Shown here piece after piece: positions 1 through 64,000 of a DNA stretch of 64,000 bases (positions are counted from its first letter, which is position 1; each line of letters starts with the position of its first letter). The notes beneath the pieces are model-generated. The model was given only the letters and a program-made list of their open reading frames with translations, did not search any database and was not told where the DNA came from. Position numbers and translations under genes: made by a program. Source of the DNA: Symbiodinium sp. CCMP2592 (lineage: Eukaryota; Sar; Dinophyceae; Suessiales; Symbiodiniaceae); contig CAJNDT010000331.1 in NCBI GenBank assembly GCA_905221615.1, positions 176,878 through 240,877 on the forward strand, in the 5' to 3' direction.

Positions 1-2875
1 GTTCTGAGGAACGCCCGCTTCTGCTGCCTGAAGGTGCATCTGCCTCTGCTGCATCTGGCTCTGCTCCAGTTTCGCTAGGATCGCCTCTGGGTGTGTGAGC
101 ATTGGCAGGATTTCTGTTGCGATCGTCATGATTCTGCATGATTACGACTATTGTTTATTCTCGTTATGGTACTACTCTTACTATTTCTGTTACTGCTATT
201 ACTGTTATATTCGTCATTGTGATTCTAGTGTTGCTGTTACTGTCATTTGTTGGTAGTATTAGCATTATCTTGGTCAGTATTTCTATGAGCACCAGTATCA
301 TGATGTGACTAGGTAGATTCTGAGTAGATTCCGTACACTCTTGCCGTTATGGTCACTACAAAAACCATTCATACTAGCAGTGCTGTTGTTTATTGTTGCT
401 GCTGCTTTTCATATCCGAAGTGCTTCTGGTGTCACAACTACTTAGTGTTGTAACTTGTATCATTACCATCACTGTCATTACTGTGACTAGCAGCTCGTAG
501 TAAAAGTGTAAGTGCTTCTTACGAAATCTCGGCGGCTTAGGACGCTCACGGCTATCAGCACATCAGGTTTGAGGGTAGGGCTGTTTCGGGTTAAGGGTTC
601 AGGCTTCCGGGAAGGATGGGCGAACTACAGCCTCTACAGGCTTCCCTACCTAGCATGTTTCTCTTAATCAAAACACCAACAAGGAGCCAATCGTATTATA
701 GAGCCCAAGACAGCTTTGTTGCCTGGGGCTTCGGACATACGGCACGTTGATGCCCCGTGAGGGCTGAAGCTTTAGATTCTACGTTCAATCGGGCATTCGT
801 GCACACAGGCCTGGCGATATCGCCACCGCAAAAGTGTGCTCTCAACCCACCTTCCTATGGGCCGAGGATGGCGGAAGGGGCAACGTCACCTACACGTGCA
901 GTCCAGTGCTCTAGCGTTCCGGGTCAAGGCTCCAAGCAATACTCACGGTTCAGAACTTCGTGCTGAAGGCCAGCTGCCCCTACGAAAACAGAGGCAGAGA
1001 CATTCATTGAGAATGGACCTACTGCACGACCGCATCCGAAAGCCAGGAAGGTGCGGGTGCCTAAAGGTTTAATCAAAAATACTATGTTGTAGTTTATTCT
1101 AGTATAATCATAGTATGTTGGAGTACATTGTGGCTATAGTCCAAAGTATATTCATCTATGTCATGGTAGCTGGAGCGCCAGTCTCTGGAGCATCTGAGCA
1201 ATCCTGCCTCGAACTTGTCGTCAATGTCGGCGAACCTGGGATACGGTTTACGGTTTGGGGTACTCCAGATACACTTAGGCATCAACACAACGAGACCACT
1301 CCTTAATGCCAATGAGGTATTGCTGAATTATGAACAGTATCAATAGCTTCCAAGTGGTAGAGTCAACCAACAGTGTAGTGTTACACTTAAGTTCGTTGAC
1401 CCTGTTACTGTAAGGATTTATGTTTTCGGATGAGTCTTCTGGGACAGCGCTGTATATATTGTTGCTAGGGGCATTTCAGCTCCACTCCGAAAACTGATCG
1501 TCGCTGTGCTCGTGGTAGTAGCAGGATTATAAGGGTCAGAAGGAGGAGTAGGGTGAGAATGATAAGCCGGCGGGGGTAGTTTCATCTGTTGTAGCGCCTC
1601 TGGTACTGGTGGAGGTGGTCTACGAGAACTGCCCTCACAAACTTCTGCCCGAGACACACTCCAGCAGCCGAACTGGTCGAAGGAGTGATTTGAAAGAAGT
1701 TTCCGACATCCTGGCATCTGGGCACTCAGAGGCCAGGGGGTTCACAGGCCTTTGCTAGCACAGTTCATGCAGTTTCTTCGAAGAGCGAAGAAACTACACT
1801 GAGGTGTCGAGCATGCCGTCAAGCTGCACGAGGCTACATCCCAGAACCCTAAACGCCCAGATTCTTAAAAGATCAAATCGTGAAGCCGAGAACTCCTACC
1901 CCAGAACCCTCCCCCAAGGAGCCTTTAATCCGGCGTTCATGGCCCAGACGCTCTCGCTTTCTGGAGCACAGGAACCGTAATGCTGCGGAAAAAAACACGG
2001 AGTGCGGCTTGGAAGTCGGAAAGGATCCACCTAGCCTACGGACCCTTGGGGATTAGGGTCCAGGGTTTAGGAACCGGGGTTTAGGGTTTGGGATTCAGTA
2101 GGCACTTGAGCTGCAATGACAAGCTGAAACCAAAACTGCAGAAGTCTTTGAGAGGCCATCTCGTTTTGGGAAGTCTCGATGATGCTTCCGAACTCTCACT
2201 GCAGCACTTGCAACCTTCCCCGGACTCCCATTAAGTCCGAAGGACCCCTACAAGGCAGGAGCACGGCTGAAAGCGTGGCCCAAGGAGTAAAGATGCAGCT
2301 CCCCCTGCTTCGACGTCTGGAAATTATGTCGCATAGCCTAGCCCAACCTGTGCTGAAAGATGAAGACGAGCTAGAGTCATGCACGAGTCTCCTTCCAGCA
2401 TGTATCCGAAGGATACTAGTTCCATCCAAAGGCTACTAGATGATAGACCGGAGCGAAAGCCATGAATCTGAGACCCCCCCAAGAGCATCTCAGGATACTC
2501 ACCGGATCCCTTGCCCTGCTCTTTTTGCATACCCTTCCGACAGCTGTGACTTTGACTCAGCTTCCAGTCTCAGAGCTGGACTACGTCAGGAAACTTCCCG
2601 CGACCGGGTGGTGGAGGGGGGGCCCCAAACACTCGCAGCGGCGGGGAAGCACGCAGCTCGTCGGATTCTCGGGGAAGCACAGTTGTCACTTCGTGAGAAA
2701 CACGTCACCTTCGCAAAGTGTTTCGACTCGGGCGCCAAAGCTGGCAAAGCCAGAGCTCAGCCTCCGGATGCGAAACCTGGGCGGCAATTTCGACGAGGAC
2801 AGGGATCGCCTAGCAGGACCTCTATTCAAAGCTGGACAACAGCGTGCATAATGCAAAAAGAGTAAGTCGAGAGAA
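1..2875. other. Non-coding, low-complexity flank
   Basis: No open frame here shows protein-like composition or a recognisable motif. The first ~500 bases are rich in irregular TTAC/TGTT-type trinucleotides resembling decayed microsatellite. The rest is mixed sequence with a degenerate telomere-like patch at about 2,046-2,095. The short frames between 2,179 and 2,865 are rich in Arg, Ser and Pro on both strands, as expected from GC-rich non-coding DNA. Confidence 0.6.
2046..2095 (+). repeat. Degenerate TTTAGGG telomere-like patch
   Basis: The stretch repeats variants of GGGTTTAGG/GGATTAGGG four to five times in about 50 bases. The spacing is irregular, so it reads as a decayed interstitial telomere tract rather than a chromosome end. 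TTTAGGG is the telomere unit used by dinoflagellates and plants. Confidence 0.6.
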
Positions 2876-2904
2876 AGAGAGCGAGAGAGAGAGAGAGAGT
2901 GTGA
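2871..2904. repeat. (GA)n microsatellite
   Basis: Alternating GA with a few interruptions, about 34 bases. No associated gene. Confidence 0.85.
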
Positions 2905-3284
2905 GACTGATGTTAGTGCAAAGTCGCCGAAGCACCAGAGAGCTCTCCAACACCCTGCTCTGGGGGCACGGCCCCATCTGAGGATAGGTCATCCAAACTC
3001 ACGAAAAGTCACTCTCTTGCTGCCGAAGCTCTAGGAAACACAAGAGGAGTCATGCATCCAAACGAGAAAACCCAATGGAAATTCCTGAGAACCACCTAGT
3101 CCAAAGCAGGAAGAACCTCGCTGAAGCAGGATCTCCGAGGCTTCAGCAATCTTGGCCAAGCCGGTGGTCGCAGTCACGGCTACGGCGCATCGTCCTTGTG
3201 ACGGGAAGCTGTGAAGCTCGGGTGCACTGCACTCCAGTGAGTGCTTCTACTCCTCTCCTACACCAACTCCTCCACCCACGTACG

Positions 3285-3470
3285 CCTCCAAGCCTGCTAC
3301 TACTGCTACCACTACTACTACCACCACTAACACTTCGACTACCACTGCCACTACCACTTCCACACCCGCTCCTACCCCTACCAATACGACTACCACTACT
3401 ACTGCTACGACGACGACGACTACCCACTCCCTCTGCTCCACCTCCTGCTCCTCCTGCTGCTGGTGCTGCA
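3285..3470. repeat. (CTA/CCA) triplet microsatellite
   Basis: About 185 bases built from CTACTA, CCACCA and CTGCTG-type triplets. It makes long artefactual open frames on both strands (poly-Val, poly-Ser and poly-Leu), which I do not accept as genes. Confidence 0.8.
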
Positions 3471-3866
3471 AGATTGTAATCACTGATTTCATCCGAGCAG
3501 CTGAGATGCCGTGGCTCCGTGCCAAGAGCTTGTAAGGTCGGACGTCGCAAGGCTGGCAAACGGGGCATTCACGGGGCTTCGGTTGAAATCCGGCCGTCCA
3601 TTCAATCAGCATCTTGCGGCACTGCAGCGACGGAGCACTGTGGTCAGGGGCTGCCGACATCTTGATGCCACGGCCCCACAACCAGTGGGAACCGCCGTTC
3701 GGGAAGCTAAAAAGTTGTTGGAGGATTGACGGTTTCGGGAAGAGTTTTGGGGCTCCAGGAACTTGCAGCAACAGATCGACAACTCTGACACCACTCGAAG
3801 ACTCACGATAACGGCACACAAAGGTAACGCAAGTGTGCGGATTGAAGGCAGGGTACAACCCGCAGA

Positions 3867-3920
3867 CTAAAATGGATCAGGCTTAGTCCCTAAACCCTAA
3901 ACCCTAAAATGGATCAGGCT
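3867..3920 (+). repeat. Interstitial telomere tract between 17-bp direct repeats
   Basis: Three CCCTAAA units lie between two perfect copies of CTAAAATGGATCAGGCT (3,867-3,883 and 3,904-3,920). The last unit merges into the second copy. The arrangement resembles telomere-repeat insertion with flanking duplication, as at a repaired double-strand break. Confidence 0.8.
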
Positions 3921-4098
3921 GACGCCTGGAAGCTCTCGCGTTTTGCAGAGCCTGCTGCCTCATTCACACTCCTGGCAACTGCACCAGGCATTGTCGGGAA
4001 CATCCGATGCCGCACATGCCGATGCCAATGGTGGACGTGTCCAGGAGCAATGCAGATTAGCAGAACGAGTGCCATTGGCTACTGGGCCGCCTGCCCTA

Positions 4099-4139
4099 AC
4101 ATATTGGGAAAAAACCTAAACCCTAAACCCCCAATATGT
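4099..4139. repeat. Interstitial telomere tract inside a 10-bp perfect inverted repeat
   Basis: ACATATTGGG (4,099-4,108) is the exact reverse complement of CCCAATATGT (4,130-4,139). The 21 bases between them are A-rich followed by CCTAAACCCTAAACC. The whole 41-base block can fold into a stem with a telomere-like loop. Confidence 0.8.
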
Positions 4140-6940
4140 CACTTTTCAGAATTTGGGAGGGCGAGCTGAACATGGCGGAAGCTCCCGGAGACTCTCGGCC
4201 GGGCCTTGGGCGCAATTAGAGACTTCTCCCCAAACGCGAAGAGAGGGGTGTCACAGGCGGGAAGCCACGAGGCCCAGCAATTTTTCATCTTGCACTCAGC
4301 CGGAGGTCTCAGATAGCGCGGCAGTTGCTCCTGATGCGTCGCGACAAAGGCGGCCTGCGATGTGGAGCAGCGCTGCAGGCTCGGAAGGCTAGTCGAGTCC
4401 GCAAACGGCAAGCTGACTGCCGACACTGGCCTTTCATGGCATGGGACGGGAAGAAGATGGAAGAAGGATCACCGGGAAGAAGCAAAGGCTTTGGGACTGT
4501 AAGCCCGCACCGGCACTGCCTGCACCGGCACTGCCAGCACCTCGACTGACATCGCCATCCGGCCATGGAGTATCCGGCCACAGGCTGTCCGAAGTTTAAG
4601 CTTCCGGAGGCTTTTGCCGCGAGATGCCAGCAACCGATGCTCTGACCGGGCCAGCGTTCCTGTTGCCAAAGCCTTCCGGAACACCACCCCGACTCCGACG
4701 TGTGTCAGCAGTCACCAACAAGCTTTAGTTCTTCCTCCCTGCTAGGACCAAAATCCGGCAATTCCCACAGATGCCCTGTGTAAACGTGCCTTCTCGGGAA
4801 TAGAATGCGGTTTGGTGCAAATTGGCTTGCACTTCAGCAATACTTCAGCTTTCCCATCGCGAACGCTGATCTCATGGTTTACACAGAAGTTCGTGCTGCA
4901 CCTCTCTGCATGGCGTGTTTTCACTTTTTTCGGAGGGGCTACACTGCCAAACCGGGTGATCGATACCCCGGGCAGGAGGCAGCAGCCCACCCAACCATGC
5001 CTGCGACTGTCGAAGCAAACTCTTTGGCAGGAATGCTGGGAAATCGCAAGGACAACAGCTCGGGCTATTCGTGATGCAGGAACTGGAATTGCAGCTTGCT
5101 AGGGCTCGGGGCTTATAAGCAGTACTGATTGTGTCTGGCTTTGGGCAAAGCTAGGTTTTGCAGGCAGCTGAAGACCAGGATCGCACGCGTCGCCGTCTTT
5201 GCGGCTGCCAGACACACCACCTTCGTGGAGCTTTGGGTGCTAACTTTTGGGCATAACACCGAAAAAAGATCGAAGACTTCAGGCAGCGTTCAGGTTCAGG
5301 GTGCCGGCACGGGCTTACCCTTAGATTGCTGACTTCGGCGTTAGGGAGGTGGTGCCCATTGTCTGAGCGTTCGCCGCAACAAGCGACAGCGTGGAGACTT
5401 GAGCGTGTGACTGCCGCTAGCCGCTGGACTTTGAACGCGCACTACGGTGGCTTCCGCCGCCCAGAGTTCAGCACCTCGCACCGCTGCGGGCTTTGCCAAA
5501 GCCAGAGTCCCAAAAACTCTCGAGGCCCCTACCACCCGAATTAACCCTTGAAGCCTTCTCAAACCTCGTAATAATAACCCTTAAGCCACTTAAACCTCTA
5601 AAACTTGCCAAGACATGCTTGGCTTCGGCCCTGCATGGAGCCAAGATGCTCGCGCCCAGACTTGGGCTCCCCCGAGGCTGCGGCCTTCGGCAGCGCCGGC
5701 AAGGGGCCAAAACCAGCTCCAAGGGAGGGTGCTCTAAGACTGTGCGGGCTGAGAAAAAAAGAATGATAGCTTGGCGTCGCTGAAAAGTCGCCTCCTCAGG
5801 CAGTGGCCGGAAGCCTCAGGAAACCTGCAGCCTCCCCCACCCCCCGGCCCCTCCCATGTGAAGTTCTTGGGCTCACGGCTCCGAAGCGCTCTCCGGTGAC
5901 ACAACGCCCGCAGGCAAAGCTCACAAGGCAGCGAGTGACAGTGCGTCAGCAGCATCTTGCCAGGTCATGCCAAAGGCAGAGTTGCGGCAAGATGACCTCA
6001 CGTCCCAAAATGCCTTCTGGAGACTGCGAGGTCGAGGTGTGCAGAAGCAGCGCAAGCATGGCCGGCTTCGGCGTGTGACAAGGCATCGCCACGGCCACCG
6101 GCTCAGAATGAGCCCGCGAAGGCGAGGCGGGCCTTGGACTCGTAGCAACTGGAGGAAGTTGAGGCTTCACCGAAAGCTCTCTGCATCTTCGAGGCGGCTG
6201 CCTATAAGGTCACTCCACATCCGCGAGCTCCCTCAGATCCCAGCACCCGGCACACCCAACAGCCACGGAAGACCTTGCAAGCAGGACGGTGTCGATGCTG
6301 CAGGCCGGCGGGATCTCGAAGCGCCGTAGAGCGCGCATGCTTTGCGATCAACTCGCGTAAGAACGAGATTTGTCACTGGCGAAACCCAGACCACAAGTCT
6401 GCACCCAGCCGAAACCCTCAACCCTGAGGCCCTAAGCAGGGCCCCCTCGGCTTCTCCTTACAGACAGAGCTCAAGAAAAGAGCTCCCAGAGGGGCTCTCC
6501 AGACCTCGGAGCCCTCGGGCGAAGATGCGAAATACCAAGAGCTGGCTCAGACCCCGCCCTTCGCTGGCGTTCGGGTCTAGGGCTTCAGGGCCTTTGAGGT
6601 CTTTGGGGCCTCTGAGGGCCTTTGAAAATGACGCAGGCTGCAGCTTAGAGGATCGGGGCAGTGTCGGCACCTTGCCACTGACAGTGGAGTGAAGCGCACT
6701 GCCGGTGAAATCTTCCGGCTTACTTGTGTTTTGGGATTACAGGCTCGATGGGGACAACCCACATGCGCTTCTCAGATTCGTCTTACGATCATCTGCTGCC
6801 AGGTTCCCGGGTCATCGGACTTTTCATATTCGAAGGTTTTGCGTTTGAGATTCACAAATCTTGAAGATTGGACTCTGCACTGGAGGCCCCTGGTTGGATG
6901 AAAACCTGTCAGCTAGTTTGTACAACAACTGCTGATTCTC
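4140..6940. other. Non-coding stretch, no gene seen
   Basis: GC-rich mixed sequence with many short frames on both strands, none with a recognisable domain, coherent composition or homologue I know. A few CCCTAA-type motifs occur near 6,410-6,435. Unsupported as coding. Confidence 0.5.
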
Positions 6941-6944
6941 ATGG

Positions 6945-9900
6945 ATGCCTGCTGCTGGCACAACTCTCTTAAGCCTCCAGAGAGTCACTTCCCAGCCAAC
7001 AGGAGCCATGTGAAAGCGTGCGGGCATCGGGGGTAATATGTTGAACTGATCTTCCGGCATCGTCCGAAGATAAGAACAGCTTTGTGACTGACCGCAGCTT
7101 GCTTAACAATCGCCTCTGCTCTGGCAAACGCGGCACCAGCAATGCCAAACACTGCTGCCTCAAAAGAGAATTATGAATCACGATGCGTGACCACTCTGGC
7201 ATTCACCAACTGATGACACCTGCCTGAATTGATATTGTAGTTTTTCAAGTCAGGTTGTCACACATGCGGTCTTAGGCACAGCGAGTGCGGCACAGCAAGG
7301 ATCGGCCGGGAGCCAGCCCGGGATTTCCGGCGAACGGAGGTTCGCTAACAGCCAGCGGATAGCCCACATCTGTGCCAGCCGGTCACTGGGGATACTGCTC
7401 GTCATGCTGGCAACGATGTTGGTGGAGTTGTTGAGTGCAAATCAGGCAGCCCACTGACCCACGCGGCACAGGGACAGGAGCCTACCATGCACTCTTGCTT
7501 AGCCAATCCCCTGGCACGCCAGGCTGCTGCCGGCACAACTTCACTGCGCCACTGGGTGCAGTCTGCATGTAACAAGCATGAGGGCCTCATGATGACTACA
7601 CTGAACGGACTTCTGGCATCGTGCAACGGTAACCCATGCTCGTGAGTGATCACGTCGTCAACAGGTCGAGGTTAGACGAGTTATTGTGGGACGTCTTACT
7701 TCGAAATCACCTCTGGCACACGTGGCACAGACAACGCCAAACATGCTGGCTGAAAGAGTGATGAATCTACACCCTGACATGCGGCTTCAGGTTGCAAGCA
7801 GCAGGTGAGGAGACCTGCCTGAACTTATCTTGCAGAAATGTAGCCGCCCTGGAGCAGGGGAAGTTCCTCCGATGCAGTCTTTCAAGTCAAGTAGTCACAC
7901 ATGCTGTCTTAGACACAGCGAGTGCAGCACAGCAAGGCTCGGCCGGGAGCCAGCCCAGGATTTCCGGCGAAAGGAGGTTTGCTAACAGCCAGCGGATAGC
8001 ACACATCTGTGCCAGCCGGTCACTGGGGATACTGCTCGTCATGCTGGCAACGATGTTGGTGGAGTTGTTGAGTGCAAATCAGGCAGCCCACTGACCCACG
8101 CGGCACAGGGACAGGAGCCTACCATGCACTCTTGCTTAGCCAATCCCCTGGCACGCCAGGCTGCTGCCGGCACAACTTCACTGCGCCACTGGGTGCAGTC
8201 TGCATGTAACAAGCATGAGGGCCTCATGACGGACTTCTGGCATCGTGCAACGGTAACACATGCTCTGCAACTGACCACGTCTTACTTCAAAACCGCCTCT
8301 TGCACAACCGGCACATACAACAAAGCGGGAACTGATGAGACCTGCCTGCATTGATATTGCAGGCATGCAGCCGCCCTGGAGCAGTGGAAGTTCCTCCGAT
8401 GCAGTCTTTCAAGTCAATTAGTCACACATGCTGTCTTAGGCACAGCGAGTGCAGCACAGCAAGGCTCGGCCGGGATCCAGCCCAGGATTTCCGGCGAAAG
8501 GAGGTTTGCTAACAGCCAGCGGATAGCCCACACATGTGCCAGCGGGTCAATAAAGATACTGCTCGTCATGCTGGCAACGATGGTTGAGGGCAAATCAGGC
8601 AGCCCACTGACCCACGCGGCACACGGACAGGAGCCTCCCATGCACTCTTGCTTAGCTGATCTCCTGGCACGCCAGGCTGCTGCTGGCACAACTCCCTTAA
8701 GCCTCCAGTGAATCACTGCGTCACTCGGTGCAGTCTGCATGTGACAAGCATGACTGCCTCGGGATGAATGTGCTGAACTGATCTTCAGGCATCGTGCAAA
8801 GGTAACACATGCTCGTGAGTGATCACATCGTCAACAGGTCGAGGTTAGACGAGTTATTGTGGGACGTCTTACTTCGAAATCACCTCTGGCACACGTGGCA
8901 CAGACAACGCCAAACATGCTGGCTGAAAGAGTGATGAATCTACACCCTGACATGCGGCTTCAGGTTGCAAGCAGCAGGTGAGGAGACCTGCCTGAACTTA
9001 TCTTGCAGAAATGTAGCCGCCCTGGAGCAGGGGAAGTTCCTCCGATGCAGTCTTTCAAGTCAAGTAGTCACACATGCTGTGTTAGGCACCACAGCGAGTG
9101 CAGCACAGCAAGGCTCGGCCGGGAGCCAGCCCAGGATTTCCGGCGAAAGGAGGTTTGCTAACAGCCAGGGGATAGCCCACACATGTGCCAGCGGGTCAAT
9201 AAAGATACTGCTCGTCATGCTGGCAACGATGTTGGTTGAGTTGTTGAGGGCAAATCAGGCAGCCTAGTGACCCACACAGCACAGGGACATGAGCCTCCCA
9301 TGCACTCTTGCTTAGCCAATCCCCTGGCACGCCAGGCTGCTGCCGGCACAACTCTTGCAAGCCTCCAGTGAGTCACTGCGTCACGCGGTGGAGTCTGCGT
9401 GTGACAAACATGACTGCCTCGGGATGAATGTGCTGAACTGATCTTCAGGCATCGTGCAAAGGCAACACATCCTCGTGATTGATCACGTCTTACTTCGAAA
9501 TCGCCTCTGGCAAGGCGTGGCACAGGCCATGCCAAACATGTTGGCTGAAAGAGCGATGAATCTACACCCTGACATGCGGCTTCAGGTTGCAAGCGGCAGG
9601 TGATGAGACCTGCCTGAATTGATATTGCAGGCATGCAGCCGCCCTGGAGCAGTGGAAGTTCCTCCGATGCAGTCTTTCAAGTCAAGTAGTCACACATGCG
9701 TCTTAGGCACAGCGAGTGCAGCACAGCAAGGCTCGGCCGGGATCCAGCCCAGGATTTCCGGCGAAAGGAGGTTTGCTAACAGCCAGCGGATAGCCCACAC
9801 ATGTGCCAGCGGGTCAATAAAGATACTGCTCGTCATGCTGGCAACGATGTTGGTGGAGTTGTTGAGGGCAAATCAGGCAGCCCACTGACCCACGCGGCAC

Positions 9901-11130
9901 AGGGACAGGAGCCTCCCATGCACTCTTGCTTAGCTGATCTCCTGGCACGCCAGGCTGCTGCTGGCACAACTCCCTTAAGCCTCCAGTGAGTCACTGCGTC
10001 ACTCGGTGGAGTCTGCGTGTGACAAACATGACTGCCTCGGGATGAATGTGCTGAACTGATCTTCAGGCATCGTGCAAAGGCAACACATCCTCGTGATTGA
10101 TCACGTCTTACTTCGAAATCGCCTCTGGCAAGGCGTGGCACAGGCCATGCCAAACATGTTGGCTGAAAGAGCGATGAATCTACACCCTGACATGCGGCTT
10201 CAGGTTGCAAGCGGCAGGTGATGAGACCTGCCTGAATTGATATTGCAGGCATGCAGCCGCCCTGGAGCAGTGGAAGTTCCTCCGATGCAGTCTTTCAAGT
10301 CAATTAGTCACACATGCTGTCTTAGGCACAGCGAGTGCAGCACAGCAAGGCTCGGCCGGGATCCAGCCCAGGATTTTCGGCGAAAGGAGGTTTGCTAACA
10401 GCCAGTGGATAGCCCAAACATGTGCGAGGGGGTCAATAAAGATACTGCTCGTCATGCTGGCAACGATGCTGGTGGAGTTGTTGAGGGCAAATCAGGCAGC
10501 CCACTGACCCACGCAGCACAGGGAGAGGAGCCTCCCATGCACTCTTGCTTAGCCAATCCCCTGGCACGACAGGCTGCTGCTGGCACAACTCCCTTAGGCC
10601 TCCAGTGAGTCACTTCCCAGCCAACAGGAGCCATGTGAAAGCGTGCGGGCATCGGGCGTAATATGTTGGACTGATCTTCCGGCATCGTCCGAAGATAAGA
10701 ACAGCTTTGTGACTGACCGCAGCTTGCTGAACAATCGCCTCTGCTCTGGCAGACGTGGCACCAGCAATGCCAAACACTGCTGCCTCAAAAGTGAATTATG
10801 AGTCACGATGCATGACCACCCTGGCATTCACCTTCAGACTAGGAGTGGTAAGTAATTGGTGAGACCGCAACTGATGACACCTGCCTGAATTGATATTGCA
10901 GTCTTGCAAGTCAGGTTGTCACACATGCGGTCTTAGGCACAGCGAGTGCGGCACAGCAAGGATCGGCAGGGAGCGAGCCCGGGATTTCCGGCGAAAGGAG
11001 GTTTGCTAACAGCCAGCGGATAGCCCACATCTGTGCCAGCCGGTCACTGGGGATATTGCTCGTCATGCTGGCAACGATGTCGGCGGAGTTGTTGAGTGCA
11101 AATCAGGCAGCCCGCTGACGCACGCCGCTG
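6945..11130. repeat. Tandem array of seven ~0.53-0.65 kb units
   Basis: The motif GGATTTCCGGCGAA (small variants) recurs at 7,321, 7,958, 8,485, 9,134, 9,752, 10,371 and 10,982. That gives periods of 637, 527, 649, 618, 619 and 611 bases. Each unit also repeats a block near GGCACGCCAGGCTGCTG. The units starting near 9,134-10,371 are the most alike. The outermost units share a variant segment (6,960-7,200 and 10,600-10,830) absent from the middle ones, as expected if the array grew from its centre. Recurrent short frames inside copies (about 77-139 codons) change length and frame between units, so I treat the array as non-coding satellite. Confidence 0.9.
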
Positions 11131-14100
11131 GCCCCCTATGACTATGCCCAGCCAGGTTCAAAGAGAGCAATCCGTGGGTGTCGGTACCTTTCTTGTTTTG
11201 ACACTCCATCACTTCCGTGTGGCTACTTGAAGCTAGCTGCTGGGTACTGTTTACAGCAGGCCATCAACGAGGCGGCTTCAAGCTAAGCTTAACAGGGTCG
11301 CTTCAAGGCTGGGACATTCATTTGGATTCTCGCGCCACAGACTTGTAGCACAGACTCTGTGCCACTGTGCAAACAGTGTTACAACGGATCATAAGGTCTT
11401 GAAACAACTTTGGTTTTGCATGGGGCCTGGGTTCTGTGCTACCTAGTAAGGGGCCTTATGGTGCTTTGACAGCGTCTTCTTTAGATGGTTTATATGCAGA
11501 GCAGACAAAAGAGGCCGGGTTTAGGAGCAGAACTTCTGCAAAACTTGGGTTTAGGGAGGCTCGTAGAAGGTCGGAAGTGCAGTTCGCACTGGTCTCAGGC
11601 TTGTCAGGGTTTGGGGATTAGGGTTTACCGACAGTCAAAAGCCTCCCTTCTTGCCCTGCAGCTTGTGTCGAAGGCCTTCAAGGACACCGCAGGTGCTGCA
11701 CCTGCCGCTTCCTGGGACTGCAGGCGGAAGCGACGAGCCAGTTCTGGTGTCTCTGCAAAGGAAGGGCTGCGGCTGCATTTTCCGTGTCATGTCCGTCATG
11801 CAAAGACCAAGTCCGATGGCTCCCAGCACGATCTGCGAGTTTCCTCGCCCTGGCCAGAGGCAAAAAAAGATTCCGGTGGCAAATCTCTGCCGTCAAGGGC
11901 TCGCCAGGAAGAAAACCTGAAGGGCGGTTCAATTCAAATGAGACGGAGTTCAGAAACAAAGTGGGAGCTGAAAGCGTGCATGGTAGCTGACTCCTGCACG
12001 TCTGACCGACTTGGACAGCCACAAGGGCAGCATCGACATTTGGCTTCTGATATTACATATACCGTCTTAGAAAAAAACTTGGCAGGCTACAGTAACTCTT
12101 GTAATAACCGTTTTAGTAAGCACGGGACCCTAATATGGTACCCTAAGTAGTAAAATCCTTATTATAAGGACCCCAAAATAAGATACCCCTAATTTTCGGA
12201 AACTCCCTGACAATGACCCGAAAATTGCCCCATTGGCCTTGCAATGTCGGGCCCCAGCCGCTGCCTGCCGAGCTTTCAGACAGGTGCCCATGAAGATCCC
12301 TAAAGACTAAAACTATGCTTGGGCCTTACTTAAAGGATCATGGGACTTAGTAGTTACGGTTATTACTAAGGTAACTATACTTATAACTCATACTTACTAA
12401 GTGCCGTGATCCTCCAAGTAGGCTTGGGGATCTAGTATTTGAGGGTAAGCCTTACAGTTTCTGAAGCTGCAGGGTGTCAGGTCTCGGGTTGTTTTCAAAT
12501 CCAGAACCGCTCTTGCTGGGAACTGACTGTACAGCATCATGGGTCGAACTCGAATTTGGCACCATGGGGGTTAGCAAGTTGATTTCAAAGCCACCTTCTG
12601 CTTCACGAGCCACTTCGTCTGCTGACTCAGCTTCGTGCACAGCTGGCCACGAGGGTCCTTGCTTGAGGTGTCTCCCGCGGAAGGTTTGAAAGAGCACACA
12701 TCTGCATGAAATCAAGACCGGCTGCCGTTGAAAGCAATGCTGGCGTCACGCCCCTAAAGCCCGAGAGACTAAAGCTGAAGTCAAGGCCTTGCAAGTAGGC
12801 ATGTGTAATTCAAATGTCGGAGTTCAAAGCTGGGATTTTGAGCTTCCAAGACTTGACAACAGACGGCTTCCATCAGAGCTTCGGCTTTTCGTGCCATCTT
12901 CTTGCTGACATCCTGGAGGTCACCTGCAACAGGGCACAAAGTGAAGCCACGTGCAAAAGATGTAAAAATCTTCCGAGTTCGGAGACAGGAAGTGTACATT
13001 TATGCACAACATTTTCGCACAAACATGCGTAGATGCGGCCGACTCAACACAAAGAACGTGGGTCTGAAGATGTCAATCAAGCATAAAACCTTTCAACCCG
13101 CAGACACTGCGACCTTCCACACACAGGGCGCGATCAGAGCATGCTATCAGAATCGACACAAACGCTACAGGACTCTCTCTTCCGGGTGCAACTTTTGAAC
13201 CACATCTCGACCCATGAAGATGAAGCTTCCACATTGTCATCTCGGCTTTTGCAAGCAACTTGCTTTCGAGCCTGAAACAAGCCGTCTAACTGTGTCTAAC
13301 CCGTTAAATGCAAGATGTTGCGCCGACAAATCATGCAAATTGCGTTATCCTAAGTCCTAAAAGAAGCACATTCAAAGGTGCAATCAACTTTTCAAAGGTT
13401 GGCGGCTTTTCGAGCTGTGCTCCGACCTGTGGAGTTTCGAACGGTTTCGAGATTCATGTAAACTCGTTGTCCAAATCCAAATAAACCCGATTCTCGCGAT
13501 TCGTTAATGTGCAAAAAACCGAACATCTCGGTTTTGATAATGCAACTCAATATCACAAGCTGTTAATATTTGGTCGATTTGTGACCACCAGCAGGCGCAC
13601 CAAAAACTGTGTTGCCAACCCCTCCGGCCTTGGCCTTGCCTGCTGTTCTGGGTAGCATGATGAGGGAGAACCCTTAAAGGGTACCCCTTCTGAACCCTAC
13701 TTTTGGCTCTTTGAAAAGGGACCTTATTGAGAGGGTCTATCCCGAGGGTCCCCCTAATCCTAACTCCCATGTTCCTTTCGCTCTACACGAGCGCAGGAAC
13801 TAACCACAAGATTTGAAGCAGCGCGGAAACATTCCTGTCATCTAACTTCGATAACTAATATCCATGCAAACAAAGAACACGATTGAAAAAATGCTTAAAA
13901 GCTTCGATTCGTCTTACTCATTTGTGTATGTCTGTGCAGTTATTGTGACGTTTTGATTTTCAGCACGGATTGAGTCACAGCGAAGGTCAATTTTAAAAAC
14001 AACGTTCTTTGGACATGCTGTTTCCAACATCTGGTGGGTCCGTGCTTCACGTTTTGGTTGTTGCGTGGTCATTTGTTCCTTTCTGCATCGACCTTGACAA

Positions 14101-14389
14101 ACGCATCTTCAATTAAAAAGAGCGCGCTGATTGCCTGCAGTCTGCTCACAGAACTCTAAGAAGTGGACAACAACAAAACCATTGAAATAAACGCGGAGCT
14201 CAGCTGCACGCAATCTTTTCCAACAGACAAGAAGCAGAAGGACACTAGAAGACAATTAGCCCGAAAGCATCATTAGCGAAGAGTTTTGCGCTACGTTATA
14301 GAATCCAGTGCATAGAACCATGGAGTCATAGAGTGAAGTGCATCTAATTATTACGAAGTACATAGTAATGCCGAGATCGATATGTTTGA
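11131..14389. other. Non-coding stretch, no gene seen
   Basis: No protein-like frame is convincing. The longest (11,485-12,150, 221 codons) is Ser/Arg/Lys-rich, without motifs, and overlaps other equally long frames. A telomere-like patch occurs at 11,607-11,627 and a foldback element at 12,317-12,428. From about 13,200 the sequence becomes AT-richer. Confidence 0.5.
12317..12428. repeat. Foldback (MITE-like) element
   Basis: The left arm (12,317-12,353) and right arm (12,395-12,428) are imperfect inverted repeats of about 34 bases. The best core is GGATCATGGGACTTAGTA against TACTAAGTGCCGTGATCC. The AT-rich centre repeats TTACTAAG-type words. No coding capacity. It could be a miniature inverted-repeat transposon or a local palindrome. 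Confidence 0.65.
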
Positions 14390-14632
14390 AATCCCGTCAG
14401 CTTGTGTCGGGACAAGGGGTTTTTGGTCCCAGCGGTTCTGGGTTTAGCGCTGCGGTTTAGGGCTTCTGGTTTCAAAGGGTTCTGGGCTTAGTGCTAGGTT
14501 TCAAAGTTTCTGGGTGCAGGGCTTCTGGGTTTTAAGGGGTTTTGGTTCCAGTGGTTCTGGGTTTAGCACTGCGGTTTAGGGTTTCTGGTTTCAAAGGGTT
14601 CTGGGTTTAGTGCTTCTCGGTTTCAAACTATA
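14390..14632 (+). repeat. G-rich, telomere-like two-copy direct repeat
   Basis: A ~122-base unit beginning near 14,418 recurs near 14,540. It carries GGTTCTGGGTTTAG, GCGGTTTAGGG and TTTCAAAGGGTTCTGGG words, so it appears built from decayed TTTAGGG-type units. Confidence 0.75.
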
Positions 14633-14870
14633 ACTACCACTACTACTACTACTATTATTATTACTATACTCATACTACTATTACTACTATTACTATTATT
14701 ATTACTACTACTACTATTACTACTATTACTACTATTACTACTATTACTACTATTACTACTATTACTACTATTACTATTTTTACTAGTATTACGACTATTA
14801 CTACTATTACTACTAATACTATACTATTACTACTGTGATTACTACTCTTACAACTATTACTACTACACCT
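14633..14870. repeat. (TAC/TAT)n triplet microsatellite
   Basis: Nearly 240 bases of ACTATTACTACTATT-type triplets, abutting the telomere-like repeat on one side and the minisatellite on the other. Confidence 0.9.
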
Positions 14871-14919
14871 TCATGCGCAGCAAAAGTGTTAACTTTACCT
14901 CGCGTTCGAACACTCGACC

Positions 14920-16190
14920 ACGTCAATCTCTGTGAAGGGTTGCAAAATTCATTTCAATGCATATCAAAAGTAGCAACTTTACCTCGCGTTCGTGCATTCG
15001 ACCATGCCAATCCCTGTGAATGGTTGCAAAGTGCCAATCCCTGTGAAGGGTTGCAAATTGCACCTCAATGCACTTAAAAGCGCTTCAAAGTAGCCACTTT
15101 ACCTCGCGTTCGCGCACTCGATCACACCAATCCCTGTGAAAGGTTGCAAGTTCCCGCACTCGACCACGCCAATCCCTGCGAAGGGTTGCAAATTGCGCTT
15201 CGAAGCGCATCTAACATATGTAACTTTAGCTGGCGTTTGGGCGCTCGACCAAGCCAATCCACGCAGAGGGTTGCGCGCTTTACCTAGCGTTTGGGCGCTC
15301 GACCAAACCAATCCCTGTGAAGGGTTCCGGCGCGCGCCTAAAATGTGTAACTTTACCCAGCGTTTGGGCGCTCGACCAGGCCAATCCCTGTGAATGGTTG
15401 CACGGGAACCCTAAAATGTGTAACTTTGCCTAGCGTTTGGGCGCTCGACCAAGCCAATCCCTGTGAATGGTTGCGCGCGGCGCCTAAAGTGTGTAACTTT
15501 ATCTAGCGTTTGGGCGTTCGACCAGGCAAATCCCTGTGAAGGGTTGCACACGGCGCCTAATAAGTTAAAAAATGTGTAACTTTACCTAGCGTTTGGGCGC
15601 TCGACCAGGCCAATCCCTGTGAAGGGTTGGCCTAGAATGTGTAACTTTACCTAGCCAATCCCTGTGAAAGGTTGCGGCGCGCGCCGAAAATGTGTAACTT
15701 TACCTAGCGTTTGGGCGCTCGACCAAGCCAATCCCTGTGAATGGTTGCGCGCGGCGCCTAAAGTGTGTAACTTTACCTAACGTTTGGGCGTTCGACCAGG
15801 CGAATCCCTGTGAAGGGTTGCACGCGGCGCCTAATAAGTTAAAAAATGTGTAACTTTACCTAGCGTTTGGGCGCTCGGCCAGGCCAATCCCTGTGAAGGG
15901 TTGCACACGCACCCTAAAATGTGCAACTTTACCCAGCGTTTGAGCGCTCGACCAAGCCAATCCCTGTGAAGGGTTGCGCGCGGCAACTAAAATGTGTAAC
16001 TTTGCCTAGCGTTTGAACGCTCGACCAGGCCAATCCCTGTGAAGGGTTGGCCTAGAATGTGTAACTTTACCTAGCGTTTGAGCGCTCGACCAGGCCAATC
16101 CCTGTGAAAGGTTGCGGCGCGCCGAAAATGTGTAACTTTACCTAGCGTTTGGGCGCTCGACCAAGCCAATCCCTGTGAAGGGTTGCATTC
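14920..16190 (+). repeat. Minisatellite, ~19 copies of a 40-100 base unit
   Basis: The core CCAATCCCTGTGAAGGGTTG (with variants) occurs about 19 times. It is usually preceded by GTGTAACTTTACCTAGCG and TTTGGGCGCTCGACCA, with a typical period near 72 bases. The core is a near-palindrome around GTGA, so each unit could form a small hairpin. Units in the second half carry GCGCGC-rich spacers, and those in the first half carry AT-rich ones. No frame stays open across the array. Confidence 0.92.
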
Positions 16191-16214
16191 CCGATCGATG
16201 ACGACGGTGCCACC

Positions 16215-16560
16215 CTGGCTTTAGAAGAGAGATTAGATACGGAGATGTAGATACAGAGTCAGATACAGAGTCACAGTGTCACAGAGTCAAGTGTCATAGA
16301 GTCAAGAGTGTCATAGAGTCAAGAAAGTAAGTAAGCATAGAGTCATAGAGTCATGTCATGCCACAGAGTCAAGAGTCAGTCATAGAGTCATAGAGTGCAA
16401 GTAAGTAAGCATAGAGTCATACAGTCAAGTGTCATAGAGTCAAGTGTCAAGTATAGAGTCAAGTGTCAAGTGTGTCAAGTATAGTTCACATGTCATGTAT
16501 GGAGTCAAGTGTCAAGTCTGTCAAATATAGTTCACATAGGGTCATGCAGTCCTTGCATGT
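16215..16560 (+). repeat. AGAGTCA-type short tandem repeat
   Basis: Irregular repetition of CATAGAGTCA, CAAGTGTCA and AAGTAAGTAAGC over about 340 bases, directly after the minisatellite. Confidence 0.85.
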
Positions 16561-18780
16561 TATCTATGTGCTCGGTTCTATGTCTGTCATCCATGTACTT
16601 CTCTAGAGTCTAGAGGGCTCCGCACGGAAGAACCCTTCGCGATGCTTTCGGGAAAAGCAAAAAACATAACCACGCAAAACAACTCTAAACATTCAATTGA
16701 ATGTCATAACTAGACAAAGATTCGCAAGTGGGAGAGCCACTCAACCGACTCGCTTTCTGCGCCAAAGCAACCAACACAGCAAAATACAAAGCCACAGTCA
16801 TTGCTTTCATGGAAACACAAAAACAGAACGCAAAATTGTTGACGTCCTTTCTATGAAGCTTTCAAACAGAATCAAGAAAGCAAAACTTTTGGGGCTCACA
16901 CATGCAACAATTGTGCCGCTGGGAAAAAGCGAATTGGCCATCAATCCATGTCGCTTGAATTAATGGCGCAACTCGATCCGGTAAGATGCAAAGTTGAAGA
17001 AAAACAGTTTCAGATTGAAACTTGGACCCAGACAGACTTGAGCGTCGCTTGAAAGTCAGACAGACTTGGAGGCAAAGAATCTAAAAAAAGTGTGATCATT
17101 ACCGGAGTCCAACCAAGCACCAGCTTCGAAGCCGCATTTGGCTTTCCAGCCAGTGGGGCCCACATTGCACTCTCACAGCACATCGACGCGCTTGTTGCAC
17201 CTGCTGGCTGTCTGTGATATCTGGAGACGCGACGAAGATGATGCTTGCTGGCAACTTCAGGAAAATGCCTCTTCTTGGTTGCTTGAGTGGCCAAAGGTGA
17301 AACCTAGAATCGAGACCTTGTGACACAGTTTGCGGCAAGTTGACTTTGCCCGAAGCCATGCAGTCTCAACAAGAAGCCAACCATAATGGCACCAATAGGA
17401 AATAGCAGGAGCGAAATGCAAGTTCTTGGAATCAAAGCCAGAAGCCGAAAGCATGGCGAAGATCGAGCCGGGTTAGGTGTTGTAGCGCGAGTACGAAAGC
17501 ATTGGTCAGCAGGCAAAGTGGACGATACAACCAGGCCGCTTCCTCCACCACAGCACAGAAAAGCGGGAGCTCCGCTCATCCAATGTCTGCCTGTTCCTCA
17601 AACAAACTAACAAAGGAATGACCTTGACACTACTGGCTTGTTTCTCCTAATGCACAGAAGGCAAAGTGTTTTTGTGCTTTTTCCTGGGTCCCAGTCTCAA
17701 GTAAACAAACCGATCAGGTTTGTAAGCTTCGAATAGAAGTTGAAACTTAAGACTCCCCACATTGGAAAGCGAAGTGCGAAGTCTCGGCTTGGATGAAAAA
17801 AGCAACAGTTCTAGCTGCCTGGCACATGCATGACAAAAACAGCAAGAATTTGGGACGGAAGCTGTGTAAATGCAGTGTGCCTCGCAGTACAGGCTGCAGG
17901 GCACACTTTTTGCTTGCAGCGGCCCAGATCAAGATTCAACAAAACTGATGCACACTGCTGCCGCATGGAGGGAGCCTCATGAGTGCGTCAACGAAGACAC
18001 TAAGCCAGAGCAGGAGCAAGCCAGCTTTCCAAGTGTTGGTTCCGGTAAAGAACTTCTCTCGAGACTCGACGGAGCGTGACCTGGGATCGCCTGCAGACCT
18101 TCGACTGCGCCAGATGCCGCTTCCAGTCGCACATCGACACATGTTTTCAACCACAAGACAAACGAAAAAAGCACAGGCGCTGCAGCCTCCAAGCACTTTG
18201 AAACGCGTTGAACAAACCTTTTTGCAGCTTCTCAAAACTTCTCATCTCGAGGCCTCTGCTGAAGTTGTTGGAATTTACTCAGAGCAAAGTCCAACTTGAA
18301 ATCAAAAACATGATGACAAAACTTCCAGTTTTTTTCGTGAAAACGTAGACAAAACAACGACTCTAGGCGACTTCAAGCACGCGTCTGGCCAACATGTAAG
18401 CCCTCTTTGCAGCAGTGTCACTTGGCCCCATCCGCCGCCACACTAGCCAAGAACCCTGATTCAGGGCGCAGCAACGTCAAGCCGAGAACATTCTGGTGCT
18501 GGACGTGAGCCATCCACTTGGAATGAAGTGCAGAAGGCACTGGACGCCGACATGGCAACGTTCCACAGCGTTGCGGATGCCGCCACCCAGAAGTACTCCA
18601 GCCAATGGTGCTGGCGGCGCTTCTCCTCCAAGGTGTGGAAGTTCATGACATTCCAAGAATTCGTCACTTCAAGTGCATCTCCACACGTACCTACATCTGT
18701 CACACATTTCACCGAGCCGATGCCTTGCAAGTGTTCGAGTTCCAAAGAATTCGTCCTCACCTCAGCTCCAACACGATTTT
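16561..18780. other. Non-coding stretch, no gene seen
   Basis: Frames of 60-140 codons occur on both strands but overlap each other and lack domains or consistent composition. Nothing here is supported as a gene or RNA. Confidence 0.5.
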
Positions 18781-18840
18781 GGCGTGGGCGGGCCTCGTCG
18801 GCTACGACTGTAGCACTCGATCCCAAACAAACACGAACAA
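18781..18840 (+). repeat. SINE-like dispersed repeat, 3' end (copy 1)
   Basis: GGCGTGGGCGGGCCTCGTCG is followed by a short hairpin (CTACGACTGTAG), CACTCGATCCC, and then an AAACAAACA-type tail. The same block occurs at 19,186 (+), 56,161 (-) and 56,482 (-). A conserved hairpin followed by a simple-repeat tail is the usual anatomy of a LINE/SINE 3' end. Confidence 0.75.
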
Positions 18841-19185
18841 GCAACGGTGAAACATCGAGAGGAAACCAGTGACTCGGCACGCAGACTCAGTCGAACAGCC
18901 CTCTCAGCGACCGGATGGAAACCACATGGAGCTGTCACCCCAAGCAGCCCAAGAAAACAAGTGGAGCTCCATGCCGTTTGCGTCCGACAATGAACAGTCC
19001 CCATAATCTTGTTACCAAACAATCGTGCACACAAAGAACGCCTGCACTACGATGGATTCCATAAGACCAAAACAGAACCTCCGAACATACTTTTTCTGCA
19101 CACGACCTGCGATCACGAAGAATATATCCTCTGAGCCATTGACCCATGTTGAAGCAAAAAACGGAACCTTGCTTTACATTTTTTT

Positions 19186-19255
19186 GGCGTGGGCGGGCCT
19201 CAACGACAGCAAGTTGCTGCACTCGGTCCCAGCAAGAACTACAAGAAAGCCAAGA
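19186..19255 (+). repeat. SINE-like dispersed repeat, 3' end (copy 2)
   Basis: It begins GGCGTGGGCGGGCCTC after a T-run and ends CACTCGGTCCCAGCAAGAA with an A-rich tail. The hairpin region is diverged (AGCAAGTTGCT replaces the CTACAGCTGTAG type), but pairing potential is kept. Confidence 0.7.
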
Positions 19256-19603
19256 ACAAAATCAACTGTACAAAGAAAGATAATAACAAGGTGAGACAGG
19301 CCGCGACTAGAAGACTTAGCCGGCAGACGTCGTTCGGCAAAACATGCGCAAAGCTAGCAACTACACCGCTCAGATGCCCCGCTTCCCAGTCAACTGAGTT
19401 GCGCAATGGCACACATGGACCCCCATCGGATGGAGGCGTGCAGCATAAGACAGCCCTCCTGCTCACTGTGTACTCGGCCCGTCCCCAGAGGGGGCACGCA
19501 ATGGCAAGACAAAGGGGCCATAGCACAGCATATAGCGTCCAAGCATCCATATAGAGAAGCGAGAGCATGCCCCAGTGGCAGGTGCTTTAGCAAATTAATT
19601 CAG

Positions 19604-20090
19604 GCCCAGCTTCCCAACAAGGTGGGTCTCGCAAGGGCAGACGCACAATTTCATTACAATGGAGCATGCCAGGCAGCATTGTACACGCCATGCTGTACCA
19701 TCGGCTGCGTGCAAGCACCGGCGGGACATTCACTTCCAGTCCGTTTGGTGCTCTTGGTTGAGCTTCCCGTGGAGAGCTCGCATGCCAAGACGGTGAGGCG
19801 CTTGGTTTGAAAGACGCGACCAGTACACAGCCGAGGCCGATGCATGCGGCAAGCACAAGCACTTGAACACAAGCCCAGCTTCCCACCAAGGTGGGCCTCG
19901 CAAGGGCAGGTGCACAGATATTGGCACAATGCAGCAAACAATGCAGCATGGTACATGCCGTGCCGGCCAACCAGCCGCGTCATGGCACCACGCGTACCCG
20001 GCCCAGCTTCCCTCACGTCCCACCGCGGTGGGCCGGCAAGGGCTAATCGGAGCAAGAAGAGTCCCGGGAGTGTGGGACGCAAATCGGCAG
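19604..20090 (+). repeat. Three diverged copies of a ~100-base repeat
   Basis: GCCCAGCTTCCC followed by GGTGGGC and GCAAGGGC recurs at 19,604, 19,873 and 20,001. The first two copies stay alignable for about 105 bases. The third keeps only the head. The frames running through it on either strand are probably chance. Confidence 0.65.
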
Positions 20091-20217
20091 CGGAGAGCGC
20101 AGGCGCGTAAGTGGGAGCTCCATGGAAAAGTAAGGCAGCCTGCGTACCAATGGCGCAAAGCAACTGCCGAGTGGCAGCCGATGGTGGGGCCCCAAAGAGC
20201 ACCGGCAGCGAATGCAC

Positions 20218-20335
20218 CGAAACGTACGTGACGATTTGTGCCACCAGATTCTCCGGGATTAATCGTGGCCATGGCTTGTCGCCTAACCTGTGCTATAAAG
20301 ACGGACGCGGCAGCGAGGATGTGAATGGGTAGCAC
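20218..20335 (+). repeat. SINE-like dispersed repeat, 5' part (copy 3)
   Basis: This block, with ACGTACGTGACGA, AGATTCTCCGG, ATCGTGGCCATGGCTT and GGCAGCGAGGATGTGAAT, matches the minus strand at 56,567-56,695. There it lies upstream of the repeat end found at 56,444-56,482, so it is probably the 5' part of the same family. Here it stops at the edge of the copia polyprotein, and the first polyprotein Met codon lies inside it. Confidence 0.75.
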
Positions 20336-22595
20336 ACCAAGCAGTAGGGTGCAGGCACACTGCGGCTATGCAAAGCTCGCAAGGACAATGACGATCTCTG
20401 AGCTGCCACCTTCCCTACTAGAAACAGCTCATCAACAACGGCACAGTCCGATGAGAGGACCTGAACCAGGAAGGGTAAAGACTCCAAGGGGTCTCAAAAA
20501 TCTTCTTAAGAAGAGATACACAGTCAAACCTCCAGTGGAGGAAAGATCTGTCGTCCCAGGAGCCGATCACGGGACGGAGGTAGAACCACTCGAGTCAAGA
20601 GAATACCCTGCTCCTAGGACCGACTCACCAGCAGGTGAGAGAGACAATGGAGAAGAGATTGTGCCTGAACCGGCACCCTCTCTTCCGATTGCCCTTCGTA
20701 GGATTCATGAGAAGCTCAAGGATCCAGTTGAACTTTACAAGCTTCATCTGAAGCACCGTCACATGAATACAGATCAGTTCAAAAGAAGGACAAAGGCTCT
20801 TCAGATTCCAAAGGAAATTTACGAGCTTTATGACCAACTGGTCAAGAAGTGCTCAGCTTGTCAGGAACACAAACGAGCTCCTTCAAGGGCAAAAATATCA
20901 GGTCTAAGATCCGAAACTTTCGGGGATCTAACTTTCGTAGACCATGGTGAATTGCCAATTCCTGGCAAGTCTAGTCGACTCATATTTCTCATACTCTATG
21001 ATGGAGCGACAAACCTCCTGACATCTGAAGTTGTTCAGGACAAGGAGGAACATACGACAATGTCCATCATGAATGACTATTTTGAGAAATACCAAATCAA
21101 CCCAAAGGTTGTTGTTGGAGATCAAGCCTTCATGACTCCAAAAATGGAGGCCTATTATAATCGGCAGAATATCAAACCTGTAGCGACCGGCCCTGGCACA
21201 CCATGGCCTAACAGGGCCGAGGCAGCTGTACGATTGCTGAAACATCAGATCAAGATCATACTTCAGATTCTCAAGGATGGTGATCCAGAGTATAATGGTA
21301 TCACTATGAAGTATGGTAACTTAGTGCGTCAGGCATGTCTGGCAAGAAACTCCTCAATCACATACGGAGGAGTAACTCCTCTAGAAATGGCTTTCGGTAG
21401 ACGTCCTCGAGATGTTATAACACCCGAGAACGCAGACCCCAATCAGTTGACTGGTAATCCCACCGATACTGAGGTTACAGCAAGAGCCATTAAGGAACTT
21501 GCCAACAAGGCCTATCAGGAAGCACGCCAATCTGATGACCTCAGGAGAGATCTCGCGTCGCGGCTCTCGATGACCGAAGGACCCTTCTCCTTAGGAGATA
21601 AGGTCTATTATTGGTCAGAGGATAAATCCAAAATCGGATCAACCGGATCCAAACATGGATCCTGGCTTAAAGGAAAGGTTATCTCCGAACTCGGAGGTTC
21701 CATGGTAGGTGTTGATTTAGGCACCCGTATTGTCCGTGTGAATATCTCAAAACTGAGAAAGAACTATGACATCACATCGGATGTAGAGATTCCCCTAGCA
21801 CCAGATGAGGAAACTCTTACATCGGAAGGTTCAGACCATGCCAGCTGTATGGTCACCTTTGATGCTTCCCTGATTTCATCAGATCTGACAATACCTCATC
21901 ATGAGTGTCACTGGCAGGTAACCAGTTCAGGAAAGATTGATTTCCTAGAGCTCTACGGAGGATCACCTCGTATGAGTCACAAGGCTGCTCTATCAGGATT
22001 GAGAGTAGGACAGCCGATAGACCTGCGCAGCGGATTAGATCTTGAACAGCCTCAAGGCCGTTCAAAGCTTCTAAGAATCATCAAAGAACAAGAACCTACC
22101 ATTATTGTGATGTCTCCAGACCATTCTCAATGGTCCAGCTGGTATTCTCAGTGGAAGAAAGGCTCTAGCAAGAGACTTTCGATCCTCAAGTTCTGTGAAT
22201 GTATAGCAGATCACCAAATGAAACTTGGACGATACTTCGTCCTAGAGAATCCTTATTACAGCAAGCTCTGGTCCACACCAGAGGCCAAACGGTTGTTCTC
22301 TAACCGAAAGGTTAGCTATGAGGTATGCAATCTACAGGCCTATGGTATGCAAGATCCAAAAGGATACTATGAGTCTAGATCTTCGATCTTCATGCATAAC
22401 CTGCCGCAGCAGGTGTTGACTCCTATACATAGGAACTTCCCAAAGCCTAAATCTCCGACCTCATCACCCAAAGGTGAAACGGGTATTCAAGGCTACAGTC
22501 TCAAAACTAAGCTGGCGCAAGTGTATCCGTATGAATTTTGTGGCAAGGTTTCTGCGCCGGGATTCGTATGCATCGCATCTTTCCTTGCTCACTGA
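20325..22595 (+). CDS. Copia-type integrase with cytosine-methyltransferase-like domain (pol part 1)
   Basis: This 756-codon frame encodes the front of a copia polyprotein. Residues ~140-181 form the integrase zinc-binding region (H-x3-H at HLKHRH, then CSACQEH). The catalytic triad is visible as Asp206 (FVDHGE), Asp266 (VVGDQAF) and Glu299 (NRAEAAV), so integration of element cDNA is the expected role. Spacing between the last two acidic residues is 32, slightly short of the usual 35. Residues ~537-660 resemble a C5-cytosine methyltransferase fold: motif I-like DFLELYGGS, a motif IV-like SPDHSQWS where the catalytic Pro-Cys is replaced by Pro-Asp, and motif VI-like FVLENP. No Gag or protease is seen. 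The first few residues derive from an adjacent dispersed repeat, so the true N-terminus is probably lost or elsewhere. Coding continues in another frame near codon 740. Confidence 0.88.
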   Translation: MGSTPSSRVQAHCGYAKLARTMTISELPPSLLETAHQQRHSPMRGPEPGRVKTPRGLKNLLKKRYTVKPPVEERSVVPGADHGTEVEPLESREYPAPRTDSPAGERDNGEEIVPEPAPSLPIALRRIHEKLKDPVELYKLHLKHRHMNTDQFKRRTKALQIPKEIYELYDQLVKKCSACQEHKRAPSRAKISGLRSETFGDLTFVDHGELPIPGKSSRLIFLILYDGATNLLTSEVVQDKEEHTTMSIMNDYFEKYQINPKVVVGDQAFMTPKMEAYYNRQNIKPVATGPGTPWPNRAEAAVRLLKHQIKIILQILKDGDPEYNGITMKYGNLVRQACLARNSSITYGGVTPLEMAFGRRPRDVITPENADPNQLTGNPTDTEVTARAIKELANKAYQEARQSDDLRRDLASRLSMTEGPFSLGDKVYYWSEDKSKIGSTGSKHGSWLKGKVISELGGSMVGVDLGTRIVRVNISKLRKNYDITSDVEIPLAPDEETLTSEGSDHASCMVTFDASLISSDLTIPHHECHWQVTSSGKIDFLELYGGSPRMSHKAALSGLRVGQPIDLRSGLDLEQPQGRSKLLRIIKEQEPTIIVMSPDHSQWSSWYSQWKKGSSKRLSILKFCECIADHQMKLGRYFVLENPYYSKLWSTPEAKRLFSNRKVSYEVCNLQAYGMQDPKGYYESRSSIFMHNLPQQVLTPIHRNFPKPKSPTSSPKGETGIQGYSLKTKLAQVYPYEFCGKVSAPGFVCIASFLAH

Positions 22596-23235
22596 TATCT
22601 TGCAGTATTCAGGAGACGAATGTCTCCATGGATTGTGCGATCTGCTCGACCAAGAGTATTCGCTTTTGACAATCAATCCTCTCAAGGATTCTAAGTTGCT
22701 GCAAGATCCCAAAATCCGTTCACTTGTGACCAGAGTTAATTCTCTATCGAGTAAAACTGAGTTACCATTGCATCATTCCAAACCATCACCGTCCCTGGAT
22801 GCGTTGGTATCAGATATTACTCATTTAAGATCCAGACTTTTGCCAGGATCTGGCTTTGAGCAATGTACTCTTTACAGAGGCACTTTCGGAACAATGAAAA
22901 CACTAACAAGTGTTACTGATGGCGTCCTTGTTTTCTGGAACAAGAAGCGACCAAACCAGACCATGACCTGTTGTCTTCCGCATCAGGTGTCTTGGAACAA
23001 AATGCACCCAACAACATTCTCGGGGGTGCTGTTCCAAATGACAGGTTGCAAATCTTCACCGTCTGTCCGGCCGCCACCGGATGTCATTATGTCTGATGAA
23101 GAAGTCTCGCCATCAGATCCGTCAGAGCCAATGAGTACCAACAGGTCTCGCGTGACGTCTGACGATGCCTCAATGCCGGAGCCAGATCAACCTATGTCTC
23201 CTGGCGTTCCTCCGTCGCGTCCTCCTCCTCCCTTA
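22552..23235 (+). CDS. Copia polyprotein linker, shifted frame (pol part 2)
   Basis: This segment, open in frame 1, has protein-like, acidic and Pro/Ser-rich composition (for example EEVSPSDPSEPMSTN). It bridges the integrase/methyltransferase frame to the RT frame. The upstream frame closes at 22,595 and the downstream frame becomes coherent from the CCT-repeat near 23,220-23,240. Two opposite frame changes therefore separate the three parts. The second lies in a CCTCCTCCTCC run, a likely site for an indel or sequencing error. Programmed frameshifting is not suggested by any obvious slippery site plus structure. Confidence 0.6.
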
Positions 23236-23276
23236 TACCTCCACCGCGACTTCCGGCAGTTTCATCCGATGAGCTC

Positions 23277-25790
23277 GTGGCTCCTGCTCGGGCTAAGCCT
23301 CGCCTACATCCGCCTCCTCGCGAGCCGTCTCCTCGGCGTCTGGGGGGTGATGTGTCGCCAAGGTCTTCATCGGAAAGAAAGGTTTCGCCGCATAAACAGA
23401 AGTCACCTCCACAGGTGCCTACTCCAAAGCCTAAGCCAAAGGCGGCACCGCAACAGTCAGGACCGATTCTCCCATTGCAACAGGATGAAGGAGAATCCTC
23501 TGAAGAGATGGTTCCCGATGATCCCGGACAACCGTCCGTACTTCCTCATACGTCAGGTTCTCCTGAACCGGAAAGTGATGCTGAGTCTGATGACACAAGG
23601 TATTACTCTGACGAGGAAGGTGATCTTGTTGTGGATGAGAAGGACTGGATTCTTCTATCTGATGAACAGAAACTGTGTAGCAACACAGGATCCTTCTCGA
23701 TGCCGCGCTACATGCATGGCGGCCCTGTGGACGTCCGAGAGGTAACCTCAAGAGTGAGATCGGACCGAACACGGTACAGACCTTCCAAGAAGATTCGATC
23801 CGATATCCGTGAAGAGTATGATCTCTTAACGGAAGAGGATAAAGCCTTATCTGTGAGTCCTTATAGGAACTCATCCAATCTTACCAAGAAGGCACAACGG
23901 AAGGAAGCGACCGCTAAGGAGAAGCGAGAAATGAAGAAGCAGTTCGACGAAGCAAAGGCAGCTGAGTATCAGAGCTGGCTGGACAATGATGTGTTTGAGC
24001 TTGTAGATACACGCGAGCTCGGAAACATCCAAAATTATGTGACAGGTCGATGGGTCCTAACTCTAAAAAGAGATAAGGATGGAAACTTTCTGAAATGCAA
24101 GGCCCGTTGGGTCTTACGAAGTTTCCAGGATCGACAAAAGGATATCCAGCAAACTGATAGTCCTGCCGCTAGTCGTCCAGGCTTCCGTTTGGCGATTCAA
24201 TTGGCAGCTAACAAGCTGTGGAATCTGACACACATTGATCTTAAGACCGCCTTTCTGCAAGGTGAGGCTTACGATGAGTCTCGGGACATCATCTGCCAGA
24301 TTCCTCCTGAAGCAGGCTATCCTCCTTACATAGCTGCGAGGATGAAAAAGCCCGCCTATGGACTCAATGATGCACCTCGCAGATGGTGGAACATCGTAGA
24401 CAAGGCCCTCTTGTCCTACGGCCTTGTTCCTACTCGTGCAGACCGTTGTACATATGTTCTGTACGGTAAGAAGTCTGCAACAGCAGAGGCGGAACTTAAG
24501 AAGTCTCAGCCGAAGTCAATGGAGTCAGCAATCGACTATCTCCTTGATCCCATAGCAGGCAATAATGCCAAGGGGAGAGAAGTTCATGGAGTAGTCTGTT
24601 TGCACGTAGATGATTTGTGCATGGCCGGTGATGACACCTTTCGTAAGGCCGTGATCGATTCGATCAAAAAGGAGTTTGCGGTAGGTTCTGAGGACACAAA
24701 CGATATTATGTTTGTAGGACAAAGACTAGTCTGGAAGGATGCAACAGCATCTGTACCAGCTCACATTTCTGTGAATCAGAACCTTGCAGTCGAGGCCTTA
24801 GAAGAAATTGTGTTTGACAAGAAGCTCAACAATGAGCAGCCATGTACACCACAACAGCACACTGCATATCGAAGTGTTCTTGGTCAGATCAACTGGCTAC
24901 AAAGCCGGACCCAAGCTCACATTTGTTACCGTTTCAGCAGGTGTGCAAGCAAGGCTGCCAAGCCAACAATAGGTGACATCAGAGAACTGAACAAACTTGT
25001 TCGAATCCTCAAGGCCACTGAAGTAGAATTACGTTTTTGGCCGCTGAAAGGAAACCTTCGTATTCTAGGCTATCCGGATGCTTCCTATAGGAACAATGAT
25101 GATAAATCATCACAGAGAGCTCATGTCATTTTTCTTGCTGAAGAACGTAATCCGAAACTGAAGGGCGTGAAACAGTCCGCCGCAGCAACTTCTTCCAAGA
25201 AGAATGATTTCTCTGAGTCCTCCATTAAGGAAACATCCTCACGAGGTAGCCTGGTAGACTACGAATCTCACAAGATTACTACGACGACAATGTCCACTAC
25301 GGTGGCAGAGCTAAACGCACTCATGCGTTGCTTTGGTACCTGTTTGTTTCTTAAGGGACTCTGGGCTGATCTCTCATCAGAGACAGTGCCCATACACATA
25401 AGAACAGATGCAAACAATCTTGTCACGACTGCAGGTACAACCCATCTTCCGGAACAGAAGGAGACTCACCATCTTATCCAGATGCTTCGAAAGGAGTCTA
25501 ACTCGGGTTCCTTAGATGATTTGGCCCACGTCAGTTCAAAATATTGTCTTGCAGATGCCCTTACGAAACACTCAGCACAACCTGATGAGCTTATTAAGGC
25601 TCTTGAAACAGGGAATCTTCCCGAAACTGATATACATCCTCCATTTCGAGAGATGCGACAACACAAGGCTTTCACTGTTAGATGGATCATTGATCACCTA
25701 AAGAATGCCGCATCAGCGGTAGCTTTCCTTGGAGTTGATATCTCAACAGAGATCTACAAAATATTTTACTGCCAGGGAATATGGTGGTGA
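23277..25790 (+). CDS. Copia-type reverse transcriptase and RNase H (pol part 3)
   Basis: After a basic, Pro-rich linker the frame contains a copia RT (RVT_2). Visible landmarks are WVLTLKRDKDG and KARWVLR near the start of the domain, HIDLKTAFLQG, and the catalytic double aspartate in HVDDLCMAG (Asp445-Asp446). RNase H follows, with Asp601 (GYPDASY), a Glu near 679 (AELNAL), an Asp near 711 (RTDANNL) and the copia-typical LADALTKH near 760. These domains copy element RNA into cDNA and degrade the template. All key residues are present, so this part could be functional if the upstream frame breaks are errors. The listed start is only where an in-frame start-like codon (GTG) occurs. The frame reads sensibly further upstream. 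Confidence 0.9.
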   Translation: MAPARAKPRLHPPPREPSPRRLGGDVSPRSSSERKVSPHKQKSPPQVPTPKPKPKAAPQQSGPILPLQQDEGESSEEMVPDDPGQPSVLPHTSGSPEPESDAESDDTRYYSDEEGDLVVDEKDWILLSDEQKLCSNTGSFSMPRYMHGGPVDVREVTSRVRSDRTRYRPSKKIRSDIREEYDLLTEEDKALSVSPYRNSSNLTKKAQRKEATAKEKREMKKQFDEAKAAEYQSWLDNDVFELVDTRELGNIQNYVTGRWVLTLKRDKDGNFLKCKARWVLRSFQDRQKDIQQTDSPAASRPGFRLAIQLAANKLWNLTHIDLKTAFLQGEAYDESRDIICQIPPEAGYPPYIAARMKKPAYGLNDAPRRWWNIVDKALLSYGLVPTRADRCTYVLYGKKSATAEAELKKSQPKSMESAIDYLLDPIAGNNAKGREVHGVVCLHVDDLCMAGDDTFRKAVIDSIKKEFAVGSEDTNDIMFVGQRLVWKDATASVPAHISVNQNLAVEALEEIVFDKKLNNEQPCTPQQHTAYRSVLGQINWLQSRTQAHICYRFSRCASKAAKPTIGDIRELNKLVRILKATEVELRFWPLKGNLRILGYPDASYRNNDDKSSQRAHVIFLAEERNPKLKGVKQSAAATSSKKNDFSESSIKETSSRGSLVDYESHKITTTTMSTTVAELNALMRCFGTCLFLKGLWADLSSETVPIHIRTDANNLVTTAGTTHLPEQKETHHLIQMLRKESNSGSLDDLAHVSSKYCLADALTKHSAQPDELIKALETGNLPETDIHPPFREMRQHKAFTVRWIIDHLKNAASAVAFLGVDISTEIYKIFYCQGIWW

Positions 25791-28700
25791 ACAAGGAGAT
25801 TTACCGCACAACCATGTGCTGGATTTTCTTTCTAGACTATTTTTCGTCTAAAAGAAAATTTGTGTCTGCATGCTGCGTTCTCTTTTGCGCAAACATGTGC
25901 GTGAGTGATCCATGTTCTATATATTCCGCAGCCGCTTTCAGCTCACAGCTTCCAAAGCCTACTTTGCCTTTGTGCAACACCTTTGACCTCAGGGCCCGTA
26001 TGGCTACGAGGTCAAACTTTAACAGCCGACAGGGACACGCCTTACCAGGCGCAGTAGATGCACATCGTGGCCGACATCCACACATGGATATGCCATTCCC
26101 TGAATCACGCCAGCAGGCGTCAAGAAACACCGACCACGGTGGACAACGGGTGCACAGGAACGAGAAACAGCCCACGGTCATCTTTATTGGCCAGGATCGC
26201 GTTGTGAACCCGTCTTCAAGGGATTTATCAACCATGATATCCCATGGTGGACATGCAAGAGGAGCAAGGCTCAACCTACATTCCAAAAATGGAATTGAGA
26301 TGTACCAAGGAATCCTCCGTGGACCTTGGGATTGCAGTCCGCTTATCGATTGGGGTCAGAATACGCGCAACCATGCGCAGGACCCAAGAGACTTTGCAGT
26401 GATGTGTGCCCATCACTTCCAGACAGGCCTTCCGCAGGAGGTGATAAGCAGTGTCGTACTCACTGGCTCAGGAGAGTACCACTACGAAGAGTCAGTACCA
26501 AACCTGGTAAGATCGACAGGACTCTCCAGAGAGATGTGCTTCCACATTCTGGCCAAGGTCAATCAAATCGGCAGGTGGATGGCACATCTGACCAGACACC
26601 TTTCCAAGGAACGGCCGGATCTATTTGTAGGTAAGCACAATTACCTGCTACCTCTGGACTTACTTGCCGAGAATCATCTCGCAAAATACTCGCCGCAAGA
26701 AATGGCGCTCGCCGTCATTCTAAACACGAAGCAGAGGTTTGTGGTCGTAATGGACTACATCAGGAATGATCGTACCGTTTCGACCGAACCCGGTGTTACC
26801 ATTCCCCAAGATGCTGATGTGTCAAAACTGACACGGATCTACTTATCTGCAGTTGGGGGACACAGTGAGAGACATTCTCTATCAAGAGAAGAAGAACCAG
26901 ATCCAGAGGAACACAGGCCAAGGTCACAAATGACCGTAGGCGACTTTATGGCATCTGGGATCACCCCTGCGCAATCAAACGCCCAACGGCAGTCCACGAA
27001 TGCATCAATACCTACAAAAATGAGGGATTACGTCCAACAGGACGAGCGGTGTTACATCATGCATGCCACCGACCTAGAGGCCCTCGTGCCGATCCTGAGG
27101 CATGGTCTCGTTCCCTCATCTCTCTTGAAGCAAGTGGTCACATCACAGAGCTATCAAGCTCTCGTGACGGAGAACGGACGTCCCAACAGGGACACAGTTC
27201 AGTTCGCCATTCTGAACCTCGCCAATCCGAGTCCCATAGGACTGAGGCGTAACAAGCCATTACTGCTTGTGTATGATGCCACAAACGTGGCCAACGCTGT
27301 GACAAACTTGTGGCGTTCAGAAGGCGGAATGTTCGCCACTCCAGAAGTGGTGCAGGCCCACACTATCAGCGCCATATTCGCACCTACAGAGCAACTCTGG
27401 GTGTCTGAACAGTATGAAGAACTCAAAAGGGTTCGAGCCTGGTGGACCGACCACTGCAACGAAGAAATGCCCTCATTGACACAGGTGTCAAAGAAGTGGT
27501 GTGAGAATCATGGAAGGACTCTTGAAGAACAGTTGCTAAAATTGGCAAAGAAGCGTCAACCGCCTGAGCCTCCGAAGGCAAGATCTTCTCACAAGAAGTC
27601 ATTCTCCCTTCCACAGTCTGAAGACCTCAGAACTCCGAACACGGAGCATCCTTTTTCTGCAAGTGAGGTACCTCCGAAAACGGAGACCACAGTAGAGGAA
27701 GCTTCTGCATCAGTAGGAGTACATCCCAGATCGAAACTTGCAAGAAAGGCGGAGGCCGACCAGAATCCAGACAGCCTTATGGGCAAGCTCTGGAACGCAG
27801 ACGGTTCTGCAAGTGCTGCAGAGGTTCTCACAGCAACAACTTCCCACAAACCGCCAGATCCTATCCAGGATACTACTGAAAAAGTCATTCCTCCCAAGGA
27901 AGAATCATCTTCCGGAGAGACAGAGACAGAGCCCGAAGAACCAGATCCTAACCAGGATGATGACGATGGCTCTGAGGATGAATCAGATTCAGAAAAGTCG
28001 GACTCGTCCTCATCCTCTTCAGAACTCAGGGTGGATGTCAATCCGACATCACCTGGGATACCTGTTTCTTCGGAGCCTGCAAGGTCTTCCAAAAAGAGCA
28101 AGAAGAAGACGCCATCTGAAGAACTCGCAGAAGGAATGAGCAAGGTCAATCTTGACTCTCTCATGTCGGAAGCAGAGTTCATTCCAAGCTCGGATGAAGA
28201 ACCTCCGAAACCTAAAACTCCTAAAAAGGAGAAGGACAAGTTCGTGGTTATTTTCGATCCCGAAACTGGTGGTCACTACCGAGTCAATCGGAGTAAACTG
28301 AACCTCGACTACGAGGAACCGGCAGACGACGAAGATCTCCTCGAAGAGCGAGAGCGTATCAACGCTAGGCTCAAGGAAAATCAGAAACACGTCTACGCTC
28401 AATCAAAGCTGAACGCAGCTGCGAAAGAGGAGGTAAAAGAAAGGATCCACGTCTGCCGATGGAATCGAAAGAGGCAAAAGCCTCTCATGATCAAAGATTC
28501 CGAGGCCCCAGACGACGAAGAGTGGGATCAGCCTAAGGATAGCGCTGCATCCTCCTCTGAACCTCCTAAAAAGGAGAGAGTCGTAGGAGTCCGGAAGACT
28601 ACCATGAGCCTCAATCAGAAAATAAGATTGCTTCCGCGCCCGGAAGTCACACGCTGTCACCTGTGCAATCAAACAGGTTATTTCTGCTACCAATGTGGAA

Positions 28701-30772
28701 ATATCGTGTGTGCAGACTGTCGACTTACCCCACAGGGTAAACAGTCAATGTGCTCATGTGTCTTACCTGCCGAGTGCCTCCAGGGGTCAGTTGTTCCTGC
28801 CGGAATGTCCCCAGACGAGCGTCGTGCCGTCTACGAATCTGTCCTCAACGATGAGGATATAGATTTGGCGATGAAGGCAATTAATGAATACTGTGCCATC
28901 GCTCGAGAAAACTTCGTATACGCCAACCCTGGCGTCAATCCAAATACTATTCCGGACATTCGAAGCAACCCTGCGAGAACTTACACCAGTTCGACAGAAG
29001 CTCCAACCCTGGAGGAATACAAGAACATCAACAAGCAGCACATCAACATCCGTGATTCAAGAACATGCCATCCGGCATCGTTTCTTGCCCTGACGGGCTA
29101 TGAATCGAAAGATGTGTTGGATGCTCACTACGAAATTGTCCGAAACCGGATGGGAGGCGTAAGTGAGCAAAAAGACTATATCGAAGGATCCAACCCAGAC
29201 GCAGCCTCACTAGGCGTTGTTGTGTGCAACTGGGGAAACATGGATCGAGCTCCTGTCCCAGCAGGTAATCCCAAGAAAAAGCTCAAACCTGAGAAGGGAT
29301 TCGATTATCATCCGCTGATCGACATGTGCTTCAACAACTCAGCACATATTACCCTCGTACTCGAGGCAGGTGCATTGACATCGGATCACAGCATCCAGGT
29401 CATGCAGAGATTTGATTATCGAGGCATGCTGATCCACTCACCGGCTAACGAGCCGATTGCACCATCCATGTATTTGGGCGTGAAAGGAGATCCGACCACG
29501 GATATCGCCCTGATCCATCATTTTTACAGGCACCGAACAGTAAGGCCAAAAGATGGAGGCCAGAAGAGACAAATCTGGGCCTGCCATGGCGCCGTCTGTC
29601 GGATGACCTTCGGCTACCACTCTACTATTCCAGAAGCCAAGGAGTGGGTACACCCGCAAACGGGTCAGCGTATGACGCGACAAGATTACATGGATCTCTG
29701 CGGATCAGACCCTCTCAAGGGTAAGAATCCTGACGCTGACGGACCAAAGGATAGCTCATATCTCTGTCCAGAGTCATGGCTGACACTATCAGAGCTGTCT
29801 CCGGTTCCAGTGTTGTGCGAGTGGAACGGACACGTCGAGGGAGAACAACCTCCGGCTGAGGATTTTGAAACCTTTGTGGAAATCTTCTCAACAGAAGCCA
29901 CAACAGACCTCGACGAATTGTGGTGCACAAAAGGACCTTACAAGGTCGTCACCATTGCCATTGTTCATTTTAACTCGTACATGACCCATAAGGAACAGCA
30001 GAGGCGTGAGTACGTCAATGCCTTTCTGGACGAGATCCTTCCATTCAAACCAGACATCATCGCTGGGGACCTCAACAACATCGCAAGCAGACTCACCCTA
30101 AAGGGTGGCAATGTGCATCCTAGGAATGGCCTCTTCACTCTCTCACTAGAGAACAAGTTGGCAGCATTCAATCACAAGACAGATAGGCACTCACAAGTGC
30201 GCTACTCTTGCATCAATAACTCAGACCAGCATCGACTGGAATACGCCAACAGGCTCCTACCGGATGCAAAGGACAAATATGCAGACCTTGACTGCATTAA
30301 CGCCTATGTCTTGGACTGGGGTAAAACGCCGTACACGGCGACTCCGAGTCACAAGAAAGTCACCTCAGCCGTCGAAAGGACGTACTGGGAGCGAGTCTCA
30401 GACAGATGGCACGAGATCAACAGAACCAAGGAAATCGATGCCCGTCTCCATATCACTACCAAGAACTATTATTCCACTTTTTCCAATATCGACCTCTGGC
30501 TAGCTCCTTCCGACAAAGATTGGCATAGCCCACTAGGGTTCACAATCCAGCCTATGAGCACAAAAGGGAAGCACAGCAGGTCAAATGAACAAGTGGAGAA
30601 AATCGCTAAAAAGCGACAAGAGCACAATCAACGGCTAGCCGAACATCGGCAGTCGCAAGAACATTTCACATACTCTTCCGGTAACTACTGGTGGGATAAA
30701 TCACGACCATCAGGTCGTTCCCAGTCGTACAACAGGTGGTGGGAGAGGCCACAACCCGAACGTCCCAAATGA
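25781..30772 (+). CDS. Tpt1/KptA-like + zinc cluster + EEP nuclease protein, downstream of copia pol
   Basis: A single 1,663-codon frame. Residues ~414-560 resemble the RNA 2'-phosphotransferase (Tpt1/KptA, ADP-ribosyltransferase) fold: YIMHATDL...ILRHGLVP, then LLLVYDATN and LWRSEGGMFATPEV. Residues ~700-760 are a Ser/Glu/Asp-rich linker. Eight cysteines from 959 to ~992 (CHLCNQ, CYQCG, CADC, CSC) form a likely zinc cluster. Residues ~1145-1590 form an EEP nuclease with Glu1195 (LVLEAG), His1396 (IVHFNSY), Asp1430 (AGDLNN) and a terminal Asp1578/His1582 (SDKDWHSPL). The first ATG overlaps the pol stop (ATGGTGGTGA). The Met at 26,000 (MATRSNFN) is an alternative start that skips a hydrophobic, Cys-rich leader. 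Roles in target cleavage or RNA end processing are inference. The function of the N-terminal 400 residues is unknown. Confidence 0.8.
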   Translation: MVVNKEIYRTTMCWIFFLDYFSSKRKFVSACCVLFCANMCVSDPCSIYSAAAFSSQLPKPTLPLCNTFDLRARMATRSNFNSRQGHALPGAVDAHRGRHPHMDMPFPESRQQASRNTDHGGQRVHRNEKQPTVIFIGQDRVVNPSSRDLSTMISHGGHARGARLNLHSKNGIEMYQGILRGPWDCSPLIDWGQNTRNHAQDPRDFAVMCAHHFQTGLPQEVISSVVLTGSGEYHYEESVPNLVRSTGLSREMCFHILAKVNQIGRWMAHLTRHLSKERPDLFVGKHNYLLPLDLLAENHLAKYSPQEMALAVILNTKQRFVVVMDYIRNDRTVSTEPGVTIPQDADVSKLTRIYLSAVGGHSERHSLSREEEPDPEEHRPRSQMTVGDFMASGITPAQSNAQRQSTNASIPTKMRDYVQQDERCYIMHATDLEALVPILRHGLVPSSLLKQVVTSQSYQALVTENGRPNRDTVQFAILNLANPSPIGLRRNKPLLLVYDATNVANAVTNLWRSEGGMFATPEVVQAHTISAIFAPTEQLWVSEQYEELKRVRAWWTDHCNEEMPSLTQVSKKWCENHGRTLEEQLLKLAKKRQPPEPPKARSSHKKSFSLPQSEDLRTPNTEHPFSASEVPPKTETTVEEASASVGVHPRSKLARKAEADQNPDSLMGKLWNADGSASAAEVLTATTSHKPPDPIQDTTEKVIPPKEESSSGETETEPEEPDPNQDDDDGSEDESDSEKSDSSSSSSELRVDVNPTSPGIPVSSEPARSSKKSKKKTPSEELAEGMSKVNLDSLMSEAEFIPSSDEEPPKPKTPKKEKDKFVVIFDPETGGHYRVNRSKLNLDYEEPADDEDLLEERERINARLKENQKHVYAQSKLNAAAKEEVKERIHVCRWNRKRQKPLMIKDSEAPDDEEWDQPKDSAASSSEPPKKERVVGVRKTTMSLNQKIRLLPRPEVTRCHLCNQTGYFCYQCGNIVCADCRLTPQGKQSMCSCVLPAECLQGSVVPAGMSPDERRAVYESVLNDEDIDLAMKAINEYCAIARENFVYANPGVNPNTIPDIRSNPARTYTSSTEAPTLEEYKNINKQHINIRDSRTCHPASFLALTGYESKDVLDAHYEIVRNRMGGVSEQKDYIEGSNPDAASLGVVVCNWGNMDRAPVPAGNPKKKLKPEKGFDYHPLIDMCFNNSAHITLVLEAGALTSDHSIQVMQRFDYRGMLIHSPANEPIAPSMYLGVKGDPTTDIALIHHFYRHRTVRPKDGGQKRQIWACHGAVCRMTFGYHSTIPEAKEWVHPQTGQRMTRQDYMDLCGSDPLKGKNPDADGPKDSSYLCPESWLTLSELSPVPVLCEWNGHVEGEQPPAEDFETFVEIFSTEATTDLDELWCTKGPYKVVTIAIVHFNSYMTHKEQQRREYVNAFLDEILPFKPDIIAGDLNNIASRLTLKGGNVHPRNGLFTLSLENKLAAFNHKTDRHSQVRYSCINNSDQHRLEYANRLLPDAKDKYADLDCINAYVLDWGKTPYTATPSHKKVTSAVERTYWERVSDRWHEINRTKEIDARLHITTKNYYSTFSNIDLWLAPSDKDWHSPLGFTIQPMSTKGKHSRSNEQVEKIAKKRQEHNQRLAEHRQSQEHFTYSSGNYWWDKSRPSGRSQSYNRWWERPQPERPK

Positions 30773-31547
30773 ACCTCTGAATCCTCCACCAGGAAGAGAG
30801 CGGGCCTCTTCATCCGACCAACACGATCCTCAAGGTCTGGTGCTGATGGTGGACGTGAAGATTTTCTTCTCCTCCTGCAAGAGGAATCATCTTCTTCTTC
30901 CTCTGCTCGTTGCGCATCCATCAGGTTTTGATGTCTTGCGCTCGTGCTCCTCAATGTCACTCTGAGTTGGTGACTTCTCTTCATCGACTTCGTGAAGCTC
31001 GTCCAAGGACATGTTGAGCTTATCAACCACATTTGGTCTTTGATTTCTAAGTGCAAAAGCAGTCAAAACTGTTGCAGCCGCAGCTGGACTGTCAGGATGG
31101 TTCGGACACCCGAAACGTGGGGGAGCAAATGCAGAGTCAACAGAGACCGATCATTCCTCGCTGCCAGACTCACTAACAAGTGATGAGTTTTCCTTCTTCA
31201 GCATTGCATGGAATGTTTTCCTCTTGCTGATGGGACTCCAGTAGATGTGGAAGCAGTTGATGAGAGCTCCAGTTCAGTGTATAAAGCGACCACCGAAGTC
31301 AAAGGCAGCAGCCAAACAAAGTGCTCTTTTCTTCAAATCCGAGGACGAGCCGAGTCAAAGAGACCTGACAGAACGCAACAAAGTTAACTCACGAGAATCA
31401 ACGGATCTGCGACCAATCTGGCATACTGCGAGTAGCCAGTGCTAACGTCTCTCCAGCGAATGCTATCAGCTCAGACAACAAGAGATAAGCCAAAAGATTC
31501 TCTGCAAAACATGCTTCCATGCCGTAATGACGGCGGAGATTCGGATG

Positions 31548-31798
31548 GATTCCCTCTGGCAGAAAGTGTCAGGAACCTCCTTTTTCCATGTGGCCTAATT
31601 GATTCCTGTGGCAGAAAGTGCCCGGAACCTCGTTTTTTTGTATGCCTAATGGATTCCTTGTGACTTATCCTATGGCCTAACCTATGGCCTAATACACCTT
31701 CCCTATGACCTAATCATTTTCGCGTTTTAGGAATGCAATCTTTTCTTTTTTTCCCACACGGAAATGATAAGTTCCGGACACTTTCTGCCAGAGGAATC
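31548..31798. repeat. Foldback element with ~28-base terminal inverted repeats
   Basis: GATTCCCTCTGGCAGAAAGT (31,548 on) is inverted at 31,771-31,798, ending CTTTCTGCCAGAGGAATC. A third, direct copy sits at 31,601-31,628. The interior is T-rich with repeated TATGGCCTAA words. It looks like a short non-autonomous element or one with a duplicated terminus. No clear target duplication is visible. Confidence 0.75.
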
Positions 31799-32608
31799 TG
31801 TTAGGCCATGACGTCGCGATGCTCGCAGCCTCTTCTGCTCCGTGTGAGTGACAAGATGAGTTTCCAACTCCGCATGTTTCCAGTCGGACAGTAGGCTTGC
31901 TGGGATGCGAGAGCTTCCTCCAGACGGTAGGGGTTGGCAGGGTTCACAGACGCGACGTCATAGACTGTTGTGTTGCATGTACGGACCCGCCCCCCCTTTT
32001 CAATGATGTCGTCTGCTCGGAGGTGCGTGCAGGGCTTTGTGGCCGTGCTGCTCCAAATATTGAGATTTGGGGGAGGAGGATGTGCCGCGGTGGTTCCCCC
32101 TCTGTATCGAGAAGGTCGGCGGATGCTTCGGATTTTGAGAAATGCACTTAACTGCGGGACCCCCCTATCTTCATTCCGTCAAATCTGTTGCTCTTAAAGT
32201 CAGTTCTATCAATCGGAGTCTGGGATTGCTTTATGGTTGCTTGTCTCTTTTGGAAGTTGCAAACTCGAGGTGCATGTTGCTGTCAAAAATCCACCTCTAT
32301 GGCCTCAGCAGGCCTCAAGCGCCCGCAAGTGAAGCCTCGAAGGCCTTTGCGAAAGTGGTCAGCGCAGGCGGCTCCAAATGTGGGGTCGATAGTCTGAGCA
32401 ATTTTAGCTTCGCTTGAGTGGCCCCCTCTGTGCGCTTCTCTCATGTTAATCACTTCCACAAGCACGTGTCTGTGGAAATTTCTGGTTCTTGGAGAGTTTT
32501 TTTCACACTGGATGCCTGCCGTGAGCGGGTCGCCTCGGTGTGTAGCAGTCTGGAATGCAGGGGCTTCCGCTCTGGCTTGGGCCCCAGAATGAAGGAATGA
32601 AGGAATTC

Positions 32609-32701
32609 GCGACCCCAAAATGGGGGCCGCCACGTGGCCCCAATTTTGGGTCCTCTATAGTTCCCAGTCAAATATATTAGAGGAGCCATTTTTGGGGTCG
32701 C
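32609..32701. repeat. Short hairpin, 15/16-base arms
   Basis: GCGACCCCAAAATGG (32,609-32,623) pairs with CCATTTTTGGGGTCGC (32,686-32,701), with one extra T. A smaller GGCCCC/CCAATTTTGGG motif lies within. It may be a miniature element or a regulatory hairpin. Confidence 0.65.
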
Positions 32702-33119
32702 AAGTTTGATCCCTGCACCCACAGCGGCTTGAATCTCGTCGGCTGCGCATGTCATGAGGTAAGTTTGGGGAACGTCTGGTGGAGGACTGTTTGGAAGGTC
32801 GGGGCTTGTCCAAAAGCAGCTGTGTGCTTGCCCTTGTTGCTGCTGCTGCTGCTGCAGCCAGCGGAATGCAACTGTGGAGGGCCGACCTGGCGAAGCCAGA
32901 ATTGCTTGTGTTTTGCGGGCCTGGAAATGGGGTCGCGACAGCCCCATAACGTGGGCTTCGTCCTGGCAGTGCAGCGGGCTCGCCAGTTGACCCGCGCGGA
33001 TTTTTGGTGTTCTTTCTGTGGATGGGAGTCGTAGTTCAAGCTCTGGGAAGTTGACCGACGTGGCTTCAACGTTTCCCTTTTGGTTTTTGCAAACTCGTCG
33101 GCCAGACTATGCAGCTTTA

Positions 33120-33284
33120 CTCTGGGGGGTCATACGCCTGTAGCACGAAGCTGGCCTGTCTCAGGCCCCCCTCAAGTGGTCCCCAGTCCTGTGGTGGAGG
33201 GTTAGCTGGAGCCGGAGCCGGAGCAGCTGGAGCTGGAGCTGGAGCGGCGCCCTCGTTGCTTGCCTCGTCACCATGGCTCGCCAT
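33120..33284 (-). pseudogene. Truncated first exon of pogo-type transposase gene
   Basis: Begins at the same ATG as the complete copies (peptide MASHG...) with the Ala/Pro-rich N-terminus (APAPAPAAPAPAPAN), and reads on to QAYDPPE. The unit boundary at 33,120 then removes the rest of the gene. It shows which way the array is oriented and that its left edge cuts a gene. Not functional as it stands. Confidence 0.7.
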
Positions 33285-33922
33285 GGTCTCAGGTCGGTCT
33301 CGCGCCCTCCTTACTCGTTCACAGTGCACCAAAACGGCTGCGGGTGCAAACATTCGCTCAACAAAGACCACATGCTGCACTTGCACTGAGAGCACAGCCC
33401 TTGCCTCGAGATTGCATGGGTGCTACGGTACCTGGCTGGAGGCCTACCTACACCCCAAGCCGACCCACGCAGGACAAGTGAGCTAACCGAGAAAGAATCT
33501 GTTTCCTCAGCCCTAAACGCTCTGGAGGCGCCGCACATTGTGTGGAGAGGGCGCCGTAGGCACCCACGGAAAAAGCAGGCCCCCGCACCTTGCCGGACGA
33601 ACCGAACAGGCAGAAAGGTGGGTCTTACGCACCTGTCGCAATGCAACCTGGCGTTCTTAGGGCTTTCGGGGCAGAAAAAGCTTCTACACGCTTCCAAGCG
33701 GGATTAGGGGTTTAGAGGCCCACCTACACTCCTGTTCGGGCCAGGCAGAGAGGCTCTACAGCACAACGCTCGCTGTTCTGACCCCTGCAGGCTTTTGCCT
33801 TTGGCCAGATGCGGCGAGCAATTGAGCAAACTTCAAAAACCAAGACGAACTCTGATTACCAATTACTTTAGATTAGCACCAGAAGTTTGCTCACTTGCTC
33901 TCGTCCGTTTTCGCAATGGCTT

Positions 33923-34185
33923 CCCTAAACCCACCCCTGCAGACCCCTCCTTCAACCCTGTTCCCCTGCAGATCCTCCCCTAAACCCTCTTGTAGATCCT
34001 TCCCTAAACCCACCTTGCAATTTCTTCGCAGACCCCCTTGCAGATCCTGCCCTGAACCCTCCCTTGCAGACCTCTCCCTCAACTCCCTCGCTGCAGATGC
34101 TACCCTAAACCCTCCCTCGCAGATCCCTCCCTCAACTTCCTCGCTGCAGATCGTCCCCTAAACCCTCCCTTGCAAATCCTCCTAA
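33923..34185 (+). repeat. CCCTAAAC-rich subtelomere-like repeat in unit 1
   Basis: CCCTAAACCC and CCTCAACTCC alternate with GCAGATCC every 15-35 bases. Copies in the other units begin at 40,365 and 46,811. It resembles a decayed telomere tract amplified with PstI-like CTGCAG spacers. Confidence 0.75.
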
Positions 34186-34621
34186 ACCCCGTCCCGGCGG
34201 AAAGCAAGCATCTAGTGCCAGCTACAACAAGCAAATTTTTCTGACAGCGCAGCCTCGCAGACCTAGACCCACGCTTAACAATCTCAAAACCGGAAACCCT
34301 GAGACCCTGCAGAATAAAGCTCTGAGGCAGCCCGCATTTCGCGCTCCGCATGGGGCATGTCATCCACAACCTCACAGGCGCAACACTTGCAACTTGCTAA
34401 GACTTGCAAGTACTGCGCACTTCCCGCACTGACAGAAGCACCAACTGCCAATACCGTTCTTCTTCTCCAAATCGGTTCAACTAGTGGAAAAGGTATGGAA
34501 AACAGTATAATATTTCCGAAAACTGCTATTCTAACCAATAATGCCCGAATGACAAGTCCGACTGCGTCCACTCTCACGAGCTTCGCAGCCAATGGCCAGT
34601 GAAAAACCTACAAACCTACTA

Positions 34622-34795
34622 CAGTCTCCAAGCTGCCAGAGGCCCATGGCAGACTGTGGTCACCACCAGCTGCCAGCAAGGCCCAGGTGCATGACCTTTC
34701 AGCTCACACCTACTTCAAGTCTCCAAGCTGCCAAAGGCCCATGGCAGACTGCGGACTCCACCAGCTGTCCCCAGGACCCAGGTGCAAGACCGTGG
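34622..34795 (+). repeat. ~96-base direct duplication in unit 1
   Basis: AGTCTCCAAGCTGCCAGAGG and CCCATGGCAGACTG recur about 96 bases apart, with the CAGCTG...CCCAGGTGCA block following both. The same pair is present in units 2 and 3. Confidence 0.75.
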
Positions 34796-35002
34796 TGCTA
34801 CACCCTAAAGCCTAGTGGTGCAGTCTGCTCCAAACGATCCACAGGAGGAACCACCCTCCCCCTCACCCCCTCAAACAATGATGCCGAAACAAAGCTTAAG
34901 AGCAACAGAGGCAAGGTCTGAATCTTTGATACTTGCGAATTGCGGAAGCACGCCCGCGAAGTACATCTTTGTTGCGGTGGGGCAAGGGGAGGGTACTACA
35001 AT

Positions 35003-35980
35003 TGATGGACAAAATCCTGCATGACCCTAAGGACCCTAAACTATGGGAATTATATGGTATATTCCTTATAATGGATAATGCAGGATTTTGTCCATCAGCC
35101 GTACGAACAGCGTCTGTCCCTGAATCTTGAACCCTGCACTAGCCCACGTTGTAATCGCTCAAGCATGCTTCGCAGTGGGGCCCCAGCCTGCTTTACACTG
35201 TGGCTGGTATCAGCACGACAGACCTTGGGAAGAGCCGATTTCGTGCAGGTTTGTTGAGCCCTACTTTAAGGTTTTGAAGGTTTAGGGTTTGATACTTTAG
35301 GTCTGACAAGCCGACAGGCTTTGAGGCTTTGCGATTTGCACTGGAAAACGCTACCCAAATCAACCAAGCCCGCAAAACAGCGCCAAATAGATAGAACACG
35401 TGATAACCTATTTTTTTTTACGAGCGCACTGCCGCTGGTACTACTGTTGATGGACAAAATCCTGCATGACCCTAAGGACCCTAAACTATGGGAATTATAT
35501 GGTAGATTCCTTATACTGGATAATGCAGGATTTTGTCCATCAACCGTAGGAACAGCGTCTGTCCCTGAATCTTGAACCCTGCACTTTAACCCACGTCGTA
35601 ATCGCTCAAGCATGCTTCGCAGTGGGGCCCCAGCCTGCTTTACACCGTGAGCACGACAGACCTTGGGAAGGGCCGATTTCGTGCAGGTTTGTTGAGCCCT
35701 ACTTTAAGGTTTTGAAGGTTTAGGGTTTGATACTTTAGGTCTGACAAGCCGACAGGCTTTGAGGCTTTGCGATTTGCACTGGAAAACGCTACCCAAATCA
35801 ACCAAGCCCGCAAAACAGCGCCAAATAGATAGAACACGTGATAACCTATTTTTTTTTACGAGCGCACTGCCGCTGGTACTACTGTTGATGGACAAAATCC
35901 TGCATGACCCTAAGGACCCTAAACTATGGGAATTATATGGTATATTCCTTATACTGGATAATGCAGGATTTTGTCCATCA
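35003..35980. repeat. Three 95-bp perfect-stem hairpins in ~440-base subrepeats, unit 1
   Basis: Hairpins at 35,003-35,097, 35,448-35,542 and 35,886-35,980. Each starts TGATGGACAAAATCCTGCAT and ends with its exact reverse complement, with a 55-base centre containing CCCTAAGGACCCTAAAC. The second and third sit in a ~438-base tandem duplication that also carries the GGTTTAGGGTTTGATACTTT block. Compact, non-coding, MITE-like. Confidence 0.9.
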
Positions 35981-36115
35981 ACCGTAGGAACAGCGTCTGT
36001 CCCTGAATCTTGAACCCTGCACTTTAACCCACGTCGTAATCGCTCAAGCATGCTTCGCAGTGAGGCCCCAGCCTGCTTTACACCGTGAGCACGACAGACC
36101 TTGGGAAGGGCCGAT

Positions 36116-36431
36116 GCACTCTCAACGCTCACAGTTGGGCACGAAGTACCGCCGTCTCCAAGCTTAACTCTGAGCTGGCGCGCCTTTCGAAGGGCAACCA
36201 GAATGCCCACTTCCATCTTCCATACCGGTCCATACCTGGTGTAGAAGCGAAGTGCAGTCGAATGGCCTGACCTACCTGTGTTCCTCTGCACTCTCAACGC
36301 TCACAGTTGGGCACGAAGTACGGCAGTCTCCAAGCTTAACTCTCAGAGATGGCGCGCCTTTCGAAGGGCATCAAGAATGCCCACTTCCATCTTCCATACC
36401 TGGTGTAGAAGCAAAGTGCAGTCGAATGGGC
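36116..36431 (+). repeat. ~150-base direct duplication in unit 1
   Basis: GCACTCTCAACGCTCACAGT begins both copies (36,116 and 36,288), which run to about 36,266 and 36,431. They differ by small indels. Equivalent pairs occur at 42,560-42,875 and 49,004-49,319. Confidence 0.85.
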
Positions 36432-36669
36432 AAGTGGAGCGTTCGTTCTCTGAGTCCTTGGCAGGCTGGCGGCCTGCGGCCGAAAACTGCAGCACCCAAA
36501 ATTGTTTCGGGATCTGTAAATGCACTCCTAGCAGCACCTCACAGGGATTCGGTATTGGACGCTTGCAAAACTGCATGCCGGCCAATTTTGCTGCTTGCAG
36601 AAACAATTTGGTCATGAAGACCCACAACCTCACCTTTACATCTGCTTTAGCTGCACTTTTTAACTCGCA

Positions 36670-36985
36670 GTGTAGAAGATCGCAGGCGAAAGCCGCAGCA
36701 CCTCTACATCTGCCTTGGCCGTTGCACAGTGTAGAGGATCGCAGGCAAAAGCCGCAGCACCTCTACATCTGCCTTGGCCTTGGCCGTTGCACAGTGTAGA
36801 GGATCGCAGGCAAAGGCCGCAGCACCTCTACATCTGCCTTGGCCCTTGCACTTTTTTAACTGGCAGTGTAGAGGATCGCAGGCGAAAGCCGCAGCACCTC
36901 TACATCTGCCTTGGTCCTGGCACTTTCTAACTGGCAGTAAAAGGCTCGCAGGCAAACGCCGCAGCACCTCTACACTTGCCTTTTT
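36670..36985 (+). repeat. Five 59-72 base hairpin repeats in unit 1
   Basis: Repeats start at 36,670, 36,729, 36,794, 36,866 and 36,936. Within most copies TGTAGAGG is followed about 22 bases later by CCTCTACA, so each repeat is itself a stem-loop with a GC-rich loop (ATCGCAGGC...GCCGCAGCA). Confidence 0.88.
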
Positions 36986-37145
36986 CTTATCTGAATGCAC
37001 ACATCTGGAGCATGGATCGGACTTTTTCTGTCACTTCGAGAGTACTTCGAGCTTGGAGAACTTCAGACCACACGCAGGGATATGTTTCCCCTGCAAATGA
37101 TCTTACGGGGCCGCTAGACGGGCCGCTGCAGATCTGCAAACGATC

Positions 37146-37328
37146 TTAGGGGGCCGCTTGGCGGGCCGCTAGGATGATTTCCAAGTCTCTCACTGAGAGA
37201 GCCTTCGTCTTCTTTACAAGTTTCGCCTTGCGCTTCTGCACAGCGCGCAAAGCCTTCTGGTGCTCTCTGCAGGCCTTTTTGGCGTCCAGCTTCCTTGCCT
37301 TGAGCATGCGAATCTGGGCGTCGAGGTC
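37146..37328 (-). CDS. Coiled-coil, Lys/Arg-rich terminal exon (unit 1)
   Basis: Reads DLDAQIRMLKARKLDAKKA... to ...SVRDLEIILAARQAAP and stops at 37,146-37,148. About 60 residues, highly charged, with heptad-like spacing. It is preceded on the minus strand by a pyrimidine-rich acceptor (CCTTCTCCTTGTAG) directly before the first codon, as expected for a last exon. It resembles in style the LKQLKRELKAANMAKYR segment of the neighbouring transposase, so it may be a remnant of a related element. Upstream exons were not found. Identical exons occur in the other two units. Confidence 0.55.
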   Translation of the reverse strand, partial: DLDAQIRMLKARKLDAKKACREHQKALRAVQKRKAKLVKKTKALSVRDLEIILAARQAAP

Positions 37329-37609
37329 CTACAAGGAGAAGGATGCTAATTGAGGGCGTCGAGGTCCTATTAAGAGTTCCCAGATTCAGGGGTTTTTTCA
37401 CTACCAAAACAGACGAATCTGGGCGTCGAGGTTCAGGGGGTCTACTTAGCAGCAAAACGTAACCACAACCCTCCAGCCCCCTACAGTAGAGCCTGGCACT
37501 GACGATTAAGCCGACTGACGTATGTCAGAGGGAGAGTCTGTGGCAACACCAGTAGGAACAGAAAGCGCTACTCAAGACAGCACAAACTTGGGAGCTAGTG
37601 AGGCTACGA

Positions 37610-39726
37610 CTACGAAATCCGCAGCGGCTTGCCCTGCAGCGGCTTACACAGCCAATCCATGCGATTAATCTTGCGCTTGCGAGGCAACAAGAGTTGAAAG
37701 TCTGCTTCGTTCAGGCAGCCGTCGCTTGGTCTGTACAAACCAATTCGATCAAACACTGGTTTCCAAGCATACTGCCGTAAAAAACTTGGACCTGCCTTGC
37801 TTAGGATTTCCAACCAAGCAAAACGTGACAAACCTTCACCATCCTTCGTCATGCACGTCTGACACAAATCCAGCACATGACGCTTGTACCGTCCCAAAAT
37901 GCCAACGTCCAAGGGTTGACAAGTACCAGTGGTGCCTGGAGGAACAGGGCACACCCAAATGTCCGCGCTGGCAGCTGTTCTCAGAACTTCACGTGCCAAA
38001 TGTGGACTTGCCGTGTCCATCAAAACAATGACTTGGTAGGATTTGAATGCCACAGTTGCAGCTCTCAAACGCTTCAGGAAAAGACACGTCAAACGACTGT
38101 TGGTCCATGCTGATTTCTCACGGAACAAGCTGGACCCGCGGGGCTTTTTGGCACGAACTGCTTTGAACTGTTTTGCCGTCACAGTACGACAGTTGGTTAT
38201 GGTGAACTGCGGTAAATGCGGCTGCACTTCCGTTTGGTCACAAGCAGCAAGCACTTGTGTGACACACAACCTCTTATCCTGCTTGGTGCAAGGGCCATGA
38301 CAGCTTGAACTTTGCACGACGTTGCCATGAGCTTCAAACCCGTATTTCATCGACGTCTCGTCAAAGTTAACCAGTAAGGGCTTCTTGTGAGCGGGCACTT
38401 GAGCACGAAGCCATGCCACATGGCGACGAAATGCTGTGGCCTAGTGGATGGAGAACTCTCCGAAAAGGGCGTTTTTTTTGGCTCGAAAAGCGGGACCCAT
38501 TTGGGACTCCAATAAGGACCCCCGAAAAAGACCCACCCGATCTGCCGGCCTTTTCCAGCCCCGAAACTGGACCCCCAAACTGGTACCCCAAACAGGAACC
38601 CAACAATGGAGCCCCAAGTCCTCCCCATTGGCTCCCCCAAGACTTGACCCCAAGCCCAAGTCGACATATTCTCTTCTTCAAGTTTTGACACCCTAAAGAG
38701 TTCAGGGGCTGTACATCACAGCAGGACGCCAACATAGAAACGAAATGTTTGCTCAATCAAAACAAGGTTCTTTTGCAGCCTCCTCTTCCACGCTCAGTTT
38801 AGGCTTAGCGCGAAGGAACCCGATTTTTATGCCCCAGCGTCTTCGAAAACCAGCACACCATCGCCGAAACCAGCGCCCATGCTGTTTCTGAATCACGCTG
38901 TTGTACGCAGATCGCCTCAAGCCAGATAGCAGATCACTGCCGCCTACTTCATCCAAGCCAGCACAGAAACCAGCACATACCTGTCGGGAGCTGGGTGCCG
39001 CCCCTTTCAAATTTGATCTGGCCACAAAAGCAGCAGCCTGATGCTCACTTACAAATTTCTGCGCCACACTACGAATCCGCTGGATCTTGGGACATGCTTC
39101 ATCGGACGGGCTTTCTAACGCCACCAACCAGTCAATCTTGGCTTCCAAATACCGCTCCTCGACAAATAGCCTTGGGTCCAGAACTTCTGTTTGTTGGCGG
39201 CGCCGCTGTGCATGCGCTGCGCTTAGGTATGCCACAGCAACATCTGTCACATGCCCCGACAAAACAAAGACACAGAGCAGAACGTTCAACTGGAACTGTG
39301 TCAGTCCACCGCGTTCACCATCACAGCGTGCTCTGTACTTTGCCATGTTTGCAGCTTTGAGCTCACGCTTCAGTTGTTTCAACTGCTCCTAGACGCGAGC
39401 AAACCAAAAACAGAAGTGCCTAACACAACAGCAAAAATAGCAACAGCGCTCTGTCTGCATAAATTGACCCACCAGATACCCCTTACAAAACTGAACACAG
39501 ATTGATTGCTTCGGGTTTGCGAAGTACCACTAGGACTTGACTTGGAGCGCGCAAGGTGGAACTCTGGGGGGTCATACGCCTGTAGCACGAAGCTGGCCTG
39601 TCTCAGGCCCCCCTCAAGTGGTCCCCAGTCCTGTGGTGGAGGGTTAGCTGGAGCCGGAGCCGGAGCAGCTGGAGCTGGAGCTGGAGCGGCGCCCTCGTTG
39701 CTTGCCTCGGCACCATGGCTCGCCAT
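37610..39726 (-). CDS. Pogo/DDE_1-type transposase gene, copy 1 (split by introns)
   Basis: A DNA transposase of the pogo/Tigger-like DDE_1 class, cutting and joining its own element ends. Exon 1 starts at 39,726 (MASHG, Ala/Pro-rich). The middle exon, from about 39,388, holds a coiled-coil start (EQLKQLKREL), then a helical region ending in a CENP-B/HTH-like WFRRWCAGFRRRWGIKIG. The last exon (38,440-37,610) carries the catalytic core: Asp in VNFDETS, Asp in VLMDTASPHL, and Asp in TCQPLDVGIL 36 residues later. This is a DD35D arrangement, with the NFDET and QPLDVG signatures of the family. Introns end in AG (GTCTAG|GAG and CCACTAG|GCC). The donor of the second seems non-GT (GC or GA), known in dinoflagellates. 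Exon edges are inferred. Terminal inverted repeats were not identified. Confidence 0.78.
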
Positions 39727-40364
39727 GGTCTCAGGTCGGTCTCGCGCCCTCCTTACTCGTTCACAGTGCACCAAAACGGCTGCGGGTACAAACATTCGCT
39801 CAACAAAGACCACATGCTGCAATTGCACTGAGAGCACAGCCCTTGCCTCGAGATTGCATGGGTGCTACGGTACCTGGCTGGAGGCCTACCTACACCCCAA
39901 GCCGACCCACGCAGGACAAGTGAGCTAACCGAGAAAGAATCTGTTTCCTCAGCCCTAAACGCTCTGGAGGCGCCGCACATTGTGTGGAGAGGGCGCCGTA
40001 GGCACCCACGTAAAAAGGCAGGCCCCCGCACCTTGCCGGACGAACCGAACAGGAGAAAGGTGGGTCTTACGCACCTGTCGCAATGCAACCTGGCGTTCTT
40101 AGGGCTTTCGGGGCAGAAAAAGCTTCTACACGCTTCCAAGCGGGATTAGGGGTTTAGAGGCCCACCTACACTCCTGTTCGGGCCAGGCAGAGAGGCTCTA
40201 CAGCACAACGCTCGCTGTTCTGACCCCTGCAGGCTTTTGCCTTTGGCCAGATGCGGCGAGCAATTGAGCAAACTTCAAAAACCAAGACGAACTCTGATTA
40301 CCAATTACTTTAGATTAGCACCAGAAGTTTGCTCGCTTGCTCTCGTCCGTTTTCGCAATGGCTT

Positions 40365-40628
40365 CCCTAAACCCACCCCTGCAGACCCCTCCTTCAACCC
40401 TGTTCCCCTGCAGATCCTCCCCTAAACCCTCTTGTAGATCCTTCCCTAAACCCACCTTGCAATTTCTTCGCAGACCCCCTTGCAGATCCTGCCCTGAAAC
40501 CCTCCCTTGCAGACCTCTCCCTCAACTCCCTCGCTGCAGATGCTACCCTAAACCCTCCCTCGCAGATCCCTCCCTCAACTTCCTCGCTGCAGATCGTCCC
40601 CTAAACCCTCCCTTGCAAATCCTCCTAA
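40365..40628 (+). repeat. CCCTAAAC-rich repeat in unit 2
   Basis: Equivalent of the tract at 33,923 in unit 1, with one extra base (CCCTGAAACCC near 40,493). Confidence 0.75.
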
Positions 40629-41445
40629 ACCCCGTCCCGGCGGAAAGCAAGCATCTAGTGCCAGCTACAACAAGCAAATTTTTCTGACAGCGCAGCCTCG
40701 CAGACCTAGACCCACGCTTAACAATCTCAAAACCGGAAACCCTGAGACCCTGCAGAATAAAGCTCTGAGGCAGCCCGCATTTCGCGCTCCGCATGGGGCA
40801 TGTCATCCACAACCTCACAGGCGCAACACTTGCAACTTGCTAAGACTTGCAAGTACTGCGCACTTCCCGCACTGACAGAAGCACCAACTGCCAATACCGT
40901 TCTTCTTCTCCAAATCGGTTCAACTAGTGGAAAAGGTATGGAAAACAGTATAATATTTCCGAAAACTGCTATTCTAACCAATAATGCCCGAATGACAAGT
41001 CCGACTGCGTCCACTCTCACGAGCTTCGCAGCCAATGGCCAGTGAAAAACCTACAAACCTACTACAGTCTCCAAGCTGCCAGAGGCCCATGGCAGACTGT
41101 GGTCACCACCAGCTGCCAGCAAGGCCCAGGTGCATGACCTTTCAGCTCACACCTACTTCAAGTCTCCAAGCTGCCAAAGGCCCATGGCAGACTGCGGACT
41201 CCACCAGCTGTCCCCAGGACCCAGGTGCAAGACCGTGGTGCTACACCCTAAAGCCTAGTGGTGCAGTCTGCTCCAAACGATCCACAGGAGGAACCACCCT
41301 CCCCCTCACCCCCTCAAACAATGATGCCGAAACAAAGCTTAAGAGCAACAGAGGCAAGGTCTGAATCTTTGATACTTGCGAATTGCGGAAGCACGCCCGC
41401 GAAGTACATCTTTGTTGCGGTGGGGCAAGGGGAGGGTACTACAAT

Positions 41446-42424
41446 TGATGGACAAAATCCTGCATGACCCTAAGGACCCTAAACTATGGGAATTATATGG
41501 TATATTCCTTATAATGGATAATGCAGGATTTTGTCCATCAGCCGTACGAACAGCGTCTGTCCCTGAATCTTGAACCCTGCACTAGCCCACGTTGTAATCG
41601 CTCAAGCATGCTTCGCAGTGGGGCCCCAGCCTGCTTTACACTGTGGCTGGTATCAGCACGACAGACCTTGGGAAGAGCCGATTTCGTGCAGGTTTGTTGA
41701 GCCCTACTTTAAGGTTTTGAAGGTTTAGGGTTTGATACTTTAGGTCTGACAAGCCGACAGGCTTTGAAGCTTTGCGATTTGCATTGGAAAACGCTACCCA
41801 AATCAACCAAGCCCGCAAAACAGCGCCAAATAGATAGAACACGTGATAACCTATTTTTTTTTACGAGCGCACTGCCGCTGGTACTACTGTTGATGGACAA
41901 AATCCTGCATGACCCTAAGGACCCTAAACTATGGGAATTATATGGTAGATTCCTTATACTGGATAATGCAGGATTTTGTCCATCAACCGTAGGAACAGCG
42001 TCTGTCCCTGAATCTTGAACCCTGCACTTTAACCCACGTCGTAATCGCTCAAGCATGCTTCGAGCGTGGGGCCCCAGCCTGCTTTACACCGTGAGCACGA
42101 CAGACCTTGGGAAGGGCCGATTTCGTGCAGGTTTGTTGAGCCCTACTTTAAGGTTTTGAAGGTTTAGGGTTTGATACTTTAGGTCTGACAAGCCGACAGG
42201 CTTTGAAGCTTTGCGATTTGCATTGGAAAACGCTACCCAAATCAACCAAGCCCGCAAAACAGCGCCAAATAGATAGAACACGTGATAACCTATTTTTTTT
42301 TACGAGCGCACTGCCGCTGGTACTACTGTTGATGGACAAAATCCTGCATGACCCTAAGGACCCTAAACTATGGGAATTATATGGTATATTCCTTATACTG
42401 GATAATGCAGGATTTTGTCCATCA
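41446..42424. repeat. Three 95-bp hairpins, unit 2
   Basis: Hairpins at 41,446-41,540, 41,891-41,985 and 42,330-42,424, with the same perfect arms as unit 1. The two subrepeats carry shared private substitutions in their intervening DNA. Confidence 0.9.
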
Positions 42425-43113
42425 ACCGTAGGAACAGCGTCTGTCCCTGAATCTTGAACCCTGCACTTTAACCCACGTCGTAATCGCTCAAGCATGCTTC
42501 GCAGTGAGGCCCCAGCCTGCTTTACACCGTGAGCACGACAGACCTTGGGAAGGGCCGATGCACTCTCAACGCTCACAGTTGGGCACGAAGTACCGCCGTC
42601 TCCAAGCTTAACTCTGAGCTGGCGCGCCTTTCGAAGGGCAACCAGAATGCCCACTTCCATCTTCCATACCGGTCCATACCTGGTGTAGAAGCGAAGTGCA
42701 GTCGAATGGCCTGACCTACCTGTGTTCCTCTGCACTCTCAACGCTCACAGTTGGGCACGAAGTACGGCAGTCTCCAAGCTTAACTCTCAGAGATGGCGCG
42801 CCTTTCGAAGGGCATCAAGAATGCCCACTTCCATCTTCCATACCTGGTGTAGAAGCAAAGTGCAGTCGAATGGGCAAGTGGAGCGTTCGTTCTCTGAGTC
42901 CTTGGCAGGCTGGCGGCCTGCGGCCGAAAACTGCAGCACCCAAAATTGTTTCGGGATCTGTAAATGCACTCCTAGCAGCACCTCACAGGGATTCGGTATT
43001 GGACGCTTGCAAAACTGCATGCCGGCCAATTTTGCTGCTTGCAGAAACAATTTGGTCATGAAGACCCACAACCTCACCTTTACATCTGCTTTAGCTGCAC
43101 TTTTTAACTCGCA

Positions 43114-43429
43114 GTGTAGAAGATCGCAGGCGAAAGCCGCAGCACCTCTACATCTGCCTTGGCCGTTGCACAGTGTAGAGGATCGCAGGCAAAAGCCGCA
43201 GCACCTCTACATCTGCCTTGGCCTTGGCCGTTGCACAGTGTAGAGGATCGCAGGCAAAGGCCGCAGCACCTCTACATTTGCCTTGGCCCTTGCACTTTTT
43301 TAACTGGCAGTGTAGAGGATCGCAGGCGAAAGCCGCAGCACCTCTACATCTGCCTTGGTCCTGGCACTTTCTAACTGGCAGTAAAAGGCTCGCAGGCAAA
43401 CGCCGCAGCACCTCTACACTTGCCTTTTT
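43114..43429 (+). repeat. Five 59-72 base hairpin repeats, unit 2
   Basis: Same array as at 36,670 in unit 1, differing by a single C-to-T in one CTACATTTGCC. Confidence 0.88.
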
Positions 43430-43589
43430 CTTATCTGAATGCACACATCTGGAGCATGGATCGGACTTTTTCTGTCACTTCGAGAGTACTTCGAGCTTGG
43501 AGAACTTCAGACCACACGCAGGGATATGTTTCCCCTGCAAATGATCTTACGGGGCCGCTAGACGGGCCGCTGCAGATCTGCAAACGATC

Positions 43590-43772
43590 TTAGGGGGCCG
43601 CTTGGCGGGCCGCTAGGATGATTTCCAAGTCTCTCACTGAGAGAGCCTTCGTCTTCTTTACAAGTTTCGCCTTGCGCTTCTGCACAGCGCGCAAAGCCTT
43701 CTGGTGCTCTCTGCAGGCCTTTTTGGCGTCCAGCTTCCTTGCCTTGAGCATGCGAATCTGGGCGTCGAGGTC
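43590..43772 (-). CDS. Coiled-coil terminal exon (unit 2)
   Basis: Same peptide and the same upstream acceptor as the unit 1 exon at 37,146-37,328. Conservation between units is uninformative because the whole unit is almost identical. Confidence 0.55.
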   Translation of the reverse strand, partial: DLDAQIRMLKARKLDAKKACREHQKALRAVQKRKAKLVKKTKALSVRDLEIILAARQAAP

Positions 43773-44053
43773 CTACAAGGAGAAGGATGCTAATTGAGGG
43801 CGTCGAGGTCCTATTAAGAGTTCCCAAATTCAGGGGTTTTTTTACTACCAAAACAGACGAATCTGGGCGTCGAGGTTCAGGGGGTCTACTTAGCAGCAAA
43901 ACGTAACCACAACCCTCCAGCCCCCTACAGTAGAGCCTGGCACTGACGATTAAGCCGACTGACGTATGTCAGAGGGAGAGTCTGTGGCAACACCGGTAGG
44001 AACAGAAAGCGCTACTCAAGACAGCACAAACTTGGGAGCTAGTGAGGCTACGA

Positions 44054-46171
44054 CTACGAAATCCGCAGCGGCTTGCCCTGCAGCGGCTTACACAGCCAAT
44101 CCATGCGATTAATCTTGCGCTTGCGAGGCAACAAGAGTTGAAAGTCTGCTTCGTTCAGGCAGCCGTCGCTTGGTCTGTACAAACCAATTCGATCAAACAC
44201 TGGTTTCCAAGCATACTGCCGTAAAAAACTTGGACCTGCCTTGCTTAGGATTTCCAACCAAGCAAAACGTGACAAACCTTCACCATCCTTCGTCATGCAC
44301 GTCTGACACAAATCCAGCACATGACGCTTGTACCGTCCCAAAATGCCAACGTCCAAGGGTTGACAAGTACCAGTGGTGCCTGGAGGAACAGGGCACACCC
44401 AAATGTCCGCGCTGGCAGCTGTTCTCAGAACTTCACGTGCCAAATGTGGACTTGCCGTGTCCATCAAAACAATGACTTGGTAGGATTTGAATGCCACAGT
44501 TGCAGCTCTCAAACGCTTCAGGAAAAGACACGTCAAACGACTGTTGGTCCATGCTGATTTCTCACGGAACAAGCTGGACCCGCGGGGCTTTTTGGCACGA
44601 ACTGCTTTGAACTGTTTTGCCGTCACAGTACGACAGTTGGTTATGGTGAACTGCGGTAAATGCGGCTGCACTTCCGTTTGGTCACAAGCAGCAAGCACTT
44701 GTGTGACACACAACCTCTTATCCTGCTTGGTGCAAGGGCCATGACAGCTTGAACTTTGCACGACGTTGCCATGAGCTTCAAACCCGTATTTCATCGACGT
44801 CTCGTCAAAGTTAACCAGTAAGGGCTTCTTGTGAGCGGGCACTTGAGCACGAAGCCATGCCACATGGCGACGAAATGCTGTGGCCTAGTGGATGGAGAAC
44901 TCTCCGAAAAGGGTGTTTTTTTTGGCTCGAAAAGCGGGACCCATTTGGGACTCCAATAAGGACCCCCGAAAAAGACCCACCCGATCTGCCGGCCTTTTCC
45001 AGCCCCGAAACTGGACCCCCAAACTGGTACCCCAAACAGGAACCCAACAATGGAGCCCCAAGTCCTCCCCATTGGCTCCCCCAAGACTTGACCCCAAGCC
45101 CAAGTCGACATGTTCTCTTCTTCAAGTTTTGACACCCTAAAGAGTTCAGGGGCTGTACATCACAGCAGGACGCCAACATAGAAACGAAATGTTTGCTCAA
45201 TCAAAACAAGGTTCTTTTGCAGCCTCCTCTTCCACGCTCAGTTTAGGCTTAGCGCGAAGGAACCCGATTTTTATGCCCCAGCGTCTTCGAAAACCAGCAC
45301 ACCATCGCCGAAACCAGCGCCCATGCTGTTTCTGAATCACGCTGTTGTACGCAGATCGCCTCAAGCCAGATAGCAGATCACTGCCGCCTACTTCATCCAA
45401 GCCAGCACAGAAACCAGCACATACCTGTCGGGAGCTGGGTGCCGCCCCTTTCAAATTTGATCTGGCCACAAAAGCAGCAGCCTGATGCTCACTTACAAAT
45501 TTCTGCGCCACACTACGAATCCGCTGGATCTTGGGACATGCTTCATCGGACGGGCTTTCTAACGCCACCAACCAGTCAATCTTGGCTTCCAAATACCGCT
45601 CCTCGACAAATAGCCTTGGGTCCAGAACTTCTGTTTGTTGGCGGCGCCGCTGTGCATGCGCTGCGCTTAGGTATGCCACAGCAACATCTGTCACATGCCC
45701 CGACAAAACAAAGACACAGAGCAGAACGTTCAATTGGAACTGTGTCAGTCCACCGCGTTCACCATCACAGCGTGCTCTGTACTTTGCCATGTTTGCAGCT
45801 TTGAGCTCACGCTTCAGTTGTTTCAACTGCTCCTAGACGCGAGCAAACCAAAAACAGAAGTGCCTAACACAACAGCAAAAATAGCAACAGCGCTCTTTGT
45901 CTGTCTGCATAAAATGACCCACCAGATACCCCTTACAAAACTGAACACAGATTGATTGCTTCGGGTTTGCGAAGTACCACTAGGACTTGGAGCGCGCAAG
46001 GTGGAACTCTGGGGGGTCATACGCCTGTAGCACGAAGCTGGCCTGTCTCAGGCCCCCCTCAAGTGGTCCCCAGTCCTGTGGTGGAGGGTTAGCTGGAGCC
46101 GGAGCCGGAGCAGCTGGAGCTGGAGCTGGAGCGGCGCCCTCGTTGCTTGCCTCGGCACCATGGCTCGCCAT
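44054..46171 (-). CDS. Pogo/DDE_1-type transposase gene, copy 2
   Basis: Middle and last exons encode peptides identical to copy 1 (catalytic exon 44,884-44,054; middle exon from about 45,832; MASHG start at 46,171). The catalytic Asp triad is intact. A 5-base difference lies just after the ARSKS-type end of exon 1 (GACTTGACTT in unit 2, GACTT in unit 3). It would shift the frame if it were coding, which supports placing it in an intron. Both copies therefore look equally capable, and the duplication is recent or an assembly product. Confidence 0.78.
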
Positions 46172-46810
46172 GGTCTCAGGTCGGTCTCGCGCCCTCCTTA
46201 CTCGTTCACAGTGCACCAAAACGGCTGCGGGTACAAACATTCGCTCAACAAAGACCACATGCTGCAATTGCACTGAGAGCACAGCCCTTGCCTCGAGATT
46301 GCATGGGTGCTACGGTACCTGGCTGGAGGCCTACCTACACCCCAAGCCGACCCACGCAGGACAAGTGAGCTAACCGAGAAAGAATCTGTTTCCTCAGCCC
46401 TAAACGCTCTGGAGGCGCCGCACATTGTGTGGAGAGGGCGCCGTAGGCACCCACGTAAAAAGGCAGGCCCCCGCACCTTGCCGGACGAACCGAACAGGCA
46501 GAAAGGTGGGTCTTACGCACCTGTCGCAATGCAACCTGGCGTTCTTAGGGCTTTCGGGGCAGAAAAAGCTTCTACACGCTTCCAAGCGGGATTAGGGGTT
46601 TAGAGGCCCACCTACACTCCTGTTCGGGCCAGGCAGAGAGGCTCTACAGCACAACGCTCGCTGTTCTGACCCCTGCAGGCTTTTGCCTTTGGCCAGATGC
46701 GGCGAGCAATTGAGCAAACTTCAAAAACCAAGACGAACTCTGATTACCAATTACTTTAGATTAGCACCAGAAGTTTGCTCACTTGCTCTCGTCCGTTTTC
46801 GCAATGGCTT

Positions 46811-47066
46811 CCCTAAACCCACCCCTGCAGACCCCTCCTTCAACCCTGTTCCCCTGCAGATCCTCCCCTAAACCCTCTTGTAGATCCTTCCCTAAACCCA
46901 CCTTGCAATTTCTTCGCAGACCCCCTTGCAGATCCTGCCCTGAACCCTCCCTTGCAGACCTCTCCCTCAACTCCCTCGCTGCAGATGCTACCCTAAACCC
47001 TCCCTCGCAGATCCCTCCCTCAACTTCCTCGCTGCAGATCGTCCCCTAAACCCTCCCTTGCAAATC
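46811..47066 (+). repeat. CCCTAAAC-rich repeat in unit 3
   Basis: Equivalent of the tract at 33,923 in unit 1. Confidence 0.75.
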
Positions 47067-47890
47067 CTCCTAAACCCCGTCCCGGCGGAAAGCAAGCATC
47101 TAGTGCCAGCTACAACAAGCAAATTTTTCTGACAGCGCAGCCTCGCAGACCTAGACCCACGCTTAACAATCTCAAAACCGGAAACCCTGAGACCCTGCAG
47201 AATAAAGCTCTGAGGCAGCCCGCATTTCGCGCTCCGCATGGGGCATGTCATCCACAACCTCACAGGCGCAACACTTGCAACTTGCTAAGACTTGCAAGTA
47301 CTGCGCACTTCCCGCACTGACAGAAGCACCAACTGCCAATACCGTTCTTCTTCTCCAAATCGGTTCAACTAGTGGAAAAGGTATGGAAAACAGTATAATA
47401 TTTCCGAAAACTGCTATTCTAACCAATAATGCCCGAATGACAAGTCCGACTGCGTCCACTCTCACGAGCTTCGCAGCCAATGGCCAGTGAAAAACCTACA
47501 AACCTACTACAGTCTCCAAGCTGCCAGAGGCCCATGGCAGACTGTGGTCACCACCAGCTGCCAGCAAGGCCCAGGTGCATGACCTTTCAGCTCACACCTA
47601 CTTCAAGTCTCCAAGCTGCCAAAGGCCCATGGCAGACTGCGGACTCCACCAGCTGTCCCCAGGACCCAGGTGCAAGACCGTGGTGCTACACCCTAAAGCC
47701 TAGTGGTGCAGTCTGCTCTAAACGATCCACAGGAGGAACCACCCTCCCCCTCACCCCCTCAAACAATGATGCCGAAACAAAGCTTAAGAGCAACAGAGGC
47801 AAGGTCTGAATCTTTGATACTTGCGAATTGCGGAAGCACGCCCGCGAAGTACATCTTTGTTGCGGTGGGGCAAGGGGAGGGTACTACAAT

Positions 47891-48868
47891 TGATGGACAA
47901 AATCCTGCATGACCCTAAGGACCCTAAACTATGGGAATTATATGGTATATTCCTTATAATGGATAATGCAGGATTTTGTCCATCAGCCGTACGAACAGCG
48001 TCTGTCCCTGAATCTTGAACCCTGCACTAGCCCACGTTGTAATCGCTCAAGCATGCTTCGCAGTGGGGCCCCAGCCTGCTTTACACTGTGGCTGGTATCA
48101 GCACGACAGACCTTGGGAAGAGCCGATTTCGTGCAGGTTTGTTGAGCCCTACTTTAAGGTTTTGAAGGTTTAGGGTTTGATACTTTAGGTCTGACAAGCC
48201 GACAGGCTTTGAGGCTTTGCGATTTGCACTGGAAAACGCTACCCAAATCAACCAAGCCCGCAAAACAGCGCCAAATAGATAGAACACGTGATAACCTATT
48301 TTTTTTTACGAGCGCACTGCCGCTGGTACAACTGTTGATGAACAAAATCCTGCATGACCCTAAGGACCCTAAACTATGGGAATTATATGGTATATTCCTT
48401 ATGCTGGATAATGCAGGATTTTGTCCATCAACCGTAGGAACAGCGTCTGTCCCTGAATCTTAAATCCTGCACTTTAACCCACGTCGTAATCGCTCAAGCA
48501 TGCTTCGCAGTGGGGCCCCAGCCTGCTTTACACCGTGAGCAGGACAGACCTTGGGAAGGGCCGATTTCGTGCAGGTTTGTTGAGCCCTACTTTAAGGTTT
48601 TTAAAGGTTTAGGGTTTGATACTTTAGGTCTGACAAGCCGACAGGCTTTGAGGCTTTGCGATTTGCACTGGAAACGCTACCCAAATCAACCAAGCCCGCA
48701 AAACAGCGCCAAATAGATAGAACACGTGATAACCTATTTTTTTTTACGAGCGCACTGCCGCTGGTACTACTGTTGATGGACAAAATCCTGCATGACCCTA
48801 AGGACCCTAAACTATGGGAATTATATGGTATATTCCTTATACTGGATAATGCAGGATTTTGTCCATCA
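47891..48868. repeat. Three 95-bp hairpins, unit 3
   Basis: Hairpins at 47,891-47,985, 48,336-48,430 and 48,774-48,868. The middle one has a G-to-A in its left arm (TGATGAAC), the only arm mismatch I see among nine copies. Confidence 0.9.
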
Positions 48869-49558
48869 ACCGTAGGAACAGCGTCTGTCCCTGAATCTTG
48901 AACCCTGCACTTTAACCCACGTCGCAATCGCTCAAGCATGCTTCGCAGTGAGGCCCCAGCCTGCTTTACACCGTGAGCACGACAGACCTTGGGAAGGGCC
49001 GATGCACTCTCAACGCTCACAGTTGGGCACGAAGTACCGCCGTCTCCAAGCTTAACTCTGAGCTGGCGCGCCTTTCGAAGGGCAACCAGAATGCCCACTT
49101 CCATCTTCCATACCGGTCCATACCTGGTGTAGAAGCTAAGTGCAGTCGAATGGCCTGACCTACCTGTGTTCCTCTGCACTCTCAACGCTCACAGTTGGGC
49201 ACGAAGTACGGCAGTCTCCAAGCTTAACTCTCAGAGATGGCGCGCCTTTCGAAGGGCATCAAGAATGCCCACTTCCATCTTCCATACCTGGTGTAGAAGC
49301 AAAGTGCAGTCGAATGGGCAAGTGGAGCGTTCGTTCTCTGAGTCCTTGGCAGGCTGGCGGCCTGCGGCCGAAAACTGCAGCACCCAAAATTGTTTCGGGA
49401 TCTGTAAATGCACTCCTAGCAGCACCTCACAGGGATTCGGTATTGGACGCTTGCAAAACTGCATGCCGGCCAATTTTGCTGCTTGCAGAAACAAATTTGG
49501 TCATGAAGACCCACAACCTCACCTTTACATCTGCTTTAGCTGCACTTTTTAACTGGCA

Positions 49559-49874
49559 GTGTAGAAGATCGCAGGCGAAAGCCGCAGCACCTCTACATCT
49601 GCCTTGGCCGTTGTACAGTGTAGAGGATCGCAGGCAAAAGCCGCAGCACCTCTACATCTGCCTTGGCCTTGGCCGTTGCACAGTGTAGAGGATCGCAGGC
49701 AAAGGCCGCAGCACCTCTACATCTGCCTTGGCCCTTGCACTTTTTTAACTGGCAGTGTAGAGGATCGCAGGCGAAAGCCGCAGCACCTCTACATCTGCCT
49801 TGGTCCTGGCACTTTCTAACTGGCAGTAAAAGGCTCGCAGGCAAAAGCCGCAGCACCTCTACACTTGCCTTTTT
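49559..49874 (+). repeat. Five 59-72 base hairpin repeats, unit 3
   Basis: Same array as in units 1 and 2, with scattered substitutions (for example GTTGTACAG for GTTGCACAG). Confidence 0.88.
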
Positions 49875-50034
49875 CTTATCTGAATACACACATCTGGAGC
49901 ATGGATCGGACTTTTTCTGTCAGTTCGAGAGTACTTCGAGCTTGGAGAACTTCAGACCACACGCAGGGATATGCTTCCCCTGCAAATGATCTTACGGGGC
50001 CGCTAGACGGGCCGCTGCAGATCTGCAAACGATC

Positions 50035-50217
50035 TTAGGGGGCCGCTTGGCGGGCCGCTAGGATGATTTCCAAGTCTCTCACTGAGAGAGCCTTCGTCTT
50101 CTTTACAAGTTTCGCCTTGCGCTTCTGCACAGCGCGCAAAGCCTTCTGGTGCTCTCTGCAGGCCTTTTTGGCGTCCAGCTTCCTTGCCTTGAGCATGCGA
50201 ATCTGGGCGTCGAGGTC
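50035..50217 (-). CDS. Coiled-coil terminal exon (unit 3)
   Basis: Same peptide as in units 1 and 2. Here no transposase body lies next to it, because the unit ends at 50,374. The exon therefore cannot depend on the neighbouring transposase gene for its upstream exons at this copy. Confidence 0.5.
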   Translation of the reverse strand, partial: DLDAQIRMLKARKLDAKKACREHQKALRAVQKRKAKLVKKTKALSVRDLEIILAARQAAP

Positions 50218-50374
50218 CTACAAGGAGAAGGATGCTAATTGAGGGCGTCGAGGTCCTATTAAGAGTTCCCAAATTCAGGGGTTTTTTTACTACCAAAACA
50301 GACGAATCTGGGCGTCGAGGTTCAGGGGGTCTACTTAGCAGCAAAACGTAACCACAACCCTCCAGCCCCCTACA

Positions 50375-52528
50375 TTCCGCCTATCACTGCACAGGTGCGT
50401 CATCCGAGACACAAAGTCTTTCCACCAAGACATGGCACGATCGAGACTTTCGGTCAAATTGTGCATGATGTGCAGTGGCCTGCAATGTATAGGGACCGCG
50501 AAAAATCCAAGTTGAATTGCTTAGCCGCTGCAACCTGGCCATGGAATTTACTTCTGCAGCTTCTGCTGGCAAAAATCAAACTCAGATTCCTGCTCCCGCT
50601 CGTTTGCAGTTGCAGATTCGTTATCTTCAAGGAATGCTTCCTGCCATGCCCAATCCGACAGACGTTGCCATTGAATCCAGGCATGCCAGATTCGACTCCG
50701 AGATCCCCTGTCCCACTGAAGATCTCATTCATCATGCGGCACGTGTAGCACCAATCGGCCGCAGAAAGGCAGGTGCTGTGCGCAACGGCTGGACTTTGTG
50801 CACTAGCGATGATCGTCCTCATCCCAATGCTGTGGGTGTCAGCTGATGCATGCACAGATGTTGCGCAGTTCCTTGGCTTCCAGACACTGACACACATTTG
50901 TCTCACTAAGCCTCTTGGTCTGTGCATGTCTGATTGCCCAAGCGAATCAACTCATTTGCCCTGTCAAAGCAAACTCGGAGCTTGGAATCTCATTATTCGC
51001 GGAATGTCGTTTGCTGTTGGTGGGAGTCGCAGCTGCCAAAAACGTCCAACCTGGAAGACGTCTTGCAGTTTTGCACCGCCATGAGGAGGCTTTGCGCTGA
51101 GCCAGGAGCGCTTGTGAGCAATGTGCCATTCTAGGCTGTACAGCTGCTCGGAAGCGAACTGAAGTTTGGGATGCCAAGAAGATTTTAAATGTCTGCTTTC
51201 AGTAAATCTTCTTAAGTGCAGCTTTAAGGAGACTGCGGAATGAAGTCTGTGCTGGTGCTGGTGTTATCATACCACACACGGAAGTAGCGCGCATATCGCC
51301 ACATGAACAATGCTGCTGGATGCCGGATTGTCCAAGTCCTTCAAATCTCCAGCACCAGGATTGTGAAGTACCAAGACGCAAGGCGCAATGCACAAACACA
51401 TGCCATACAGTGTGTGGATCCATCCATGAAATTCCAGTCCAATTCAAGCGATAGTCCTTCTTTTCAGTAAGACATGGAAGCTTTTTCAAAGATGCTTTCT
51501 TGCGGCCAAGCAGGCAGACGTCATTGTGAGCATTCCAGCTTGTCTGATGGAAGTGATAGACTTTCTTTTTAGTTGTCAATAATCACACAAACAGCAACAA
51601 CAAGAATGGCTGTGGCGGATCTCAAAGACAGCAGTTGCACTTGGTCTGCAAAAAAAAAAAATAAAAAGCTGAAAGTTGTTCGAAAATCATCCCGAGAACT
51701 GTGAGCTTGAGAACACGAGTCTTCAGAATCCTCGAAGCCATGCACTTAACGCGATTATTTGAGTCTTGAGTCCGACTGTATTGTGCAACTCAACAGCAAG
51801 AAGAGCCGGACGCTTTTGCGATGTCTGCACTGGAAAGTATGTTCTGCGGACTTCCTCCACAAAAAAACTGGGTCTGGTTGGCATGTCGCGTTCTGCTGAT
51901 GATGGCTGCTTGTCGGTCTCTCTCTTTACTTTCAGCTGGCTGCTGGTCTCCAAACCCACATCGGTCCAATCTGCTGCTTCTGGAGACCTCCTTGCCCCAC
52001 TCGACAAGCTGCAGACACTCTACCCTTCAATCCTGACTGGTGCTGGCTTACGTTGTCGCATCGCAGTGCAAGCCAGGCGCAAAAAATCAACCACGCGATC
52101 TTTTTTGCTTTTTGTTGGACATCTACGGTAAAAAAAAACCTTGTTTTTTAATCGGCGCCAAGCAGAGACCAGAAAAAAGACAAGTTGGAGGGCTGGAAAA
52201 AAAAATTCTGTGTTTTCACTTTTTGATTCTTATTTTCTTTGCTTTTGCCCCCCAAAAGCGATATTGTGTGGCTTCTTCTTCCTTCGTGTGGGAAAACTTT
52301 TTTTGATATTTTTTCGATGACAGAATTTGATTTCTTTCGTTCACTTTCAGGCCCTAAAACCGATTTTTGTGCTTCTTCTTCTGTTTATGTGTGTGTGTGT
52401 GTGTGAGAAGTTACAGTATGGTTAAATTGTTTTTTGCAGTTTGCGTTGCAAAATTCAGCGCTCTTTGTTGTTGTTTGATATGTCATGTGTGCGTGTTTCT
52501 ATCTTTGGAGAGTCCGAAAAAGATACAG
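50375..52528. other. Non-coding stretch, no gene seen
   Basis: No convincing frame on either strand. From about 51,640 the sequence becomes rich in A- and T-homopolymers, and a (TG)9 run lies at 52,388-52,405. Confidence 0.5.
52388..52405. repeat. (TG)9 microsatellite
   Basis: Perfect alternating TG run, 18 bases. Confidence 0.9.
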
Positions 52529-53135
52529 GGTCAGTTACGAGATATTTTGGGGCCGAGAAAAAGACGGCTTAAATCGTAGAGTGGAGGTTGAAAAGAAGAT
52601 CGTAATCTTTTTTTAGACCTCGTCGCGGGTGAAAAAAAGATGGAGGTCGGAAAAAGACATGTCGGGGTCGAAATCAAGATGGACCAAGCGCGCGGTCTGA
52701 AGAAAGATACTTCGGGGTCAAAAAAGAGCAGCCCAAAAAATCATTTGTAATTGCTGGTTTGAAGATAGCATGATTAAGTTGCAAAAATTCATATGTAGTG
52801 CTCTTGTTGTGTTGTTTGATATGTCATGTGTGCATGCTTTTACAATTACAGTAGAGGTCAGAAAAAGACATTAGGGGCCCAGAAAAAGATCCACAGGGGT
52901 CCGAAAAAAGACACGGGGTTAGTTACGAGATGTTTCGGGGCCGAGAAAAAGACGGCTTAAATTGCAGAGTGGAGGTCGAAAAAAAGATCGTAATCTTTTT
53001 CTAGACCTCGTCGCGGGGCTGAAGAAAAGATGGAGGTCGGAAAAAAGACATGCCGGGGTCGAAATCAAGATGGACCAAGCGCAGGGTCTGAAAAAAGATA
53101 TTTCGGGGTCGAAAAAAAGAGCAGCCCGGTCATCC
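52529..53135 (+). repeat. Duplicated purine-rich GGGGTCGAAAAAGA block
   Basis: About 205 bases at 52,529-52,738 (GTTACGAGAT, GACGGCTTAAAT, AGACCTCGTCGCGGG, ATCAAGATGGACCAAGCGC) recur at 52,920-53,132 with a few substitutions. Inside each, GGGGTC-GAAAAAGA words repeat every 25-35 bases. A flanking GTTTGATATGTCATGTGTGC segment is duplicated too (52,473 and 52,812), so the full unit is about 340-390 bases. Confidence 0.85.
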
Positions 53136-53139
53136 GAAA

Positions 53140-56015
53140 CACAGGCGAAAGCTCTGTTCGAGTTTTTCTTTGGTCACCGTAATGAATTAGGTGTCTTCAT
53201 TGACCTTTTCACCTGTGCCGGCACCACGGGAGGCGGTGGACATATGCCGTGGAAGGGAAGGATGCCACAGAGGCTCACGGCAGGCAGCACGCGGCCCGGC
53301 CCTTGGCTCCATCCCATTGGTGGGGCATCCTAGTAGCCCTCGAGCTCCACGCTTCACTCCACCACACTTTCATCAGCTGGGGCTGGGAGGCTCTTTTCCG
53401 AACTTACGGTCTTGCGCGCCTGGGATTGCAGTCCCCGCAACGCGAGGACAAGGACACGGCCAATGAGTTTTACCAGCGGTGGTCTGTCAATCGCATACCG
53501 CCAATATGCGTTGCCTGCGCACTGGTGGCAGCTAGCGGCCTGAATACCCGGCACAGCTCTTGAGAGGCATGGATTTCAAGCACAGTGGCCCCGATGGCCA
53601 GCCTACACGAGTTCGTCCCTTCTACCCCGTGCTCGACACCAAGACTCCCATTTGCGGATTGCTGGAGTTCACGGACCCGCCACGCTTCAGCCTCCACCGC
53701 TTGCGTGCACACAAGGGGAAGGGCCTGCAACCGCCCAAGCGAGCCTATGCCGCCTTCCGCTCCCCGCATCATCGGACGTTGATCGGAGCGCACATCACGA
53801 TTGACACAAACACAACCGTGTGTCGGAGCCTGAATGAGGCTGAAGGGGTGATAGCCGCCTCTGTCCCTGGTGTGTTCTATCTCTATACCATTGCTACTGA
53901 TACGGTCGACACGGCATTGCTAGGGAGGCTCCAGCACTTTGTGTCGACGCTACTGAAAAAATTCCGCCTCCCGGACGCCCTTCTCCCGCCTACCGCCACC
54001 ACCAGTTTACCCCGCGCTCTCTATGACACCGATGGGTTGGCTTCACCCGACCCGGAGGACTGTGTGCCTACTAAAGAGGATCCTGGCCTGACGGCCGAGC
54101 TACGCAGTCAAAGTTGCGCCGCATCCGTCCCCAAGGCGCCTGACACTACATGGAGCCAGCGAGTGGGTACATTGTTGGATGCCGTTGATATACCGCCTGA
54201 CCGTCTGGTGCCGGGGGTGGATGCAATACCCAGCAAGAATGTCCCGCCTGAGGAGGAAGATGACTTTGGAGAGCAGCATGAGATCCTTCGCAACTTCCAG
54301 ACCAGAGGCAAACAACAGGGGTTCATCGAGGGGTCTGCTAGTCTAACGGCTCTGCGGGATCTTCTCCCCAACAGCGAAGATTGCCTCTCCCTGTTACCGT
54401 TACCTCTTTCTTTGCCTGCATGTGAAGTCAAAATCAGCCCGCAGAACTTCGGAGCGCGTGTGGTTGACTTTGCCGATCGCGCGCTCATGCTGCGACATTG
54501 TACGGCCAGTGAGGCTTTCCGGGTGTGCCTCACGCCAATCTTGGCAGTCTCCATTGCCCTCGCCCAGTTTTGTGACCCCATGCTACGGCTGCCCGAAGGC
54601 CGAGTTTTTGATCTGTCGTGGTATGAATTGGCACGTCCGGAAATATGGTGGTGGCTGTTATTGGACGAACTGGATGGACTCCGGTTCTCGCGGCCCAACG
54701 CTACAGCCGGTATCAAGTCACCTGTACGCGATGGGAGCCTTATCCAAATGTCTCTCGCGCCTCGGAGAGAGCCCACCGAGTCCGGCAAACGCCATAGAGG
54801 TACCGGCTCCGACGCTCGGCGGCCCACGGCTGAAGGTGGATCGCGCACTGATCCGCAGCAGGGCACACCCCTTCTCCATTGCGGAGTTTTGCTCCCTGTA
54901 CAGCTCGTTTTCTACTTAGCTAGGGCTCTGGCAAACGAGCCTGCGGCGGCTCCCCTCTTGCAAATCGTACGTGTGGCGCCAGTCGCGCACAATGGCATGC
55001 AGTTTGTTGAACTCAGGGTCAAGGCAGAAGTGCATCGTTGGTTGGCAAGCCCCAAATTGCGATTGCTGCACGCATGATGGAAGGCTTTCATCGAGGACTT
55101 CTTCCCGCAAGGCGCGGCGATTTCGATCCGCAAATGTTTTCCTACCCTGGCCTTTGTAAGGGCACCTTTCGCCTCCTGCTGCCCTTAGATGATGCCTCAT
55201 TGGGATTGCGGGCGCAGCCCGCTCTCCCACTTCAGTCTGCTTGGCTTTTACACGGTGCCCTGTGTCGACTTCGCACAGCTGCCATCACACGGGGTTGGGA
55301 TCTTAGTGCGGTTGTTGTGTTCTGGTTACGCGGCCCTCGGAAAATGGACTTTTACTTCCCTGAGCGCCTGTGGCGCCATGCCTACTTCGATGCATGGGAC
55401 TGTCGGGCCCAAGTTCTGATCCATCGCTTGGTGGCACAAGAAGCCAATCAGGGTGCCATGCCGGACGGTAGTCAACCGAGTGGCGCGCTGCGGCCGAGAC
55501 TTTCAGGAAACAGGGTGGACTTGGCCCCGGCATCCAGATTCCATTCATCTCCGAAGCACTCATGCCGCACCTACATGAACCCGACATCGACACGCTACAG
55601 TATCGCTTCTATCGTCTCAAAGGATTGTATGACGAGGGTCAGTACCAATTGCTGTACCTCCTGCGGGAATCTCATTTCCCAAGCGGTGGTAATGACATAC
55701 AGCGTCTGCTCGATCAATGGCCCCCCCCTACATAGGAACCGGATTTTCGACTCCTGTTCCTTTGGCTGGCCACTGTGTCCATACCTGTCGACATACGTCG
55801 ACGGTTCCTACCATCTCCTGGCCATGGAATTTGGACTTGTGGACTTGCCGGGCACGATCGGGACACAACAGTACCTCGGGGCTGACCGTTGTTCGACGGA
55901 ACTAGAACGGCGGCCGGAGTGTTGGATTTGGGATCCACCGGTGGTACTGGACAGCTTTGGGCGACGGCTCACTGTTGTCGTGGAACGATCGCTGAGGACC
56001 CGTAGTTGTTGCTGA
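53140..56015 (+). pseudogene. Unrecognised long coding region broken into several frames
   Basis: Protein-like sequence runs on across frames: ALFEFFFGHRNELGVF (53,150-53,210), HTFISWGWEALFRTYG (53,249-53,563), the 505-codon frame 53,560-55,077, a frame from about 55,038 (RKMDFYFPERLWRHAYFD), then LQYRFYRLKGLYDEGQYQ near 55,590-55,730 in another frame. Composition is globular, with an acidic patch (PPEEEDDFGEQ) and a Trp-rich stretch (PEIWWWLLLDEL). At least four frame changes without intervening non-coding DNA point to indel decay or uncorrected long-read errors, rather than introns. I do not recognise the family. RT, DDE and recombinase signatures are absent. Confidence 0.55.
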
Positions 56016-56086
56016 ACGGCTCACGCAGGTAAAGCCTGTGCGCCGCAGCTAGTTTTGTCCTCTTAATTAGGATGTCTCACCGCTGT

Positions 56087-56161
56087 TTTCGTTCGTTTGT
56101 TGGTTTGTTTGTTTGTAGGGACCGAGTGCTACAGCTGTAGTCGACGAGGCCCGCATACGCC
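56087..56161 (-). repeat. SINE-like dispersed repeat, 3' end (copy 4)
   Basis: On the minus strand: GGCGTATGCGGGCCTCGTCG, the perfect palindrome CTACAGCTGTAG, CACTCGGTCCC, then a TACAAACAAACAAACCAAC tail. The tail of repeated AAAC/ACAA words supports retroposition. Confidence 0.8.
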
Positions 56162-56443
56162 AAAAAACTCCAAACCCACATCGGAGAACTGGGATTCTCC
56201 AGTCTGGCGCCTTGGTTGGAGCTGGTGCGCGTGGCTCTCCTCCCTTTCGCCTGGTTACAATCAAGGATGCTCATGCTTCTGTGCAGCTAGTTGCCGCTTC
56301 GGAGAAGACCAACTGAGAGACGCCACATTTAGAAGGTCGAACGATCCCTGCTGGCTAAGTCTGCAAGTTGCGACCTGTTTCACCCATTAGGATCTTTTTG
56401 TACAGTTCTTCATTTTCTTTTTGTTTACATTCACTTCTTGCTG

Positions 56444-56695
56444 GGACCGAGTGCTACAGCCGTAGTCGACGAGGCCCACGCCAAAAAAGGCTATACAGCA
56501 GCACAAAGCGGCAACACTGGCTGCACTCCCAAGCTTGCCAGTGTTTGGCCTGCGTTCTGCCACTGGATGCCACCGATTCACATCCTCGCTGCCGTGTTGC
56601 CTTCGTCGCACGGGTTAGATAAAGCCATGGCCACGATTCCGGAGAATCTTGTGGCGCCATTTTTTTCGTCACGTACGTGTTCGTGCATTCGATGA
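56444..56695 (-). repeat. SINE-like dispersed repeat, most complete copy
   Basis: On the minus strand it starts with the 5' part shared with 20,218-20,335 (AGATTCTCCGGAATCGTGGC...GCAGCGAGGATGTGAAT). After about 85 bases come TTTTTTGGCGTGG, GCCTCGTCGACTACGGCTGT and CACTCGGTCCC, followed by an A-rich tail. Roughly 250 bases, non-coding. No clear tRNA-type A/B boxes could be confirmed by eye. Confidence 0.7.
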
Positions 56696-56699
56696 AGCG

Positions 56700-57640
56700 G
56701 TGGCGGATTGAGGCAGTGCTTCTGGCATCTCATTCCACCAGATTCGCAAGGTTTGCCTTTAAATCTTCGGGAACGGAAGATTCCAGGCTGGGTTTGCAGT
56801 GGGTGTCAAACCTGCCAAAGTAAATCAGTTCGGAAAAAGGTTCTTCCTGCTTGGCTGAGCATGTTTGTGATCTTCTGTCCCAAGATCATTCTCTACCCTG
56901 CTGAATTCCCTCATTGACGGAACGATGGACAAAAGGACTTGCCATGTGACTTCAACCCGTACTGCATCAGATGTCGTCGCCTTCGGAGGGAATGACCTGC
57001 AGTCTGCAGCGATGAGTTGCTTTGCGTGTGAAGATCCAGTGTATCATGTCTGGCTGTGTGTCTTCCAGCAAAATAGTGAAAAAACAATCTACTGCGACAA
57101 TACGACTCCATCACCAATGCTCCTGCTGCTGCAACAACCCACAAGATTCCGCGAAGTTTCCACCAAAACTTGCCATTCTTTCGCTTTGATGCCCCACTCA
57201 CGTAAGCAAGTCTTGTTGTCTGCATCGGAAGCGAAGTAGCAGAGCATTTTCAAGTAAAGATGCGGGGTCAAGTTGGAGCAATGTAAGGTTCCTCGCTAAC
57301 GCCACGCCATGTTTAAAGACCCTCCGGCAAGGTGGGCTTGCAATTGGGAAATCTGTGAAAGGTGCACACGTGCAAACAGCCGTCCCCACCTTCTCACATC
57401 GAGCATCGTGGAGCCCGCATTTTTTCAGGCTTGTCGCATCGCAGTAACGTCGCGAAGAAAGTTTCATGTGTTTACTCATGGGTGTTTTACTTTACCATGT
57501 TCCAAACACAACATTTCAGCCCAAGACACGCGTGCTTCAGCATAGCTTAAAGCTTCGCTCCATGCTTTAAAAATTTGAACATGCAGCAATTTGCTTTTAC
57601 TTTTCATGCACATGATTTACTTCAGCACGCGTCAGTTTTG
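56700..57640. other. Non-coding stretch, no gene seen
   Basis: Moderately AT-rich. Frames are short and lack motifs. It may hold the upstream end of the tyrosine-recombinase element that begins near 57,676, but no terminal repeat was recognised. Confidence 0.45.
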
Positions 57641-57675
57641 CAGTTTTGTACAACATAGCTTCTTTGCGTCCTTTG

Positions 57676-58155
57676 ATGGACTCGGAGGCTGACCCTGCTC
57701 CACAGTCGGCAGAGCTTCAACAAACTTTACGGTGGTTGGACCTCCCTGTCAGGCAATTTGACATTGCATTGTGTGAGGCGACTTTAACTGACAGGATCGC
57801 TGCATTGGAAGAGCAACTTTCCGCTCTCCAATCGTCGCGCCAAACCTGTTTGGCCAAGCTGGAAGAGTACCGCACTTACTTTGACAGTAGTCTTTGGAGC
57901 CTTTTTGAAGGTGCCAAGAAGCAGGCCAGCAAAGAGAGTGCAGCGATCCGTGAAGATTTCTTTGCTGCTTTACTTGAGCTACGCGAAGACACTCTCGAAG
58001 CTTTGGGCGGAGTACACGAAAGAGTAGATCATATTTTTCAACAACGATTGCCTGCTTTGCATACAGATATTGATATTCTGAGTGCTCGCCTTCAAATTCT
58101 TGAAGGCCAACCGGAGCGTACAGACGGTGATTCTTTTCTTGATTCACTTGATTGA
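57676..58155 (+). CDS. Coiled-coil protein upstream of tyrosine recombinase
   Basis: 159 residues from the ATG at 57,676 (MDSEADPAPQSAEL). An upstream in-frame TTG adds ten residues but is a poorer start. Most of the protein is predicted helix with heptad-like Leu/Ile spacing, for example DRIAALEEQLSALQSSRQ near residues 36-53 and further helices to about residue 145. The end is acidic. No enzyme motif. It stops three bases before the recombinase start on the same strand, which suggests co-expression as in a two-ORF element. A nucleic-acid-binding, Gag-like or partner role is inferred only from position and coiled coil. Confidence 0.7.
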   Translation: MDSEADPAPQSAELQQTLRWLDLPVRQFDIALCEATLTDRIAALEEQLSALQSSRQTCLAKLEEYRTYFDSSLWSLFEGAKKQASKESAAIREDFFAALLELREDTLEALGGVHERVDHIFQQRLPALHTDIDILSARLQILEGQPERTDGDSFLDSLD

Positions 58156-58158
58156 GAT

Positions 58159-60366
58159 ATGGCAGATGCCTCCGATGATAGTCGCTTTCGTGTGAAACGT
58201 TACAGGCGACAACCGGAAGAGGCTTCTTTGCAAGACGCTCCTATGGAGCGGGAAGACGGTAAGGATGATTCTAGTCCTGCTTTGACACTTTCTTCAGGTG
58301 ATGGTTCCTTTGCTGTGGTGGAGGCCACTTCGGCGTTTGATTTGCCGGTACCATCATCTTGGAACCCAGGTGCTCCTGCTTTACCGACGGTGCCTGCGGC
58401 ACCCAAGTGGAAGCCTCGGCCTCGACCACTCTTTCCACTGGTGGACAGGTCTTCTCCAGCGGCTACGGCGCCGTCTCGGGGTGATGTGCCCAAAGCTCGA
58501 CCGGTTTTCTCTCAGCGCTCTGCTTTTACGCTGCGATCTTCACAGGACGCAAGGGACAGACCTGCTTTTCTTTCTGCTCGTGATTACGCGGTCTTCCCCT
58601 CAGAGTCCAGGCCTCCCTCGTCGGTCTCCTGCTTTTCAGGCACTGGGGACGAGGCTGGTGTTTCAGCTTTGAGTGACACTATGGTGGACAACCTCATTCA
58701 GGCGGCAGATGCTTTTGCTTCTTCAGCTGAATTTGCATTTCCTCCAGAACCACCCACTGTGCTACCTGGCAAATTTGCTTTGCCAGCCCGGCCCGCAACC
58801 TTGACAGCACGGGTTACTTTGCAGAACGATGTGCATGCAAAGCTCCGCGCCAAGGGCATTCTTTTGTGGCGCCAGCTAGTTTTGCTCCTTGCGCCTTTGA
58901 GCGCTGCTTTGCAGGAAATTTTAGAGTCGGCGTCCTCAGAAGCTTTACTCGCTCAGCTGGTGGCGTCCGTGGCGGACACCACGTTGGTCAGGTATGTGCA
59001 GAGTTGCCTGCAGTACTTTGCCTTGCTTCAGGATCTGGGCTTCGATGCCTCTCGGATCTCCCAGGTGCAAGCTTATGATGTTATGATACAGCTTTACCGG
59101 TCCCCTGAGGATGAAGAAGAAGTTCCCATGTCATGCTTCCCCCTCAATACGTTGAAGGCGCTGAGGTGGATGGTCAAGGTGGCCACCATTTCCTTTCCGG
59201 ATCTTTACACAGGTCTTTTTCATTCGGTGGCGCACCAACGTAACGAAGCAGATCGCCGAGAGTCAGTGCCTTTGCCACTGGATTTTGTTGCTTACCTGGA
59301 GTTTTGCCTGCTTTCAAATACCTTTCCTGATTTGCAATTGAACATCGGGGCGCTCCTGGTTATGATTTGGGGCTCTCTGCGGTTCAGCGATGCCATGCAT
59401 GTGAAGTGGGGCTCTTTACTTTACGAACAAGAGGTGGGCCGTGGAATTTCTTTCCGGACCAAGACCTCAGTGCGTGGTGCTCCCTTTGGGGTGGTAGGAG
59501 TGGGCCTGGTTGGTCCATGGTTCCAGCTATGGCTTGCTTTACTGAAAAATGAATGGTGTCGTATTGGGAAGGTGGCGGGCCCTGTGGAGCCAGATGCCTT
59601 ACTTTTCCATGCGAGCGACGACGAGTTGTTCGTCCCCATGACATATGGGGAGGGCCTTGCTACTTTACGTCACCTTTTATCGCGTTGGAACAGGCTCTCA
59701 GATGCTCAGGTGCAGAATTATACTTTGCATAGCTGTAAAACCACGCTGTTATCATGGGCAAATCAACTTTGCATCAGCGAAGATCGGCGAGCTGTGCAAG
59801 GTCACCACAGGCATAGCAGCGCACGCCTCTACAGCAGAGATGATGTTTTCGGTGCGTTAACTTTACAGAAAGAACTTTTGCTTTCCATTCGACAAGGTTG
59901 GCGACCTTTGTGTCCTCAGCATCGCGGCGGACAAGTTCCTTTACAGGAACCGGCACTGGAATCTCGGTCTGTCAGCTTTGCCGATCCCTGCTTTGCGATT
60001 CCAGGGGGTCCACCGGCTTTTGAGCAGAACACTCAGCTTTGCCCCACCATCGATGTGGAAGCAGATTTGGCAGGTGCTACTTCCCCGTTGGCATTGGACC
60101 CTGGTGATGTTGTGGCCCCAGAGAAGGCAACCACACTTCCTTTGCACTCGTCAGGTGAGTCAGGCACTCCGGATGAGCTTCTTTTCATCATCACTGCCAA
60201 GACTATTCATAAGGCGGTGGTGTGCTCTGAGCTCGACCGTTGCACCACTTTCCAAGGAGTGCATCTGAAACCTGCCTGCGGGTGTATAGTCAGTGTCTTT
60301 CAAGTCGTGCATTTTGCACCCACAGGTAAGAAGCTTTGCAGACACAAGGCATGCTTGGAGCTTTGA
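58159..60366 (+). CDS. Tyrosine recombinase (integrase family), dinoflagellate mobile-element type
   Basis: 735 residues. The first ~190 are Pro/Ser/Arg-rich and probably disordered. A helical SAM-like core-binding region follows (~210-370), then the catalytic domain. Catalytic residues are visible in order: Arg408 (WGSLRFSDAM), Lys435 (FRTKTSVRG), His524 with Lys527 in place of the usual Arg (LHSCKTTLLSW), His549 (VQGHHRH) and the nucleophile Tyr558 (ARLYSRDD), nine residues after the His as expected. The enzyme would cut and rejoin DNA through a 3'-phosphotyrosine link to integrate or excise the element. The C-terminal ~150 residues are unrelated to the catalytic fold, with a Cys-rich end (CSELDRCTTF, KPACGCIV). 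The frame is intact. Confidence 0.85.
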   Translation: MADASDDSRFRVKRYRRQPEEASLQDAPMEREDGKDDSSPALTLSSGDGSFAVVEATSAFDLPVPSSWNPGAPALPTVPAAPKWKPRPRPLFPLVDRSSPAATAPSRGDVPKARPVFSQRSAFTLRSSQDARDRPAFLSARDYAVFPSESRPPSSVSCFSGTGDEAGVSALSDTMVDNLIQAADAFASSAEFAFPPEPPTVLPGKFALPARPATLTARVTLQNDVHAKLRAKGILLWRQLVLLLAPLSAALQEILESASSEALLAQLVASVADTTLVRYVQSCLQYFALLQDLGFDASRISQVQAYDVMIQLYRSPEDEEEVPMSCFPLNTLKALRWMVKVATISFPDLYTGLFHSVAHQRNEADRRESVPLPLDFVAYLEFCLLSNTFPDLQLNIGALLVMIWGSLRFSDAMHVKWGSLLYEQEVGRGISFRTKTSVRGAPFGVVGVGLVGPWFQLWLALLKNEWCRIGKVAGPVEPDALLFHASDDELFVPMTYGEGLATLRHLLSRWNRLSDAQVQNYTLHSCKTTLLSWANQLCISEDRRAVQGHHRHSSARLYSRDDVFGALTLQKELLLSIRQGWRPLCPQHRGGQVPLQEPALESRSVSFADPCFAIPGGPPAFEQNTQLCPTIDVEADLAGATSPLALDPGDVVAPEKATTLPLHSSGESGTPDELLFIITAKTIHKAVVCSELDRCTTFQGVHLKPACGCIVSVFQVVHFAPTGKKLCRHKACLEL

Positions 60367-60599
60367 GCTTTCGGAAAAATTTTTGTCAGGTGCAGGCAGG
60401 GAGTGCATGTGAGTGCAGTGCATATGCCTTCCCCTCTACTGTTCGCTACCAGCCTCGCCTGTCACAGCCTCGGCTCGCTTCCAGCTTTAGCGTATCGGAG
60501 CTCGGGGGACTCCCGACTACTTTGCGTACAAGGCCCTGCTGCACAGCTGTTGTGACAAGTCAGCTTTGTTCAGTGTGCTGTTACAGTACATGTGTAACA

Positions 60600-60912
60600 C
60601 TGCAGTGCTTTGCGTGATTCCCGCGCCCACTTGGCGGCAGATGCGCGTCGAAAAGCTGATACATCTGCTTTGCGTCAACTTTAGCGTCCTAATGTGCGTC
60701 AAATTCTGCTTAGCGTACTGTTTGCGTCCTAATGTGCGCCTAATGTGCGCTATTTGCGTCGCTTGCGTCTGCTTTGCGTCAGCTTTGCGCCTTCGTGTGC
60801 GCCAACGGTATGTGTTGCGTCGCCTTTGCGTCCTAATCGGCGCAGTGTTGCGTCCTAGTGTGCGCCAGTTGTGCGCTACTTGCGTCTTGAACAAGCGCGT
60901 GCGTTGCTTGCG
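60600..60912 (+). repeat. TTTGCGTC / CCTAATGTGCG short-word repeat
   Basis: GCGTC occurs more than a dozen times in about 310 bases, often as TTTGCGTC or GCGTCCTAATGTGCGCC. Spacing is irregular. The through-running frames on both strands are artefacts of this repetition. Confidence 0.8.
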
Positions 60913-60939
60913 TCATAACGGGTTATCAGACCCCGCTTC

Positions 60940-60941
<2 letters not shown>

Positions 60942-60971
<30 letters not shown>
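60942..60971. repeat. (TA)n microsatellite
   Basis: Perfect alternating TA, about 30 bases, immediately after the GCGTC-rich stretch. Confidence 0.95.
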
Positions 60972-60973
<2 letters not shown>

Positions 60974-61165
60974 GGCCTAATTGAGCCGAATTCGCGTCAC
61001 ACTTCGTCAGCTTTGCGTGCTTATCAGCGTAGTCACATGCCAACTTTGTGATTCAGCGTTGCAAGCAGCAGCACAGTCTCTTATGTGAAGCTTCGTGTGC
61101 CGCGTAGAGCTTTGCCCGAGCCTTTTCACGCGTTCCCTTCGCAAGCTTCCGCTTTTCTTTGCGTC

Positions 61166-62192
61166 ATGGCACAGAGTGACTACTTTCCGGAGAACTTTTC
61201 GGAGCTCTCGGCTTGGGATCTCTGGGATGCCTCGGAACGTTTCGCAGGGCGGGACGGTTATTCCCGTGAGCAGTGGTTCAGCTTCTGGCGTTCAGCTTTG
61301 CAAGATCAAGTGGATGCCTCGACCCAGGATCTCGCTTCTACTTTGCCTTGCACTACTACGACGGAGCCGGCACCCTCGGATGAACTTGATGGGGCTACTA
61401 CGGAGGATACCTCTACTTTGCATACACCTGCAGAGGCTCCCCCATCTACTTTGCCAGTCTCGGAAGGCCCTGGCCACGAATGGGGCACAGAGGACTGGGT
61501 GCCGACTCCGGCACCTTCCTGGAGGAAGAACCGTGGGCCTCCTCAGAGCCCTGGGTCCCTAGCGACATTACCAGACACCTGGAGCGCTGGGACCCAAGCC
61601 CGGACACTACTACTTTGCAGACGGAATCCGAAGCTCCGGGCGAAACTTTGCCGTGCACCGTGGATGCGGATCCACCCTCCACCCCGCCGGCAACTGAGGT
61701 GCTTTCCACTGATGAGCCGCCCTCTTCTTTGCCTACACCCACCACGGAGGAGGCTGAGGACTTCAACTATGTGCCGTGGAACTTTTCGCAGCTTTCGGAG
61801 GCACTACCTCGGCTACCCAGTCGGATCCTTTGCCTTCGACGACCTCTACCGACTCGTCCCCTCCTTTACGATCGTCGGCTACTTCGGGGACTACCCCAGC
61901 ACAAGACGGTAGTTCTTTACCGCAAAGCTCAGAACCCACGGACGGTGCGGGTACCAGAACTTTACCGCACAACCAGCGTGTGTTTCGTACCTCGTGGGGC
62001 GAAACACAGTTGATCCAACGGGCAACGGTATTCTGGTGCCGAGAAGGTTGCACAAGCTGCTCAGGAGCAGGTACACGCGGTGCTACTTTGCTTGACCCTA
62101 CTCATGCACATGTCCATCGCTGCAGACTCTGTTATGGAGAATACCGTCGACGTCAGGGGCGCAATACTTTCTGCAATGCGCACGGGCAGTAG
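61166..62192 (+). pseudogene. Frame-broken acidic, Thr/Pro-rich protein with C-terminal Cys/His cluster
   Basis: Starts at MAQSDYFPENFSELSAWD and reads through a Thr/Pro-rich repeat (STLP, STLH) to about 61,530. It continues in the next frame (PWASSEPWVPSD... to YVPWNFSQLSE) to about 61,790, and then in a third frame to the stop at 62,192. The last part holds a possible metal-binding cluster: FWCREGCTSC, then HAHVHRCRLCYGE and FCNAHG. The motif NFSELS / NFSQLS occurs twice. Two frame changes make this a decayed gene or an error-bearing assembly of a ~340-residue protein. Function unknown. Confidence 0.5.
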
Positions 62193-62481
62193 CGTCATAC
62201 TTTACCGCCAGACGCGTCCTTTACGGTGCTTTTTCTGGCGGTGAAGTTCTTAATTGCGTCAATGCTGGGTTCCCACAGCTGTTACTTTACTTTAGCGTTT
62301 GCTCACTGTAGGTATGCTTTGCTCAGCCTCGCACGGGCCTCCGGCCTTTTTTCCTTTCGTTTGGGACCCAGCAGCACGCGTCATCGACTTCCTTTGCTCT
62401 TCGAGAAAAATTTCCGCTTGCCCTGTTGCACTTTCGCATATGTTCTTGCTTAACCTCTGCCACCAGCGTGCTTGTCAGGTT

Positions 62482-62685
62482 ATGGATTCCTTATCCTCGA
62501 GATCTACGATGCAGCAGTTAGCCACAGCTTTGCAACTCTCGATTCCGGCATCTGCAGCCTCTCTCGGTGATTTGACTTTGCTTTCGTTTGGCCTTGGCAC
62601 CGTAAACCTGGAAGGTCTGGATGCTTTCCTGGCTTCCAAAGGCTGGTCACCTGATGCAGATGAAGCATCCATCATGCGTGCGTGA
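62482..62685 (+). CDS. Small hypothetical protein
   Basis: 67 residues from the ATG at 62,482 (MDSLSSRSTMQQLATALQL), ending in DADEASIMRA. Composition is protein-like with a helix-friendly middle (LEGLDAFLASKGW). No family recognised. It could be an exon or a chance frame. The opposite strand is also open. Confidence 0.3.
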   Translation: MDSLSSRSTMQQLATALQLSIPASAASLGDLTLLSFGLGTVNLEGLDAFLASKGWSPDADEASIMRA

Positions 62686-62913
62686 ATGGGTTTTATTTTC
62701 CGCCGAAAGTGTAGACAAAGTTTGTCGAAAAAGGAAAACAGTGTTTTCACTTGTGTGTGAGTGACACTAGACAAGCTTTGCCGTGCAGCTTTCGGCTTGA
62801 AGTTGGATCTGTGATCCAAAAAGTTTTTGTAGAGTAGCTTGTAGTGCTCCGCAGCAGTGGGGGTCGTCAGCGACGACCTTCCACTCCCTTTTATATAACT
62901 GTCAGTGCCAGTT
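62686..62913. other. Short spacer
   Basis: AT-rich spacer with repeated GTGTTTTCACTTGTGTGTGA-like sequence and the phrase GTCGTCAGCGACGACC, a near-palindrome that recurs at about 63,167. No gene. Confidence 0.4.
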
Positions 62914-63999
62914 ATGGTTGACCAAGCAGCCCGCACTTATGCGGCTGAGTCGCCAGAGGCGCCGTACCCTAGAAGGGACGGTCGGGAAAATCAGTTGGCA
63001 GCGCCACAATGCCTGCAACGCGTGCGACAGTGTCGCTCCTGCCTCCGCTTTTTGCAGTGCAATCCAATATTTGTTCTAGAGCAGGCCATGCGTGAAGAAA
63101 TGGCACAACAGGAGATAAGTTATCTCCTTTGGGCCATTAGCTGCGCCATGCGGGTAGACCCCGCGGTCGTCAGCGACGACCACGAATCCCTCAATCGAGC
63201 AGGGGAAGGGGAATCCAAAGTTTGGCCCCCCTTCTACCCTTTTGCACAGATGCAGGGGGAACAACCGGACACCTCAGGCAGTGAATATCCGATGCATCGG
63301 TATACAATGTCGCAGCGCGACGTGCCTATGCGGCCAGCGGCCACGCCTGGTTGGCCGTATACCGGCCTCTTTGACTGGCCCCCCAGTGGGGAGGAAGACA
63401 ATGTCCCCAAGCTCCAGTGGAGACTCAATTGGGTGGATGCCCTAGAGGGCCACGTGGCTGCTAAGGTGGAAGCCAGCGGCTTCCAATGGCACCCAGAGGG
63501 TAAGGGCAAAGGCAAGGGCGGTTGGGTCAAGATTCTCCCTGCGGAGAAGAAAAAGAAAAAGACTCACAAAACTGCCAGCGGCAGTACCGACCCCACCGCC
63601 TCGTCCAGCACTGCTCTGCCGACAGCGTCGGCATCAGCCTCGGACCCTCCCTTGCCGCCGCCAACGGCCGTTCCTGCTAAGCCTGTTTCGGCCACAACAG
63701 GCAGCCCGCCCGCAGCCGAAGCTGCCGACGTCGCCCCGCCAGCGGCGGAGCCGGCCATTGAAGTTATTGACACTGACAGTGATCAGAACTCGGGAGACTC
63801 CGAGGTATCCTTGGCTAGCAGCCAGGCCGCAACGGCAGTGCCGTTCGCGCCGAACGCGAACACTGTGGTCGTGTCCAGACGCAGCGTCGCAATCGCCAGC
63901 GAGGCTGGCAGTTTCAGCCTGGGGAGGACCCCCAAAATAACGATTGGCGTAACCTTGGGTCAGCGACCGACAACAGGTACCCCGGCCTGCGTGCGCTAG
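62914..63999 (+). CDS. Hypothetical protein, basic and low-complexity C-terminal half
   Basis: 361 residues from the ATG at 62,914 (MVDQAARTYAAESPE). An in-frame GTG nine bases upstream is less likely. The first ~190 residues are mixed and include CLQRVRQCRSCLRFLQC, a Trp/Pro-rich middle (WPPFYPFAQMQG, WRLNWVDALEGHVAAKVE) and a Gly/Lys stretch (HPEGKGKGKGGW). Then come KKKKK and a long Ala/Pro/Ser/Thr-rich tail with an acidic VIDTDSDQNSGDSE patch. The stop lies at the window edge (63,997-63,999). Such architecture fits a retroelement Gag-like or nuclear protein, but I recognise no family. Function unassigned. Confidence 0.55.
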   Translation: MVDQAARTYAAESPEAPYPRRDGRENQLAAPQCLQRVRQCRSCLRFLQCNPIFVLEQAMREEMAQQEISYLLWAISCAMRVDPAVVSDDHESLNRAGEGESKVWPPFYPFAQMQGEQPDTSGSEYPMHRYTMSQRDVPMRPAATPGWPYTGLFDWPPSGEEDNVPKLQWRLNWVDALEGHVAAKVEASGFQWHPEGKGKGKGGWVKILPAEKKKKKTHKTASGSTDPTASSSTALPTASASASDPPLPPPTAVPAKPVSATTGSPPAAEAADVAPPAAEPAIEVIDTDSDQNSGDSEVSLASSQAATAVPFAPNANTVVVSRRSVAIASEAGSFSLGRTPKITIGVTLGQRPTTGTPACVR

Positions 64000-64000
64000 T

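Follow-up and report, generated by a model that had tools for sequence, protein, structure and literature searches.

A large Ty1/copia-type retrotransposon in Symbiodinium with a third open reading frame carrying a predicted Tpt1-like lobe

Introduction

Ty1/copia retrotransposons (Pseudoviridae) have long terminal repeats (LTRs) with TG...CA ends, a primer-binding-site (PBS)-like string past the 5′ LTR, and an integrase-like part ahead of a reverse transcriptase (RT) of RVT_2 type. In Copia elements of Sirevirus type, the envelope-like gene lies after pol. Sireviruses, which belong to the Copia elements of plants, are described as often carrying such a gene (PMC3599292). Other selfish elements have taken up enzymes. 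KptA domains have been reported in the polyproteins of Beihai picorna-like virus and Botrylloides leachii nidovirus (PMC9503650), and Ty3/gypsy elements of orchids carry an m6A demethylase domain (PMC9289625). Retrotransposons with DNMT domains are known from Symbiodinium, whose Copia elements, according to the same account, are without any DNMT domain (PMC5890265). By titles and abstract openings, no report of Tpt1/KptA in a retrotransposon was found in the open-licence papers searched.

Here we analyze a window of 64,000 nucleotides of Symbiodinium sp. CCMP2592 DNA that holds what remains of a large LTR retrotransposon of Ty1/copia type. The element shares the Ty1/copia features listed above. 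It differs in its size of 15.9 kb and in a third open reading frame (ORF3) of 2,301 amino acids (aa) with a Tpt1-like lobe. Like the env-carrying Copia elements it has an extra gene, but ORF3 has an enzyme-like domain. It shares with the viral polyproteins a KptA-type domain inside a selfish-element protein, although here the host is a retroelement and the domain sits in a separate ORF. With the orchid and DNMT elements it shares the gain of a nucleic-acid-modifying enzyme by a retroelement; the enzyme and the element class differ. ORF3 resembles Tpt1/KptA RNA 2′-phosphotransferases in the profile match of its NAD lobe and in motif residues. Unlike them, it has HAT for HGT, matches below threshold, and is a huge retroelement protein. 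In our reading the element is a Copia variant of a new sort, and its accessory gene, ORF3, probably has a role in NAD-dependent RNA-end processing.

Results

pol and ORF3 form one element

LTRs were sought in two other copies, C4877 and C180. C4877 is bounded over 15.9 kb by an identical pair of 250-bp LTRs with TG...CA ends, and C180 has a 250-bp pair with the same ends (99.6% identical). In C4877, a single open gag-pol frame of 2,658 codons encodes the RT and, as far as predicted, gag, protease and integrase; it is followed after a spacer by the third ORF (2,301 aa). A few bases past the 5′ LTR lies the PBS-like string TGGTAGCGGAGCC, which may be akin to initiator tRNA-Met. The flanks were examined for 5-bp target-site duplications, which are indistinguishable because the copies are inserted in C-runs.

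ORF3 sequence was found downstream of pol on the same strand at 51/61 scored RT places (window included). Nine RT places had no ORF3 and one had it on the opposite strand, at the probed distance. Starting from the EEP piece, RT was found upstream at five of seven sampled places and was not found at the other two. Pairs of pol and ORF3 directly visible in two place lists numbered 17 (0.012 expected). The 600-bp pol-ORF3 junction was 100% identical in 40/40 scored places (best 40 of 751 candidates). The element has amplified recently and was recently active. In the gene models P0003, P0005 and P0006, pol pieces are fused to ORF3 pieces. A query with P0009 for distant subfamilies recovered only ~56%-identical copies, with ORF3 frames mostly of the C4877 type. 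Viral contigs yielded no relatives to either query, A3 or the RT piece.

The first-pass annotation had proposed one composite element, to be checked by asking whether pol and the downstream frame recur together in LTR-bounded copies. We observed such recurrence, with LTRs in the two copies examined for them, and we are nearly certain that the two genes form one unit. Taken alone, the window copy, with pol broken and ORF3 open, could hint that the genes are chance neighbours or that ORF3 is a host gene, as could the 10/61 RT places that are missing a same-strand ORF3 at the probed distance. The near-constant linkage and the LTRs around both genes in C4877 and C180 refute this reading, and the 17 pairs and the identical junctions also speak against it; we consider its probability negligible.

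The window copy is a broken remnant

The following features of pol and of the displaced 3′ part of ORF3 were located in the window.

20466..22586, forward strand: pol remnant with the integrase-like part and the so-called methyltransferase-like region (tblastn, C4877 pol aa 884-1583, 90% identity)
22540..23196, forward strand: middle of pol in another frame, frame 1 (pol aa 1579-1797, 90% identity)
23235..25790, forward strand: RT and pol C-terminus (Pfam RVT_2, E 2.2e-16; pol aa 1810-2479, 94% identity)
30839..31043, reverse strand: ORF3-region segment of ~200 bp, inverted relative to C4877 (blastn and tblastn)
31086..31565, forward strand: displaced C-terminal part of ORF3 (tblastn, C4877 ORF3 frame aa 1785-1947, 58% identity)

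The open frames annotated at 20325-22595, 23163-25790 and 25781-30772 are present, the last counting 1,663 codons when read from its ATG (25781). Homology to C4877 starts at 20466. The remnant has lost gag and protease, no LTR resembling the C4877 one was detected in it, and pol changes frame near 22.59 kb and again near 23.2 kb. The inverted segment severs the C-terminus of ORF3 in this copy. A hydrophobic, possibly transmembrane stretch lies at 31188-31241 (Kyte-Doolittle peak 1.56 in C4877).

Of the domains assigned to pol from the letters, the RT was confirmed by significant RVT_2 matches (E 2.2e-16 in the window, E 1.2e-17 in C4877). For the integrase, matches were sub-threshold. Pfam rve was absent from the window piece, which gave a sub-threshold IS481-transposase match (E 1.1e-4), and rve appeared in C4877 only, at a weak, sub-threshold E of 0.022; the integrase-like part precedes the RT within the single C4877 frame. 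Pfam gave no methyltransferase match and no RNase H match in the window and C4877 at E up to 1, so the RNase H call was not upheld by this search; by position and motifs, RNase H may lie at the pol C-terminus. A 700-aa N-terminal piece had no Pfam match, neither to gag nor to aspartic protease. The polyprotein contains the string DSGCT, which may mark the aspartic protease.

The spacer and the start of ORF3

Three features lie between the two genes.

25791..25999, forward strand: pol-ORF3 spacer of 209 nt, probably non-coding, with conserved blocks (codon statistics, alignment)
25824..25835, forward strand: pyrimidine-rich stretch with a terminal AG (TTTTCTTTCTAG; C4877 has TTTTCTATTTAG here)
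25849..25868, forward strand: 20-nt motif TAAAAGAAAATTTGTGTCTG, near-identical to a motif beside the C4877 3′ LTR

In the letters, pol and the downstream frame do share the 10 bases noted earlier (ATGGTGGTGA), but this is probably not a coding overlap. Codons 15-88 of the open frame showed no third-position excess (differences at codon positions 34/26/28, dN/dS ~0.73), and ORF3 therefore probably starts at the Met codon at 26000 (codon 88). The same statistics speak against coding in the overlap region and so against expression of ORF3 by a −1 frameshift or a stop-start overlap.

The counterpart of TAAAAGAAAATTTGTGTCTG in C4877 lies 2 nt before the 3′ LTR and differs by one base. The motif had no matches in shuffles and none in L039, and is a candidate central copy of the polypurine tract. 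That the motif next to the 3′ LTR recurs almost exactly in the spacer is a further difference from Ty1/copia elements.

Expression of ORF3 would rely on a separate mRNA or on internal initiation. The pyrimidine-AG stretch is a possible trans-splice acceptor for such an mRNA, which might arise by spliced-leader trans-splicing at this place. No significant spliced-leader relict emerged from a search of the LTR, the leader and two spacers; the score was reached by between 74 and 858 of 1000 shuffles.

ORF3 is under purifying selection

ORF3 and its predicted parts lie in the window as follows.

26000..30772, forward strand: ORF3 from Met codon 88, C-terminally truncated to 1,590 aa (2,301 aa in C4877), under purifying selection
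26564..27343, forward strand: Tpt1/KptA-like region (sub-threshold Pfam match to PTS_2-RNA, E 4.5e-5, covering profile positions 5-176 of 177)
27029..27346, forward strand: NAD-binding (ART) lobe, HAT for HGT (hhalign against the KptA set and a wider Tpt1 set)
28646..28723, forward strand: CxxC-rich zinc cluster (zf-B_box, E 0.14; CxxC at aa 877, 888 and 896 of C4877 ORF3)
29933..30085, forward strand: EEP-like core VHFNS...GDLNN (hhalign against own-genome PF03372)

The dN/dS of ORF3 was 0.13 overall (0.247/1.93) and 0.05-0.12 in pairs of its EEP region. Selection on ORF3 as a protein is thus, in our view, nearly certain. ORF3 evolves several-fold faster than pol (67% vs 92-95% identity). PDB sequence searches with ORF3 returned nothing useful, and NCBIfam gave no convincing match. 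Of the zinc cluster, the CxxC motifs exist, but Pfam offers only the zf-B_box match at E 0.14.

A divergent Tpt1-type NAD lobe

Pfam PTS_2-RNA matched at E 0.0015 with the whole frame and at E 4.5e-5 with a 494-aa piece. Bit scores were 24 for the window piece and 15.6 in C4877 and C180, all below the gathering cut-off of 26, and just 3/7 members matched. By hhalign, the NAD lobe scored 31.3 against the KptA set, above the best of 120 shuffles (24.9), and 31.9-41.5 against four references of the wider Tpt1 set; the probabilities were modest (18% and 20-69%, respectively). The RNA lobe (winged helix), although its span is covered by the Pfam alignment in the window piece, scored 15.2 alone (shuffle maximum 19.3). 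A plain HMM of the region did not separate true Tpt1 from decoys. AlphaFold was uninformative for the Tpt1 and EEP pieces (pLDDT 38 and 30).

For Tpt1, a tetrad (Arg-His-Arg-Arg), HGT and Arg139 have been reported (PMC6333775). In ORF3, TRH, xRF, the R in NRD/HRN, HAT and LR were kept in all rows covering them, and appear to correspond to these residues; the first three of the tetrad were placed by eye. The H of 'GGHS' was Q in 3/8 rows. These data suggest that the NAD lobe very probably has an ART fold of Tpt1 type. The Tpt1/KptA assignment of the first-pass annotation thus looks real but weak: the NAD lobe beats every shuffle, but the RNA lobe alone fails and Pfam stays below its gathering score.

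An EEP-like core near the C-terminus

The EEP profile was built with 5/30 loci left out for internal stops (L010, L027, L033, L036 and L037). Its core scored 37.8 by hhalign against 20 own-genome PF03372 sequences, a score reached by 0/150 shuffles (maximum 27.2); reversed profiles scored at most 22.5. With one more template the score fell to 30-34, a value without its own shuffle control. The matches spanned 22 to 99 columns centred on GDLNN. GDLNN was present in 27/29 covering rows, the H of VHFNS in 29/30 and the E of LVLEA, a candidate for the catalytic Glu of the N-terminal half, in 31/31. The N half of the EEP region had no profile match, Pfam found no Exo_endo_phos in the window and C4877 at E up to 1, and a PDB search found no EEP in ORF3.

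The claim of an EEP domain is thus backed for its GDLNN core but not for its N half, and we assign an EEP nuclease to ORF3 only tentatively. GDLNN may instead be a chance likeness within an unknown fold, a serious possibility given the few aligned columns, the failing N half and the silence of Pfam; the score above 150/150 column shuffles and the low scores of the reversed profiles argue against it.

A possible role in RNA-end processing

Our best overall explanation, held with moderate confidence, is a Copia remnant whose ORF3 would serve RNA-end processing. The NAD lobe would use NAD+ on phosphorylated ends of the element or primer RNA, and RNA that was cleaved or 2′-phosphorylated could then be rejoined or copied. 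The EEP-like part might, more speculatively, trim ends as a metal-dependent phosphodiesterase. Since a Copia element brings its own integrase for integration, no role in that step is required of the EEP-like part. The C-terminal hydrophobic segment might tether the protein, again more speculatively. Of the RNA-end-processing and nuclease module proposed earlier, profile comparison supports a divergent Tpt1-type NAD lobe, and the nuclease remains tentative. Action of ORF3 on RNA ends is a plausible but tentative reading.

Alternatively, ORF3 could be a structural protein, envelope-like or associated with the particle, that occupies the env position and whose Tpt1- and EEP-like parts are inactive relics used for binding. 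This would fit the place after pol, the size, the hydrophobic segment near the C-terminus and the fast evolution (67% identity vs 92-95% for pol), and some plant Copia elements, the Sireviruses, often have an envelope-like gene (PMC3599292). We consider this unlikely; candidate NAD+/phosphate-binding residues are kept across subfamilies, and GDLNN is kept in 27/29 rows.

A LINE family with canonical Tpt1 in the same genome

A LINE family of the same genome has a full Tpt1 ORF downstream of RT at 97/139 scored RT places. This ORF, which follows the EEP-RT frame, is canonical and clearer than the Copia version. It also bears on a further reading of ORF3, in which the ART lobe serves counter-defence by modifying proteins or RNA of the host and does not repair element RNA. 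ARTs are employed in virus-host conflict (PMC9503650), and the several-fold faster evolution of ORF3 would suit such a role. The nearest Pfam profile, however, is Tpt1, an RNA 2′-phosphate enzyme, and the LINE family carries a canonical Tpt1; counter-defence thus seems improbable to us, and we retain RNA-end processing as the preferred role.

Retroelements of this dinoflagellate may have gained an RNA 2′-phosphotransferase fold more than once, each time behind a polymerase gene: canonical Tpt1 in the LINE, and divergent Tpt1 with an EEP-like part, within a third ORF, in the Copia element. We put this forward with some reserve. If true, 2′-phosphate-ended RNA would repeatedly stand in the way of dinoflagellate retrotransposition, as a plain obstacle or as a defence of the host. 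Purifying selection on a 2,301-aa accessory protein of a Copia lineage, in a genome with a LINE family that has canonical Tpt1 at ~100 linked places, raises a testable question: is there RNA-end repair by retroelements, and against which host nuclease or ligase would it be directed? At C890, a LINE appeared to have Tpt1 ahead of RT. This order is an artefact, because the LINE copies there lie in tandem, and genome-wide places show Tpt1 downstream.

Pol and ORF3 are linked across the genome

The first-pass annotation had proposed that Copia pol and the long frame after it (ORF3) form one composite retroelement. We searched the 1.098-Gb assembly, in which the window is C331:176878-240877, with an RT piece and an EEP piece. 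The best 61 of 3,659 RT candidates and the best 74 of 1,019 EEP candidates were scored; these counts are lower bounds and are biased toward well-kept copies. Of the 61 listed RT matches, 23 fell in pol frames that all measured 2,658 codons; of the 74 listed EEP matches, 28 fell in ORF3 frames of 2,391-2,405 codons.

A same-strand EEP match lay 2.87-3.15 kb downstream at 17 RT places (0.012 expected for random places), and adding a junction search raised the linked RT places to 28/61. For the other 33, we took 300 bases 3.7-4.0 kb downstream and checked them for ORF3. An ORF3 match was present in these 300 bases at 24 places and absent at nine; one of the 24 (C320) was on the opposite strand and only 14 aa long. 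Overall, same-strand ORF3 sequence was found downstream at 51 of the 61 scored RT places, window included, in agreement with the proposal. The matches at C4579 and C2890 lie in later ORF3 parts, which suggests deletions. In the reverse direction, RT or the junction was upstream, within the lists, at 27/74 EEP places. Seven further EEP places were sampled, with RT upstream at five and not at two. We conclude that the composite element exists and is conserved. Proteins related to the long frame come from Symbiodinium species, among other sources, and three gene models (P0003, P0005 and P0006) each predict one protein with both pol and ORF3 pieces.

Two LTR-bounded copies and recent amplification

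In copy C4877, two identical 250-bp LTRs enclose 15,920 bp with an open gag-pol frame of 2,658 codons. Its ORF3 frame measures 2,393 codons between stops and 2,301 when counted from its Met. A second copy, C180, closely resembles it, with LTRs matching at 99.6%. The 600-bp pol-ORF3 junction was identical at 40/40 scored (best-scoring) places; amplification of the element is therefore very recent. C180 has two junctions 16.3 kb apart, with the 3' end of one copy directly preceding the next. Such adjoining copies would explain gene models ordered ORF3-gag-pol, such as P0006.

The expected LTR end was found in 6/9 3' flank stretches, followed by at least four C in 6/6. The LTR start was found in 5/10 5' flank stretches, with at least four consecutive C within the last eight bases before it in 5/5. 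C4877 and C180 likewise have C-rich flanks at both ends. Copia copies (flanks L039-L042, L064-L082) were observed within or adjoining C-runs. C-runs are a candidate target preference of the element.

The window copy is a remnant

The frames described in the first-pass annotation are present in the window, and its RT call was confirmed (Pfam RVT_2, E 2.2e-16). The Pfam search returned no match for RNase H, methyltransferase or Exo_endo_phos. The window copy is a remnant. Its homology to C4877 begins at pol aa 884 (20466), its pol changes frame near 22.59 kb and 23.2 kb, a ~200-bp segment after 30772 is inverted, and no LTR resembling that of C4877 was detected. A 41-nt inverted repeat (31553-31593 / 31754-31794; arms 160 nt apart, 83% complementary) lies about at the end of the remnant.

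We compared the window with C4877 by Nei-Gojobori, with dS near saturation in places. We obtained dN 0.029 and dS 0.95 for the RT region, 0.050 and 1.42 for the IN region, and 0.247 and 1.93 for ORF3. In 200-codon steps, dS was computable for 6/8; dN/dS was 0.38 in the first of these steps, where the spacer lies. EEP-region pairs gave dN/dS 0.05-0.12 in 7/10, the other three being saturated. By these values, ORF3 is conserved as a protein, yet it changes several-fold faster than pol.

Across codons 15-88 of the open frame, differences at the three codon positions numbered 34/26/28. Downstream from Met 26000, third-position differences prevailed in every tested segment, which makes this Met the probable start of ORF3. 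The spacer between pol and this Met holds two conserved blocks:

25824-25835, pyrimidine-AG block
25849-25868, TAAAAGAAAATTTGTGTCTG

The TAAAAGAAAATTTGTGTCTG motif occurs once in the window. C4877 has the motif at the same spacer place, and a second version that differs by one base lies 2 nt upstream of its 3' LTR. A further match, in genome stretch L040, is part of an inverted copy nearby; there was no match in L039 and none in shuffles. Central polypurine tracts occur in retroviruses and Ty1. We read the motif as a candidate second polypurine-tract-type primer site; it may also act in RNA processing. A spacer string around 25926-25945, also in C4877, resembles the dinoflagellate spliced leader. 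The resemblance was not significant (score reached by 74 and 218 of 1000 shuffles).

A divergent Tpt1-type domain is supported in ORF3

The Tpt1 call stood in part: PTS_2-RNA matched the long frame, but below threshold (E 0.0015). A shorter piece improved the match (E 4.5e-5, profile positions 5-176 of 177), scoring 24 bits vs a cut-off of 26. In profile-profile comparison with six KptA proteins, the region scored 31.3 (maximum of 120 shuffles, 24.9). Against a broader panel of ten Tpt1 sequences, scores varied with the reference: E. coli 37.3, LINE 41.5, L088 32.3 and L090 31.9. Shuffle maxima were 25.8 for the LINE reference and 28.4 for L088 (100 shuffles each). The alignment covers the NAD lobe only; the RNA lobe alone scored 15.2 vs a shuffle maximum of 19.3. 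The CthTpt1 reference residues are Arg18-His19, Arg68, HGT 101-103, Arg121 and Arg139 (PMC6333775). Their ORF3 equivalents, paired by profile or by eye, are kept in the covering rows, with HAT replacing HGT. These data support a divergent Tpt1-type NAD-using domain in ORF3; the proposed role of ORF3 in RNA-end processing is inferred.

The EEP region scored 37.8 against 20 PF03372 sequences from the same genome (0/150 shuffles reached this; maximum 27.2). The alignment centres around VHFNS...GDLNN, and GDLNN is present in 27/29 covering rows. With one added template, scores dropped to 30-34. For the annotated EEP domain, the core matches the profile, but Pfam gave no match and the N half failed in profile-profile comparison. 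An EEP nuclease in ORF3 is not yet supported.

A LINE family carries canonical Tpt1

PF01885 had at least 152 matches in the same genome; the scored places, the best 150 of 1,550 candidates, all exceeded the cut-off. An identical score of 134.2 bits recurred in 68 listed rows, mostly frames of ~665 aa. The C890 frame matched Tpt1 (E 1.4e-39) and, below threshold, a PARP-like stretch (E 0.00026). The frame beside it matched RVT_1 (4.7e-22), UCH (3.3e-8) and, below threshold, Exo_endo_phos (0.0049). By its domain order, the C890 element is a LINE:

C890:309000-328999 (L092:5892-7886, L093:3-4694), minus strand, LINE with Tpt1 ORF

The family has EEP (sub-threshold), RVT_1, zinc fingers and a UCH protease, and its canonical Tpt1 sits in a 665-aa ORF. 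Among the best 139 of 2,667 LINE RT places, 97 had a listed same-strand Tpt1 place starting 5-7 kb downstream; such an upstream RT was found at 97/150 listed Tpt1 places. Tpt1 therefore follows the polymerase in the LINE too, as in the Copia element. Another Tpt1 frame was observed at one locus, C634 near 53700-64172 (minus strand; L091, L094), upstream on the same strand of Exo_endo_phos (5.2e-4, sub-threshold) and RVT_1 (1.9e-16) frames.

Other features of the window

Five tested open frames (275-735 aa) at 53560-63999 (plus strand) matched no Pfam family within an E limit of 0.1. Diverged internal repeat arrays (~70-93% identity) occupy 6949-11128 and 14883-16187. In a tandem array at 33119-50374, a 6.44-kb unit is repeated ~2.7 times with 99.4% identity; the array includes a DDE_1 transposase-like frame (37610-38419, minus strand; E 1.4e-8).
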